Assembly: GCA_017474515.1 (NCBI GenBank)
Contig: JAFVHN010000011.1
Coordinates: 1-62,361 of the forward strand
Source: Prevotella sp.
GTDB lineage: Bacteria; Bacteroidota; Bacteroidia; Bacteroidales; Bacteroidaceae
DNA: 62,361 nt
Direction: 5' to 3'
The notes under the pieces are model-generated. The model was given only the letters and a program-made list of their open reading frames with translations, had not been told where the DNA came from and ran no database searches. Positions within the stretch are counted from its first letter, which is position 1. Each line of letters starts with the position of its first letter. Positions 1 through 62,361 of this stretch are shown one piece after another. A program made the translations under genes and the position numbers.

Positions 1-2071
1 GGGCGTCTGAGATGTCGAAATGAAGGAGGCAGAGCCCGTCGTGCCTCGGCAGGTTCAAGCTATAGGGCACCGTGGCACGGGGCTTGCACTCGGGGCTGAA
101 GGCACCCTGCATCACGGTGTCGCGGTTGTTGGTCAGCGTCCAGTGGAACGAAACGTTGTCCTTCAGGTCGAGGAAGTCGTAGCGGTTGGTGATGGTCATG
201 CTGGCGGCGGTGCCGTCGTAACGTAGTGAACCGACGAAGGCGCGGGCGTAGTTGTGTTGCAACTCGTAATAGTTGGGCAGGGGCGTGCGGTCGGCATAGA
301 GCAGTCCGTCGGTGCCCTTGTTGCCGTACATCTCGAAGCCGCCGTCGGGCGAGGTGAAGACGCGTTCCTCGTAACCATAGCGGCTGTTGAGCGTTTCGCG
401 GAACGGCATGCCCTGGTCGGCCCATTCCCATACGGCACCTCCGGCGATGCCCGGTGTGCGCTCAATGATTTCCCATTGCCGGTCGTGGTCTTCGAACGAA
501 ATGCCCAGCGTGTGGCAATATTCGGTAAATACGACCGGCCGGTCCAGGTGTTGGTAGAATCCGCCTATTTGCCCGGTCGTCGGATAATGGGGCGCATAAA
601 CGGGCGCGGCCGAGGGGAAGGGGGAGTCTCCCTGTTCCGAGGGCTCCACGAGGTTTTTCTCCCAGAAGCGGCGGAAATAGGAGCCCACCTGCGGGAAGCA
701 ATAGGGCCGCGAGGGGTCGAGGTCCCCCACGTATGAGCCCACCTCTATGCAGCTCTGCGTCAGCGGGTTCTCGTTTCCCACGCTCCACATAATCACCGAG
801 GGGTGAAGCTTGTCGCGCTGCACCGTGGCCAGTGCCCGCGCCATGAGAATTTCCTTGTAGGTGGTGTCCGACAGGTGTTTGTCGCCGAAGCCAAAGGGAA
901 CTTCGTCAACAATGTAGAAGCCCAGTGAATCGGCCAGTTCGAAGAACCGCGGCTCGCGAGGGTAATGCGACAAACGCAGGAAATTCACCGACGCCTCCTT
1001 CATCATGTGCATGTCCTTGAGCGTCAGGTCGTCGGAAATCACTTTCACCGTCCGCGGGTCGGTGCTATGGACGTTTACTCCACGAAGTTTCACGGGTTTT
1101 CCGTTCACCTTCAGCACATTGCCGTCTATGGTCACCTCGCGAATGCCGATTTTTCGGGTGACGGTCTGCAATGTCCGGCCCTTTTCCTTCACATGCACCC
1201 GTAGCGTGTAGAGGTAAGGCGTTTCGGCGGTCCATAGCCTGGGGTTGGCGATTTTTCCGCCGGTGGACACCACATTTCCCTGTGCATCAAGGATTTCGTA
1301 GCTGGTGGAGGTCTTGGGCGTGGCATTGGCAACTTCTGTCTTGACCGTCACCGTGCCGTCCATGCGCGTCGTCACCGTGAGGTCGGCGAGGTGGGTTCGT
1401 GGAACACTTAGCAACGTTACGTCGCGGAAGATGCCCATGGGTGCCCAGTCGTCGAAGCAGTCGAACTCGTAGCCTTTGAATTGCGAGTAAACGCGCATGG
1501 CCAGTTGTTGCGGCTCGCCTTTGAACGCCCGTTTTGTGAGGAAGGGGGTCAGGTCGAACTGGTGCGAGTTGTATGCTGACACCCATTTCCCGACGTATTG
1601 GTCGTTGAGCCAGAGGTCGTAGCCTCGCAACACGCCGTCGAAACGGATGAAGACCAGCTGGCCCTTCCAAGTCTCCGGAATGGTGAAAGATGTGCGATAA
1701 AAGCCTGTCAGTGAGTCGGGATAGTCGTAAGTGGGCTTGCTGAAAGGGCAAGCCTTTTCCGCCGGTGCGCCCGCTCCCGGGCTTTCCCAGCAACCCGGCA
1801 CGGCTATTCGGCCCCACGTTTCATCGGCTGGCGGCACCGCCGGGGTGTTCGTGATTCCTTTTGTCACCTTCAACAACCATTCACCGTGGAGGGTTTGCGC
1901 TTCGCTAAATGATAAATGAAAAATGAGAAATGATAAAGCGAGGAGGAACGTTTTCGCTTTGCTAAATGATAAATGAAAAATGATAAAGGATAAAGCGAGC
2001 GGACATTTTTGCGCTTCGCTCAATGATAAATGACAGATGGAAAATGATAAGGTTGGCGGAGTTTTTTTCAT
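1..2071 (-). CDS. Glycoside hydrolase family 2 (beta-galactosidase type), 3' end outside window
   Basis: The visible 690 residues cover the sugar-binding jelly-roll, the Ig-like sandwich and most of the TIM barrel of a GH2 enzyme. The acid/base motif WSVGNEN places its Glu at about residue 434, and TEYCH supplies the nucleophile Glu at about 517; the spacing is normal for GH2. The family hydrolyses terminal beta-galactosides and relatives; the exact substrate cannot be read here, but beta-galactosidase fits a pectin or arabinogalactan diet given the GH43 genes upstream. The only in-frame ATG ahead of the conserved fold is at 2071. From there the first 64 codons are three copies of a 57-bp tandem repeat giving LSF..FHLSFSEAQ units, the last one ending in a plausible signal-peptidase site (SEAQ). 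Periplasmic or exported location is inferred. The gene continues past position 1. Confidence 0.9.
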   Translation of the reverse strand, partial: MKKTPPTLSFSICHLSLSEAQKCPLALSFIIFHLSFSKAKTFLLALSFLIFHLSFSEAQTLHGEWLLKVTKGITNTPAVPPADETWGRIAVPGCWESPGAGAPAEKACPFSKPTYDYPDSLTGFYRTSFTIPETWKGQLVFIRFDGVLRGYDLWLNDQYVGKWVSAYNSHQFDLTPFLTKRAFKGEPQQLAMRVYSQFKGYEFDCFDDWAPMGIFRDVTLLSVPRTHLADLTVTTRMDGTVTVKTEVANATPKTSTSYEILDAQGNVVSTGGKIANPRLWTAETPYLYTLRVHVKEKGRTLQTVTRKIGIREVTIDGNVLKVNGKPVKLRGVNVHSTDPRTVKVISDDLTLKDMHMMKEASVNFLRLSHYPREPRFFELADSLGFYIVDEVPFGFGDKHLSDTTYKEILMARALATVQRDKLHPSVIMWSVGNENPLTQSCIEVGSYVGDLDPSRPYCFPQVGSYFRRFWEKNLVEPSEQGDSPFPSAAPVYAPHYPTTGQIGGFYQHLDRPVVFTEYCHTLGISFEDHDRQWEIIERTPGIAGGAVWEWADQGMPFRETLNSRYGYEERVFTSPDGGFEMYGNKGTDGLLYADRTPLPNYYELQHNYARAFVGSLRYDGTAASMTITNRYDFLDLKDNVSFHWTLTNNRDTVMQGAFSPECKPRATVPYSLNLPRHDGLCLLHFDISDA
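1880..2050 (-). repeat. Three tandem 57-bp repeats inside the GH2 start region
   Basis: Three successive 57-bp units (2050-1994, 1993-1937, 1936-1880) share the core TTCGCTAAATGATAAATGA on the plus strand. Read on the minus strand they encode three related 19-residue hydrophobic segments of the GH2 protein. The same core occurs outside genes at 37424-37450 and 61872-61905, so the unit is a dispersed repeat rather than a gene-specific sequence. Confidence 0.8.
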
Positions 2072-2136
2072 GTTATTCGGGTTTTTCGGGGAGATATCCT
2101 CTTTTCCCCAAAGGGGGGAGAGGCTTGGCCGTGCGA

Positions 2137-2166
2137 CACCCCCTCCCCTCGGGAGGGGAAGGGGTG
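2137..2166. repeat. GC-rich hairpin after the DUF362 gene
   Basis: CACCCCCTCCCCTC and GAGGGGAAGGGGTG form a 14-bp stem with one mismatch, five bases beyond the stop codon of the propeller-DUF362 gene. A T-rich tract follows it only on the plus strand, so it is not a textbook terminator for the minus-strand gene; it may stabilise the 3' end of that mRNA. Confidence 0.4.
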
Positions 2167-2171
2167 GGCTT

Positions 2172-4310
2172 TTATTTCTCTATCTTCTTGTAAACCAGGT
2201 CAATCTTTTTATATTGATGGTCGTCGTTCCAATGCTCAAAGAGGCCGAGGGGACTTTCCAACGGCTTCCCCTCCTGCTTGTATTGTGTGCCGCTGGGCGC
2301 ATTGGGCAGGCTGGCCGCTTCGCGCAGGTATTCGTCACAATAGTTCAGACTTCCGAACTCCGGCCACTCGCCAATGATGATGTCCATGCCCACGGCATCG
2401 CAGGCCACTTCGTCCTGTGCCACGATGAGCGAGCAAGCCCAGTCGCCGTTGAAAGGTTCCTTCATCCACTTGGGATTGGGCGCGCCGTTCACATCGCGCG
2501 AGCCGTAGGTGCCGTCGATGATGTAGAGCAACGCCTTCTGCCCCATGTCTTTGTGGCTCATCCAGTCCACGAAAGTCTTGTAGCCGGGCGTGCCGTGCCG
2601 CTTGTCCTGGCTCACGTTGTTGTGCGCATTTTGCCGCCATAGCAGGTTGATGTCGGTGGCGCCGTACCAGTTCTTGGCGGTCAGCGTGACGCCGGGGCCG
2701 GAGTGCGTCTTGAGCAGGGCCGAGTTGATGAGGTAGTCGGCATCGACCACGCACTTGGCCAGTCCGCGGGCCATCTTGCCGTTATCTACCGAATAAACAA
2801 TCTGTTCGGGGTAATACTCGCACTTTTCGCGCCCGTCGCCGCCGATGTTGTCAATCATGCGCACCAGTGGGAACTCGCGGTGCACCTTGTTATAAATGCT
2901 GTCGGTGATGGCGCGGCTGGGCTCGCAAAGGATGATGTCCTGCTGTCGCACGCCGCCGTCGCACACCAGTGAGCGCACCAGGGCCAGCGTGACGAAGGGC
3001 GACGAGTTGAGCTCTATCGTGTCGCGGTGCGTAATGGCGTTGTTCATGTTCAGTTTCACGGCGATGCTTTCCCCTTTCTTGTAGCCTCGGTTGCCGCGCC
3101 CGTGGGTTTTGTTGAAGTGCCTGAACAGGGCCTGCCACGCCTTTCGCGTCGTCTTTTCGCCCGTCAGCGTCGTCACCGCCTCGCGTATCATGGCATCGGC
3201 TTTCTGCTGGTCGTTCCAGCGGTCTTCCACCCACAGGCCGTGGTGCCCGTCCCATTTTGCCACGCCCGGCGCGTGAACCCAGGCCACTCGTCCGGGGTGA
3301 ATGCCGCGCCCCTCGCCAACGGGCTGGTTGGGACCTGCGAAGAGCTTCGGCCTCTGGGCGTTGAACTCGCCGAAGAACATGCGGTCGCGGTTCACCGGCT
3401 CGCCGAGCAGCTGGATGGTGGTGGAAGGTCCCAGGTCGGGGTCTTTCCACGCCCTCAGCTGCCACACCAGCTTGCCCGTCTTGTCTATTTCAATGGCCTG
3501 CACGGGGGCGTTTGCCGTGTCCATCGGCTCCTTGTTCCATTCGTTGTACCAGTTGTTGATGAGGTGCCCGCCATCTTTCAGGCGCACCGTTTTCTGCGGT
3601 TGCGTCACCCCGTAGTCCGTGGTGTTCAGCTCCCAGACGGTCTGTCCCTGGCGGTTGATTTCCTGAATCTTACCTTTTCGCCCCGTGATGAGCAGGTTGC
3701 CGGTCTTGGCCATTTCCTGCACGCTCCATGGCAGGAAGCCTTCCCAGCGGTCCACTTCGCGGCCCTCGCTCGTAAATTCGTGAATGCAGCCCATGGCCAT
3801 GTTTGCCACCAACAGGGTGCCGCGGCTGGAGAGGCGCGCATTGCGGAACTGCCCGTGTACAGAGCCTTTTTCGTTGGTGGGCAACTCAAACTCGCGCACA
3901 ATCCGGCACTCGGGAATTTTCATCACCACCGCCTTCGCCGGCCGCCCGTTTTGCACAAACACCACATGCTCCCTGCCGATGGGCTGTATGGTGTGGATTT
4001 CCGTTCCCTCGGGGGCGGCATAGCTCCACAAGGTCTCGCTGGCCTGCGTCACCTCGGCCACTCCGTACTGGTGGGCCACCAGGATGTGGCCGTCGGACAT
4101 GAGCACGGCATCGCTGATTTCGCCGCGCTTCAGCCGGTCGTCGTAGCTCCACGTCACCTGCCCGTCTTTCACCATGAACATTCGCCGCTGCTTGCTTTGC
4201 CCGGCATAGAAGAAGTCGTGGCGGGCCAGCGCCTCGTCCACCTTTTCCTGGGCCGTAAGCGGAAGGACGGCGCAGGCAAGGGCCGCCATGAAGACAATAC
4301 GTTTCCTCAT
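2172..4310 (-). CDS. Secreted PQQ-type beta-propeller fused to DUF362 domain
   Basis: The protein (712 aa) starts with a clear signal peptide, MRKRIVFMAALACAVLPLTAQ; an alternative ATG four codons earlier (4322) is equally possible. Residues of about 25-370 contain repeated blades of the type GKIQEINRQGQTVWELN, as in PQQ-like or arylsulfotransferase-type propellers. Residues of about 400-660 match DUF362 (PF04015-like), with LLKTHSGPGVTLTAKNWYG as the hallmark. DUF362 often occurs with iron-sulfur domains, but no ferredoxin-type CxxCxxC motif is visible. The function is unknown; an extracytoplasmic role follows from the signal peptide. It lies 100 bp upstream of the GH2 gene, with its own promoter at 4429. 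Confidence 0.8.
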   Translation of the reverse strand: MRKRIVFMAALACAVLPLTAQEKVDEALARHDFFYAGQSKQRRMFMVKDGQVTWSYDDRLKRGEISDAVLMSDGHILVAHQYGVAEVTQASETLWSYAAPEGTEIHTIQPIGREHVVFVQNGRPAKAVVMKIPECRIVREFELPTNEKGSVHGQFRNARLSSRGTLLVANMAMGCIHEFTSEGREVDRWEGFLPWSVQEMAKTGNLLITGRKGKIQEINRQGQTVWELNTTDYGVTQPQKTVRLKDGGHLINNWYNEWNKEPMDTANAPVQAIEIDKTGKLVWQLRAWKDPDLGPSTTIQLLGEPVNRDRMFFGEFNAQRPKLFAGPNQPVGEGRGIHPGRVAWVHAPGVAKWDGHHGLWVEDRWNDQQKADAMIREAVTTLTGEKTTRKAWQALFRHFNKTHGRGNRGYKKGESIAVKLNMNNAITHRDTIELNSSPFVTLALVRSLVCDGGVRQQDIILCEPSRAITDSIYNKVHREFPLVRMIDNIGGDGREKCEYYPEQIVYSVDNGKMARGLAKCVVDADYLINSALLKTHSGPGVTLTAKNWYGATDINLLWRQNAHNNVSQDKRHGTPGYKTFVDWMSHKDMGQKALLYIIDGTYGSRDVNGAPNPKWMKEPFNGDWACSLIVAQDEVACDAVGMDIIIGEWPEFGSLNYCDEYLREAASLPNAPSGTQYKQEGKPLESPLGLFEHWNDDHQYKKIDLVYKKIEK

Positions 4311-4428
4311 TTCACTTTTCATTTTTTGTTTTGCTTTTTCGTAGATTGCTTGTTTCGTAAGATAGGTTGTTCGGGTGTTTGGCCATTCTCCAAACGACCA
4401 AACAACCGATTTTCTTCGTTTCCAGTTG

Positions 4429-4436
4429 CAAAGATA
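4429..4436 (-). promoter_or_regulatory. Promoter -7 box (TATCTTTG) for the DUF362 gene
   Basis: A perfect Bacteroidota -7 consensus TATCTTTG reads on the minus strand about 120 bp upstream of the start at 4310. The leader would be about 110 nt. The -33 element is less clear. Confidence 0.5.
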
Positions 4437-4611
4437 AGGAGAAAATCCGAAACCAGGGTTCAAAAACCGGGAAAAATAACGATGATTCTTTTATTTCCAA
4501 CCGTTCGGCCTGTGATACCCCCCTTTTTGCCTTTAATACCTATTTATATTATTCAAGCGTGGCAGGTCCTCTTTTCTCTACTTTGCGGGGGATAGCGGAC
4601 GGGATAAAATT

Positions 4612-4818
4612 GGTAAAAAATCTTGACAAAACACCTTGTTTTACGGGCGTTTTTGTAAGTCTTTGGATATCAGTGGTTTGCAAATCAGCATTGCTTTGCC
4701 CGCAAATTTCAGGGAGAAATCTTGAAGATTGAGGGGAGAGATCTTGAAGATTTCTCCCCGAGATTTGCGGTCAAACCTTTTTGAGAGAGCAAATGTCTTT
4801 GAAAAATCTTGACAAAAA
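4612..4818 (+). repeat. Dispersed ~205-bp structured repeat, copy 1
   Basis: Both edges carry AAAAATCTTGACAAAA. The middle holds an inverted repeat in which GGGAGAAATCTTGAAGAT (4712-4729) can pair with ATCTTGAAGATTTCTCCCC (4741-4759), flanked by outer arms GCAAATTTC and GAGATTTGC. Four more copies with the same layout occur in this window. It fills most of the gene-free stretch 4437-4920, in which I see no gene. Confidence 0.8.
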
Positions 4819-4920
4819 TTGCCGACACTCTCTTGTTCATCAAAAAGACTGGTTTGGAATAAATGGGAACGGTTTTTATCCGTCATGGAGGAGACGATTA
4901 TTGCGCGTTTTGGGGAGGAT

Positions 4921-5427
4921 TTAATTCTCTCCCGTGGCTTGTTTCATCCCTTCCAAAAACTGTTGTTGGAGTTGTTGGGCGAGGGGGTTGTCGGGGTTGA
5001 TTTTCAGGGCTTTCTCATAGTTTTGGAGCACGTCGAGGTAGTATTTCGGCCCGTTGCGCGTGGGGTCCTGCACGATGCGCACCATGTAGAGGAATCCTCG
5101 CAGGGTGCAGATGTCGGAGAGGTCGGCGCCCTTGGTTTTTTCCAGCTGGGCGATGGTTTGGCCGGCCTCTGCCAGCAGGCGTTCGGTGTGAGCGTCGTGA
5201 GGGTTCATCACGCAGTAATTGAGGCTTTGCAGGGCGGCCTGGTACTTGGGCTGAATGCTGTCGGGGTACATGGCTTCCACACGCCTCAGACGGGCGATGT
5301 CGTCGAGGAGCGAGTGTGTGTCTTGCGCCGACAAAGGTGAAAGGCTGAGAAGCTGGAAAAGTGAAAACGCAAGCAAGAACTTGATGTTTGAAAACGTGAA
5401 CCGATGATTAGAAATTTGAGATTTCAT
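4921..5427 (-). CDS. Small secreted helical-repeat (TPR-like) protein
   Basis: This 168-aa protein begins MKSQISNHRF and has a long hydrophobic signal segment ending at SLSPLSAQ. The mature part is helical and its end, YLDVLQNYEKALKINPDNPLAQ, is a typical tetratricopeptide repeat. The start at 5427 overlaps the last 20 bases of the TonB-dependent receptor gene, which suggests translational coupling. It probably acts in the periplasm beside the receptor, as a scaffold or partner protein; that role is inferred from position only. No catalytic motif is visible. Confidence 0.75.
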   Translation of the reverse strand: MKSQISNHRFTFSNIKFLLAFSLFQLLSLSPLSAQDTHSLLDDIARLRRVEAMYPDSIQPKYQAALQSLNYCVMNPHDAHTERLLAEAGQTIAQLEKTKGADLSDICTLRGFLYMVRIVQDPTRNGPKYYLDVLQNYEKALKINPDNPLAQQLQQQFLEGMKQATGEN

Positions 5428-7453
5428 ACGCTTTGTTATTTTTAAGTGAAACAAATATTCCGATGTAGAAAAAACGGTCGCGCGAGGCGGTGATGGGTGT
5501 GCCGTCGGCGTTATGGCCGAAGATGTTGGTGCGGCCGAGGATGTTGTTGAGCGAAGTATAGACAATGACTTTCGGGCTGACCAGCAGGGTGACGTTGGCA
5601 TCGAGGCTGTTGTAGTGGGGCGTGGCGTCAGGATTCTTGCGCCCGCTGGCATACGTGTTGCTGATGCCTATGATGGTCTTCCCGAAATTGTACTTTGCCG
5701 TCACTCTGAGGTTGTGGCGCGAGGCATAGTGGGGCATGCGCGGCTCGGTGTAGTCGAGATAAAGGCGCTCGGCATCGTTGAAGGAATAAGAAACGGTGGT
5801 GGTGAGCCTCTTGACGATAGTGTGGTTTTCGAGGAACAGGTCGAAACCGCGGCTTGTGCCGTAGCCTCCGTCGGTGCACGTCTCGCCCTGCATCAGCGGC
5901 AGGTGGCGGTATTTCTTGTAATAAGGCTCTATGCGCAACAGGGTGCCCTCCGCGGCGTACTGCATGCTGAGGATGGCATGCGTGGCGGTGGCCTGTGGCA
6001 GATGGTTGCCGCGGACGATGAGGTCGTCATCGGCCGTCTGGCTGTATTGTCCGAGAAGGGCCGAGAATTGCAGGCGTTTGTTGGGAACATAGCTGAGCGT
6101 GGTGCGCGGCATTATCAGCCATTCGTGGCCGCAACTCTCATGCTCTGCCCTGGCCGAAAGATTGAGGAATAGCCGTGGCACCAGGCGCATCTGGGCATCG
6201 GCATGAGCGGCCAGCAGGTGGTAAGCCAGGTTGTAGCGGGCAACGTCGTAGCGCATGGTGCTGTTGCGGAAATAGCCTTCTGCGCCCGCCGACATCTTCA
6301 ATATTGGGGAAAACACCTTGCGAGCCTCTGCTTTCAAGTGGATTTCACCGCGGAAGTTATAATAGTGGTCGCCTGTTGTCTGGGCATCGTCAACATCCTT
6401 GAAGAGAGCCGAGTGGGCGATGCCCGCAAACAGGTTCCAGCCGTGCGCCATGCTGGTTTTGAGCGTGGCGTTGGCGTAGGTGCTGTGCTCCGAGAGCGAC
6501 AAATGGCGTTCGCCGATGTGCTGTCCCAACGTGGTAAAGTCATAGCCAACGTAGGTTTTCAGCACGCTGGCCGCCGACAGGTCGGCCTTGTATTGCGCCT
6601 CGCCCGACAACTTGCTGTAAGGTCGCGTCCAGTCGTAGCGGTCGGGGAAAAGGGCATCGTAGGCGCCCATGCTGGTATAGACGCCGTTGAACGAGAGGCT
6701 GCTGCGGTCGAAGGCCTTTGTGCCGCCCACGTTCCAATCGACCAGCGACGCGCTGATGCCCATCTTGTCGGCCGTGGCCACGTCGGTGGTTTCCATTGGC
6801 AGCACGGCCGAGAGGGCCTGCCCAAATTCTCCGCCGTAACCGCCCAACGAGAAGTTGATGCCCTTGAAGAGGAATGGCGAAAAGCGTCCGCGCGAGGCAC
6901 TGCCCTGTGCGGCGGTGGTATAGGGAACCATGACGTGCATGCCGTTGACAAACGTCTGGCACTCACTGTCGTCGCCGCCGCGCACATACAACTTTCCGTC
7001 CTCGCCGACTTTTTGCGTGCCGGGCAATGTTTGCAAGGCGGCCACGATGTCGCCGCACGAGTTGCCCGCCATTACCACGTCGAGGGCGTCCATGGTCTTG
7101 AAGTTGTCGCTCCGTCCGAAGCTGTAGGTGCTGGCCGTCACCACCACCTCGTCGATGGCCGTCGCCCGTTCGTGCATGCGGACCACCAGTCCGGTGGGCT
7201 TCGTGATGGTCGTCACCGTGTCGTCGAAGCCCATCATCATGACGCGGAGTGTCAGCTCCCCCGTCTGGCTGGTTGTAAATTCAAACCTGCCGAGCGAGTC
7301 GGTGAGGCATCCGTCGAGCGTACCAATAATAAAAACATTTGCTCCGGCCAGGGGTTCGCGACCGTCGGTCACCATGCCCTGCACGGTGGTTTGTGCGGCA
7401 ACGCAAAGGGCTGCCGTCAACATTGTGATAAGGGTTGCAATTCGATTTTTCAT
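5408..7453 (-). CDS. TonB-dependent outer membrane receptor with carboxypeptidase-regulatory-like N-domain
   Basis: The 681-aa protein has a signal peptide (MKNRIATLITMLTAALCVAAQ), an N-terminal domain of the CarboxypepD_reg-like type (VQGMVTDGREPLAGANV), a TonB-box-like stretch EVVVTAS, a plug domain (LQTLPGTQKVGEDGKLYVRGG) and a beta-barrel ending in aromatic F. It is shorter than SusC proteins and has no SusD partner, so it is more like a classic siderophore, metal or small-ligand receptor. The ligand is unknown. ATG 7453 was chosen because it begins the signal peptide; the promoter box at 7458-7465 makes the longer upstream reading impossible. The TPR-like gene overlaps its 3' end. Confidence 0.9.
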   Translation of the reverse strand: MKNRIATLITMLTAALCVAAQTTVQGMVTDGREPLAGANVFIIGTLDGCLTDSLGRFEFTTSQTGELTLRVMMMGFDDTVTTITKPTGLVVRMHERATAIDEVVVTASTYSFGRSDNFKTMDALDVVMAGNSCGDIVAALQTLPGTQKVGEDGKLYVRGGDDSECQTFVNGMHVMVPYTTAAQGSASRGRFSPFLFKGINFSLGGYGGEFGQALSAVLPMETTDVATADKMGISASLVDWNVGGTKAFDRSSLSFNGVYTSMGAYDALFPDRYDWTRPYSKLSGEAQYKADLSAASVLKTYVGYDFTTLGQHIGERHLSLSEHSTYANATLKTSMAHGWNLFAGIAHSALFKDVDDAQTTGDHYYNFRGEIHLKAEARKVFSPILKMSAGAEGYFRNSTMRYDVARYNLAYHLLAAHADAQMRLVPRLFLNLSARAEHESCGHEWLIMPRTTLSYVPNKRLQFSALLGQYSQTADDDLIVRGNHLPQATATHAILSMQYAAEGTLLRIEPYYKKYRHLPLMQGETCTDGGYGTSRGFDLFLENHTIVKRLTTTVSYSFNDAERLYLDYTEPRMPHYASRHNLRVTAKYNFGKTIIGISNTYASGRKNPDATPHYNSLDANVTLLVSPKVIVYTSLNNILGRTNIFGHNADGTPITASRDRFFYIGIFVSLKNNKAYEISNF

Positions 7454-7457
7454 GCCG

Positions 7458-7465
7458 CAAAGATA
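7458..7465 (-). promoter_or_regulatory. Promoter -7 box four bases from the receptor start codon
   Basis: TATCTTTG on the minus strand is followed by CGGC and then the ATG at 7453. Transcription starting the usual few bases after the -7 box would give an almost leaderless mRNA. Just upstream, TCCCGC and GCGGGA (7480-7485 and 7493-7498) form an inverted repeat around the position expected for an activator or repressor; the neighbouring LytTR regulator is the natural candidate, by inference. Confidence 0.5.
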
Positions 7466-7565
7466 GGCATGAAAAACCATCCCGCCAAATTTGCGGGACA
7501 CACGGCTAAAATCGCTGACAATCAACTATGTCGGCGGACGAATGACTAAGAAAAAGGACCGTTGA

Positions 7566-8402
7566 CTAAGCGATGAACGAGCGGAGTTTGGGCACATAGG
7601 TGCGCGACACGGGCACCTCCGTAGAGCATGTCCCCAGCTTCAACCGGTAGCCGTTGGAATTGCCTTGGGCCGACGTGATGTTGTTCAAGTTGACCACAAA
7701 TGAACGATGGCATTGGAAGATGTTGCCGTAGGGTTGCAGGTCGTCGAGCACCGCCGTCAGCGTGGTGTGCAAATCGGCGGTTTGCACCTTTCCGTCTTTC
7801 ATAAAGCATACCGACACATTGTTCTTCTGCGCCTCTATGTAGAGCAGGTCGTTGATGGGCAGTTGCAGGTTGTCGCCCCGCACCGACGTGTCGCGAAGGG
7901 TCACCACGACGTCAGCCTGTTCCTCGGTCGTCTTGTCGAGCAGCGTTTCCAACTGGCCCCGCAGGTAGCGGTGGTAGTTCAGGGCCACGGAGAAAACGGT
8001 GACGACGATGCCGATAATCAGTGTCCAATAGAGGAACACCAGGCACAGCACGGGCGTGAAGGGCCAGTGGAACACATAAGAGAAAACGAAAAAGTTGACA
8101 ATGCCTATGAAAAGGACCATGACCAGCACCGCCAGCACCTCTTGCCATACGCGCCAGGTGCCGTCGTCACTAACCATGGAATGTCGGTAGATTGGTTTCA
8201 TGACAAAGCCGTACAGATAGCAGCAGGCAAGTGTCACGGCGCCGAACAATAGCGACACCAGGAACTTGTTGCCACTATAGTTGCTGAAGCCGAAAGGTTG
8301 TAGCAGGAAGAGAATGAGAAACACGATGGCGCTATAGAGAGCACAGTCCCTGAGCCGGCGGCTGTCTTTTGGAAACGGATATTTGCGAGTTAAGAATGAC
8401 AT
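7566..8402 (-). CDS. Membrane-anchored LytTR-family transcription regulator
   Basis: The 278-aa protein carries four predicted membrane helices in residues of about 20-150 (for example SAIVFLILFLLQPFGF and PVLCLVFLYWTLIIGIVV). A LytTR DNA-binding domain occupies about 175-278, with LLYIEAQKNNVSVCF, CHRSFVVNLNNI and VPVSRTYVPKLRSFI. No receiver or kinase domain is present, so the membrane part must sense or anchor directly. LytTR proteins bind direct repeats near promoters. The gene stands 112 bp upstream of the TonB receptor on the same strand and is likely its regulator; this is inference from position. Confidence 0.88.
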   Translation of the reverse strand: MSFLTRKYPFPKDSRRLRDCALYSAIVFLILFLLQPFGFSNYSGNKFLVSLLFGAVTLACCYLYGFVMKPIYRHSMVSDDGTWRVWQEVLAVLVMVLFIGIVNFFVFSYVFHWPFTPVLCLVFLYWTLIIGIVVTVFSVALNYHRYLRGQLETLLDKTTEEQADVVVTLRDTSVRGDNLQLPINDLLYIEAQKNNVSVCFMKDGKVQTADLHTTLTAVLDDLQPYGNIFQCHRSFVVNLNNITSAQGNSNGYRLKLGTCSTEVPVSRTYVPKLRSFIA

Positions 8403-8446
8403 CGTTGTTCTATTTTTAGGTCCAAAAGTCCACTTCCCACCCCTTT

Positions 8447-16638: not shown

Positions 16639-19600
16639 TTAGAAAGTGAAGTTAATACCTGCCATAAAGCTGCGTGCGCTCGGATAAGAGCAGTAGTTGT
16701 AGCCCGGAGTGAAGGTTCCGCCGGCGTAGTCCACGTTGTAGCCTTTGTAGCCGGTGAAGGTATGGAGGTTCTGGGCCGACACATAGAGACGGACACCGCT
16801 GACATAGTTGGCAAACCACTTGTTGGGCAGGTTGCAGCCCAGTTCCACGTTGGCAATCTTCCAGTAAGCGGCGTTCTGTATCATGCGGCTGCTGAACAGG
16901 TCGTTCCAGGCCAGCGAGGCGTTGTTGGCAAGATAGGTGCGGGGAACGCTGCTGATGTAGGTGCTGCCGTCCCACTGGTTGGCGCCGAGCACTGCAACGT
17001 CCTTGTTGCCATAGCCATAGCTGGAGTTGATGGCGTTGTAGATGTGGTCTGACACATGATAGTTGAGTGCGCCGAAGGTGGAAATGCTCAGGTCGAAGAT
17101 CTTGTATTCCAGGTGTGCGCTCAGACCGAAGTTGATCTTGGCCAGGCCGCTGCCCAGCACCACTTGGTCGTCGCCGTTCACCACGCCGTCGCCGTTCATG
17201 TCCTTGTAGAGGCAGTCGCCAACGTTGGCGCCGTCCTGCAAGGCCACGGCATTGTGGGCGTCGAGTTCTTCCTGAGTGCGGGCAATGCCTTCATACACCC
17301 ATCCGTAGAACTGTCCCACTTCCTGGCCTACATAGGTGGCATAGGCGCCGGAGATGTGCTTCTCGGTACCGAAGCCCAGCGAGGTCACCTTGTTGTTCAG
17401 GGTGCTCAGGTTGGCGCTGATCTGATGCTTCAAGGCATGGTCGCTGTTGCGGTAAGTGAGCGAGAACTCCAGACCGCTGTTGTCCATCGAAGCGGCGTTC
17501 ATCGTGACGCTTGTGTTGGCAACACCGGCACTGGCGGGCACAGGCACGCCGTAAAGCAGGTCAACCGACTCGTTCTTGTACCATTCGGCAGTGAACTCGA
17601 TGCGGTTGTTCAGCAAGGCAAGGTCAATACCGACGTTGGAAGTCTTCTTCTTTTCCCATGCAATGTTTTCGTTGACGTAGGTGGAAACGGCAGAACCGGT
17701 GACGGGCTGGTTGCCGAAGCTGTAGGTCATGTTGTTGCGCATCATCGTGGCCTGGTAGGCGTATTCGCCTATGTTTTCGTTACCCAGTTCACCATAGCTG
17801 GCCCTTACCTTGAACATATTAATAAGGTTATGGTCGAAGGGGAAGAACTTTTCCTTGTCGAAGCGCCAACCCAGCGACACCGAGGGGAATGTTCCCCAGC
17901 GGATGTTCTTCGTCAGGCGCGAGCTGCCGTCACGACGAATCACTGCCGAGAGGAGATATTTGCCGTCGTAGTCGTAAATCAGACGTCCGATGTAGGAGGC
18001 CAGGGCATGCTTGAACTCGGAGGACTCGGCCGTGCGGTCGTTGGCATTTTGCAGCTGCAGGAAGTAGGGCTCCGAGAAGTTGATGCCCGTGCCGGTCAAA
18101 TTAGCCCAGTTCTCCTCTTCGTAGGTCTGGCCGGCCACGATGTTCACATGGTGCAGGCCGAAGGTGCCGTCGTAGGTCAGCGTGTTCTCTATCAGGGCAT
18201 CGGTAATTTTGCGATGACCCTTGGTAAGGCGCTCGTTTTCCTTGGCCAGATAGACGCGGTTGCTCTGAATCCATGCGGGAATCCAAGTCTTGTCGTTGCA
18301 GTGGGTGGCACTGTACGACAGGTTGATTTTGTAGCCGAGCTTGTGGTTCTTGCTCTTGATGCCAACCATCTCCAGCAGGTCCACGTCTGCCGATGCACTG
18401 CCCACGAAGCGGTCAACCAGCGTGTTGCGGGTCAGCATGTTGTTGATGAGCAGGGGGTTCGAGGCCGAGATGTCGCCGTGGATGGTGTCGTAGTAAACGC
18501 CATAGCCGAAAGCGTCGTAGCGCCAGCTGCTGGCCGAGCCCACCATGTCGTCGAGCACCCAAGTCGAATCGTCGTAGGCCTTGATGGTGGGCTGCATGGT
18601 CAACACGCCAAGCAGCACATTGGGCAGGTTGCCATAAAGGCCCTGCACATACTCGTTGGCATTCGAAATGGAGGTGTTGTCCTGGTCGGAGTGCGAATAC
18701 ACGAGGCTGGTGCGGAACTTGATGAACTTGGTGTCCATGGTGTTGTTCACGCGGGCTGTGTAGCGCTTGTAGTTGGGTCCGGCACCTTCCAGCGTTCCTT
18801 TCTGGTTGTAGAAGTCAAGACCTATATTATATGTATTGTTGGCACCGCCGCCGCTCAGGTTCACGTTGTGGTTCTGACGGATGCCCGTCTTGAACACCTC
18901 GTCAAACCAGTCGGTATTGGTGTCGTCCTGGAAGGCGTAGCCCTCGGCAGTAGGCCTGTAGCCGCCGGGAAGCGGGGTGCCCGAGTTGGCAGCGGCCACT
19001 CCAAGATAGTTGGTGTATTGGGGGGCGTCCATCACGTCGTAAACGCTTTTCGAAATCTTGTCGATGCCGAAATAGCCCTTGTAGTCAACCTTCAGCGGCT
19101 GGTCTTTCTTACCTCCCTTGGTGGTGATAATCACCACGCCGTTGGCGGCACGTGAACCGTAGATGGCGCCTGCCGAAGCGTCTTTCAGCACTTGGATGGT
19201 TTCAATGTCGTTAGGCGAGAAGTCGCGGATGGTGGTGCCCATGGGCACGCCGTCGATGACGTACAGCGGGGCTGTGCTGCCGAAGGAGCCGATACCGCGG
19301 ATGCGCACCGAGGGGTCGGCACCGGGCTGGCCGTCGGACGTAATCTGCACGCCGGCAACCTTACCTTCAAGCATCGAGGAAATGTTGGAGTGGGACACGC
19401 GCTTCAGTTCTTCGGCGTCCACAATGCTGACGGCACCCGTCAGGTCGGCCTTCTTCTGGGTACCGTAACCGATGACGACCACCTGGTCGAGCACTTGGCT
19501 GTCGGACTCCAACTGAATTTGTCCAAGGTCAGAGCGGCCGCGAACGGCAAACTCTCGGTCCTTGTAACCAACGTAACTCACCACGAGAGTGGCATCAGAA

Positions 19601-19827
19601 GGAGCTCTTAGCTCAAAGTTACCGTCGTAGTCGGTGATGGCTCCGATCTGGGAACCTTTCACCTTGACAGTAGCACCAATGAGCGCTTCCCCCTCCTGGT
19701 CAATAACCTGACCTTTGACCGTAATGGTCTGCTGGGTCACTGATGCCGTCGCTTGAACCGGGAAAGCCGTCAGGCCACCCAGCGTTCCTAAAGACAGCAT
19801 CACAGAGAATAATACTTGTTTTCTCAT
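16639..19827 (-). CDS. SusC/RagA-family TonB-linked outer membrane transporter
   Basis: The 1062-aa protein has a signal peptide (FPVQATA), a carboxypeptidase-regulatory-like domain (VKGQVIDQEGEALIGATV), the SusC TonB box DQVVVIGYGTQKK, a plug with RIRGIGSFGSTAPLYVIDG and a large barrel ending in GINFTF. Together with the SusD protein it imports oligosaccharide across the outer membrane using TonB energy. It is the first gene of the polysaccharide locus, preceded by a clear promoter and a pair of direct repeats. Confidence 0.96.
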   Translation of the reverse strand: MRKQVLFSVMLSLGTLGGLTAFPVQATASVTQQTITVKGQVIDQEGEALIGATVKVKGSQIGAITDYDGNFELRAPSDATLVVSYVGYKDREFAVRGRSDLGQIQLESDSQVLDQVVVIGYGTQKKADLTGAVSIVDAEELKRVSHSNISSMLEGKVAGVQITSDGQPGADPSVRIRGIGSFGSTAPLYVIDGVPMGTTIRDFSPNDIETIQVLKDASAGAIYGSRAANGVVIITTKGGKKDQPLKVDYKGYFGIDKISKSVYDVMDAPQYTNYLGVAAANSGTPLPGGYRPTAEGYAFQDDTNTDWFDEVFKTGIRQNHNVNLSGGGANNTYNIGLDFYNQKGTLEGAGPNYKRYTARVNNTMDTKFIKFRTSLVYSHSDQDNTSISNANEYVQGLYGNLPNVLLGVLTMQPTIKAYDDSTWVLDDMVGSASSWRYDAFGYGVYYDTIHGDISASNPLLINNMLTRNTLVDRFVGSASADVDLLEMVGIKSKNHKLGYKINLSYSATHCNDKTWIPAWIQSNRVYLAKENERLTKGHRKITDALIENTLTYDGTFGLHHVNIVAGQTYEEENWANLTGTGINFSEPYFLQLQNANDRTAESSEFKHALASYIGRLIYDYDGKYLLSAVIRRDGSSRLTKNIRWGTFPSVSLGWRFDKEKFFPFDHNLINMFKVRASYGELGNENIGEYAYQATMMRNNMTYSFGNQPVTGSAVSTYVNENIAWEKKKTSNVGIDLALLNNRIEFTAEWYKNESVDLLYGVPVPASAGVANTSVTMNAASMDNSGLEFSLTYRNSDHALKHQISANLSTLNNKVTSLGFGTEKHISGAYATYVGQEVGQFYGWVYEGIARTQEELDAHNAVALQDGANVGDCLYKDMNGDGVVNGDDQVVLGSGLAKINFGLSAHLEYKIFDLSISTFGALNYHVSDHIYNAINSSYGYGNKDVAVLGANQWDGSTYISSVPRTYLANNASLAWNDLFSSRMIQNAAYWKIANVELGCNLPNKWFANYVSGVRLYVSAQNLHTFTGYKGYNVDYAGGTFTPGYNYCSYPSARSFMAGINFTF

Positions 19828-19881
19828 TGATAATGGTTTTTAGTTTTTTTTAAATATTAGTAGAATTAGTAAAATTTTTGG

Positions 19882-19889
19882 CAAAGATA
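19882..19889 (-). promoter_or_regulatory. Promoter -7 box (TATCTTTG) for susC
   Basis: A perfect TATCTTTG reads on the minus strand 55 bp upstream of the susC start, in A/T-rich DNA. The usual -33 TTTG box is weak, which is common for activator-dependent promoters of this kind. Confidence 0.65.
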
Positions 19890-19910
19890 ATAAAATAATG
19901 GTGGATGGAG

Positions 19911-19949
19911 GGTGGACAAAACGATTTATTAGGTGGACAAAACGGTTTA
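19911..19949 (-). promoter_or_regulatory. Probable activator site: two direct repeats 21 bp apart
   Basis: GGTGGACAAAACGATTTA (19911-19928) and GGTGGACAAAACGGTTTA (19932-19949) differ by one base and repeat at 21 bp, two turns of the helix. They lie about 20-60 bp upstream of the -7 box. Direct repeats are typical for AraC-type regulators, and the gene for one ends at 19988. Confidence 0.65.
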
Positions 19950-19987
19950 AGTGCCTTTCAGCGCGTTTTTTCACCTCTTGACGTATG

Positions 19988-22954
19988 TCAACCTTTCTCC
20001 GAGGTGCCATAGGCGCTCGGACTCATGCCGAACATCTTGGTAAAGCAGCGGGTGAAATATTTCGGGTCGTTGAAGCCCACGGCAAATGCAACCTCGGTGA
20101 TGTTGCGTGTGCCCGTCTTGTCGGAGAGCAGCTCCTTGGCCATGTTCAGGCGGTAGTTGCGTATGAACTGTCCAACGGGCAGCCCGGCCTCGGCATTGAG
20201 GTGCTTGCTAGCCACGCTGCGGCTCATGCCCAGGGCGTCGCAGAACTCCTGCACGCCGAAATCGGAGTCGCTGTAGTTTTGCTCCAAGATTTCCATCACA
20301 CGTTCCATCAGCGGACGTGTGGTTTTCATTATTTCCTCCTTGTCGGCCTCCACGCTCTTGGTGACGCTCTGCTGATAGCGCTCCTGGTTGCCGAGGATGT
20401 TGCTGATGCTTTGTTGCAGCTGCTTGGGGTTCTTCGATTCTGCCAGCACCTTCCGTATGGGGCTCAGCAACTGTTCTGCCTCGCGGCGTTTCAGTTCCAC
20501 CTCCCACCTTTTATATATATATATGGCCAACCCGATGACGAAAAGCAACATCAGCAGGCGGAACCACCAACTGTTCCAGAAGTGGGGCTTCACCACGATT
20601 TCTATCGAAACGGTGTCTTCCTCGGCCGACGAGAACGCCGAGCGGTATTTCACCTCAAAGGTGTAGTTGCCCACCGGCAGCACGCTGTACCTCACCGAGT
20701 GCTCTCCGGGTTTCAGCCGAGTCCATTCGTTGTCGAAGCCTTTCATGCGGTAGCTGAAAGTTCCCTGCGACTCGTTGCCGTAGTTGAGTGCCGAGAAATC
20801 TATGGTGAACGAGCGGTTGCCCTCGCTGAGCGTAATGCGCCGTGCGATGGAGATGTCTTCGTCCAGATAGTCGCTTCCGGCCACAATGTCCTGGTTGTCA
20901 ACCATCAGGCGTGTCAGCGTAAGGTTGCCGTGGAAAGTGGCGTCGAGATTTTCGCCGAACACCTCTATCAGGCCGGCCTCGCTGCCAAGGTAAATCGTCC
21001 CCGAGGGCGCTATGGCGGCCGAATTCCAGTAGAACTGGGCACTGGCCAGACCGTCGGCCTCCGAGTAGTTGGTAAATGTTTTCAGGTGGGGGTCATACAC
21101 CGAAAGGCCGTTTTGCGTCGTTATCCAGAGCCTGCCGTTCTGGTCCTCCACAATGCCTTTCACGGCGTTGTTCACCAGTCCGTCTTCCTGTGTGAGCACG
21201 TCGAAGTGCTCCTTGCCGTGCTTGTCAACAATGCGGTGGTAGAGGCCATAGCCGTTGCTGCCCAGCCACAGCGTGCCGTCGCGCGTTTCGCAGAAAGAGG
21301 AAATCTTGTCGTAGATACGCGAGCCGGGGTTGTTCAGCTTGTATCTCAGGCTTCGGTAGCTGAACTGCCCGTTTTTACGCGATTTCAGGTCAATGGCAAT
21401 AACGCCTTGCAGGCAGCCCATCCAGAGCACGCCCTTCCGGTCCACCAATGCCCCTATGCAGCCGCGCACCAGCTGGCAGCTGTCGAAGGGCTCGGTGAGT
21501 TTTCTTGATTTCAGGTCGTAGAGGAACACTCCGTCGTTGCTTCCTATCCACAGCCCGTCGTTATAGCTGTCGTAGGCCAGTGCGCCGATGAAGTTGGTCA
21601 GCCGTGCCTGCTCTTCCGTCATGGCCACCGGCCTTACGGTTCTTGTGGCCAGGTCCACCACGTTCAGCCCGCCGCCCCAGGTGCCGGTCCACAGGTTCCC
21701 CTGCCTGTCGGCCACCAGTGCCGAAACGCTGTTGTGCGAAAGGAAGGAGTTGGCGCTTGTATAGTGGGTGAAGTCCTGCTGCCCCGGCTCTTTCCGGTTC
21801 AAGCCGCCTTCCACCGTGCCTGCCCAAATTGTGCCGTCGGGTTCTATATACATGGCATTCACAGGGTTGGGCGAAATGGATGTCGGCAAAGGGCCGTGTA
21901 CAAAGTTTTGCAACAGCAGTTGTCGGGGCACCAACTGTGCTATGCCGCCCGACTCCGTTCCCACCCATATCAAGCCCTTGCCCAAGGTTATGCAATGTAC
22001 GAAGTCGCTGTTCAGTGGCTGACGGCTGGCCGTATTCCAGGCCGTGAAGCTGTCGGTGGCATCGTCGTAAATGTTGACACCGCTGAGCGAGCCCACCAGC
22101 AGGCGGTTGTCGGGCATCAGGGCAAGGCTCGACAGGAAGTCGTGCGACAATTCCCCCGCGCTGCCCGTCGTATGGCGGTATCGGTCCAGGTGCTGGTGGT
22201 ATGGGTTGTATCTGAACAGGCCGTGGTTGGTGCTTATCCACACCTCGTTGCCGCGGCCCATCATGTCGGTGACATACAGTCCGTTGAGCTCCCTGAGCAG
22301 CGGCGAGATTTCCTCGCGCACCAGCACGCCGTTTTTTTCCACCATGCGGAACAGTCCGCCGTCGATGCCTATCCAGGGCTTGCCGTTGCCCTCTACGTCG
22401 CGAATGTTCACGTCGGGCGTGTTTCCGCGGTAGCTGTATGAGCAAATTTTCTCCAGCTTGCCTTTGTCGTTGAAAGTCAGCTGGTTCACGTTGGTGAATG
22501 TGATGAGCCAGATATGTCCGAGGGCGTCGCAATAGGTTTTCGTACATGGCTCTTGCAGGAGCTTCAACAGTGACTTGGGCAGTTGGTCTTGCGACATGCC
22601 GGCCATCGTTTTCAGGTCTATGATGTCCGTGCCCTCGTCGAAAGCCACCCACAGCCGTTTGAAGCGGTCTTCGGCAATGCTCTTGCATGAGTTGCTGCCC
22701 AGGCGCAACTTCGGCGAGGTCATGCCGTAGCCGTCGTAGCGCACCAGTCCGCCGCCGTAGGTGGCCACCCACAAGAAGCCGTTGGAATCCACGAAGACGC
22801 TGCTGATGTTATTGTGCGGCAATCCGCTTTTCAGGTCGAGAAACGACACATTATACCGCTCTGTCAGCATGGCCTGTTGAGCCATTCCGACACCAGCCCA
22901 TAGCAGGGCCCAAAGCAGCAGGAGTGCCCGCTTTATTCGTGTTCTTTCTCTCAT
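19988..22954 (-). CDS. Membrane-spanning AraC-type regulator with two-propeller sensor and no kinase or receiver
   Basis: The 988-aa protein has a signal peptide (from MRERTRIKR to GMAQQ), about 650 residues of ligand-sensor propeller repeats (for example GLPHNNISSVFVDSNGFLWV, VKGIVEDQNGRLWI), a Y_Y_Y domain at about 690-785 (FSYRMKGFDNEWT), one membrane helix at about 794-814 and, after a 65-residue charged helical linker, an AraC HTH at about 880-988 (ITEVAFAVGFNDPKYFTRCF). The sensor half is that of hybrid two-component systems, but the histidine kinase, ATPase and receiver domains are absent; nothing between helix and HTH has the space for them. It probably senses an arabinan fragment in the periplasm and activates susC. 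ATG 22954 begins the signal peptide and fits the promoter. Confidence 0.9.
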   Translation of the reverse strand: MRERTRIKRALLLLWALLWAGVGMAQQAMLTERYNVSFLDLKSGLPHNNISSVFVDSNGFLWVATYGGGLVRYDGYGMTSPKLRLGSNSCKSIAEDRFKRLWVAFDEGTDIIDLKTMAGMSQDQLPKSLLKLLQEPCTKTYCDALGHIWLITFTNVNQLTFNDKGKLEKICSYSYRGNTPDVNIRDVEGNGKPWIGIDGGLFRMVEKNGVLVREEISPLLRELNGLYVTDMMGRGNEVWISTNHGLFRYNPYHQHLDRYRHTTGSAGELSHDFLSSLALMPDNRLLVGSLSGVNIYDDATDSFTAWNTASRQPLNSDFVHCITLGKGLIWVGTESGGIAQLVPRQLLLQNFVHGPLPTSISPNPVNAMYIEPDGTIWAGTVEGGLNRKEPGQQDFTHYTSANSFLSHNSVSALVADRQGNLWTGTWGGGLNVVDLATRTVRPVAMTEEQARLTNFIGALAYDSYNDGLWIGSNDGVFLYDLKSRKLTEPFDSCQLVRGCIGALVDRKGVLWMGCLQGVIAIDLKSRKNGQFSYRSLRYKLNNPGSRIYDKISSFCETRDGTLWLGSNGYGLYHRIVDKHGKEHFDVLTQEDGLVNNAVKGIVEDQNGRLWITTQNGLSVYDPHLKTFTNYSEADGLASAQFYWNSAAIAPSGTIYLGSEAGLIEVFGENLDATFHGNLTLTRLMVDNQDIVAGSDYLDEDISIARRITLSEGNRSFTIDFSALNYGNESQGTFSYRMKGFDNEWTRLKPGEHSVRYSVLPVGNYTFEVKYRSAFSSAEEDTVSIEIVVKPHFWNSWWFRLLMLLFVIGLAIYIYKRWEVELKRREAEQLLSPIRKVLAESKNPKQLQQSISNILGNQERYQQSVTKSVEADKEEIMKTTRPLMERVMEILEQNYSDSDFGVQEFCDALGMSRSVASKHLNAEAGLPVGQFIRNYRLNMAKELLSDKTGTRNITEVAFAVGFNDPKYFTRCFTKMFGMSPSAYGTSEKG

Positions 22955-22962
22955 TTGCAGGG

Positions 22963-22970
22963 CAAAGATA
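22963..22970 (-). promoter_or_regulatory. Promoter -7 box eight bases from the regulator start codon
   Basis: TATCTTTG on the minus strand is separated from the ATG at 22954 by CCCTGCAA, so the transcript would have almost no leader, as for the TonB receptor at 7453. Confidence 0.5.
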
Positions 22971-23020
22971 CTGTTTTTTGGCGACACCGCCAAGAAAACG
23001 CCCTTTTTTCGTTTGCGGGG

Positions 23021-23096
23021 GCCTTCCAAGGAACTCCTCGGCTCTCCTAGGTTCTCCTAGGATTTCCTAGGTCTTCCTAGGACTTCCTAAGATTTC
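23021..23096. repeat. 10-bp-phased CCTAGG array 1
   Basis: Seven consecutive 10-bp units carry TCCTAGG or a one-base variant at the same place in each unit (TCCAAGG, TCCTCGG, four TCCTAGG, TCCTAAG). The array ends at the stop codon of the gene at 23095. CTAG is normally under-represented in bacterial DNA, so its regular recurrence is not chance. Confidence 0.85.
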
Positions 23097-23631
23097 ACTC
23101 AAGAAAAACCAGGCGGTTGTAGTTGAACCGGGAAAGCGGCGATTTCTCGTCGTCGAGCTCTTTCATCAGCCAGGGTGTTGCCTCCAGGCCGTGGCGCTCG
23201 ATGCAGTCTTTCAGCCGCCGCGTCCATTTCCCCATCACCGCGTCGATTTCCTCCTTGGTGGCCTCGATGCCGTAGTCGGCGGCCTCCTGCAGTTCCGAGA
23301 TAATCATCCCCGAGAACAGCCCGTGAAGGCCGTAGCGCCTGGCAAACTTGTCGGCGTGGCACCAGATGCCGATGCACGTCTTCTCGCGGAGGAACTGCAC
23401 ATGGCGGTCGGTTATCAGAAAGCGGTTGTAGCGGCCGTCTCGCCCCGGTGTGGAAAACAGGCCGTATTCGTTTCCGTGGCCGAGCATCATCACCGTGCCG
23501 GCGCTGCGGATGGCACGTTGCACGGCGCCGTTAGTGCTCGTTTCGGTGATGATGCACACCACGTCCTCCCGCTGTTCATAGAGCAGCGAGAGAACCTGCG
23601 TCGTGGGGTCGGTGGCATGCACTACGGTCAT
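23095..23631 (-). CDS. Uncharacterised 178-aa protein, possible caspase-like fold
   Basis: I do not recognise a named family. The protein has no signal peptide or membrane helix. Its core has beta-strand-like runs followed by MMLGHGNEYGLFS (His52) and, about 40 residues later, CIGIWCHADKFA (Cys91). A His-Gly followed by a small-residue-Cys after a hydrophobic strand is the arrangement of the catalytic pair in caspase-like and CHAT peptidases, so a small cysteine peptidase or an inactive relative is possible. Confidence in that idea is low. It is bounded downstream by CCTAGG array 1 and upstream by repeat copy 3. Confidence 0.7.
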   Translation of the reverse strand: MTVVHATDPTTQVLSLLYEQREDVVCIITETSTNGAVQRAIRSAGTVMMLGHGNEYGLFSTPGRDGRYNRFLITDRHVQFLREKTCIGIWCHADKFARRYGLHGLFSGMIISELQEAADYGIEATKEEIDAVMGKWTRRLKDCIERHGLEATPWLMKELDDEKSPLSRFNYNRLVFLE

Positions 23632-23662
23632 GGTGTTAAATGTTCAGGCGAATGAGCACTCC

Positions 23663-23870
23663 GTTTTGTCAAGATTTTTCATGGTTTTTTGCTTTCCCCA
23701 AGAACTATGACGGCAAATTCCGGGGAGAGATTTGGCAGTTTGAGGGGAGAGATTTGCCAATTCTCTCCCCGAAAATTGCGGTCAAGCCATAGGTGTTTTG
23801 CAAGCCTGTGATTTTCAACAAGTTACAAAACGCTCGAAAAGAGGCGATTTTGTCAATATTTTTTACCAAA
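23663..23870 (-). repeat. Dispersed ~205-bp structured repeat, copy 3 (inverted)
   Basis: This copy lies in the opposite orientation to the others. Its core has GGGGAGAGATTTGGCA followed by the hairpin GGGGAGAGA - TTTGCCAAT - TCTCTCCCC. The edges read TTTTGTCAAGATTTTT (plus strand) and TGTCAATATTTTTTACC. It fills the 321-bp gap between the genes at 23631 and 23953. Confidence 0.78.
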
Positions 23871-23952
23871 TTTACCCTATGTCGCTATCCACCGAAAAGT
23901 GATGAAAACAGGGCATGGGTCTTGTACATTTGAAACGTCTATTTGAATAAAA

Positions 23953-24549
23953 TCATCCCCTTCTTTTCAGCACCACAATCTCTGCGTCGGCGCCGTCCTT
24001 GCCGTATTCGCTCACAAGGATGTAGCGTTCGTCGCAGGCAATGCCGAAACACCGGCAGTTGCCGCCCTCCTTTTCCACTTGGTTGCCCCAGTAGCTGGCG
24101 TTGTCGTCAAGGACTTTCACGCTGTTGCCGTTGAGGTGGTACTCCATATTGACAAACGAGCCCTGCAACACGAAGAGGTTGTCGATGCGCGGCATGCCGC
24201 TGATGGCCAGGGCGTTGACTTCGTCTATGAGCTGTTGTTTCAGGGGCGACGTGGCATGGGGAAGCTCGTCGGCGGGCAGCTGCCAACGCTTGAGGCTGGG
24301 GTAAAACTGGCGGAGAACGGCCTTGTACTCCTCGCGGCTGAGGTTTTGGCCGGTGTTTTTGTTGTATTCGTCAACAAATTGTGAGCAGAAATCCACCATT
24401 TCCTCCATGGTGAAGTCGCCCGTGAAAGCGCCGTCTTTATAGCAATAGATGCAGTATTCCTGGTTCTTGCTGCCGTCGGCCTCTGTTCCTAAAATCTCCT
24501 CGGTGAGCGGCATGCCGCAACTTTGACAAAATTTCATTTCATTTTCCAT
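23953..24549 (-). CDS. Zinc-ribbon domain protein
   Basis: The 198-aa cytoplasmic protein starts MENEMKFCQSCGMPLTEE and has two Cys pairs, FCQSCG and YCIYCYKDG, spaced as in the putative zinc-ribbon family PF12674. Residues of about 45-75 (FTMEEMVDFCSQFVDEYNK) are helical. The remainder has no recognisable catalytic motif; its end, DERYILVSEYGKDGADAEIVVLK, is beta-rich. Role unknown. A later ATG at 24537 is an alternative start. Confidence 0.8.
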   Translation of the reverse strand: MENEMKFCQSCGMPLTEEILGTEADGSKNQEYCIYCYKDGAFTGDFTMEEMVDFCSQFVDEYNKNTGQNLSREEYKAVLRQFYPSLKRWQLPADELPHATSPLKQQLIDEVNALAISGMPRIDNLFVLQGSFVNMEYHLNGNSVKVLDDNASYWGNQVEKEGGNCRCFGIACDERYILVSEYGKDGADAEIVVLKRRG

Positions 24550-24583
24550 CGTAATTGATTTTTTTGTTATAAATTTGCAACTG

Positions 24584-24591
24584 CAAAGATA
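24584..24591 (-). promoter_or_regulatory. Promoter -7 box (TATCTTTG) for the zinc-ribbon gene
   Basis: TATCTTTG on the minus strand lies 35 bp upstream of the start at 24549. Confidence 0.5.
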
Positions 24592-24660
24592 CATATTTCC
24601 CGCCAAACCAGCAAATATCTGGGATATTCAGTCCTTTTTTGGGATGAATGGCAGGAAAAT

Positions 24661-24772
24661 AGGAAGCCCTGGGCTCTCCAAGGAAACCCTAGGACCACCT
24701 AGGAACTCCTAGGCTCTCCTAGGAACTCCTAGGAAAACCTAGGCCCTCATAGGAAAACCTAAACCCCTCAAT
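24661..24772. repeat. 10-bp-phased CCTAGG array 2
   Basis: About eleven 10-bp units follow each other, with CCTAGG exact in six consecutive units and one-base variants (CCTGGG, CCAAGG, CATAGG, CCTAAA) at the edges. It lies between the divergent zinc-ribbon and esterase genes and ends about 20 bp before the esterase start. Confidence 0.85.
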
Positions 24773-24793
24773 TAAAAAAACAATAAAGATTTT

Positions 24794-25597
24794 ATGAAAA
24801 AATTGCTTCTCTTTTTCACCCTGCTGTGCCTGATGGTTTCAGAGGCCGGCGCGCAGGCCTACCGGCAGGCCAGCGACATCAGCTATACCCGCAAGACGGA
24901 CAGCTATGCCCGTGAGCGGTTGAAACTCGACGTGTATTATCCCGAAAACAAGGCGGGATGCCCCGTCATCGTGTGGTTCCACGGCGGCGGACTGGAGGCC
25001 GGCAACAAGGAAATTCCGGCCAGCCTGAAGGAGAAAGGCCTCGTGGTGGTGGGCGTAAACTATCGCCTGCTGCCCAAGGTGACCGTTCGCGAAACGCTCG
25101 ACGATGCCGCGGAAGCCGTGGCATGGGTGTTCCGAAACATTGCCCGCTATGGCGGCGACCCTGCCAAAATAGTGGTCACGGGGCACTCCGCCGGAGGTTA
25201 TATCTCAATGTTGCTCTGCCTGAACAAGGCATGGCTGGCGGCCTATGGCACTGATGCCGACAGCGTTATGATGTATGTGCCGTTCAGCGGCCAGGCCGTC
25301 ACCCACTATAACGTGCGGAAGATGCAGGGCATTCCGCCGTTGCAGGCCACCATCGACGAGTATGCCCCCATCTTCTGGGTGCGCGGCGACTGCCCGCCCC
25401 TGGTACTCATTTGCGGCGACAGGGAGCAGGAACTCTACGGGCGCTATGACGAAAACCAGTATCTCGCGCGGATGATGAAGCTGGCCGGCCACAAGCAGAC
25501 ATACCTCTACGAGCTCGACGGACACGACCACGGCGCCATGGTAGGCCCCAGCTTCCACATCCTTGAGTCCCATTTGAAAAAGATGCTTGGCAATTGA
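24794..25597 (+). CDS. Secreted alpha/beta-hydrolase esterase
   Basis: The 267-aa protein has a signal peptide ending at SEAGAQA. It shows the oxyanion-hole motif HGGG (63-66), the nucleophile elbow GHSAGG with Ser132, a likely acid at Asp209 (ICGDRE) and a His in GHDHG (244-246). This is the carboxylesterase/lipase-like family often found removing acetyl or feruloyl groups from plant polysaccharides, but the substrate cannot be fixed from sequence. It is one of few plus-strand genes here and stands alone, with a terminator 84 bp downstream. Confidence 0.88.
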   Translation: MKKLLLFFTLLCLMVSEAGAQAYRQASDISYTRKTDSYARERLKLDVYYPENKAGCPVIVWFHGGGLEAGNKEIPASLKEKGLVVVGVNYRLLPKVTVRETLDDAAEAVAWVFRNIARYGGDPAKIVVTGHSAGGYISMLLCLNKAWLAAYGTDADSVMMYVPFSGQAVTHYNVRKMQGIPPLQATIDEYAPIFWVRGDCPPLVLICGDREQELYGRYDENQYLARMMKLAGHKQTYLYELDGHDHGAMVGPSFHILESHLKKMLGN

Positions 25598-25675
25598 TTG
25601 GCAGTTTGGGTGATAGATGGTTTGCAGCTTGAGAGATTGGGGATTGGCTGCCCGTTTTTCAACTTTTCAATATAA

Positions 25676-25735
25676 ATAAACCGCGAGCATCCTTCGGCTT
25701 TTGTGCCGGGGATGCTCGCGGTTTTGGTGTTTAAT
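25676..25735. terminator. Bidirectional terminator between esterase and 1287-aa protein genes
   Basis: CCGCGAGCATCC (25681-25692) and GGATGCTCGCGG (25710-25721) form a perfect 12-bp stem, with T runs following on both strands. It serves the convergent genes ending at 25597 and 25759. Confidence 0.88.
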
Positions 25736-25758
25736 TACGCTTAAGGATTAGGACGGCA

Positions 25759-28700
25759 TCACTTTCCTCTGCGCCGGGAATTGACAACCTTCTTGATGAT
25801 TGTAGTCCCGTCTTTCTTTTCCTTCATGATGATATTCACGCCTTCGGAAAGGTTTTCCGTCTGCACACCGGCGGCGTTGTAGTAGCGAACGCTCTTCACG
25901 TCGTCGTCGTCGGTGTTGCCGTCGATAGCGGTTGGAATGATGGCCTTGATGACGGCTCCGGGCTTCGTGTAGGCATAGTAATAAATGTCATAGTCCCTGG
26001 CATTCAAATACATTTCGTGTTGAAGGGTGAATGCCTTGTCCAGGGCATCGTAGTTAAACACGATGGCATAATAAGCACTTGACAAGAAAATAGGACCGCC
26101 ATTGTACAACCCCATGTACTGTCCGTCGGGAATGGTGAGGGTGTTTCCTTCGAGTGTGCCTTTTGCCCAGGCGTCGGGCAAAATGACAAAGTCGTCGTCG
26201 GCAGTGGCCAGTCCCTTGATGTAATAGTCGTTGCCGTCTTTCACCACTTGTACCGTAGTGGCGAAGTCGTTGGTGACGCCTCTGTGGTAAGTCGTGCCTT
26301 CATAGCTGTAGGTGGCGGGCCTGATGCCGCTGGGTGGCGTAATCGGTTCCAGTGTCGCGGATAGCGTGAACACGGTCTCGTAGTCGGCGACGCCAGTCCA
26401 CGCATTGTTATAGTCCCACACCGCACCCAACACGTGGTTCTCACTGCTGCCGTTCAGGCTGATGGTGTTGCCGTCGATGGTGAAAGTGGCCACCGACTTC
26501 GAATTGTCCATGGTGCCGACAGACGGGCTGAACGGCGCCGTTGTCCTATCGGGAATGTCCACCCAGGCCAACATCAGGCTGTGATTTTGGTCATAGACGG
26601 ACAACTTCTGATACAATGGGACGGTAAGGGTGTTGCCCTCTATCCATCCGCGGACATAAAGGTTTTCGTAAAGATTACTGACGAGGTTCGGCAGATAAAC
26701 GAAGCCGTCGTTACCATAGACAATGGCTAACAAATCATCTTGACTGGTCTTGTCGCATTGGCTGTTGTCAAGAAGCGTATAAGCGCCGCCCGAACGGGTG
26801 TAAAGCTTCACTTCACCCTCGGGAGCCTCGGTAATCGGGTTGTTCAATGGCGAATCGTCAGATTGAATGGTGAGGCCAATATAGAAACCATAATAGTTGT
26901 ATTTGTTTCGTGTAGGAGTCTCTAAGATTGCCATCGTGGAGAGGATGAATGTCTTGGCATAGCTGTTGTAGGTGAACTCTATGTCAGTGACGTTGCTGTC
27001 AAGGTCTAAGCCCACCATGTATTCCTTGCCGTTGGAGGTGGTGCCCACATATTGACCGGTGGGGAAGGTGGCTACGTTGCCGTTGATGGTTCCTTTCAAC
27101 CAGGCGTCGGGAGCATAATATGGAATGCCCTTGATATATACGTCGTTGCCGTCGAAGGCCACCTGGGCGGACCTGCTGACAGAGATGTTGTCTTCCTCGG
27201 AAGTATAGAAGTTGCCTACAATCTTCCAGCCGTCCTCTATTTCCACGCCATCGGGAACATTCACCAGTTGGTCGGGGTCTTTGTCGGCGCTGATGGTGGC
27301 ACCAATCTTCGTCATGGTATAGTAATTTGCCATGTCGCTCCGGTTACTGACATATAATACATTGCTCAGAGTGAAGAGGTCGAGGTGAGGGTTGTAGATG
27401 AACTTGACATCTTGGAGGGCATTATCGAGCGTACCCACTAAGTAAATGGGCTTATTGTTATAATAGCCCACAAATTGGCTCCGAGGTATGGTGAGGATGT
27501 TGCCGCTGAGCGTTCCCTTAACCCAGGCATAGGGCAAAATTACATTGTCGTTATCGCCGGTGGCCAGCCCCTGAATATAGACATCGTTGCCGTCTTTCAC
27601 TACGCGCACCGTGGAGGACAATGGGTAATCCTTGTCTGAATGAGTTGTTCCGTTGTAATAATAAATGACAGGAGACAGGTTGGCGGGCGGAGAAATCGGA
27701 TTGAGATTTGTCTCTGTATAGACACTCCCGTAGATGCCGGTGCCGTACCAAACATCGTAGGATGACCATACGGCGCCCAACACGTGGGTTTGGCTACTGC
27801 CGTTCAGGCGGATGGTGTTGCCGTCAATGGTGAAGGTGGCCGTTGTCGTGGAGCGGTCCACGGTGCCTACTGACGTATCCATTGGCGATGAGGTGCCGCT
27901 GGGAATATTCACCCAAGCCAAATCAAGATTGTTCCCGGGGTTGTAGTAAATGCTCTGAGGCAACGGGAAGGTTAGCAAGTTGCCTTCTTTTGTGCCACGG
28001 ATATACATGTTTGTGGGGAAACCAGATATGGGGTTGTACATATAAACGTAACCGTCGTAGCCGTAAACGATGGAGATGTAGCCTTCCTGTTGGCCTAACT
28101 CAGCCTGGTGATCATTGTTTAGTTTAAAGACGCTACCAGAGCGCGTGTAGTATTTTGTCACGCCATCGGGAGCTTTGGAAATCAGGCCGACGACTTCCGA
28201 CCCTCCATAATAAGTTTGGCCGTCGCAGGCTGTGACGGGATAGTTCCAACGGCCTTCAACCTCTTCGGCGTTCACCGCCATGCCATCGGCACCGGCAATC
28301 AGCTTGTTGCTGTTGGATGGCACCGTGGTGGAGTTTTCATACAGATAATAGGTTTCGGTGACGGTGCCGCTGGCAGTGCTGCCGTCATTGCTCAGTATGA
28401 TGGGATGATACTTGCCGCCGCTTGAGGGCGAGAAAGTGCCTTTGAACAGACTTTGGGTGATGGTGAACTCCAAATCATCGCACCAGCCCACCAGTCCGGC
28501 GGCAAAGACGTTGAAGCCGCTGATGGTTCCGGCGAAGTAACAGCGGTTCATTGTCAGACGGTCTTTCCCGCCATGGCCAACAATTCCGCCGACATAGCCC
28601 ACACCCGTGACATCAGTGTACACTCCGCAGCCATAGATGGCACTATTTCCGGTACAAGTTCCCACAAGCCCGGCAGCATGGTAGCCTCGGCCGTTTACGG

Positions 28701-29622
28701 TGCCTCTGACAATGAGGCCTGAGATGGTGGAGTTGGAAATCTTGCGGAAAGGAGCCGCTATCTGTGCCGAGGCGGAGTTGCCAGACGACGCTTCCGGACC
28801 GGTCATGTTTACGGTGAGGGTATGGTATTCACCGTTAAACACACCACTGAAGGGATGATCTGCGTCGCCCACCATGGTCGTCACGCCGCTGACATTATTT
28901 ACGAGTTTGAAATATTTCCCACTATAGCTGTTCCCATTGTTGACATTGGCCGCGAATTGGTTCCAACTCTCCAGATTATGAATGACATAGGGTTCATTCG
29001 CGGTGCCATAACCCTGAATGATGGGGGGCGGATTGGTGGTGAAGTGCATGTAGATGTATTCGCCACCGGCTCCTTTATTGAGGTCGTAGCCGGTTGAGCC
29101 GCCATTCACGCCAACGGCACCGGATTGGTTGGCGTTGAAGGAGATACTGGTAACGGCACGCTTGTCGGGGAAAGCATCAGTGGTGTAGTAGAGATGGATG
29201 TAGTCGCCGCCGCAACCATGGTTCAGGTCGCCTTTCGAATTTATAAAAGTTGCGGTTCCATCGCAGCTTGCAAGTTGATAATGGCGGCCATTGTGGTAAA
29301 CATTGTTCGGAGCATTTTCTTCATTACTGATGTAAAAGTCGGTAATGTACTCATAGGTACCATTCAAAGTGCTTGGGCGTGTTGAGTAAAGCAGATAAAT
29401 GTAAAAGCCACTGGCGCCAGCATTCAAATCTTTATCGACAACCTTCCACCCCTGGTCTTGGTAATTATCCTTGAGGTCTTCTATTTGATGTTTGGTCATG
29501 GAACCAATGACCTTTACATAAGTGATGTATTCCGTTGCCAACGCCGGCAACACAGAGAAAATGGCGAGAAAAACGCTGAGCGTCAGCCTTGCGAAATTGC
29601 GGTTTGGAGATTTTGGCAGCAT
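25759..29622 (-). CDS. Large secreted repeat protein with MABP-like and GLUG-like regions
   Basis: The 1287-aa protein has a signal peptide (ending LPALATE). Residues of about 30-205 contain three related segments, DLNAGASGFYIYLLYST, DLNHGCGGDYIHLYYTT and DLNKGAGGEYIYMHFTT, the hallmark of the MABP beta-prism. A region at about 210-430 resembles GLUG-type beta-helix repeats (AAGLVGTCTGNSAIYGC, GYVGGIVGHGG). The rest is two long copies of a beta-rich block, each with TATFTIDGNTI.LNGSS and VLGAVW; related shorter segments lie between them. The end, VRYYNAAGVQTENLSEGVNI, resembles a sorting tail. An adhesin or glycan-binding surface protein is likely; no enzyme motif is visible. Confidence 0.78.
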   Translation of the reverse strand: MLPKSPNRNFARLTLSVFLAIFSVLPALATEYITYVKVIGSMTKHQIEDLKDNYQDQGWKVVDKDLNAGASGFYIYLLYSTRPSTLNGTYEYITDFYISNEENAPNNVYHNGRHYQLASCDGTATFINSKGDLNHGCGGDYIHLYYTTDAFPDKRAVTSISFNANQSGAVGVNGGSTGYDLNKGAGGEYIYMHFTTNPPPIIQGYGTANEPYVIHNLESWNQFAANVNNGNSYSGKYFKLVNNVSGVTTMVGDADHPFSGVFNGEYHTLTVNMTGPEASSGNSASAQIAAPFRKISNSTISGLIVRGTVNGRGYHAAGLVGTCTGNSAIYGCGVYTDVTGVGYVGGIVGHGGKDRLTMNRCYFAGTISGFNVFAAGLVGWCDDLEFTITQSLFKGTFSPSSGGKYHPIILSNDGSTASGTVTETYYLYENSTTVPSNSNKLIAGADGMAVNAEEVEGRWNYPVTACDGQTYYGGSEVVGLISKAPDGVTKYYTRSGSVFKLNNDHQAELGQQEGYISIVYGYDGYVYMYNPISGFPTNMYIRGTKEGNLLTFPLPQSIYYNPGNNLDLAWVNIPSGTSSPMDTSVGTVDRSTTTATFTIDGNTIRLNGSSQTHVLGAVWSSYDVWYGTGIYGSVYTETNLNPISPPANLSPVIYYYNGTTHSDKDYPLSSTVRVVKDGNDVYIQGLATGDNDNVILPYAWVKGTLSGNILTIPRSQFVGYYNNKPIYLVGTLDNALQDVKFIYNPHLDLFTLSNVLYVSNRSDMANYYTMTKIGATISADKDPDQLVNVPDGVEIEDGWKIVGNFYTSEEDNISVSRSAQVAFDGNDVYIKGIPYYAPDAWLKGTINGNVATFPTGQYVGTTSNGKEYMVGLDLDSNVTDIEFTYNSYAKTFILSTMAILETPTRNKYNYYGFYIGLTIQSDDSPLNNPITEAPEGEVKLYTRSGGAYTLLDNSQCDKTSQDDLLAIVYGNDGFVYLPNLVSNLYENLYVRGWIEGNTLTVPLYQKLSVYDQNHSLMLAWVDIPDRTTAPFSPSVGTMDNSKSVATFTIDGNTISLNGSSENHVLGAVWDYNNAWTGVADYETVFTLSATLEPITPPSGIRPATYSYEGTTYHRGVTNDFATTVQVVKDGNDYYIKGLATADDDFVILPDAWAKGTLEGNTLTIPDGQYMGLYNGGPIFLSSAYYAIVFNYDALDKAFTLQHEMYLNARDYDIYYYAYTKPGAVIKAIIPTAIDGNTDDDDVKSVRYYNAAGVQTENLSEGVNIIMKEKKDGTTIIKKVVNSRRRGK

Positions 29623-29650
29623 AATAGTAGCAGTTTAAAGATTTTTGCCA

Positions 29651-29693
29651 CAAATATACAACAAATTGTTGAAACTGCCAACAGTTTGTTGTA
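29651..29693 (-). promoter_or_regulatory. Promoter -7 box with adjacent inverted repeat for the 1287-aa protein gene
   Basis: TATATTTG (29651-29658) reads on the minus strand 28 bp upstream of the start. Immediately upstream, ACAACAAATTGTTG and CAACAGTTTGTTGT form a 14-bp inverted repeat with one mismatch (29659-29693), covering the -33 region; this is a candidate operator. Confidence 0.5.
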
Positions 29694-29830
29694 TATATTT
29701 TTTACTACAACCTATGTTTTTTATTCATTGCGAAGGAACCGAAAAACATGGCTTTATATATTTCCTTTGCCACTTCAGAACTACACCCTGTTCAAGTATA
29801 AAAAAGGAAAAGAATAATCTTTTCCTGATT

Positions 29831-29868
29831 AAAAAAAAGCGGGCGCGAGGTGTCGCGTCCGCTTTTTT
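29831..29868. terminator. Terminator downstream of the BI-1 gene
   Basis: GCGGGCGCGA - GGTG - TCGCGTCCGC is flanked by A8 and T6, so it can act on both strands. It lies 22 bases past the BI-1 stop codon. Confidence 0.88.
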
Positions 29869-29889
29869 AAGGTCTTTTGCAAATACTCT

Positions 29890-30618
29890 TTACCTCCTGT
29901 CGCCGAGAATGCGGAGAAGATGGAGGAAGAGGTTGATGAAGTCGAGGTAGAGCATGAGCGAACCCATGAGCGCTATCTTCTGCGTGCTGTCGTTTACCGA
30001 GTCGGCATCGATCAGCATCTGCTTGATTTTCTGAGCGTCGTAGGCGGTGAGGCCGACAAATACGATGACGCCGGCATAGCTCACGATGAGTGAAAGCATG
30101 CTGCTGTGCATGAAAATGTTCACTACCGAGGCGATGATGATGCCGATGAGTGCCATGAAAAGGATTTTACCCCAGCTTGTCAGGTCTTTCTTCGTGAAAT
30201 AACCGTAGGCGGCCATGGCGGCAAAGGTTCCTGCGGTGATGAAGAACACCTTTGTGATCGACTCCGCGGTGTAGATGAGGAAAATGCTTGCAAGGGTTAC
30301 GCCGTTGAGCACCGAGTAGAGCACGAACATCAGCGTGGCAGTGGTGAGCGACAGCTTGTTAATGGCTGCACTGAGCGCTATCACCAGCACCAGTTCGGCA
30401 ATACAAAGGCCGATGATGAGGCCGCTCGAAGTGAAAAGCGTGGAAATAATGCCGGGACTGTTGGCCACGAACCACGATGTGAAGCCGGTAATGGCCAGCG
30501 CCAGGGCCATCCAAGTATAGACCTTGCGCATGAGAACCGGGAAGGCGAGACTTCTGTCCCAGCGGCTTTCCGCCACTTCACCGTTGACTACTTGATTTTG
30601 AAATTGCTGTAAATCCAT
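29890..30618 (-). CDS. Bax inhibitor-1/YccA family inner membrane protein
   Basis: The 242-aa protein has seven predicted membrane helices from about residue 30 to the C-terminus, among them VYTWMALALAITGFTSWFV and MALIGIIIASVVNIFM, and the family motifs FITAGTFAAMAAYGYFTKKDL and GLTAYDAQKIKQM. BI-1 proteins are pH-sensitive calcium leak channels in some bacteria and modulate membrane-protein turnover in others. It is a housekeeping gene with no functional tie to its neighbours, monocistronic by its terminator. Confidence 0.93.
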   Translation of the reverse strand: MDLQQFQNQVVNGEVAESRWDRSLAFPVLMRKVYTWMALALAITGFTSWFVANSPGIISTLFTSSGLIIGLCIAELVLVIALSAAINKLSLTTATLMFVLYSVLNGVTLASIFLIYTAESITKVFFITAGTFAAMAAYGYFTKKDLTSWGKILFMALIGIIIASVVNIFMHSSMLSLIVSYAGVIVFVGLTAYDAQKIKQMLIDADSVNDSTQKIALMGSLMLYLDFINLFLHLLRILGDRR

Positions 30619-30690
30619 TTTCTTCTATTATAATTATGGTGTGAAACATTTAATGCCTTGGAAGCAAAAATCATGCCAGATGATGATATG

Positions 30691-31629
30691 TCAAATTGTC
30701 CACTCGTAGGTGTCGTAGCATACGCCGCGCCCTCCAAAGCCTTCTTTTTGGAAAATCAGCGGCTCGTTGAGGTTGTCGCCATGCTCTTCGGTTGATTTCC
30801 CAAAGTCGAAATAAGGCATGTGGCGGTAGTCGTGGTGCATGATGCGGTCGTAGATGAGGTCGATGACGCCCAGCGCCTTTCCCTCGGGGGTGGCCGAACT
30901 ATACTGTGCGTGAACCACTTGCGGCGACAGGTAGAGCATCACTCCGCCCAATGTCTGCCCGTCCTTGCGTGCCACATAGAGCGGCATGTTCGGGCGGAAA
31001 CGTGAGCGCAACAGCCGTATCTCTTCAAGGGTGTGAACGGGCCGGATGCCGTATTTCGTGCCGAGGTTGTTGGTGAGCACCTGCCAGAAAGGTGCTTCGT
31101 CGTCGGTCAGTTCCACGATGACACCGGCATCGGCGGCTTTCCTCACTCCGCGCCTTCTCAACCTGCTCCACCTGATGTCCTTTTGCAGGAAGATGGTGGT
31201 GGAAATTTCCCTTGAGGCCAGCGTCATCTTGCATTGTCGGAACATGGCGTAGAGGTCTTCCTCGGCGGGCACCTGATGGTAAATCCAGGGAATGGCCTTG
31301 TATTCCACGCGTTTGACGCCCTCACTCCTGAGGTAGTCGTTCATTTCGCCAAATAGCGTCACGGTGTTGGCGGCCGTGGCCTGCAGGTCGGTCACCAGTC
31401 CGCCGTAGGTGAGCCCGCGGTGGGAACAGAGCGTCGCCCCGTCGATGTTGGCCGGCAGAACGGCATAGAGCCGGCCGCCACGGTAGAACATCAGTGAATG
31501 GTCGGCGAAGCGGTCGCTATGGTAGTCCATGTAGTTGCGGTCGAAGAGGAATGTGCCGTTCTTCGACTGAGCCACGAAGCGGTTCCACTCGCTGCTCCGG
31601 CTTGCGTCATACCTTACGATGTCGAACAT
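30691..31629 (-). CDS. FemAB/GNAT-like acyltransferase
   Basis: The 312-aa cytoplasmic protein shows a GNAT fold of the FemAB-related kind (PF13480-like): SKNGTFLFDRNYMDYHSDRF near the N-terminus, an internal ISTTIFLQKDI strand with basic LRRRGVRKA, and ARKDGQTLGGVMLYL with YFDFGKSTEEHG near the C-terminus. It starts 16 bp after rfbB on the same strand, so a job in acylating a dTDP-sugar or adding a residue to a surface polysaccharide is plausible. Peptidoglycan bridge synthesis is the alternative within this superfamily. Confidence 0.78.
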   Translation of the reverse strand: MFDIVRYDASRSSEWNRFVAQSKNGTFLFDRNYMDYHSDRFADHSLMFYRGGRLYAVLPANIDGATLCSHRGLTYGGLVTDLQATAANTVTLFGEMNDYLRSEGVKRVEYKAIPWIYHQVPAEEDLYAMFRQCKMTLASREISTTIFLQKDIRWSRLRRRGVRKAADAGVIVELTDDEAPFWQVLTNNLGTKYGIRPVHTLEEIRLLRSRFRPNMPLYVARKDGQTLGGVMLYLSPQVVHAQYSSATPEGKALGVIDLIYDRIMHHDYRHMPYFDFGKSTEEHGDNLNEPLIFQKEGFGGRGVCYDTYEWTI

Positions 31630-31645
31630 GAATGTTGGCTTTTTC

Positions 31646-32794
31646 TCAACGGTTGCCGTACATCTGTTCGTAGTATTTCTGGTAGTCGCCGCTGGTCACT
31701 TCCTCAATCCAGTCCTGATGCTCCAGGTTCCACCTGATGGTTTTCACGATGCCGTCCTTGAACATGGTTTCGGGGAACCATCCCAGTTCCTCCTTGATTT
31801 TCGTGGGGTCGATGGCATAGCGCATGTCGTGCCCCAGCCGGTCGGCCACGTAGGTGATGAGGTCGTCGTTGATCCAGTCGATGCTGATGTCGCCGTTCTC
31901 GTCTTTCACCTGCTTCTTGAGGACCTGTCGCAACTGTTTGTCGGCGGCCATCATGTCGTGGATGGTCTTGATGGTGAGCTTCACGATGTCAATGTTCTTC
32001 ATTTCGTTGTGGCCTCCCACGTTATAGACCTCTCCCTCGCGTCCTTCGCGCACCACCAGGTCGATGGCCTTGCAGTGGTCTTCCACATAGAGCCAGTCGC
32101 GCACGTTCTCCCCGCGTCCATAGACCGGCAACGGTTTTCCGCTGAGAATGTTGTTGATAATCAGTGGAATGAGCTTTTCGGGGAAATGGTAGGGACCGTA
32201 GTTGTTGGAACAGCGGGTGATGCTCACCGGTGCATGGTAGGTGTCGGCGTAGGCCTTCACAATCATGTCGGCCGAGGTCTTCGATGCGCTATAAGGGCTG
32301 TGCGGGCACAGGGGTGTGTCTTCGCGGAAGAAGCCTTCGGCCCCCAGCGAGCCATAGACCTCGTCGGTGGACACCTGGTGGAAACGTTTTCCCGACATCC
32401 ACACTGGATAGCCGTCGTCGCCTTTTCCCACCACCCATGCCTGCCTTGCGGCGTCGAGCATGTTCTGAGTGCCGAGGATGTTGACCGAGAGGAAGAGCTG
32501 CGGATCCTCTATGGAGCGGTCCACATGGCTCTCGGCGGCGAAGTTCACTACGAAGTCCACGTCGTTTTCGGCAAAGAGGCGGTTCACCAGTGCGCGGTCG
32601 CGGATGTCGCCTTTCACGAAGATGCAACGTTCGCCGTCGATGTCGTCCTTGATGGTGCCCAGGTTGCCGGCGTAGGTGAGGGCGTCGAGCACGATGACGC
32701 GGATGTCGTCGTGCTCATATTTCTTGTGGAGCAGGTATTTCACGTAGTTGGCTCCGATGAATCCTGCACCGCCAGTCACTAAATAGGTCTTCAT
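31646..32794 (-). CDS. rfbB: dTDP-glucose 4,6-dehydratase
   Basis: This 382-aa short-chain dehydrogenase/reductase makes dTDP-4-keto-6-deoxyglucose, the precursor of rhamnose and other deoxysugars of surface polysaccharides. It has the NAD-binding GGAGFIG (8-14), NFAAESHVDRSI (84-95), STDEVYG with Asp144 and Glu145, and the YSASK motif with Tyr168 and Lys172. Length is slightly above the usual 350-360. rfbA, rfbC and rfbD are not in the window. The FemAB-like gene follows it directly. Confidence 0.95.
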   Translation of the reverse strand: MKTYLVTGGAGFIGANYVKYLLHKKYEHDDIRVIVLDALTYAGNLGTIKDDIDGERCIFVKGDIRDRALVNRLFAENDVDFVVNFAAESHVDRSIEDPQLFLSVNILGTQNMLDAARQAWVVGKGDDGYPVWMSGKRFHQVSTDEVYGSLGAEGFFREDTPLCPHSPYSASKTSADMIVKAYADTYHAPVSITRCSNNYGPYHFPEKLIPLIINNILSGKPLPVYGRGENVRDWLYVEDHCKAIDLVVREGREGEVYNVGGHNEMKNIDIVKLTIKTIHDMMAADKQLRQVLKKQVKDENGDISIDWINDDLITYVADRLGHDMRYAIDPTKIKEELGWFPETMFKDGIVKTIRWNLEHQDWIEEVTSGDYQKYYEQMYGNR

Positions 32795-32878
32795 GTTTTT
32801 TCCTTTTTGTTGTTAAGTAGTAGGGGGCACGGGCGGATTGTTCACATGTTGGCCGCCGGTGCTTCCCTTTTTTCACTG

Positions 32879-32886
32879 CAAAGATA
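32879..32886 (-). promoter_or_regulatory. Promoter -7 box (TATCTTTG) for rfbB
   Basis: TATCTTTG on the minus strand lies 85 bp upstream of the rfbB start. Confidence 0.5.
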
Positions 32887-32958
32887 ATGAAAAATTTTGT
32901 TATGCGTGCAAAAAAAGGGGGTATTTATGCCATAAAGGGACGAAAAGGGGCTTTTCAA

Positions 32959-32992
32959 CCAAGAAGGCCGCGCTTGGGGCGCAGCCTTCTTG
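32959..32992 (-). terminator. Hairpin after the 64-aa peptide gene
   Basis: CCAAGAAGGC (32959-32968) and GCCTTCTTGG (32983-32992) form a perfect stem extended by GCGC/GGCGC pairing. The following minus-strand sequence TTGAAAAG has only a short T tract, so termination may be weak. It lies 25 bases after the stop at 33018. Confidence 0.6.
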
Positions 32993-33017
32993 GTCATTAT
33001 GCAGGGTTGTGGGAAAT

Positions 33018-33212
33018 TCAAAGTTCCTCCTCGTCGTCTTTCCAAAGGTCGGGATTGGGGTTGTCGCTATCTTCCTCCTCAAAGATGATGCTGGGACGGG
33101 CTTCAATGTCCCCGCTGTTCTCTTGGCTCCAGTGCACGGGGAACCCGTCCATCAAGTCATAGCGCAGACCTACCACGGCAATGTGTGGGGCTTCATATTG
33201 TATCTTCTTCAT
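33018..33212 (-). CDS. Small acidic peptide of the MKK..YEAP type
   Basis: The 64-aa peptide begins MKKIQYEAPHIAVVGLRYDL and ends in a strongly acidic tail (EEEDSDNPNP, KDDEEEL). Its start lies 15 bases after the stop codon of the large CHB_HEX_C-repeat protein, so the two are co-transcribed. Short peptides starting MKK.Y.AP are common in Prevotella and Bacteroides and are often left unannotated; their function is unknown. No cysteines or membrane helix are present. A start four codons upstream (33224) is less likely. Confidence 0.65.
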   Translation of the reverse strand: MKKIQYEAPHIAVVGLRYDLMDGFPVHWSQENSGDIEARPSIIFEEEDSDNPNPDLWKDDEEEL

Positions 33213-33227
33213 AGCTTTCGGCAACAG

Positions 33228-36200
33228 TTATTTTACGACGATTTTCTTTCCGTTCACGATGTAGATGCCCTTTTGCAACCGGCCCTTTGCCTCCATGCGC
33301 CTTCCGCTGAGGTCATAAATGCCGTTGGCGCGAGGTGCCACATCCACGGTGCTGATGGCCGTAGCCTCGCCCTGGTAGAAGTCTTCATTGCCCAGATCCT
33401 CAAGGAGAAACACCCCCTTGGCGGCATTGGTGGTTTGAGTGAGTTCTTCCGACACGTCGATGCTGTTGAGGTAAGCCTTGCGCTCTGGAATGGTGCGGCC
33501 GGTGGCCAGTTTGTAGAAACCGTAGTTGTTGTAGGGGTCGGTGGCCGTCCAGTCAGCACTCTTCTGGAACACCAAGAGGTGTTGCGACTCTTGCGCCACC
33601 ACCTCGCCGTAGCTTGGTCTGAGCAAGTTGTTCTTGGGCTTGGCAATGAGGTCGGAAGCGGTGGCAATGACGAGCTTGTTCTCGCCGGCCATGCCTTTCA
33701 GGATGATGGGCGTTTCGGCGGGGATGAGCGTTTCGTTTTCGCCCACTCCGAAGGCGGCAAAGACGGCACTTTTCTCCGAGAACTCCGTCACCTTGTAACC
33801 CATAATGGTCTTTCCCTCATTGGCTTTGCTCTCCATGGTCTTCTGCCAGTCGATGTCGTGCTGCACCACGTATGTCACATAGCCATCGGTCTTCATGTTC
33901 ACAATCTCGTAGTTTTCTTCCTCGCCCTTGGTGGCGGTGACGGAGAATCTCAGCACGTTCCAGTTGCCGTGCGGGTCGCCGGCGTCGAGGGTTTCGTTGC
34001 TCACGTCGAAGAAGAAACTGATTTGAATTTTGTCTCCAATATAGCTCGACAGGTCTATTTCGCCGGAGTTGGTTCTGTTGTATTCAGCCTTGCCCGACGA
34101 GTTGAGGGTTTGTTCAAACCAGTTGGGAATGGTTATTTCGGTCCACGTGGCATCGGTTTCTCTCTTGATGCACAGGTGGCACTCTTTCTCCTTGATTTCC
34201 TGGTCATCAATGAATGTGTTACCCGACTTTGTGCCAAACCAGTGCCCGGCGTGAACGAAGCTCATGGAAACCGACTCCAGCAAGTCGTCGGTAAGGTCTA
34301 TAAGGGGCGAAATCAGTCGTGCCGTTCCCACTTTGTCTCTACCGTCCACCCTTGCGTAGTGGCGTGCTTCTCCGTATGTGGCAATGAACGCTTCATCGTC
34401 GTGTTTATCGACGAACCATTGTGGCGGCACGGTGCCAGTGTATTCCGTGGTGAAATTGCCGAGACTCTCGTCGAAGTTCTCGTAGTAGGGCACGTTGACG
34501 GTGCCGTTATAGCTGTAGGAGGCCGTTGCCACATCGCTGGCGTTGCCGTCGCCGTTCACGGCCACCGCGTTGATGGTGGTGGCTTTTGCCAGATTGGCAA
34601 TGCCGGTGGCGGCGTTATAGGCGATGGCGGCTCCGGTGAGGTCGCCGTTTTCGTCAATGGGGTCTTCGCTTCCTGTTGTGTAGTAGATGGTGCAGCCCTC
34701 CGGACCTGTAAGGTGAATGGTGTAGGGTTCGGCGAATGTGGTGCCCGATGCTTCGGTGAACACCGGCGCATCTATTTCAATGTTGATGGTGATGATGCTT
34801 GTTTCGATGCTGCTCTTTTCGTCACCGTTGATGGCGATGGCCTTCACGGTGTGGGTGCCGTTCTTTTTCAGGATGAAGGGTGCGGTGTATTCGGTTGAAG
34901 AGGCGGTCGGCGTGCTTCCGTCGGTGGTGTAATAAACCGTTGCCCCCTCGGCATTGTTGGTGATGGTCACCGTTTGGGCCGACGTATAAGTGCCTGTGGC
35001 AGGCGTGATGGTGGGGCGGGGGAGGGTGAGGGAAGCGCCGCGGTAGTATATTTGCACATTCTCTTGACCGCTGGCATAGCATGAGAAGAGAGCGCTGCTT
35101 TTATTATACCTTATAATATTTCTGTTGCCATCGTTATGGAACTGGATGGTTGCATTGCCCGAACTAATCGAGATGGAAGCAATGGCTTTTTCATCAGGGT
35201 CGTCGGTAGTCCTCAAATAGTTGTTGCTTGAAGCACCTGCGGCAAAAAGATATTTGTCATCCAAATTAAACATCCAACCGTCCGTATTGTTGCCCTCAAG
35301 GATGAAAATCTTGGCATCGTTGCCGGGAGTGGCAGTATAGGGAGTCGATGTTTTGTCGAGGGAAATAGTTGTGGCCTTGAAGTTGTTGCTTTGTTGCTCG
35401 CCAAATGTGTAATTAACATTTTGGTCTTCGTGAACAATGATGACCTCCATGCCGTCTGCGAGTTCCGTGACGGAAGAAGCCTTGACAAACACGTCAGACG
35501 AGATTTCGCGGATGGTATAGGTTGCCTCGGCCACTTCGCTTGGTGTCATCTCTCCAAACATGGCAATGGCCTTTACCGTAGTGGTTTCGGCAATGCTCAG
35601 GGGTGACGAGTAAACGGGCGACGACGCGGTGGGTGTCGTGCCGTCGAGGGTGTAATGGATGGTGGCATTAGGCGTGGCACTGGTTATAGAAACGCTCTGC
35701 GTGGAGGTGTAAGTGCCGCCGGCAGGCGAGAAAGTCGGGGTGCCCACTTCTAAGGAAATATCACTTTGTGCCATGTCGCTTGTGTCAAACTCACCGTATT
35801 CAGCAACAGCCTTAATGGTCGTATTTGCTGAAATTGTAAAGCTGCCAGAATAATGTATTCGTGTAGGACTGCTTGTTGGGTCACTGCCATCTGTCGTGTA
35901 ATAGATGACTGCGCCATTTGGACCATTGCAATATATGCTTACATTCTGTGGATTGTTGTAAGTTCCCGTTTGCACATTAATGTACGGCGTTTGGGGCTTT
36001 AGAATGTATGATGCCTCCGTAACTTCGCTGGAAATGTCACCCTTTATTGCGATAGCTTTCACCGTGGCACTTTTGCTAAGAGTGAAAGCACTGGTATAAT
36101 GAGTTGATGATGAAGTAGGCGTAGTTCCATCAAGGGTGTAATATATGTTGGCTCCCGTTGTAGGACAAGCCATTGTTATGGATTGAGACTCATTATAGGT

Positions 36201-36707
36201 TCCTCCTGGAGGTGAAATCGAGGGAACGCTCATAGAAGAAGAACTCTCAATAATGGTAATTGATTTTATGTAAATGGCATTGGTAGAGCAAGTCACGGTT
36301 ATTTTGACATTGCCAGATTCCGCAGGACTGTAATTAAAGAAAGCCTCTCTATCTGTTGTTCCTCCAGTCTTTGTAACAGTGAATGATTTTTCGTTGTCAC
36401 TGTTACTTCCAACCATTATTTTTATTGCACCAGCACCATCCTTTTTATTTGTGCTGTACACAACTATAATCTGCGACACATTCCCAAACATAACAGGAGA
36501 TGTGGCGTTTGCTCCTGTTTCTGTTTTGGTTATATGTACGCCTCGGTCTGCAATAAAATCATAACCGTCTCCTCCACTTATCCAATTGCCTGCGTCGGCT
36601 TCCCAATTTTTGGAAGTAAAGGTGTAGGTTGTCGATGTTTGCCCCCACGCACTGCCTGCGAAAACTGCGAGCAGCAGGGTCATCCATATACGAAATTGCC
36701 TTTTCAT
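33228..36707 (-). CDS. Large secreted protein with chitobiase-type C-terminal (CHB_HEX_C) repeats
   Basis: The 1159-aa protein has a signal peptide ending at GSAWGQ. At least five CHB_HEX_C-type repeats of about 80 residues carry IYYTLDGTTPTSSS, YTTDGSDPTSSP, IHYTLDGTTPTASS, YYTTDGSTPTASS and a diverged last copy; a non-repeat domain interrupts them at about 410-550. A concanavalin-like domain (about 745-905) and an uncharacterised IPAETPIILKG domain follow, then the tail GIYDLSGRRM...GIYIVNGKKIVVK. Such repeats are accessory beta-sandwiches in surface glycosidases and adhesins; no catalytic domain is visible. An adhesive or carbohydrate-binding role is likely. The 64-aa peptide gene follows it. 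Confidence 0.82.
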   Translation of the reverse strand: MKRQFRIWMTLLLAVFAGSAWGQTSTTYTFTSKNWEADAGNWISGGDGYDFIADRGVHITKTETGANATSPVMFGNVSQIIVVYSTNKKDGAGAIKIMVGSNSDNEKSFTVTKTGGTTDREAFFNYSPAESGNVKITVTCSTNAIYIKSITIIESSSSMSVPSISPPGGTYNESQSITMACPTTGANIYYTLDGTTPTSSSTHYTSAFTLSKSATVKAIAIKGDISSEVTEASYILKPQTPYINVQTGTYNNPQNVSIYCNGPNGAVIYYTTDGSDPTSSPTRIHYSGSFTISANTTIKAVAEYGEFDTSDMAQSDISLEVGTPTFSPAGGTYTSTQSVSITSATPNATIHYTLDGTTPTASSPVYSSPLSIAETTTVKAIAMFGEMTPSEVAEATYTIREISSDVFVKASSVTELADGMEVIIVHEDQNVNYTFGEQQSNNFKATTISLDKTSTPYTATPGNDAKIFILEGNNTDGWMFNLDDKYLFAAGASSNNYLRTTDDPDEKAIASISISSGNATIQFHNDGNRNIIRYNKSSALFSCYASGQENVQIYYRGASLTLPRPTITPATGTYTSAQTVTITNNAEGATVYYTTDGSTPTASSTEYTAPFILKKNGTHTVKAIAINGDEKSSIETSIITINIEIDAPVFTEASGTTFAEPYTIHLTGPEGCTIYYTTGSEDPIDENGDLTGAAIAYNAATGIANLAKATTINAVAVNGDGNASDVATASYSYNGTVNVPYYENFDESLGNFTTEYTGTVPPQWFVDKHDDEAFIATYGEARHYARVDGRDKVGTARLISPLIDLTDDLLESVSMSFVHAGHWFGTKSGNTFIDDQEIKEKECHLCIKRETDATWTEITIPNWFEQTLNSSGKAEYNRTNSGEIDLSSYIGDKIQISFFFDVSNETLDAGDPHGNWNVLRFSVTATKGEEENYEIVNMKTDGYVTYVVQHDIDWQKTMESKANEGKTIMGYKVTEFSEKSAVFAAFGVGENETLIPAETPIILKGMAGENKLVIATASDLIAKPKNNLLRPSYGEVVAQESQHLLVFQKSADWTATDPYNNYGFYKLATGRTIPERKAYLNSIDVSEELTQTTNAAKGVFLLEDLGNEDFYQGEATAISTVDVAPRANGIYDLSGRRMEAKGRLQKGIYIVNGKKIVVK

Positions 36708-36979
36708 ATCAGTGTTTGTTTTTTTATAATGTTTCCCGGCTTTTGCTCCGGGCGTTATATATTTATATAATATGTATTAAGTTATTGAAGTCGGAAAATG
36801 CGTATAGGAAATTTGCCTGAACAGATGCGGGTCTGCCGGCTTCCCCATGATGCCTCTGCGGGCAACTCGTCAATTCCCGGTCTTCGAACATGCCGTTTTT
36901 AGGCTTCGGGCCGGGAACAGTGGGCGTCTATAATGATGTATAACGAAAAATAGCAGTCGTCAATATACTTTTTGACGTG

Positions 36980-36987
36980 CAAAGTTA
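36980..36987 (-). promoter_or_regulatory. Promoter -7 box (TAACTTTG) with a long leader
   Basis: TAACTTTG on the minus strand lies 272 bp upstream of the start at 36707. The leader of about 265 nt contains a short hairpin (CCCGGAGCAAAAGCCGGG at 36738-36755), longer than other leaders here. The rest of the gap to 37809 holds repeats and a terminator; I see no gene in it. Confidence 0.4.
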
Positions 36988-37210
36988 AATGTTTTTTTTG
37001 GATTTGTGGAGTTTTACCCGACATTTTTCGTTGTTTTACAAAATTTTCAAAGATTGTGACTGATAAAACGACAAAACGGTCAGAAAAAACCTCGGATTAG
37101 GGCTGTGTTGGTTGTAAAAACGACACCTGTATGGCGCGCGGTTGTTTCGCCCCGTTTCAGGAGTCCGATTTTCGGCCTTCGAAGATGGATAACAGGCTGG
37201 TTAGAATTTA

Positions 37211-37415
37211 TGAAAAATTTTGACAAAATCGGGAGGTTTTCGACGGGAAATATAAACCGCTGAAATTCAGCGGTTTACAAAACCTTCGGAACTTGACCGC
37301 AAATTTCGGGGAGAAATCTTCAAGATTTCTCCTCTCAATCTTCAAGATCTCTCCTCGAAATTTGCAGTCAAACTTTTTGGAGGGTGTGAAATTTGTTGAA
37401 AAATTTTGACAAACC
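37211..37415 (+). repeat. Dispersed ~205-bp structured repeat, copy 4
   Basis: This copy contains a perfect palindrome, AAACCGCTGAA-A-TTCAGCGGTTT, where other copies have weaker pairing, and the core AGAAATCTTCAAGATTTCT. Both edges read GAAAAATTTTGACAAA. It is followed by a B-type repeat (TTCGCTAAATGATAAATGA at 37424-37442). Confidence 0.78.
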
Positions 37416-37508
37416 GATGGCGCTTCGCTAAATGATAAATGATAAAGTTGGCGGCAGTTTTTCATCGGCCCTCTGTTCCGGTGAATTTGCCTTTTTTTTC
37501 GGATATTA

Positions 37509-37683
37509 GTAGGGACATACTTTATGTATGTCCGAAATCACAGGAATGTGCCGAGGCGGGCGGACATACATAAAGTATGTCCCTACATGCATGAATTTGC
37601 CCTTTTTTTCGGAATATTTTATGTATGTCCGAAATCACCGGAATGTGCCGAGGCAGGCGGACATACATAAAGTATGTCCCTAC
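37509..37683. repeat. Tandem pair of palindromic 78-bp elements
   Basis: The first element has perfect 26-bp inverted arms (37509-37534 and 37561-37586; outer half GTAGGGACATAC) around a 26-nt loop. The second element (37618-37683) has the same right arm and loop but has lost about 12 bases of the left arm. The preceding GAATTTGCC and T-run plus CGGA context is also duplicated, giving a tandem period of about 98 bp. The form is that of a miniature palindromic element. Confidence 0.85.
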
Positions 37684-37742
37684 GCTTTCGTGAAAAACCT
37701 GAAATTCGGGACGTCGGTTGTGGGCGTGATGTGTCATTCAAC

Positions 37743-37784
37743 AAAAAAGCCTGCGGCACATTGGGTGGTGCCGCAGGCTTTTGG
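37743..37784 (-). terminator. Terminator of the FAS1/SusCD operon
   Basis: On the minus strand GCCTGCGGCAC and GTGCCGCAGGC form a perfect 11-bp stem followed by TTTTTTG. It lies 31 bases after the last SusD stop codon. Confidence 0.9.
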
Positions 37785-37809
37785 TTAATGGGTGCTCGAC
37801 GGGCCGGGG

Positions 37810-39636
37810 CTATTGCCCTATCTGCCCGTTCCATTGCAGGTACCAGTTGCGCGGGTCGCTCAGGTCCTTGCCTATTTCTCCGCGCATGGCGTCGATGTTG
37901 TCCTTTCCGTGTCGCGAGCAAACCTGGCGTTGCAGGAACTGGCCCGGGTTGGACTGCTTCATGGCGAAGCGCATGATGTCGTAGAAGCGTGTGCCCTCGA
38001 AGGCGAGCTCGAGCGCGCACTCGTCGAGGAGCAGGCTGTCAACGAACGCCTTCTGAATGGGGTTCAGCTCGGCCTCGGTCATCAGCGAGTCTTCGGGCAG
38101 GCGGTAGTATTCGTTCATGGGCGTCCATCCCGAGCCGTGGCTGTGGATGCCTATGGTGTTGTGGTTGGCCGTGGTGCGGTCGTAGGCCAGTTCCTCCACG
38201 GTGAAGATGCCATAGAGCCTTGACGGGAAGTCAATCTGCTTGATCCACAGGGAGTCGGCCTCGGAGCAATAGGGGAACACCTTTGTTGCCATGACGTCGT
38301 TATTGAGTCCTTGCGAGAGGATTTCAAAGGCGGCTCGCGGGAAGCCGGCGCCGTTGAGGGCCTCGGCCAGGCGCAGGTAGAGCATAGAGCGGCGGTAGAT
38401 GCGCACATGCTGCGTGTTTTGCTTCGAAATGTACGACACCTCGATGCGCTCGCCCGTGTTGCGGTCGTAGGTGTAACCTTCGTCGTAGTACCTGTAGAGT
38501 CGCAGGTCGCCGCTCATGTGGTTGCTCAGGCCGCTGGGTGCATAGCTCACGGTGGTTCCGGTGGAGCCTATGCAGCAGTGCTTTTGCGACTCCGAGAGGT
38601 TGAACATGCCTGTTGAGGGCACGAGGCTGACGTGGTAGTTGTTGTCCTCGCGGGCATAGAAGAGGTTGCGCAGCTCGCTATAGTTGCCCTCTGCGGGGAT
38701 GGAGTCGCCGGCGATGACGGTGATGACTTCCGCGTTGTCGTTATAGGCACCGGGTTCGAGTGTTCCCGACGTCCAGCCCACGGTGTTGTTCCATGTCGTG
38801 GAGCCCGGCTTCCAGGTGTAGATGTTGAGCCCTACGGGATAGGATGAGTTCTCGCCGTTGCGCTCGTTGATGTACTTGTAGTAGCGAATGGCCGCCTGGC
38901 GATACTTGGCCTGGTCGCCGGTGGCGCTGGCGAGCCACAGGTTGAGGTCGCCCAGCACGATGTTGACCGGGAAGAAGAGCAAACGCGAGCTGAGACCGCG
39001 AATGGTGCCGTAGCCGGGATACTGGTTGCCCCAGCGCTCGGCCAGCGGCGTGAGGTCGTTGATGAAATATTCGCAAACGGCCTGCAGGTTGTACTTGGGA
39101 TAGTCTTTCTCGGTGTCGATCTTGTTGAGGATGGGCTCGGTGACGAAGGGCACGTTGCCGTAGTTGAGCACCAACTGCAGGTAAGTCCATGCGCGGATGG
39201 CTTTCACGGCCACATATTCGCGCATGAAGATGTACTCGTTGCGGTTGTTCTTCAAGGCCGTGTCGGCATGGGCGATGAAGTAGTTGCAGTTGTTGATGAC
39301 GGCGTAGTAGTCGCGCGGCTGGTTGTAGCGGTTGTCGTCGCCGATGTTGAAGAGCGCCACGTCGCGCAGGTCGCTCGTTGAGGTACTGGTGACATCTACG
39401 AGGTCGCCGCGCACCTCTCCGAGCACGATGGTGCGGTCGGCAATGGCCTGCAGCTTGTCGAGAATGCCGGTGACGCTATAGATGGTGTCGGTGGCATTGT
39501 CCAGGTGGTTGACATCGGTGAAGATGACATGCTCAGACTGCTGGTCGAAGAAGTCGGAGCAGGATGCACAGAGGGCACAGAGCATGCCGAGTGCCCACAG
39601 TCTGCCGCCTTTTATTTTGATGCTTTTTGTAATCAT
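37810..39636 (-). CDS. SusD/RagB-family lipoprotein, last gene of the FAS1 operon
   Basis: The 608-aa protein has a signal sequence with a Cys-rich end (LCALCASCSDFFDQQSEHV) in which SCSD fits a lipobox. SusD features include YVAVKAIRAWTYLQLVLNYG, YPKYNLQAVCEYFINDLTPL and near the C-terminus ELAFEGTRFYDIMRFAMKQ. It lies 31 bp after its susC. No glycosidase is linked, so the ligand is unknown. The paired terminator and palindromic repeats follow. Confidence 0.92.
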   Translation of the reverse strand: MITKSIKIKGGRLWALGMLCALCASCSDFFDQQSEHVIFTDVNHLDNATDTIYSVTGILDKLQAIADRTIVLGEVRGDLVDVTSTSTSDLRDVALFNIGDDNRYNQPRDYYAVINNCNYFIAHADTALKNNRNEYIFMREYVAVKAIRAWTYLQLVLNYGNVPFVTEPILNKIDTEKDYPKYNLQAVCEYFINDLTPLAERWGNQYPGYGTIRGLSSRLLFFPVNIVLGDLNLWLASATGDQAKYRQAAIRYYKYINERNGENSSYPVGLNIYTWKPGSTTWNNTVGWTSGTLEPGAYNDNAEVITVIAGDSIPAEGNYSELRNLFYAREDNNYHVSLVPSTGMFNLSESQKHCCIGSTGTTVSYAPSGLSNHMSGDLRLYRYYDEGYTYDRNTGERIEVSYISKQNTQHVRIYRRSMLYLRLAEALNGAGFPRAAFEILSQGLNNDVMATKVFPYCSEADSLWIKQIDFPSRLYGIFTVEELAYDRTTANHNTIGIHSHGSGWTPMNEYYRLPEDSLMTEAELNPIQKAFVDSLLLDECALELAFEGTRFYDIMRFAMKQSNPGQFLQRQVCSRHGKDNIDAMRGEIGKDLSDPRNWYLQWNGQIGQ

Positions 39637-39667
39637 AATTCCTGATATCTAATTGCTCATTACTTAA

Positions 39668-42600
39668 TTACAGTTTAATCTTGATGCCTGCCACGAAGGA
39701 GCGGCTTTGTCCGAGCTGTCCCACGTCGATGCCCTGGCCGATGACGCTGGAGGTCATTGAGAACTCGGGGTCGCTGCCAAGGTATTTGGTCAGTGTGAAC
39801 ACGTTGTTGGCCTGCACCCAGAATTGCAGTCCCTGCAGGTATTCGCTGGTGAGTGGCAGGTCGTAGCTCAGCGTGACGGTCTTCAGCCGCAGGTAGCTGC
39901 CGTCCTCAATCCACCGGTTGCTGAATCGCGAGTTGCCCAGGGGGTCCTGGAAGGTGATTTGCGGAATGTCGGTCTGCTGGCCTTCCACCTGCCAGCGGCG
40001 CACGAGTGCCGTGGTCTGGTTCATGAACCGCGAGCCACCCTCGAGCTGGGAGCGCTGGTAGTTGAACACGTCGTTTCCGGCGGCGTAGTTGAAGCGCAGG
40101 TTGAGCTTCAGACGATTGTACGACAAGGTGGTGAAGATGTTTCCGTAGATGTCGGGGTTGGGGTCGCCGATGACCATGCGGTCGGCGTCGGTGATCTGAT
40201 GGTCGCCGTTGACATCGACGTAGTGAATGTCGCCGGCCTTGTAGTAGTTGCGGTCGATGCCGTTTTCACCCAGCACATAGAGTCCGGCAGCCTCTGCATC
40301 AGCCGTGGTGGCGAAGACGCCGAGCGACTTGTGGCCGTAGAACAGGTTGGCGGCCTGGCCCACCTCGGTGCGGATGGTGGCGCCGTAAACATTGTTGTCG
40401 ATGTGGCCGACGCCGTCGGGCAGTTGCGTAATCTCATTCTTGTAGTGGCCGATGCTTCCGCCCAGTTCCCATTGGAAGTTCTTCATGGCCAGCACCTTTA
40501 CCGTTGCCGAGGCGTCGAAGCCGATGTTCTTCAGCTTGCCGTCGTTGGTCCAGTTCTGGTTGAGTCCGCTGAGGAAGCCCAGCGACTGGCGGGTGAGCAG
40601 GTTGTCGGTGGTGGAGCGGAAGGCGTTGAGGCCTAGGCTCAGGCGGTTGTTGAACAGGCTGGCCTCCAGGCCGATGTTCATGCGGCGGGTGGTTTCCCAC
40701 TGAATTTTTGTGTTGCCGATGCCGTCGAAGCTGACGCCTGCAATGGTGTTGAGGAATTGCGAGGCGCTGAAGTAGCTGCGTGCGGCATAGTAGTCAATGT
40801 CGTCGTTGCCGCTGACATCGTAGCCGGCGGTCAGTCGCAGGAAGTTGACGGCCTTCACCTTGGCCATCCACGGCTCGTTGCTTATCACCCACGAGGCCTG
40901 CACGCCGGGGAAGATGCCCCATGCTGCGTCGAAGAGGCGGAGGTCGCCGCCGTCGCGTCCGAAGCGCGAGGAGCCCTCAACGGTGAGGTTGGCCTGCAGG
41001 AAATAGCGGCTCTTGAAGTTGTATTCGGCTTGGGCGTACCAGGCCAGCGAGTTCCATTTGTCGTTGGTGCCGAAGTCGTTGGAGTTGGCCAGCTCAGACT
41101 TCATGAACGGCGTTTTGTCGTTGCCGGTGTTGTAGCCCAGCAGTGAAGTCATGGAGTAGGTTTCCCAGTTGATGCGGGCACCGGCGAAGAGGTGGATGAA
41201 GTGTGCGTTGTAGCGGTTGTGCCAGTCAAGGCGCGTGTCGCTCATCACCGAGTTCTGCTTGGAGGCCAGCGAGCGCACTTCGTTGTCGCGGTAGGCGCCG
41301 ATGCTTCCCACATAGTAGCTGGGCGTTCCGTTGATGGGGATGTAATACGTTTCGTTGGAGTTCACCAGGTTGTAGCTGAAGTGCTCCTGGATGAAGAAGT
41401 TGTTGGTGAACTGGTACTTCGGCGTTACCGAGAGGTTGAGCATTGAGTTCTCAAAGCGGTTCTTGTTCTCGGCCTCGCTGTACTCGTTGATGGCGGCGGG
41501 GTTGCCCAGCTTCCAGTTGTAGTTCTTATAGTTGACGAGGGCCTCCGAGAGATACGACTCTTCCTCAATGTCGTAGTGGGTGTCGGAGAGCCGGCCGCGG
41601 CCATAGCTGTAGGCACTGAGGAACGGGCTCTTGGCATAGGCAAGGAATGCCGGGGCCGTGGGCGTGCCTTCGTCGTAGCCGGCGGGTGCGCCGTCGTTGC
41701 GGATGTCGCGGGTGATGTTTCCGAAGGAAGCGTCGAAGCGGATGCCGAAACGGTTGCTGAGCGTAATGTCGGTGTTGAAACGGATGTTCAGCCGCCCCAT
41801 GTCGTTGTACTTCAGCGTGCTCTGCTGGTTGACGTAGCCTACCGAAAGGTTGTAGTTGGCCACGGCGTCACCGCCCTCGATGCTGATGCCGTAGTTCTGC
41901 GTCAACGCCGTGTTGCGGTAAACATAGTCTTTCCAGTCGGTTTGCTGGTGGTACTGCGTGTAATAATAGTAGTCGGGGTTCTCGTTGAGGAACTTGAATG
42001 TGCGGTTGCGGGTGTTGGTGGTTTTCAGCAACTCCGACGCGTAGCTCCTGTAGCGCTCGGCGTCCATCATTGACAGGAACTTGGGCTGTGTGACGACACC
42101 TGCCGAAACATTGGCCGTGATGCGGGTGGCCATGGACTTGTTGCGGCGGGTTTGCACCAAGATTACGCCATTGGCACCCTTGGCACCGTAGAGTGCCGTT
42201 CCGTTGCGCACCACGGTGACTTTCTCAATGTCGGAGGGGTTGATGGCCGAAAGCACATCGTTGAAGAACCCTTCGTGGAGCATGGTGCGCCCGTACTGCT
42301 GGTCGATAATGACGTCATCGACGACCACCAAGGGCTGGGCGTTGACATTCAGGGAGTTGAGACCCTGAATGAACATCACGTTGCCAATGCCGGGCGTGCC
42401 GTTGCGCGTGATGCTGTAAACCTGTGCGCCCAGTTGGTTTTCCACCTCGTCCTTGATGTTGACGGAGTTGGTGTAGCTGAGGTCGTTGGTGGAATAATCG
42501 CCGCGGACATTGATTTGCTGACCATATTCGGGCGAGAACGCCGTGGGGTATAGCTTCACTTCCTGCTGCACCTCACCGTCTTGAAGTCCCAGCCGCACGG

Positions 42601-42913
42601 GGTTGAAGTCGGGCGATTGGGCAAAAATCGATGATGTGAACACGGGCACTTCCAGTCTGAAGATGCCGTTGTCGCCTGTGAGCGTGCTGTAGCCTTCTAT
42701 GTTGTCGGCACTGATAATCGTACCAGCCACTGGCATTCCCGTGACGGCATTGACAACCCGTCCGCTCACAACCCTTGTGGGATATTGCTTATGCTTGGGC
42801 TGCAACTTGCGTGAGAGGGCCACCAGGACATCCTCGTCTTCATCGTTCTGCGCAGCAATGAACAAGGGGAAAGCCATCAGCATTGTCAGGCTGAATATAA
42901 TAAATTTCTTCAT
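39668..42913 (-). CDS. SusC/RagA-family TonB-linked transporter, second of the FAS1 operon
   Basis: The 1081-aa protein has a signal peptide (MKKFIIFSLTMLMAFPLFIAAQ), a carboxypeptidase-regulatory-like domain (VVSGRVVNAVTGMPVAGTI), a plug (SDIEKVTVVRNGTALYGAKG) and a barrel ending in GIKIKL. The region between signal peptide and regulatory domain (NDEDEDVLVALSRKLQPKHK) is unusual for the family, and the canonical DEVVV(T/I)GYG TonB box is not apparent. It differs clearly from the first SusC of this operon, so the two pairs are not a recent duplication. Start 42913 begins the signal peptide. Confidence 0.93.
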   Translation of the reverse strand: MKKFIIFSLTMLMAFPLFIAAQNDEDEDVLVALSRKLQPKHKQYPTRVVSGRVVNAVTGMPVAGTIISADNIEGYSTLTGDNGIFRLEVPVFTSSIFAQSPDFNPVRLGLQDGEVQQEVKLYPTAFSPEYGQQINVRGDYSTNDLSYTNSVNIKDEVENQLGAQVYSITRNGTPGIGNVMFIQGLNSLNVNAQPLVVVDDVIIDQQYGRTMLHEGFFNDVLSAINPSDIEKVTVVRNGTALYGAKGANGVILVQTRRNKSMATRITANVSAGVVTQPKFLSMMDAERYRSYASELLKTTNTRNRTFKFLNENPDYYYYTQYHQQTDWKDYVYRNTALTQNYGISIEGGDAVANYNLSVGYVNQQSTLKYNDMGRLNIRFNTDITLSNRFGIRFDASFGNITRDIRNDGAPAGYDEGTPTAPAFLAYAKSPFLSAYSYGRGRLSDTHYDIEEESYLSEALVNYKNYNWKLGNPAAINEYSEAENKNRFENSMLNLSVTPKYQFTNNFFIQEHFSYNLVNSNETYYIPINGTPSYYVGSIGAYRDNEVRSLASKQNSVMSDTRLDWHNRYNAHFIHLFAGARINWETYSMTSLLGYNTGNDKTPFMKSELANSNDFGTNDKWNSLAWYAQAEYNFKSRYFLQANLTVEGSSRFGRDGGDLRLFDAAWGIFPGVQASWVISNEPWMAKVKAVNFLRLTAGYDVSGNDDIDYYAARSYFSASQFLNTIAGVSFDGIGNTKIQWETTRRMNIGLEASLFNNRLSLGLNAFRSTTDNLLTRQSLGFLSGLNQNWTNDGKLKNIGFDASATVKVLAMKNFQWELGGSIGHYKNEITQLPDGVGHIDNNVYGATIRTEVGQAANLFYGHKSLGVFATTADAEAAGLYVLGENGIDRNYYKAGDIHYVDVNGDHQITDADRMVIGDPNPDIYGNIFTTLSYNRLKLNLRFNYAAGNDVFNYQRSQLEGGSRFMNQTTALVRRWQVEGQQTDIPQITFQDPLGNSRFSNRWIEDGSYLRLKTVTLSYDLPLTSEYLQGLQFWVQANNVFTLTKYLGSDPEFSMTSSVIGQGIDVGQLGQSRSFVAGIKIKL

Positions 42914-42947
42914 ATCTTTAAAATCAATTATCATGGTCATTTCTCGT

Positions 42948-44759
42948 TTACTTCATCAACCAGTAATAGCTGTCGCCATCACCGTGGGGCGCTATGACGA
43001 ACCGCCCGTCGGTGATATTGGCAATGCCGTGAGGTACAAGCATTATGCAGTCGATTGTCATGGTGCGTGTGAACTCGCGGTTGCGCTGTTCCCTGGGTGA
43101 AACATTGGTTTGAACGGTCAAGGTCACTTGCGGTTCCGACTCATAAAGGCCGTAGGAGCAGCAGGGGAACTTGAAGTCCTCGGCAAGGAGCAGGTAGTTC
43201 ACCTGGTCGAGCTCGGTGGTAATGGCCGACTGCAGGATTTCTTCCTTGACATTTCCGTCTTGGTCGTGGAAGCCCAGCGTACACCTCAGCTTCATCGGCA
43301 GGCGCTGGATGTCGGTGGCATTGCTGTCGTTGGCCAGGGCCGGTGCCGTGACAAGATAGATGTCGTAGCCAATGTTGGAGAGCACGTTCTCGATGTTGAA
43401 GATGGCCGTGTGGTTGACGGTGGTCTTCGACTGTTCGAACTCCACGAAGGCGTCGCCCCACACTTTTCCGTAGAAGGAGTTGTCGTTGAGCACCCTGCGC
43501 ACAAGGGGCGTCACGGTGCCCTCCATGTCGTGGGTGGTAGTGTTTTCTTCCTTGCTCACATCCTTGATGCTGCCCTGGTCTTCGGCTTCAACAATAATCC
43601 ACTGGTAGAATGTGTTCAGCTTGTTGATATTCCAATTGCGGGTTTTCATGACCTGTCCGTTGGAACAAATCACATTCTCGGTGCCGTTGAAGATGCCCTG
43701 GGGACCGTACGGCTTCTTGGTGTTGCCGTTGGAGATGCCGCCATACTGATAGTAGTGGAGGGCGTTGCTGCCCCAGTAATACTGACGCGACAAATAAGTC
43801 TCACAGGCCGAGGTGGAAAGGGCAGAGTCGGTGAGGTGGACATCGGTGTTGAGGGTACGGCTGAAAGTCGTGCCGTCAACAATGGCAAGGCGGGCGTTGG
43901 TGTAGGCCAGCGAGTCGCGGTACTTCACCTGGTTGTCGTAGTTGAAATAGGGCTGGTATTCTTCTATGAGCTCCCTCCACACCTCGTTGGTGGGGACAAC
44001 CATCCAGTAAACGCTGTCTTCTTCGTTCAAATCGGCATAAAGATAATCGAAGAGGTCGTTCTGCTGCACAAACACCGAGTCGAGGTAGAAGGTCTTACCG
44101 TCGATGAGACCGCCGGGGACGCTTCGTCCGGGCACGAACTCCTTGCGGTAGAACCGGCTGTTGTAGAAGAAGTTGCCAATGCTGTCGAGGTCGGGGTCCT
44201 TGCGCAGGAACTCAAACACATTGGGGAAATACTTGGCCTTGTGGTCAATGGTAAAGAGGATGCCGTTGTTGTAATGCTGATTGGAATTGGTGATGGTGCT
44301 TCCTCCGAAATTGTTGGAGGAGAACGTCACTTTCTTGCCGTTCATCATTACCAGCGAGTCGTTGCTGGCTGGCGATACGGAATGATTGTACATGGCAATG
44401 TGGTTCTGGATGAACTCCTTGATGACGGTGTTGTCATCGTCGTTGACCTTGCCTTTTTCAGCATTGTAGGCTTGTATGAGCTCCTCTGCCTCCTGTGCAG
44501 AGAAGTTGTCGTTGGTGGGTGCAAACACGGTGAACACCTGGCTGCTGCCCAGCGCCTTGTCGTAGCCGCAGGCCTGCACGACCCTGGCGAAGTTGCTCAG
44601 GTTTCCGTTCTGCGAGATGGCCTGCCAGAGCGAGCAGTCGTTCATGTCCTCGCCTTGGTTGTCGTAGTGGTCATCCCACGTGTCGGAGCAGGCTGTGAAA
44701 GTGAGGACTGCCAGTGCAAGTCCCAACACCTTATTATATATATTATATCTTTTCATCAT
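42948..44759 (-). CDS. Fasciclin (FAS1) domain lipoprotein
   Basis: This 603-aa lipoprotein (lipobox FTAC, followed by acidic SDTWDDHYD) contains a FAS1 domain at about 40-190, with LSNFARVVQACGYDKALGSSQ and the H1-type motif VFTVFAPTNDNFSA, and FTIDHKAKYFPNVFEFLR at its end. A second, diverged FAS1 region lies at about 190-420 (VYWMVVPTNEVWRELIEEYQ). The C-terminal part is a beta-rich domain without a recognised name. FAS1 proteins mediate adhesion or ligand binding. It sits between a FAS1 gene and a susC, with the acidic start after Cys suggesting surface export. Starts at 44759 or 44756 are both possible. Confidence 0.88.
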   Translation of the reverse strand: MMKRYNIYNKVLGLALAVLTFTACSDTWDDHYDNQGEDMNDCSLWQAISQNGNLSNFARVVQACGYDKALGSSQVFTVFAPTNDNFSAQEAEELIQAYNAEKGKVNDDDNTVIKEFIQNHIAMYNHSVSPASNDSLVMMNGKKVTFSSNNFGGSTITNSNQHYNNGILFTIDHKAKYFPNVFEFLRKDPDLDSIGNFFYNSRFYRKEFVPGRSVPGGLIDGKTFYLDSVFVQQNDLFDYLYADLNEEDSVYWMVVPTNEVWRELIEEYQPYFNYDNQVKYRDSLAYTNARLAIVDGTTFSRTLNTDVHLTDSALSTSACETYLSRQYYWGSNALHYYQYGGISNGNTKKPYGPQGIFNGTENVICSNGQVMKTRNWNINKLNTFYQWIIVEAEDQGSIKDVSKEENTTTHDMEGTVTPLVRRVLNDNSFYGKVWGDAFVEFEQSKTTVNHTAIFNIENVLSNIGYDIYLVTAPALANDSNATDIQRLPMKLRCTLGFHDQDGNVKEEILQSAITTELDQVNYLLLAEDFKFPCCSYGLYESEPQVTLTVQTNVSPREQRNREFTRTMTIDCIMLVPHGIANITDGRFVIAPHGDGDSYYWLMK

Positions 44760-44769
44760 TGTCAATTAT

Positions 44770-46860
44770 TTAGAGGTCGTCTTCCATTTCGTTTTCACCG
44801 TCGCCGCCATAGACACTCTTGGGCACCAGTTCCAGGAAGTCGAGGGCGAACTCGTTGTCGTTACCTTGCTTACCGTCGGAGGCCACCCTGATTCTCAAGT
44901 AGTGGTCTTGGCTGGAGTCAAGATACATCTGGCTGATGATGCGCCGTATTGAAATGTCGTAGGTGATGTCGTAGCCCCTGTTGCCTGAGTTGCCGTTGTT
45001 GCAGTACAGGGAGCGCGGGTAGGTGTAGGCACCAAGGTTCTTCAAGGTTTTCTGGTACTCGGCCTTTTCCTCGGCACTCATGTTGTCGTAGTCGGAGAGG
45101 CTGTTGATGAAACCGTCGGAACCTAAGTACATCTCAGAGGTCAGGCTCTTGGTCATGTCCAATGGGATGCCTTGCGGAATGCCGTCAATATAGAGCTGGG
45201 CGACACCACGCGTGGTCTGGGACGTGAAGCCGAGGCGGATTTGCCATTCGCCGTCAAAGGGCACGGGCGGCAGGCGGAAGGTGATGTCGTAGTTTCCGAA
45301 GAGGTTGAACTCGTCCCACTGGTAGATGTCGGCCAGTGAGTGGGGACGTCTCCACAGCAGCACGCAATTGGAGAATGTCACGCCGTCGAGATAACCGGCA
45401 GGGAAATACCAGTTGGGGCCGTATTTCTCTTCCACACCATCCTGGAAGGGGTCGCCCAGGATTCGCAGGCTGTTGCCGATGAATTCGGGGAAGATGGTGT
45501 TGAAGTCCATGCGGATGCGGACATTGTGCACTTTTTCCTGAACATCCTCGCTGAAGGCCACGATGTCATCGACATAGAAGTAATGACCGTTGAGACCGTC
45601 GTAGTTGTATGTGGTCTCGTTTGTCATGTCGTCGATTTTCTGACCTTCAAAGGAGTAGGTGTTGTCGTAGCGACGGTTGATGTAGCGTTGGCCTTTGATG
45701 CTTCCGCCAAGGTATTTGTCAACGGTCACTTTGTCAACCTTGATCATGGTGTGGGGCAGGAGGGTGTAGTGCCAGTCACAGGGGTTGATGAGCGTTTCGT
45801 CAATGCCGATGGCGCCTTCAAAGCCAGCCTTGTTGGTAATCTCCAGCGGGGTGAGGTCGTCGGTGCCGCCGGTGATTTTGTTCAAGATGTGATATTGAAT
45901 GAAACGGCGCAGGGGATTGACACTGTCGGTGAGGTTCTCAAAGCTGTGTCCGGGTGCGTTGACATCCTGAGGATAAACCTTGTCGTAGATTTCGCAGGCT
46001 TTCTCATAGAGTGCGTGAATGTCGCCCTTGGCAATGCCGTATTTCGACTCCAGCACTTCGTCGGGCTCAATGAAGAAGGTGTAGCCGTACTTCTTGGTTT
46101 CGGGCACCACGAATTTCTCGAGGTTGGTGAAATATTCACCCGAGCCTTTGTAGTAGGGTTCGTAAGCCTTGGGATTATAGTCGGGGTCATCGACCAACAT
46201 CACGTCGTTGATGACGCCCGTGGCCACCAGCGCTTTATAGAAAGTGCTGATTTTGGGATTGTCGCGCATCAGGTCAGAGATGTAGCTGTTCGACTTTTCG
46301 ATGACCATGTCGATGGGCTGCATGATGCCGTTCTCCACAGAGTCGTCTTTCAAGTCGAAATAGATATGAGCCAGTCCTTCGAGCATGATGACGGCATTGC
46401 TGTCGTTGTCGAAGCCGGCCGAGGTGGCGATGTAGCGGCTCATCATGTTGACGGTCGGCAACTTGGTGCCAATCATGTCGTAGGTGGTGTACATGTTGTT
46501 GACCAGGTGTGTGCGGGCGATGGTGTCGCAGTCGGCATCGCTCAGCTGTGACACATCGCTGAGCCCGCGCTTCTGAAGGAAGGCGTTGATGGCATCGTTC
46601 GACGGCACAAAGCAGGTGTAATGGCCGTAGGTGGAAAGAAGGTCCATCAGGCCGGCCCTTTCCACAATGGCGGCAAATTCGCTGTATTGCGGACGGTCGG
46701 GGCTCTTCAGATAGTCGCTCATCATCTCACCGGTGAAGGTGTAGAAGTATTCGCTGTCAGGCTCGTCAGAACAACTGGTCAGTATCAGCGTGTTGAGGGG
46801 AGTCAGCATGGCAAAGAGCAGCCCTCCCACGATTCCTTTTAATATAGTCTTACGTCTCAT
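44770..46860 (-). CDS. FAS1-domain lipoprotein with C-terminal beta-sandwich
   Basis: The 696-aa lipoprotein (lipobox LTSC, followed by SDEPDSEY) has a FAS1 domain at about 45-205 (YSEFAAIVERAGLMDLL, YTCFVPSNDAINAFLQKRG), a second diverged one at about 210-440 (ISTFYKALVATGVIND, YGYTFFIEPDEVLESKYG) and a C-terminal beta-sandwich at about 445-690 with GEWQIRLGFTSQTTRGVAQL and FALDFLELVPKS, which resembles ligand-binding jelly rolls. The end is acidic. It follows susD by 11 bp and precedes the next FAS1 gene. Confidence 0.88.
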   Translation of the reverse strand: MRRKTILKGIVGGLLFAMLTPLNTLILTSCSDEPDSEYFYTFTGEMMSDYLKSPDRPQYSEFAAIVERAGLMDLLSTYGHYTCFVPSNDAINAFLQKRGLSDVSQLSDADCDTIARTHLVNNMYTTYDMIGTKLPTVNMMSRYIATSAGFDNDSNAVIMLEGLAHIYFDLKDDSVENGIMQPIDMVIEKSNSYISDLMRDNPKISTFYKALVATGVINDVMLVDDPDYNPKAYEPYYKGSGEYFTNLEKFVVPETKKYGYTFFIEPDEVLESKYGIAKGDIHALYEKACEIYDKVYPQDVNAPGHSFENLTDSVNPLRRFIQYHILNKITGGTDDLTPLEITNKAGFEGAIGIDETLINPCDWHYTLLPHTMIKVDKVTVDKYLGGSIKGQRYINRRYDNTYSFEGQKIDDMTNETTYNYDGLNGHYFYVDDIVAFSEDVQEKVHNVRIRMDFNTIFPEFIGNSLRILGDPFQDGVEEKYGPNWYFPAGYLDGVTFSNCVLLWRRPHSLADIYQWDEFNLFGNYDITFRLPPVPFDGEWQIRLGFTSQTTRGVAQLYIDGIPQGIPLDMTKSLTSEMYLGSDGFINSLSDYDNMSAEEKAEYQKTLKNLGAYTYPRSLYCNNGNSGNRGYDITYDISIRRIISQMYLDSSQDHYLRIRVASDGKQGNDNEFALDFLELVPKSVYGGDGENEMEDDL

Positions 46861-46871
46861 ATCGTTCTTTG

Positions 46872-48635
46872 TTATTTAGTGGTTTTCTGGTAACTTGTAT
46901 CCTCGCCACTGCCGAAGGCCGGGTTTTGTACAAGGTGCGAGTTGACTTTCATCTCGGCATCGTTGTAGGGCCAGTAGATGGCGTCCATCTTTGTCAGGTG
47001 GTTGGAAATGAGCGATGCGCCGATTTTGGCTTTTTGCAAAGCGGCGGCCACCAACGTCGTGGTGTTGCCTTTACGCTGTGAGAGGCGAACAAGGTCGAAC
47101 CATCTCTTGCCCTCGAACATCAGTTCGCGCTGGCGTTCCCGAAGGACCAGGGTTTCCATCCTTTCCTTGGTGTTGTATTGTGCAGCCACCAGGGTGTCGG
47201 TAAGGTTGCTCTGGCAGAGGGCACGCTTGTTGACGGCGTTGACCAATGTGAAAGCCTGGTTCAGGTACGACTTGTTGTAGTCAAGCGTTTCTTGGTCGTC
47301 GCCCTCGCGAAGCAGCTGTGTGAGGGCCTCTGCTTTCAGCAACATGATGTCTGTCAGACGGTAAATAATCCAGTTGGAGCCGTTCTGGTCCTGCGTGTAG
47401 AGCGAACCGTAGGAAATGGTCGGCGTGGAATTGGTCGTGCTGATGTCGATGGTGCGCGTGGTGAACTTGTTGATTGACTGGTCGTCCACGTCGCAGTTGA
47501 AGTACATCCTTGAGTCCAGCTTCTTGTTGCGGTCGTCGAAGACGGAACGGTCTGACGTCTTTTCAATGTCGCTGAAGATGTAGTCGGAAGGAGCCACGAG
47601 GCCTACCGTGGCATTGGCATTGCCGTAGAAGGAGTTGACGGCACCGTTTTGTATCATGCTGTTCACACGCGGCTCGTCGTCGAAAATCAGCTGGAAGATG
47701 ATTTCCTGGTTCTTCTCATCCGTATTGCTCCTGTCGGCACCGAAAAGCACGGTGTAGGCATCTCCGAAATAGTTGCTGGTGGTGGTGTTGCTCACCAATG
47801 GGAAACCGTTGAAACGGCTGTCGCCGTCGCTGTTGGTGAGAATGCTGGAGTTGCGCTGCTGACGGTTCTCTTCGGCAATCTTCTTCTTCGATTCAATCAC
47901 CAGGTCGGCATAGCGGATGCAGCTCCTGTAGTCTTTCTTCCAAAGATAGAGTTCGCAGAGCAGCGAGTGAATGGCGTCCTGAGTGATGCGCCCTGTCTGG
48001 TAAAGAGGCTTGGTGACGGGGTAACGCTTTACGGCATAGTCCTTTACGCCTTCCAGGCTTGTGATGAGCGAGTCCAACACGTCGTCGAACTTGGTGGCGG
48101 GCAGATCCATGGGCTGGTCTTCGTCGATGTAGGCCACCGTGCTGTAGGGAACGTCGCGGAAAGCACGTATCAGGTAGAAGTAGCACAAACTGCGAATGGC
48201 CACCATTTCTGCAATGTTTGCCTGCAGTTCACTTTCGGTGTAGGCCGGGTCTTCGGCGGCCACGCCGGGAGCATATTTGATGACGGTGTTGCACCGGTTG
48301 ATGACAGTATAGAAATCCTTCCACTTGGTGTAACTGTTTTTCGCATCAATATTCTCCATGAGGATTTTCTCAAGATTTCCGTCGTTGGAAACGTTGCTGC
48401 CGGCACCGATGTTGTCGCTGCGGAACTCGCCCCACACCATCATGCGCTTGATAACAGCTTCTTCCTGCAGGCCTGAGTAACAGCCGGCGATGACGGCATC
48501 GACGTCGGCCTTTTCGTTCCAGAATTTCTCAAAGATAATTTCATTGAGGGGCTCTATCTCCAGGAAGTCGGAGCAGGATGAAACGCCGAAGACAGCGCAG
48601 AGAGCACCTAATATATAATAATGTATTTTTTTCAT
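46872..48635 (-). CDS. SusD/RagB-family lipoprotein, first of the FAS1 operon
   Basis: The 587-aa protein starts MKKIHYYILGALCAVFGVSSC, a lipoprotein signal (SSC). SusD signatures include NEKADVDAVIAGCYSGLQEEA, VAIRSLCYFYLIRAFRDVPY, and near the C-terminus LRERQRELMFEGKRWFDLVRLS. It lies 13 bp after its susC. The ligand is unknown. Confidence 0.94.
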   Translation of the reverse strand: MKKIHYYILGALCAVFGVSSCSDFLEIEPLNEIIFEKFWNEKADVDAVIAGCYSGLQEEAVIKRMMVWGEFRSDNIGAGSNVSNDGNLEKILMENIDAKNSYTKWKDFYTVINRCNTVIKYAPGVAAEDPAYTESELQANIAEMVAIRSLCYFYLIRAFRDVPYSTVAYIDEDQPMDLPATKFDDVLDSLITSLEGVKDYAVKRYPVTKPLYQTGRITQDAIHSLLCELYLWKKDYRSCIRYADLVIESKKKIAEENRQQRNSSILTNSDGDSRFNGFPLVSNTTTSNYFGDAYTVLFGADRSNTDEKNQEIIFQLIFDDEPRVNSMIQNGAVNSFYGNANATVGLVAPSDYIFSDIEKTSDRSVFDDRNKKLDSRMYFNCDVDDQSINKFTTRTIDISTTNSTPTISYGSLYTQDQNGSNWIIYRLTDIMLLKAEALTQLLREGDDQETLDYNKSYLNQAFTLVNAVNKRALCQSNLTDTLVAAQYNTKERMETLVLRERQRELMFEGKRWFDLVRLSQRKGNTTTLVAAALQKAKIGASLISNHLTKMDAIYWPYNDAEMKVNSHLVQNPAFGSGEDTSYQKTTK

Positions 48636-48648
48636 AATCATCTCTCCT

Positions 48649-51600
48649 TTAGAACTCAATGGTGATACCTAATGTGTAAGAACGCGAACGAGGGGTCTGC
48701 GCGTTGTCGATAGCCGGAGAATAACCGCCGCTCGAGATGTCGGGGTCAACGCCCGAATACTTGGTAAGAATGAACGGGTTGTTGGCACTGAAATACAGGC
48801 TGGCGCGGTTCAGGCCCAGCGGCGTAAGATATTTCCTGTTGATGGCGTAGGAAATCTGTGCATATCCCATACGCAGGTAAGAGCCGTCTTCCACGAAACG
48901 GTCGCTCACGAGCGTGTTGTAGTTAGAGTTGGAACCGTACATGGCACGCGGGATGGAGGTGATGTCGCCTTCTTTGCGCCAACGGTAGTTCACGGCCTGG
49001 CTCTGGTTGTCGTTGCCAATCATGGCTTCGGCGTGCAGGCGAGCGCGGTTAAGAATCTTGTTGCCCACGCGGTAGGTGAACTGTGTGCTCACGCGCCAGC
49101 TGCCGTAGTTGAAGTTGAAACCGAAACCGCCGGTGAGTTTTGGCAGCGAGGAGCCCAGGTAAACGATGTCGAGGGCGTTAATCTGGCCGTCGTGGTTGAT
49201 GTCCTCATAGATGGCGTCACCACCGTTGAAACGGTAGTTGCGGCCGGTGGCGTCGTTCGTGTAGTTGAACATCATGCGGACCGGATTCCCCTGTCCGTCA
49301 ACAATCACGTCGCCATTGGCATTCATGGCCACGGGAGCGGTCTTGCCCTCTGCAAGGAACTGTGCACGCTCTTCGGGCGTCATGCGCTCGAAGGTGGTGT
49401 AATTGTACTGATATACGCCCTTGTAGCGGAAACCGTAGATGGCTCCCAGCGGGTTGTGCAACTGTACGCGCTGCAGGGTTTCGTCGTTGGAGAAACCATA
49501 GACGGAATTGAGGTTGTCAAGCAGGTTCTCCTCCATTTCCAGGAGCTCGTTGCGGTTGTTACCGAAGTTCACGTTCACATCCATCGAGAATTTCTTGCCG
49601 ATGGTGATCAGGCGGTTGGAGTTGACGTGGAATTCCCATCCCGTGTTGCGCATCTTGCCGCTGTTCCTGTAAGGCACGTTGTCGAAACCGGAGTTGGAGG
49701 GAATAGGATAGTTCGACATCAGCATGTCCGACGTGGTCTGCCGATAACCTTCAATGGTGAGTTGCAAGCGGTCGTTGAAGAATCCGAGGTCAATACCTCC
49801 GTTCCAGCTTTCCACGATTTCCCATTTCAGGTTGGTCAGCCTGATGTTGTTGGGCCTCATGGCCATCATGTCGATGTACCTGTTTGTGGAGCTGTATTTG
49901 GAAGTGTAGAGGTAGTTCTGGCCGGGCTGATGTCCCACGCGTCCCCAGCTGGGACGAATGGCAAACATCGACAGCCATTTCTTCGTGGGCTCCATCCACG
50001 GCTCGTCACTGATAATCCATTTCAACGACAGTGATGGGAAATATCCCCACCGGCTGCTCGGGCCGAATTTGGTTGTTCCGTCGGCGCGGAGCGAGGCGTC
50101 AATGATGTAGCGGCCTTTGTAAGCATAGTGTGCGGCGGCCGTGTAGTACATGGAGCGCGACTGGCCGAAATTGGAACTCAGGCCGGTGATGTTTCCGCCG
50201 CCCTGGGTGGTGGAGATGCCCGTAGGTGCGCCCTGTTTGTCTTCCGACTGGCTCGTTGACGAACCGCTGGTCAGTTCAAAGCGCCCCATCAGCATGGCCG
50301 TGTGGTCTTTGTTCTTGAAGGCGGGAATCAGGGTGAGGGTCTGCTTCGTGTTGAACGACACACTCTTCGATGAACTGTCGTGGGTGGTGTTCACGCCGGC
50401 ATCCCAGCTCACGGTCTTCAGTTCCTGCGGATAATATCTTGTCTGGTAACCGTTGTTGATGTTCATATAAACCGAACCTCTCCAGTTCAGCTGCCAGTGG
50501 TCTTCGTCCATGCCCAGCAGGCGGTACTGGATGATGAGCTCCGGCGTCATGTCGTAGGTGCTTTGCTTGTTTTTTGCCAATTTGGCGCTGGCCACCGGGT
50601 TCACATAGTCTTTCTGGTTGCGGTTGAACACGGAGCTGGCACTCTGCAGCATGGAATAATAAGCAGAAGTGTTTTCGCCGGTGACGGGGTCTTGCTCGTA
50701 GATGGTCATGTTCGGCATCTTCTTCATGGCAATGTCGAGCAGGCCGTCGGAGTTGCGGAAGTTGTTGGTGTAGGTCAGGGCGAAGTTGGTGCTCACGCGA
50801 ATGCGCTCACTGACGTTGTAGTCGAGGGCCACGCGCGTGGAGAAACGCTGCAGCTTCTGCTCAATCATCGTACCTGTTTCGTTGTCGAAACCGGCGCCGA
50901 TGCGGAACAGCGCCTTTTCGCCACCGCCCGAAACCGTGACGTAGTGGTTCTGGCGGAGACCCCACTGGGTGACGGCGTCGCGCCAGTCGGTGTTGTTGTT
51001 GTACTGCTCATACTCCGAGAACGACGGGTCGTAGTTCAATTCCGGAATATTGGCGGCGGCGTCGCTCTGCTCGGGGTTGAAGTACGACTCCTTCAGCAGC
51101 ATGGTGTAGTCGTCACCGTTGAGCAGGTCGTAGCCCTTCGGCTGATAGGTGCCCGTCAGTTTCAATGAGTACTGCAGTCTGGGCTTGCCCATCACACCGC
51201 GCTTGGTGGTGAGCTCAATGACGCCGTTGCCGCCCAGTGAGCCGTAGATGGCGGTGGCGGCGGCATCCTTCAGCACGCGGATGTCGGAGATGTCTTCCGG
51301 GTTGATGTTCAGCAGTTCGGCAAACTTCTCGTTGTTGGCCGACCCGATGTCGAAGTTGTCGAGGCTCACATCCCTCACGTTGCCGTCAACCACAATCAGC
51401 GGGTTGGCATTTGTCAGCGTGGAAAGTGAAGATGCACCGCGCAGGCGGATGGTGGACCCGGAACCGAGGTCGCCGGAGTTTCCGATGATGTCCATACCTG
51501 CGATACGGCCTTGCAGGGCCTCGTCGATGGTGTTGAGGCCCAGGCCTTCAAACTCCTTCGTGGAGATTATCTGCGTGGCATTGGCCACCTCGCGTTGCAG

Positions 51601-51975
51601 GATGGGGAGGCCGTTGCCGCCCACCACGCGCTTCTTGGCCTGAATGACCACTTCGTCGATGAGCTCGCCCTCAGAAACCATCACAATCTGGTAGTTGGTG
51701 CGGTTGATGGGCTCCGTAATGGTTTTTGAACCCACGTAGGTGAAGCGCAGCTTGTCCTTGGGGTTGCGGATTTTCATCGTGAAGTTACCGTTCAGGTCGG
51801 TAATCGTCGATTCGATAACACGTCCGTTGGCGTCCATTTCGCAGACGCTGGCTCCCACGAGCGGGCCCAGTTCGTCGCTCACGTTTCCGTGGACGGAGGT
51901 GATTTGTCCTTGCGCGCTGGCCGCTGTGGCAGTCATCAGGGCGCATAATATAAATATGTATTTAAGAATTCGCAT
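48649..51975 (-). CDS. SusC/RagA-family TonB-linked transporter, first of the FAS1 operon
   Basis: The 1108-aa protein has a signal peptide (ending ASAQGQ), a carboxypeptidase-regulatory-like domain (VHGNVSDELGPLVGASV), a TonB-box-like stretch EGELIDEVVIQAKK, a plug with TIRLRGASSLSTLTNANPLI and IRVLKDAAATAIYGSLGGN, and a barrel ending in LGITIEF. It starts three bases after the stop codon of the first FAS1 gene, so the two are tightly co-translated. With the following SusD it forms a complete import pair. Confidence 0.95.
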   Translation of the reverse strand: MRILKYIFILCALMTATAASAQGQITSVHGNVSDELGPLVGASVCEMDANGRVIESTITDLNGNFTMKIRNPKDKLRFTYVGSKTITEPINRTNYQIVMVSEGELIDEVVIQAKKRVVGGNGLPILQREVANATQIISTKEFEGLGLNTIDEALQGRIAGMDIIGNSGDLGSGSTIRLRGASSLSTLTNANPLIVVDGNVRDVSLDNFDIGSANNEKFAELLNINPEDISDIRVLKDAAATAIYGSLGGNGVIELTTKRGVMGKPRLQYSLKLTGTYQPKGYDLLNGDDYTMLLKESYFNPEQSDAAANIPELNYDPSFSEYEQYNNNTDWRDAVTQWGLRQNHYVTVSGGGEKALFRIGAGFDNETGTMIEQKLQRFSTRVALDYNVSERIRVSTNFALTYTNNFRNSDGLLDIAMKKMPNMTIYEQDPVTGENTSAYYSMLQSASSVFNRNQKDYVNPVASAKLAKNKQSTYDMTPELIIQYRLLGMDEDHWQLNWRGSVYMNINNGYQTRYYPQELKTVSWDAGVNTTHDSSSKSVSFNTKQTLTLIPAFKNKDHTAMLMGRFELTSGSSTSQSEDKQGAPTGISTTQGGGNITGLSSNFGQSRSMYYTAAAHYAYKGRYIIDASLRADGTTKFGPSSRWGYFPSLSLKWIISDEPWMEPTKKWLSMFAIRPSWGRVGHQPGQNYLYTSKYSSTNRYIDMMAMRPNNIRLTNLKWEIVESWNGGIDLGFFNDRLQLTIEGYRQTTSDMLMSNYPIPSNSGFDNVPYRNSGKMRNTGWEFHVNSNRLITIGKKFSMDVNVNFGNNRNELLEMEENLLDNLNSVYGFSNDETLQRVQLHNPLGAIYGFRYKGVYQYNYTTFERMTPEERAQFLAEGKTAPVAMNANGDVIVDGQGNPVRMMFNYTNDATGRNYRFNGGDAIYEDINHDGQINALDIVYLGSSLPKLTGGFGFNFNYGSWRVSTQFTYRVGNKILNRARLHAEAMIGNDNQSQAVNYRWRKEGDITSIPRAMYGSNSNYNTLVSDRFVEDGSYLRMGYAQISYAINRKYLTPLGLNRASLYFSANNPFILTKYSGVDPDISSGGYSPAIDNAQTPRSRSYTLGITIEF

Positions 51976-51978
51976 GCC

Positions 51979-54648
51979 TTATTTCCTCCCTACATTATTT
52001 AATTTATCTCTCCAGGGTGTCATTGTTTCACACATCAGCACGCCATCAATCTGATGGACGACGGCATCGGATGCCATGTAGGTTGTGGCAGCGTTTCCAG
52101 AACCCTTGAACCAGTATTCACGGCAGATGCGGTTGTAGAGCCCGTCGGTCTTTACGACATTTCGGGTGTTGCCAAGCACGTCGCGCACCCACATCTGTCC
52201 GCCCTGGTTGTTGACAACAAGGGGATAGAATCGTCCCGTCGTGAGGTTGCGTCTCATGGTTTCGTATGAGTTTTCGTATTTTCCGCCCTCCGGTGCCATG
52301 TTGATGGCAATGGAATGGTCTTGGATATGGTAGCGGATGAAGCTTACGATGATGTCCTTGATGATGTCCTGTGCCTCCTTGGCAGCATCTTCCGAACCCC
52401 ATACCTCGGCCGTCTGGTTCTCATAGTCCTCCCAGGTGGGAAGCAGGCCGTCGTCAATCAGTTTCCGGATTGACTCATTGGTGGGCACGTAGATGGTGTA
52501 GTTGTAGTTGTCGAGCAGGCGCAGGTTCTTGTTGCCCTGGTTGGACAGGCCGGCATTGTAGGTGTTTCTCAACTTCAGTGCCAGCAGGTCGGCACCGTCG
52601 TGGTCGAGAAGGTCCAGGAACTCGTTGAACTCGGGCCTTTCCTGCAATGTCAGGTAAATGGATTTCTCCGTGGTCAATGGCATCTGGTCGTTGATGACGT
52701 AGGATTTACCATTCTGCTTGGTGTATATTTCATCCTGATTAACGGCCAGCAGCTTGTTTCTGTGGTCTATCTGCCATCCGCCGGAGAATGCCAGGCGTCC
52801 GTCGGGAGCCTTGGTCACGCGTACCAGCGTGCCGCCCTTCGACTTGTAGTATTCGTGTCCGTCCTCAATGTCGCCTACAATAATCAGCTGGTCCATCAGT
52901 CGGCTCAGGCAGTCGTAGATGACGGGCATGGCCACGGTTTCCTGAACGATATCGCCCAAGGTGATGTTGCCATATTCATCGATGGTGCATTTGTAGCGAC
53001 GAGCCTGCACGCGCTGGTCAACGTTTTTCCTACCGTCGTAGTAGAATGCGATGACGGTGGGCGACTCCATGCCCGACTCGCTGTCAACGGCGCCATAGCT
53101 GGCGGGGTCGAGGTACCAGAGCATGGCATCGTTCGACGGAAGCAGGAGGCTGTACTTCGAGTCCATGGAAAGCAGATAGGGCAGGAAGTTAAGTTTCAGG
53201 GCCTCACCCGTATAGCTCGACGACTGGAGCGAGGCGGCCGAGATGGCCCAGTAGATGACGTTCATGGTGGTGGGGTGGGCCAGGGCAGGATAAGCCACCG
53301 ACGAGAACTCGGCCGGTGTGAACACGCGGTTCACCATATAGACCACGCCGTTGCAGCCCATGAAGCAGGAGTCCACATCTTCTATCCTAATGCCAAGCTC
53401 TTCCTTGGCATCGTTCAGAATCTTGTCGAATTTCGAGGGAATGGCCTCCGTGAACACCGGCAACATGTTGACGTTGATGAGCTTGGCCAGTGTGGCTTCG
53501 GGAATGCTGTCGATGACGCCGTATTCCTCCTGAAGGTCCTTGCCTTCTTTCTCCCACCAGGTCTCAAGGGCCTTGTTGGTGGGCACGAGCATGGCGCCGG
53601 CATCATAGTTCAGCGTGGTGTTCGTGGTGTTGTTGATATATTGGTTCCATCCCGGGTCGAACCTCAGCATGGCCGTAACGGCCTCACCGTCAGGCGTGGT
53701 GACATTGGTGCCGCCGGCCGACATGTTGCTGAAATAGTGGAGGGTGAACAACGAGTCCTCGTTGTTGTACAGGCGGTTGTATTCCTTTGTGCCGTCACTA
53801 ATAAAATAAGGTGCACAGAAACGGTCGAGCAACTGCGACCATCGCGACAGGTCGGGGTGCTGGCGGATTATCTCTGCCATGTTGGGCGACGACTCTATCA
53901 CGCCGCTCACCTTCTGTATGTAGCCGTTCTTGCAGGTAATGTCGCGTTCCACGACTTTCTTGCCGTTCACCCAGGCCTCGTTGATGTCGTCGGCCTGGTG
54001 GTTGGTAAGGATGTCGAGGTCCGAAACCGTTATCTTGTTGAGCTTCATGAAGGTGGGCAGGAAGTGAATCATCGGGGCGGCGGTGGCATCCTTCAGGATG
54101 GGAATGCTTTTGTTGCGGCCCTTGAATTTGGCCCATGCCGGCGTTGACGGCATCTGGGCGGGCTTCAGAATCTGCACCGAGTCGAAGATGCTGGTGGCTG
54201 TCTCGCGGCGCATGGTGCGGCCCTCCTCAGGGGTGTTGGCCTCACCCTGGGGCCGTCCGTTCGACATCAGCTCAATAAGATAGGCGTTGTTCACCATTGA
54301 GTTGTTCAGCAACAGCTTCTTTTGCGACAAAGAAAGCTGTTCATAACGGCTCACGCCCCAGTTGTTGTGGGCGAACCATTGCTGAAAAGCCTCGTCGTTG
54401 GCGGCAAACAAAGTTTTCGAGCCGGTATGGCTGAGCACTTCTTTCTGCCCCAAGTCGTCAATCAACCTCAGCATGGTGGTGTAGTTGCCGTCTTCCTCGA
54501 GCCGCTCGTAGATGGAGTTGCCCAGCCATTCGGGCTGACCTGTCAACAAGTCATCTTGACAGCCCTGTAAGGCGAAGGCTCCCATCAGCAGGCCGAAGGC
54601 GGCAACCTTCCAGCGATGCCGTTGTTTTGAGATTTGCTTCTTTTCCAT
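51979..54648 (-). CDS. Multi-FAS1-domain lipoprotein, first gene of the operon
   Basis: The 889-aa lipoprotein (FALQGC as lipobox, then acidic QDDLL) has at least three FAS1-like regions: about 40-270 (NYTTMLRLIDDLGQKEVLS, SKTLFAANDEAFQQWF), a central one with AMLVPTNKALETWWEKEGK and SKYSLLLPSNDAMLWYLDP, and a C-terminal one at about 690-880 (NYTIYVPTNESIRKLIDDG, DAVVHQIDGVLM). The last motif is the H2-type end of a FAS1 domain. It leads the operon, 141 bp after the promoter box, a place where most such loci start with susC. Confidence 0.9.
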   Translation of the reverse strand: MEKKQISKQRHRWKVAAFGLLMGAFALQGCQDDLLTGQPEWLGNSIYERLEEDGNYTTMLRLIDDLGQKEVLSHTGSKTLFAANDEAFQQWFAHNNWGVSRYEQLSLSQKKLLLNNSMVNNAYLIELMSNGRPQGEANTPEEGRTMRRETATSIFDSVQILKPAQMPSTPAWAKFKGRNKSIPILKDATAAPMIHFLPTFMKLNKITVSDLDILTNHQADDINEAWVNGKKVVERDITCKNGYIQKVSGVIESSPNMAEIIRQHPDLSRWSQLLDRFCAPYFISDGTKEYNRLYNNEDSLFTLHYFSNMSAGGTNVTTPDGEAVTAMLRFDPGWNQYINNTTNTTLNYDAGAMLVPTNKALETWWEKEGKDLQEEYGVIDSIPEATLAKLINVNMLPVFTEAIPSKFDKILNDAKEELGIRIEDVDSCFMGCNGVVYMVNRVFTPAEFSSVAYPALAHPTTMNVIYWAISAASLQSSSYTGEALKLNFLPYLLSMDSKYSLLLPSNDAMLWYLDPASYGAVDSESGMESPTVIAFYYDGRKNVDQRVQARRYKCTIDEYGNITLGDIVQETVAMPVIYDCLSRLMDQLIIVGDIEDGHEYYKSKGGTLVRVTKAPDGRLAFSGGWQIDHRNKLLAVNQDEIYTKQNGKSYVINDQMPLTTEKSIYLTLQERPEFNEFLDLLDHDGADLLALKLRNTYNAGLSNQGNKNLRLLDNYNYTIYVPTNESIRKLIDDGLLPTWEDYENQTAEVWGSEDAAKEAQDIIKDIIVSFIRYHIQDHSIAINMAPEGGKYENSYETMRRNLTTGRFYPLVVNNQGGQMWVRDVLGNTRNVVKTDGLYNRICREYWFKGSGNAATTYMASDAVVHQIDGVLMCETMTPWRDKLNNVGRK

Positions 54649-54788
54649 AAATGCTTATAATTTTTGAAATTTGTTCGTGCTACGGTAACAGCTTGTTGAA
54701 AAATCGCACACGTTGATTTAGGTATGAAATGAAAATAGTTGATAATAATCAGAGTGACGTGATTGGGCATTTTCTGTCCGTATTGATG

Positions 54789-54796
54789 CAAAATTA
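54789..54796 (-). promoter_or_regulatory. Promoter -7 box (TAATTTTG) for the FAS1/SusCD operon
   Basis: TAATTTTG on the minus strand lies 141 bp upstream of the first FAS1 start in A/T-rich DNA. No comparable box is visible in the very short gaps inside the operon, so it may serve all seven genes. It shares the 367-bp gap 54649-55015 with the divergent promoter at 54914; no gene or clear repeat is seen there. Confidence 0.45.
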
Positions 54797-54913
54797 TAAA
54801 TTTTCTCCTTATTTTATTTAATTTTTTATTCCAAATTTCATATAATTAAAACCATTGATACAAAAAGTAAAGATTTTGTAATATAAAATAATTTTTGTTT
54901 CGCCAAAAATGTC

Positions 54914-54921
54914 TACTTTTG
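54914..54921 (+). promoter_or_regulatory. Promoter -7 box (TACTTTTG) for the CBM-like protein gene
   Basis: TACTTTTG matches TAnnTTTG on the plus strand about 95 bp upstream of the start at 55016, with A/T-rich DNA before it. Confidence 0.45.
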
Positions 54922-55015
54922 TGCTAAATCTTTCCCACATGTATTTTTGGGTGAAAACATACATCGAAATTTTCAACATCCTTTTACACATTATTAATAT
55001 TTAATAATCATGATT

Positions 55016-56764
55016 ATGAAAAAAGTTTTTACTTTGATTGCTGGCGTGTTGATAGCATCAAGTGCTTTCGGACAGGCCAAGTGGACCTCGGTCATTACCA
55101 ATGGTGACTTCGAGGGCGAAGATTTGTCGAACTTCTGGGTGCAGGAATACCGTGAGCCCGGAACGGGAGAACAAGTGGCCGGTGCCCCGGCAGTGGCCGA
55201 GGACGTTAAGAACGCCGGAAACCATTGCGCCGTCGTAAGGGTGCGCAGCAAGGCTGAGGCTGGCCAGGAGGACGACCTCCAGCGCTACGACACACAGTTC
55301 TTTGTGACCACCGACCAGGAAATCACGGCTGGAAAAATGATGCGCCTCTCGATGAAAATCAGGGCTGAGGGCTCCACACACCTGGGAACTCAGGTACATG
55401 CCGGCCCCGGACAGTACATCAACTACAACTCGTTTGGCGAGAAAGACGTCACCGAGGAATGGCAGACCATTACTTTCGACGAAATCCAGGTGCCCGTTGA
55501 CGGCTCATGGGTGAACGGCGATAGCGGAGAGGGCGTGCGCACAGTGGCCTTCGACCTTACCACCAACCAGGACGGCGCCGTGTTCTATTTCGACGACGTG
55601 ACCTTTGAGGTGAAGGACGGCGAACTGCCCCACGACCTGACGGGCTGGTTCAGCCTCATCAGGAACGGTGACCTCGCTACCGACAACACCTCGAACTTCA
55701 TTGCCCGAAACGGTAACACCAACTTCGGCGGTGAGAACAACGGCCAGGGACCGGCCGAGAGAATCATCGACATCGACGGCAAGCCCGCCGTTGTGGTGCA
55801 CTCTGTCAGCAACGCCACCTATGAGACCATGGGTGTGGTGGATGCCAACGGCAACCCCGTAGCCATCACCGACTGGCAGTCGCAGTTCTTCGTAACCGGT
55901 AACCACGAGTTCAAGACCGGACAAAAGATGAAGTTCGTCATCTGGGCACGTGCCGACCATCCCACAAACATTCAGACCCAGATTCACCGCAAGACGCCGG
56001 GCGACTACCTCCACTACCAGATGTTCGGTGACCTGAACCTCACCGAGGAGTGGCAGCGCTTTGAGTTCTCGGGCGACGACGGCCAGGGCCTCACCATCAG
56101 CACCAGCCAGAACGGCGGCTACACCATCGCCTTCAACTGCAACGTCTATAAGGACGAGGACAACACCTACTACTTCCGCGACATTGAATACTATTGCAAC
56201 GAGGCCGACGTGCTCGACAAAGACCGCATCGTGGCCAGCGAACCGCTCATCCTGCCTGTGGGCGAGCCTAACGGCGACACACCCATGGTGGCTGTTGACA
56301 TGACGGAAGCCATGAAGGCCCTCGAAGCCAACAACCTCTCGGAAATCGTGAACGGCAACATGAAGATTCTGGCCAATGAGGAAGGCGGATACTCGCCCGC
56401 CATGGCAGCCACTTCGGGCGGCGGCATCGGCGACGACGGCTACTACAAGGATGCTGAGGACGGCGTAATCTTCGTTTATCTCGATGAGTCGCTCTCGTCG
56501 GGCAACACCGCTTACTTCGTTGTTGACAACGCTGCCGACGTATTCCCCGATGACAAGACCGTTGACACTCAGATCTGCCTCATCAAGGACGGCTGGTACT
56601 ACGCCTTCGACGTGCGCCTCGTTTCACAGGCCGTTTACACCGGCATCAGCGAGGTTCGTGCTAAGCAGGAGAACAACGTCATCTACGACCTCATGGGCCG
56701 CAAGGTTGCTCGTCCCGCCAAGGGCATCTACATCATGAACGGCAAGAAGTACATCATGAAGTAA
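55016..56764 (+). CDS. Secreted protein with two carbohydrate-binding-like domains and sorting-type tail
   Basis: The 582-aa protein has a signal peptide (ending SSAFGQA). Two jelly-roll domains of CBM4/9 type are seen at about 20-205 (VITNGDFEGEDLSNFWVQEY, WQTITFDEIQVPVDGSW, AVFYFDDVTFEV) and 212-400 (LIRNGDLATDNTSNFIARNG, WQRFEFSGDDGQGLTIS, TYYFRDIEYYC). A less clear beta domain follows, then the tail VIYDLMGRKV...GIYIMNGKKYIMK. It is divergent from the FAS1 operon and may work with it by binding polysaccharide at the surface; this is inference. An ATG two codons upstream (55010) is an alternative. Confidence 0.85.
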   Translation: MKKVFTLIAGVLIASSAFGQAKWTSVITNGDFEGEDLSNFWVQEYREPGTGEQVAGAPAVAEDVKNAGNHCAVVRVRSKAEAGQEDDLQRYDTQFFVTTDQEITAGKMMRLSMKIRAEGSTHLGTQVHAGPGQYINYNSFGEKDVTEEWQTITFDEIQVPVDGSWVNGDSGEGVRTVAFDLTTNQDGAVFYFDDVTFEVKDGELPHDLTGWFSLIRNGDLATDNTSNFIARNGNTNFGGENNGQGPAERIIDIDGKPAVVVHSVSNATYETMGVVDANGNPVAITDWQSQFFVTGNHEFKTGQKMKFVIWARADHPTNIQTQIHRKTPGDYLHYQMFGDLNLTEEWQRFEFSGDDGQGLTISTSQNGGYTIAFNCNVYKDEDNTYYFRDIEYYCNEADVLDKDRIVASEPLILPVGEPNGDTPMVAVDMTEAMKALEANNLSEIVNGNMKILANEEGGYSPAMAATSGGGIGDDGYYKDAEDGVIFVYLDESLSSGNTAYFVVDNAADVFPDDKTVDTQICLIKDGWYYAFDVRLVSQAVYTGISEVRAKQENNVIYDLMGRKVARPAKGIYIMNGKKYIMK

Positions 56765-56798
56765 TCCTTCCCGCCGACTGATAAGAATAACAAATAAA

Positions 56799-56842
56799 CG
56801 GGTGCCGTGACGGCCATGTCACGGCACCCGTTCTATTTGTTT
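56799..56842 (+). terminator. Terminator of the CBM-like protein gene
   Basis: CGGGTGCCGTGAC and GTCACGGCACCCG form a perfect 13-bp stem followed by TTCTATTTG, 35 bases after the stop codon. Confidence 0.85.
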
Positions 56843-57260
56843 CCTATGGCTGGTCTTCCAAAGGGGCCGACGCTTCCATAGGAACCGATGCTTCCATCGT
56901 AGCTGACTTTTCGGCGCTTTCATAGGAGCCGACGCTTCCAAGCGTCGGAAAAGGCCAGTCCAAACGGCAAAAAACTCCAGTCGTTTTGCGGTTTGGACTG
57001 CAGTCGTTTGCGGTCTGGACTGCAGTCGTTTGCGGTTTGGACTGGGCCGGACTGGAAGATTTTGTCAATTAAAGTGCTGGAACGCAGAGGGTTTTCGATA
57101 AAAAGGAAGATTGAACTCCTATTCGGGTCGTTTTCCGACGTTTGGAAACGTCGGCTCCTATAAATCGTCGGCTCTTATTCGAGCCTTTTCCCAACGTTTG
57201 GAAACGTCGGCTCCAATGGAAGAGCCGGCTCCAATGGAAGAGCCGGCCCTATGACCTTCA
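56843..57260. repeat. Mosaic of short palindromic and tandem repeats
   Basis: Three 22-23-bp tandem units CAGTCGTTTGCGGTTTGGACTG occupy 56978-57044. Around them GACGTTTGGAAACGTCGGCTCC and relatives recur (56920-56948, 57130-57152, 57196-57214), and an 18-bp ATGGAAGAGCCGGCTCCA is doubled at 57218-57252. Together they account for the 540-bp gap 56765-57303; no gene is seen. Confidence 0.7.
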
Positions 57261-57303
57261 GTATTGTCTGAGCCCTAATATCAATGCTCAGAACTCAAAA
57301 TAA

Positions 57304-57996
57304 TTAGTCCTTCAGCGAGTAGGTGATGGTTGTCACCACGCGCAGTTTCTTGATGTAGGGCGTGTTCTGGTCGCGGTCCTCTATCTCGAACTGTCCCTGT
57401 CCGGCCGTCTGAATTTGCCCGAGGTCCGAATTGCTGGCCTCGGCAAACTGCTCTGCCGTCTTCTGGGCGTTCTTGATGGCTTCTTCCATCATCTCGGGCT
57501 TCATCTGCTGGAACGACGCATATTCGTATTGAGGGTCGCTGTTCTCAATGGCCACGCCCTGTTTGAGCAGCTCAGCCTGCTTGAAGATGGTCTTGTTCAC
57601 GTCAGCCACCTTGTTCGTGGCAACCGTAATCGTCGTGTTGACGATATAGCGGAAGTTCTTCGTGTTGTCGCCCCATTCGCGCGCTTCCAAGTCGCTGACG
57701 GAGGGCGGGTTCACCGTAATCTCCTTTCCTTCAAGGCCATTCTGCATGAGGAACTTCTTGATTTTTTCCGTCTGCGCGTTAATACTCTCGTAGAGCGAAG
57801 GCAGGTCGTTTCCCGTAACCTTCGTTCCAATGCTCCATGTCACCTTGTCGGCAGGCACTTCGCGCTCTGCCAGCCCCTTCACGGTTACACACCGGTCTTT
57901 GTTGGCAAAGTTGTCGATGCCGGCCTTGATGAACCACCCCAGACAAAAGATGCCCACAGCAATGAGGGCCGATGCAATCATTCGATTTTCTTTCAT
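57304..57996 (-). CDS. SIMPL-domain (DUF541) protein
   Basis: The 230-aa protein has one N-terminal membrane segment ([21 protein letters not shown]) and a periplasmic SIMPL/DUF541 domain from about 35 ([66 protein letters not shown]). The family includes oxidative-stress and periplasmic stress proteins; the precise role is unknown. ATG 57996 starts the membrane segment and follows a promoter box 27 bp upstream. Confidence 0.9.
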
Positions 57997-58022
57997 AAAC
58001 TGTTCATTTTGGTTTGACCTTG

Positions 58023-58030
58023 CAAATATA
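58023..58030 (-). promoter_or_regulatory. Promoter -7 box (TATATTTG) for the SIMPL gene
   Basis: TATATTTG on the minus strand lies 27 bp upstream of the start at 57996. The rest of the gap to 58439 contains a possible plus-strand box TACCCTTG (58242-58249) for the next gene and nothing else I can identify. Confidence 0.5.
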
Positions 58031-58439
58031 GAGGTTTTTCCCGAATTGCAAGCCATTTGTGTAAAAATTTTTTATGTGGATAAACAAAAGTCCTTCCGAA
58101 TATCATATAAATATAGGTAAAGCGTATTCAGACAACCTGTTTGTGGCCTTTCAACAATGATAAAAACGCCAGCTGTTGCGTTTTTTTTGACGGTTTTTTC
58201 ATTTTTATCGCCCAAGTGTATCATGTTAGAAAAAAAATATGTACCCTTGCCCCAAATATGCTGTTTTTTAAAAACATAGCTCTCCCCGAAGTCAAGCTCT
58301 GACCATCTCTTGATAATCATCGAGTAGCAGTAACGGCATGAGCCTAAGACAGCGTCTGCTGTCACACATCAATTCGCAATGAATGTCCCGACAGGCCTCG
58401 GGGTATCTGGATGTAAAAATAATAAAAAAACAATCAAAT

Positions 58440-58530
58440 ATGAAAAAGAAAAAAGTAATGACATGGATTGCTGCATTGGCCGCTGTTTCAACAACATTCA
58501 CGGCCCAAGGTGCTCAACAGGAAAGTCAGT
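58440..58530 (+). other. Signal-peptide segment out of frame with the gene body
   Basis: ATG at 58440 begins MKKKKVMTWIAALAAVSTTF and ends TAQGAQQE, a textbook signal peptide, but the following codons are in the wrong frame for the secreted body at 58468-59616. Removing one A from the AAA run at 58522-58524 would join the two as AQQEVSASGGGS. Confidence 0.7.
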
Positions 58531-59616
58531 GCCAGCGGCGGTGGCAGCAACTCGATGATGTCGATGTTCGGCGGCGGCAGCAACAGCACCAATATCACCA
58601 TCGGGTCCAACGGAAAGATAACCGAGGTGCCCGAGGATGCCATGATACTGACGCTGGAACAGGATGGAGACAAGTGGCGCTTGCAGACCGGTAGGACCGC
58701 AGACTACAAGATGACCTATCTCTACATTACCGACACAGATGGCGGTGGCGGCTTTGGCGGCATGATACCCGGCATGGGTGGAAGCGGTGCCAAAATGAAG
58801 ACTGGCAAATACGAAAACATCGGCGACAGCTGCCAGGTGTCGTTCACCTTCCCTGCAAACAAGAACGACAGCGTGCAGATTCAGTTCAACTTCCCTGACC
58901 GCGTGAAGGATGGAGAAACGGTTGTTGCCAAGAATGTCATTCGCTTCAGTAAGAGCATGATGTCCTCTTCGTTTGGCGGTTATGAGGCAGAAAACGACAA
59001 GGCAACCCTGCCGCGTTTGTATCGTTTGGTTCAGGATTCCCAATTCAATGTTACCATGGACGAATCTGGATGGAGCACCATCGTAACCTATAAAAATGTG
59101 AATAAGCCCGACGACTTGGAAGCATACGTCGTGACAATGGTTTCGAACAAAGACAATGAAAAGGTGGCTTACGTCAGGCCTGTGGAGGCTCTGAAGGGCG
59201 GTGTGCCTTATCTGCTCCATAGTGAGAATAGCGGAACGTTCACCCTGACCGTGACTAACGACGAAATTCCCACGCCCAAGCCCAACATGCTGAAAGTTAG
59301 CGAGGAAGAAATTGCCGACGGAGTCTATGTGCTGGCCGATGATGCACCGGAAGGATACTTCTGCATCTGGAACAACGGACTCTTAGGTTCCGGTCGTGTC
59401 TATCTGCCCGCTGCTGTTGGCGACAACAAGGAGCGTATCCTCATAAACATTGGTGAGCCCGAGGGTGTTGTCACAGGCATCAGCGAGGCAAACGACAATG
59501 GACAAACGACAACAGCCAGAGCATACGACGTTCAGGGACGTCCCGTATCGGTGACGAAGGGGCAGCTCAAGAAGGGCCTGTATATCGTGAACGGAAAGAA
59601 AATCGTGGTGAAGTAA
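58468..59616 (+). CDS. Secreted protein with sorting-type tail; frameshifted after its signal peptide
   Basis: The open frame runs from a TTG codon at 58468, but its first 16 codons are the signal-peptide DNA of 58440 read in another frame; real protein sequence begins near VSASGGGSNSMMSMFGGG. The body is Gly/Ser-rich at first, then beta-rich, and includes ALKGGVPYLLHSENSGTFTL and a tail ARAYDVQGRPVSV...GLYIVNGKKIVVK close to those of the proteins at 33228 and 55016. It is either a recent pseudogene, a phase-switched gene or a sequencing error at the AAA run. No catalytic domain is recognised; a surface or secreted role is inferred. Confidence 0.7.
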   Translation: MLHWPLFQQHSRPKVLNRKVSASGGGSNSMMSMFGGGSNSTNITIGSNGKITEVPEDAMILTLEQDGDKWRLQTGRTADYKMTYLYITDTDGGGGFGGMIPGMGGSGAKMKTGKYENIGDSCQVSFTFPANKNDSVQIQFNFPDRVKDGETVVAKNVIRFSKSMMSSSFGGYEAENDKATLPRLYRLVQDSQFNVTMDESGWSTIVTYKNVNKPDDLEAYVVTMVSNKDNEKVAYVRPVEALKGGVPYLLHSENSGTFTLTVTNDEIPTPKPNMLKVSEEEIADGVYVLADDAPEGYFCIWNNGLLGSGRVYLPAAVGDNKERILINIGEPEGVVTGISEANDNGQTTTARAYDVQGRPVSVTKGQLKKGLYIVNGKKIVVK

Positions 59617-59639
59617 CAACATCGGTTTCGTAATGCCAA

Positions 59640-59674
59640 ATGACCCATTTGCAAGCAACTTGCAAATGGGTCAT
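59640..59674. repeat. Perfect 16-bp hairpin between genes
   Basis: ATGACCCATTTGCAAG and its exact reverse complement flank the loop CAA. No T tract follows on either strand, so it is a repeat or mRNA-stabilising hairpin rather than a classic terminator. It lies 24 bases past the stop codon at 59616. Confidence 0.8.
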
Positions 59675-59835
59675 GGCGACAACCGAGGGAGCAGCAAGAG
59701 CCGTCAAAATTTTGGATGGCCGAGTTGCGACAGGGGAGGATTAGCATTCAAAAGGTCGAATGGTACTCAACCACGATTAGCTTCCTGTTGTACCTTGATC
59801 TGTTATGAATCGTATCGGAAAATAAGCATTAGAAT

Positions 59836-61266
59836 ATGAAAAAACAAAGTGCTTTCTTTGTGGCGGCAGCCGTGAGTTTACTGCTCACCGGCTGCGGCGT
59901 TTATGATAAGTACACGCAAAAGAACGAGGCGCCTGCCGACGCCTTTGGTACAACGCAGGACATCAACGTGGCAAGCAACGGGAACTCGCTTGCCACCATG
60001 TCGTGGCGCGAGTTTTTCACCGACCCCGTGCTGCAGAGTCTCATCGACATGGTGCTGACACACAACACCGACGTGAACTCCGCACGCATCGCCGTTGAGA
60101 AGAGCGAAGCCTCGCTCAAAATGGCGCGCATGGCCTACCTGCCGTCGCTCTATTTCTCGCCACAGGGAACGATGGCCAAGTTCGACGATAATCCGTGGTC
60201 GAAGACCTATAACCTGCCGTTGCAGCTGTCAATGGATGTCGATGTCTTCGGTTCGCTCACCAACAAGAAACGTGCCGCCAATGCCGTGCTCCTGCAGGCA
60301 CAGATGCGCGAGGAGGCCATCCGCACCAATCTCATCTCCACCACAGCCCAGCAGTACTACATGCTCCAGGTCCTCGACCGACAGTTGGAGATTCTCACGC
60401 AGACCGACAGCCTGTGGAACGCTTCACTCGAAATGCAGAAAACACTTTGGGAAAATGGCAAGGCATACTCGACAGCCGTGAACCAGATGGAGTCGTCTTA
60501 CCTAAACGTGAAGGCACAGATTGTGGACACGCGCCGCAACATCCGTGCCACCGAGAACGCCATCTGCCGCCTGCTCGCCGTCGCACCGCAGCACATCAAC
60601 CGCAACAAGTGGGGCTCATCGGCACTGCACCACCCCGATGCGAAGGGAAACACCGGACAGCGCATGTTCGACACGCAGTTCCTGAAGATTGGTGTTCCTG
60701 CGTCGATGCTGGAGCTACGGCCTGACATCCGCATGGCCAACCACGCCATGGAGGAGGCTTTCTATAACACCCAGGCCGCCCGATCGGCTTTCTTCCCGTC
60801 CATCACGCTCAATGGTACCGGCGGATGGACCAATTCGGCCGGCGCAGCTGTTGTAAACCCCGGAAAATTGTTGCTAAGCTTTGTCGGATCGCTCACGCAG
60901 CCCATCTTCGCCCGTGGCCGTCTGAAGGCAAACCTGAAAATCAACCAGCTTACCGAGGAAGACCTGCTGCAACGATATGCGCAGACCGTCGTCGATGCCG
61001 GCAACCAGGTGAACGAGGCCATGGCCGATTGCCAAGCCGCCCGTGAAAAGCACCAGTTCTACAGCCGTCAGGTTGAGGTGCTCCATGAGGCCTATACCGG
61101 CACGCATGAGCTGATGGACAACGGCAAGGCCAGCTATCTCGAAGTGTTGACGGCACAAGAGAGCCTGCTCAACGCCCAGCTCAGTGAGGCAATGAATATG
61201 TATAAAGGTGCTCAGGCCGTCATCGCCCTCTACATCGCTCTTGGCGGTGGCACGACGGTTCCATGA
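59836..61266 (+). CDS. TolC/OprM-type outer membrane efflux lipoprotein
   Basis: The 476-aa lipoprotein (lipobox LTGC, Cys20) has the two-fold OEP helical pattern of the NodT/OprM family, with SARIAVEKSEASLKMARMAY, LSMDVDVFGSLTNKKRAANA, the GVPASMLELRPDIRMANHAM motif and ASYLEVLTAQESLLNAQ near the end. It forms the outer-membrane tunnel for a tripartite RND pump. Inner-membrane and fusion partners are not in the window; nothing upstream in the same direction encodes them, so it appears to be an orphan or to act with a distant pump. Confidence 0.93.
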   Translation: MKKQSAFFVAAAVSLLLTGCGVYDKYTQKNEAPADAFGTTQDINVASNGNSLATMSWREFFTDPVLQSLIDMVLTHNTDVNSARIAVEKSEASLKMARMAYLPSLYFSPQGTMAKFDDNPWSKTYNLPLQLSMDVDVFGSLTNKKRAANAVLLQAQMREEAIRTNLISTTAQQYYMLQVLDRQLEILTQTDSLWNASLEMQKTLWENGKAYSTAVNQMESSYLNVKAQIVDTRRNIRATENAICRLLAVAPQHINRNKWGSSALHHPDAKGNTGQRMFDTQFLKIGVPASMLELRPDIRMANHAMEEAFYNTQAARSAFFPSITLNGTGGWTNSAGAAVVNPGKLLLSFVGSLTQPIFARGRLKANLKINQLTEEDLLQRYAQTVVDAGNQVNEAMADCQAAREKHQFYSRQVEVLHEAYTGTHELMDNGKASYLEVLTAQESLLNAQLSEAMNMYKGAQAVIALYIALGGGTTVP

Positions 61267-61387
61267 CACGAGCATCCAACGCCCATGATGCGCTGTCTTG
61301 ACCGCACTTAGGTGGCCTCCGCCATGCAGGGTGCTCTGACAGCTACAATCGCGACCTTGCCCTCAAAATGTCGCACAGAAATACCAT

Positions 61388-61428
61388 ACCATGCTGAGTG
61401 CTTCCACATTCAGCATGGTTTTGTTTTT
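61388..61428 (+). terminator. Terminator downstream of the efflux lipoprotein gene
   Basis: ACCATGCTGA and TCAGCATGGT form a perfect 10-bp stem followed by TTTGTTTTT. It lies about 120 bases past the stop codon. Confidence 0.85.
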
Positions 61429-61656
61429 ATGCCGCCACCCTGTTCAATCCATGGTCAGTTTGATAAAGAATAATCAAGTTCCAAGAAAGCGAAATCATTA
61501 GTGTTTAGTCGCCTACGGCGAGAAATTCTTTAATTCTTCACCAATCACACAAATTTGTTTTTAATAATTCTGTCACGAAGTGGCACTTATTGCCAGAAAT
61601 GTAGAACTTGCAGATGTTGAGGCCTTCATTTTTGGGGATAGCTGCATAGATAAAAT

Positions 61657-61864
61657 TGGTAAAAATATTTGACAAAACAGGTCGTTTTTGTGTTATTTTT
61701 GTAAGTTGCTGGATTTCAACGGTTTGCAAATTCAGCAAAGTTTGACGGAAAATTTCGGGCAGAGATTTGCCAATTCTCTCCTCTCAAACTGCCAAATCTC
61801 TCCCCAAGATTTGCCGTCAAACCTCTTGCGGAAACCCAAAAACCATGAAAAATCTTTACAAAAT
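61657..61864 (+). repeat. Dispersed ~205-bp structured repeat, copy 5
   Basis: It begins GGTAAAAATATTTGACAAAA and ends GAAAAATCTTTACAAAA. The core holds AGAGATTTGCCAATTCTCT followed by ACTGCCAAATCTCTCCCC. As with copy 4, a B-type repeat (GCGCTAAATGAAAAATACTG) follows at once (61870-61905). Confidence 0.78.
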
Positions 61865-61916
61865 GAGGCGCTGCGCTAAATGAAAAATACTGAATGAAAA
61901 ATGACAAAGTAGGTAG

Positions 61917-62052
61917 CCGTTATAACGGGGCACATAAAATATACACTCATTCTCGTTTTGCAAATTGGAAAGTAACCACTCATCACCCCCAAAATAATCG
62001 TACTAAGTGATGCCCTTTTCGTGTCAGAATATGTTTATGTGCAACGTTATCT
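61917..62052. repeat. Imperfect inverted repeats flanking about 100 bp
   Basis: ATAACGGGGCACATAAA at 61922-61938 is matched, inverted, by ATAACGTTGCACATAAA at 62034-62050 (15 of 17 bases). The left copy is also part of a perfect palindrome, CCGTTATAACGG (61917-61928). The layout could be a miniature element or the edge of a mobile element running off the window. Confidence 0.45.
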
Positions 62053-62056
62053 TCCA

Positions 62057-62209
62057 TTAATTCTTGCTATCAAATGTAGCAAAAAAGCCGAAAAAGGCAG
62101 AATAAGCACATAGAAAACATGAACCCATAAAAAAGCAAATGGCGTGTAACTCACCAAAGCTACACGCCATTTGATAGTGTTTTGTTATGTCTTTACTTAT
62201 GCGTCTCAT
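62057..62209 (-). CDS. Possible 50-aa hydrophobic peptide
   Basis: An ATG at 62209 is preceded by GAGGAGGTCAA, a strong Shine-Dalgarno sequence of a kind seldom used in Bacteroidota. It opens 50 codons: a basic start (MRRISKDITKHY), then a Cys/Phe-rich hydrophobic run (ICFFMGSCFLCAYSAFFGFF). A terminator-like hairpin at 62130-62173 lies inside the frame, so translation of the whole peptide is uncertain. It could be a small membrane peptide, a leader peptide or chance. Confidence 0.25.
   Translation of the reverse strand: MRRISKDITKHYQMACSFGELHAICFFMGSCFLCAYSAFFGFFATFDSKN
62130..62173 (-). terminator. Terminator-like hairpin near the right edge
   Basis: CAAATGGCGTGTA (62136-62148) and TACACGCCATTTG (62161-62173) form a perfect 13-bp stem. 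On the minus strand it is followed by CTTTTTTATG. With the promoter box at 62324 it would define a transcript of about 190 nt. Confidence 0.6.
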
Positions 62210-62323
62210 TTGACCTCCTCGAAAACGACTTTAACTGACTATCAATGCGTTAGCACCGGATGTTGCACACATGTCGCAAAAACGGAAATAACCATTGATA
62301 ATCAACATGTTACAAAATCACTG

Positions 62324-62331
62324 CAAAGGTA
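62324..62331 (-). promoter_or_regulatory. Promoter -7 box (TACCTTTG) at the right edge
   Basis: TACCTTTG reads on the minus strand with TTTGGGG about 20 bases upstream, a reasonable -33/-7 pair. Downstream lie the strong Shine-Dalgarno and hairpin described above. Confidence 0.45.
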
Positions 62332-62361
62332 CAGATTTCTCCCCAAACAACCAAAAGAAAA

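Follow-up and report, generated by a model that had tools for sequence, protein, structure and literature searches.

SusCD loci of the Bacteroidota are generally regarded as modular, with variable partners added to a SusCD pair. Loci with two SusCD pairs have been described for pectin in Bacteroides thetaiotaomicron (PMC8002723, PMC3243724): the description in PMC8002723 places BT4164/65, BT4168/69 and the binding protein BT4167 in the RG-I locus BT4145-83 and also covers the arabinan locus BT0361-65, and BT4164 is given as susC-like in PMC3243724. Adhesion is known for FAS1 proteins from other settings (review PMC6032426), and a Flavobacteriaceae symbiont has been reported to carry two pairs of SusCD genes and also, as a separate finding, to transcribe a gene for a FAS1 protein, which was interpreted in terms of adhesion (PMC10199937). 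Our search of the open-licence full-text literature returned no description of FAS1 proteins in SusCD loci or of the cassette analyzed here; this is weak evidence of absence, and the cassette has probably been little noticed so far.

The cassette lies in a 62,361-nucleotide stretch of DNA from a rumen-type Prevotella, referred to hereafter, at its full length, as the window. It consists of seven ORFs on the minus strand, running from 54648 to 37810 (about 17 kb) in the order FASa-SusC1-SusD1-FASb-FASc-SusC2-SusD2. The ORFs and their Pfam and NCBIfam matches confirm the genes, strand, order and coordinates given in the initial annotation, and its view of a single operon-like unit with surface import as its job is supported. 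Spacing is tight, as had been noted, but successive intervals of 3, -11, 11, 4, 7 and 31 bp give a range of -11 to 31 bp rather than 3 to about 35 bp; the ORFs that open with TTG have an ATG a few codons downstream. The terminator placed near 37743 was recovered by folding as an intrinsic terminator (37740..37783, minus strand) with a 15-pair stem followed by a T run (-32 kcal/mol, z -6.9), equalled by 0 of 200 shuffles; it was not among the matches of a separate consensus terminator scan. The promoter proposed at 54789 fared less well: a TAnnTTTG motif, a possible -7 element (54789..54797, minus strand), is present at 54796, 148 bp upstream of FASa, which makes a promoter there plausible, but the motif occurs 4 times on that strand over 20.5 kb versus 5.4 in mononucleotide shuffles, and all 4 instances lack a TTTG 17-23 bp upstream. 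Domain matches against Pfam and NCBIfam bear out the absence of enzymes inside the operon, and none was found beside it among the flanking window genes tested. A PUL is recognized by SusCD genes linked to carbohydrate-active enzymes, usually with a sensor; relatives of the cassette show this linkage, whereas the window copy does not.

Several other features of the window were recorded. Just past the terminator, at 37509-37683, two near-identical palindromic units of 70 nt lie 97 bp apart, with 26-nt arms of 100% complementarity, like a small mobile or repeat element. Positions 9840-23029 are occupied by another SusCD locus, distinct from the cassette, which includes two GH43 genes and codes for a Reg_prop/HTH_18 regulator. 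On the minus strand, a 1159-aa protein (33228-36707) contains CHB_HEX_C/Fn3_assoc repeats, five in number, and matches DUF5017 weakly; a 1287-aa ORF on that strand (25759-29622) has no Pfam match at E 0.001. An RNA element in the window was rejected, with 0 Rfam matches at the gathering score, as was a plasmid-borne element, with no match in 72,556 plasmid records.

Both SusC proteins are SusC/RagA TonB-linked outer-membrane transporters. SusC1 (48649..51975, minus strand) and SusC2 (39668..42940, minus strand) score 679 and 512 bits against TIGR04056, for which the curated cut-off is 368, and each contains a TonB plug. Each adjoins a SusD/RagB lipoprotein, SusD1 (46872..48659, minus strand; likely ATG start 48641) and SusD2 (37810..39636, minus strand), with SusD_RagB scores of 84.4 and 33.5 bits against a cut-off of 23.1. 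SusD1 matches solved SusD homologues at 7e-19, while SusD2 is divergent, its match extending over 36 residues, and is conserved in position. These assignments suggest TonB-driven uptake by both SusCD pairs.

The three remaining genes encode lipoproteins, all with a Fasciclin domain above the Pfam gathering score (45.5, 47.4 and 53.6 bits versus 22); no further Fasciclin match was obtained in the window's own assembly (3.51 Mb, 88% complete). FASa (51979..54648, minus strand; 889 aa) matches Fasciclin at residues 55-145 only, and the domain was found in 19/19 of its homologues. Its AlphaFold2 model (pLDDT 86.7) aligned to TGFBIp over 863 columns (E 3.1e-21) with an rmsd of 14.4, so the domains match those of TGFBIp in order and not in arrangement. 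In 67 sequences, conservation reaches 90% or more for Cys30 and for three NG motifs (residues 241, 433 and 646); N839 is conserved too, and profile comparison of FASa parts supported FAS1 in domains 1 and 4 and did not find it in domains 2 and 3. As modelled, FASa is a probable four-FAS1 protein laid out like periostin and TGFBIp. FASb (44770..46860, minus strand; 696 aa), with Fasciclin at 57-187, gave a model (pLDDT 86.7) that matches the FAS1 pairs of TGFBIp (1.6e-11) and fasciclin I (3.4e-9), and its profile matches periostin at 6e-16. It also matches beta-sandwich modules, namely the xanthan-binding module MiXBM (1.1e-6, TM by target 0.67) and CBM35 structures (Xyn30D CBM35 4qaw, 6.6e-5; 2w47, 5.2e-4; 4qb2, 9.8e-4; also 2w1w), with TM by target of 0.53-0.60 for 2w47, 2w1w and 4qb2, at low coverage and an rmsd of 7-14 Å; the Foldseek match list carries no residue ranges, and we infer that these matches belong to the strand-rich part at 483-680. 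The model of FASb hence resembles two FAS1 domains followed by a C-terminal CBM35-like sandwich. FASc (42948..44765, minus strand; likely ATG start 44759), with Fasciclin at 55-175, has a probable second FAS1 domain (57-72% probability in profile comparison) and a C-terminal part without fold assignment, which shows no profile link to that of FASb (probability 7 at best). Structure prediction, initially suggested for each FAS1 protein with its neighboring SusCD pair, covered FASa and FASb as single proteins and revealed FAS1 folds.

Gene order and Fasciclin matches support the placement of these proteins in the slots of SusE/F-type binding proteins. FASa and FASb do not appear to be routine SusE/F homologues: no SusE or SusF structure is among the 50 listed fold matches of FASb, and the significant matches of FASa are to FAS1 only. 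Acidic residues after the lipobox cysteine are a surface-export signal. The five lipoproteins of the cassette (FASa, FASb, FASc, SusD1, SusD2) keep the lipobox cysteine almost without exception, and at least two acidic residues follow it closely in 10-20 of the 27-28 sequences per family, as counted by a crude script with some misplaced matches, which suggests that the cassette lipoproteins are exported to, and exposed at, the cell surface.

Matches to FASa and FASb across many relatives reject the idea that the cassette is an oddity of a single strain. FASb was matched in 13 of 60 relatives (13/36 in the same genus and 0/24 in other families at that threshold) and in 99 of 151 genomes of the family. 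The FASa profile matched 168 of 398 genomes of the same genus, 92 of 151 in the family, spread over 16 of 30 genera, and 16 of 393 in an order sample; at a looser threshold it matched 8 of 395 in a phylum sample, and seven of these 8 belong to two families that share the class of the window genome but not its order. All these tallies include the window genome and are lower bounds: one genome (G024) was negative in the FASb search of relatives and in the genus FASa search, yet carries a divergent cassette. The best 80 loci of a named-genome scan belong to Prevotella, Prevotellaceae, Bacteroidaceae or Paraprevotella MAGs, many from ruminants, and also to Hallella seregens ATCC 51272, Prevotella communis E15-14 and Xylanibacter brevis ATCC 19188.

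We determined gene order in 70 stretches, comprising the window, 30 same-genus stretches, 20 from the order level, 8 from two outside families, 10 from cultured strains (three genomes) and L237, which views locus G064 a second time and coincides with L183. We counted order on six-frame profile matches because picking the longest ORF puts antisense ORFs into some slots (L088, L089, L090, L101, L108 and g378). The canonical order was present in 55/70 stretches, a count that describes the surroundings of FASa and FASb genes, since loci were chosen by a match to one or the other. All 8 stretches from outside the Bacteroidales (seven genomes of two families) are canonical, so that the search for the same gene order elsewhere in the Bacteroidota, as initially suggested, found it in two families beyond the order. 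FASb comes first in three stretches (L177, L181, L182), and 12 show neither arrangement: five are cut by contig or stretch ends (L040 and L041 from one genome, L043, L174, L179), two keep the order but have a gene split over two ORFs (L056, L176), L180 has no FASb in place, L167 (tandem pieces) and L183 are rearranged or cut, and L059 and L060 hold solo FASb-like genes (L059:8763-10178 and L060:7059-8492, without SusCD, in two same-genus genomes). Four further genomes with weak FASb matches carry the cassette in 4/4 cases; in one of them SusC1 is split over two ORFs, and in another an antisense ORF masks SusD1. Given this recurrence, the seven-gene order is far beyond chance. L087 and L140 contain a tandem FASb duplicate within the cassette.

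The two SusC proteins share 23.5% identity, which is no more than the 25.4% that SusC1 shares with a further SusC encoded in the window. A tree built from 68 SusC sequences shows SusC1 to be monophyletic (30/30, support 1.0), as is SusC2 with its 32 cassette members (30 and two further; support 1.0), and six other SusC fall outside both clades. The strong difference noted at the outset thus holds, and a simple duplication of one SusCD pair is rejected by the identity and the separate clades. Window copies are 35-37% (SusC1) and 31-33% (SusC2) identical to outside-order copies. By sequence, SusC1 and SusC2 form distinct clades, both of them old; together with the identities to outside-order copies, this suggests that the seven-gene block has a long history and was passed on as a unit, by inheritance or by transfer. 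A bolder view, which we hold as doubtful, is that the cassette forms a single double-barrelled complex in which a four-FAS1 scaffold, FASa, and two FAS1/CBM-type binders would join two unrelated SusCD importers. Such an architecture would be ancient and would serve large, branched glycans of plants; it would have been passed down through the Bacteroidia as one block, with exchanges of the flanking enzymes giving it new targets. It is somewhat unlikely that two SusCD systems merely share an operon and induction by a ligand, with each FAS1 protein serving one pair and no common machine. SusC1 and SusC2 are indeed unrelated beyond the family level, and copies that are rearranged (FASb first in the three stretches listed above; L180, L167) fit such a loose association, but the seven-gene order is kept across orders with one-to-one positional orthologues, and a copy with one SusCD pair and all FAS genes is absent from the 70 stretches, end-cut ones aside. 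In the preferred reading, both pairs would act jointly.

SusCD genes in general sit near glycan enzymes. The neighborhoods of relatives do not support the initial proposal that the system as such lacks degradative genes: plant-wall enzymes lie beside 9/10 cultured-strain cassettes. For eight of these, Pfam confirmed glycan enzymes in the flanks retrieved; a ninth adjoins a GH51 gene found by tblastn, and the tenth is near a contig end. The enzyme sets comprise GH43/GH43_C2, GH30, a SASA esterase and hybrid two-component sensors in one case; PL11, GH28 family and a GDSL esterase in a second; GH51, GH43 and GH127 in a third; and GH36, melibiase and GH2 in a fourth. PL11, GH106 and GH28 were classed as rhamnogalacturonan enzymes, GH43 and GH30 as xylan enzymes, and GH51 and GH127 as arabinan enzymes. 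Flanks were retrieved for five outside-order loci, and those of all but G771 were run against Pfam; two loci carry GH106 and GH28, one of the two also PL11, esterases were found in two, and two loci contain a xylose-isomerase-like barrel gene that by eye looks like rhamnose isomerase. The ten genes tested next to same-genus copies include one PL11 (L055), one GDSL esterase (L047) and two sensor-type propellers, with no other glycan enzyme among them; three of the ten have no Pfam match or a non-carbohydrate family at each of several loci. PL11 lies on the same strand 3-7 kb upstream at no fewer than 7 FASa places. In 86 upstream stretches we found a GH51-type gene in 14, always with a 1200-aa gene, the 1200-aa gene alone in 37, a divergent gene in 10, a 772-aa gene in 8 and a mixture in 1; 3 stretches were short and 13 matched none of six reference genes. 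One GH51 gene tested contains CBM_4_9 and, by eye, a GH43-like end. The secreted protein of about 1200 aa upstream of many cassettes (L074:6026-9630 region and relatives) shows three similar CBM-like repeats by eye, with no Pfam match for the L081 copy and a weak DUF5013 match for the L110 copy. Near one cassette, a Cas9-like gene (L297:4676-8872) was recognized by eye.

The window falls in a clade of 18 (support 1.0), whose sister group of 7 includes every GH51-linked member at that node, four in number (support 0.999). A gene divergent from the cassette is present in 9 of 14 labelled members of the window clade and absent in 5. In the window this is 55010..56764 (plus strand), encoding a 584-aa secreted protein homologous to the divergent upstream gene of relatives, with 28.6-34.8% blastp identity at near-full coverage to the products of ten of them. 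Its C terminus looks, by eye, like a T9SS sorting tail. It has no Pfam match and no solved structure up to E 0.1; the divergent gene of relative L065 matches CBM_4_9 at E 3.6e-4, below cut-off, and the window product may be weakly CBM4_9-like. Of 112 ORFs selected from the flanks of window-clade cassettes, 3 were excluded for their size; the remaining 109 gave 56 Pfam families, and the 25 commonest of these contain no GH or PL. The lack of enzymes thus characterizes this clade and is probably secondary. The commonest families include arginine and proline synthesis, and the cassette lies between argC- and argD-like genes in several window-clade loci, sitting between arginine/proline synthesis genes in L064, L066, L069, L073, L095 and the downstream loci L286-L291. 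In another genus, it stands by eye among housekeeping-like genes. Enzyme linkage is thus not universal, being lacking beside the cassette in the window clade and one other genus. Elsewhere in its own genome, the window strain has four strong GH51 and eight PL11 matches.

Because the order recurs in distant relatives, often beside plant-wall enzymes, the cassette is probably an old plant-wall-sugar uptake machine, and we put at about 0.72 the probability that it is an ancient SusCD import core for plant-wall oligosaccharides with FAS1 lipoproteins in surface-glycan-binding slots. Since SusCD genes are generally found near such enzymes, the enzyme neighbors support glycan uptake and not a special mechanism. 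The FAS1 lipoproteins, of which FASb has a CBM-like C-terminal domain, would bind polysaccharide of the plant cell wall, or pieces of it, at the cell surface and pass oligosaccharides on to both SusCD pairs for import by TonB energy. Glycan binding by these proteins and a ligand of the plant-wall glycan class are what this scheme predicts, and the old unit would have been reused for several branched glycans: rhamnogalacturonan-I, xylan, arabinan and galactose-containing glycans. The window copy would work without neighboring enzymes, on oligosaccharides released by enzymes encoded elsewhere or by neighbors, perhaps helped by the divergent secreted protein. Its ligand may tentatively be arabinose-decorated oligosaccharides, the weakest step of the proposal.

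The initial annotation offered a host-derived ligand and an adhesion machine as options; no evidence for either was found, and the C terminus of FASb resembles carbohydrate-binding modules. A surface machine adhering to plant particles, protists or host tissue, with import secondary, is improbable. FAS1 proteins do mediate adhesion elsewhere (PMC6032426), and the predicted layout of FASa is that of the four-FAS1 proteins periostin and TGFBIp, but the canonical unit always contains two complete SusCD importers, enzymes and sensors neighbor it in relatives, and no adhesion genes were noticed nearby. We consider very improbable an importer of a non-glycan or glycoprotein ligand, such as an arabinogalactan-protein or a lipophilic compound held by FAS1. 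The FAS1 carotenoid-binding proteins 8c18 and 22iy are among the fold matches of FASa and FASb, and the window clade lacks local enzymes; these carotenoprotein matches, however, reflect the shared FAS1 fold, and both the glycan enzymes beside relatives and the CBM-like domain of FASb speak for a carbohydrate.

On the preferred reading of a plant-wall oligosaccharide importer, a fixed seven-gene unit extending from Prevotella to families outside the Bacteroidales suggests that some SusCD loci have an indivisible core, and FAS1 proteins as its invariant members point to a likely job for FAS1 domains in bacterial glycan uptake. Many genes of rumen Prevotella labelled 'fasciclin' or 'hypothetical' would become testable as surface-glycan-binding proteins.

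The cassette shares with SusE/SusF-type surface glycan-binding proteins the operon slot after SusD and the presumed role, and differs from them in the fold matches of FASb given above. With periostin, TGFBIp and Drosophila fasciclin I it shares, through the FASa model, an alignment along all four FAS1 domains, but its proteins are bacterial lipoproteins in a transporter operon, at about 13-15% identity, and FASb has a CBM-like domain. The two-SusCD pectin loci of B. thetaiotaomicron, as described in the sources cited above, resemble it in having two SusCD pairs and a surface glycan-binding protein, and the published description of the RG-I locus places two genes between the pairs, as FASb and FASc are here, a likeness of layout that comes from that description only; those loci carry their own enzymes, whereas the window cassette does not. 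Like the SusCD/RagAB importers of Bacteroidota at large, both its SusC proteins match TIGR04056, both its SusD proteins match SusD_RagB and lipoproteins follow; unlike them, it unites two unrelated pairs with three FAS1 lipoproteins in a fixed seven-gene unit.
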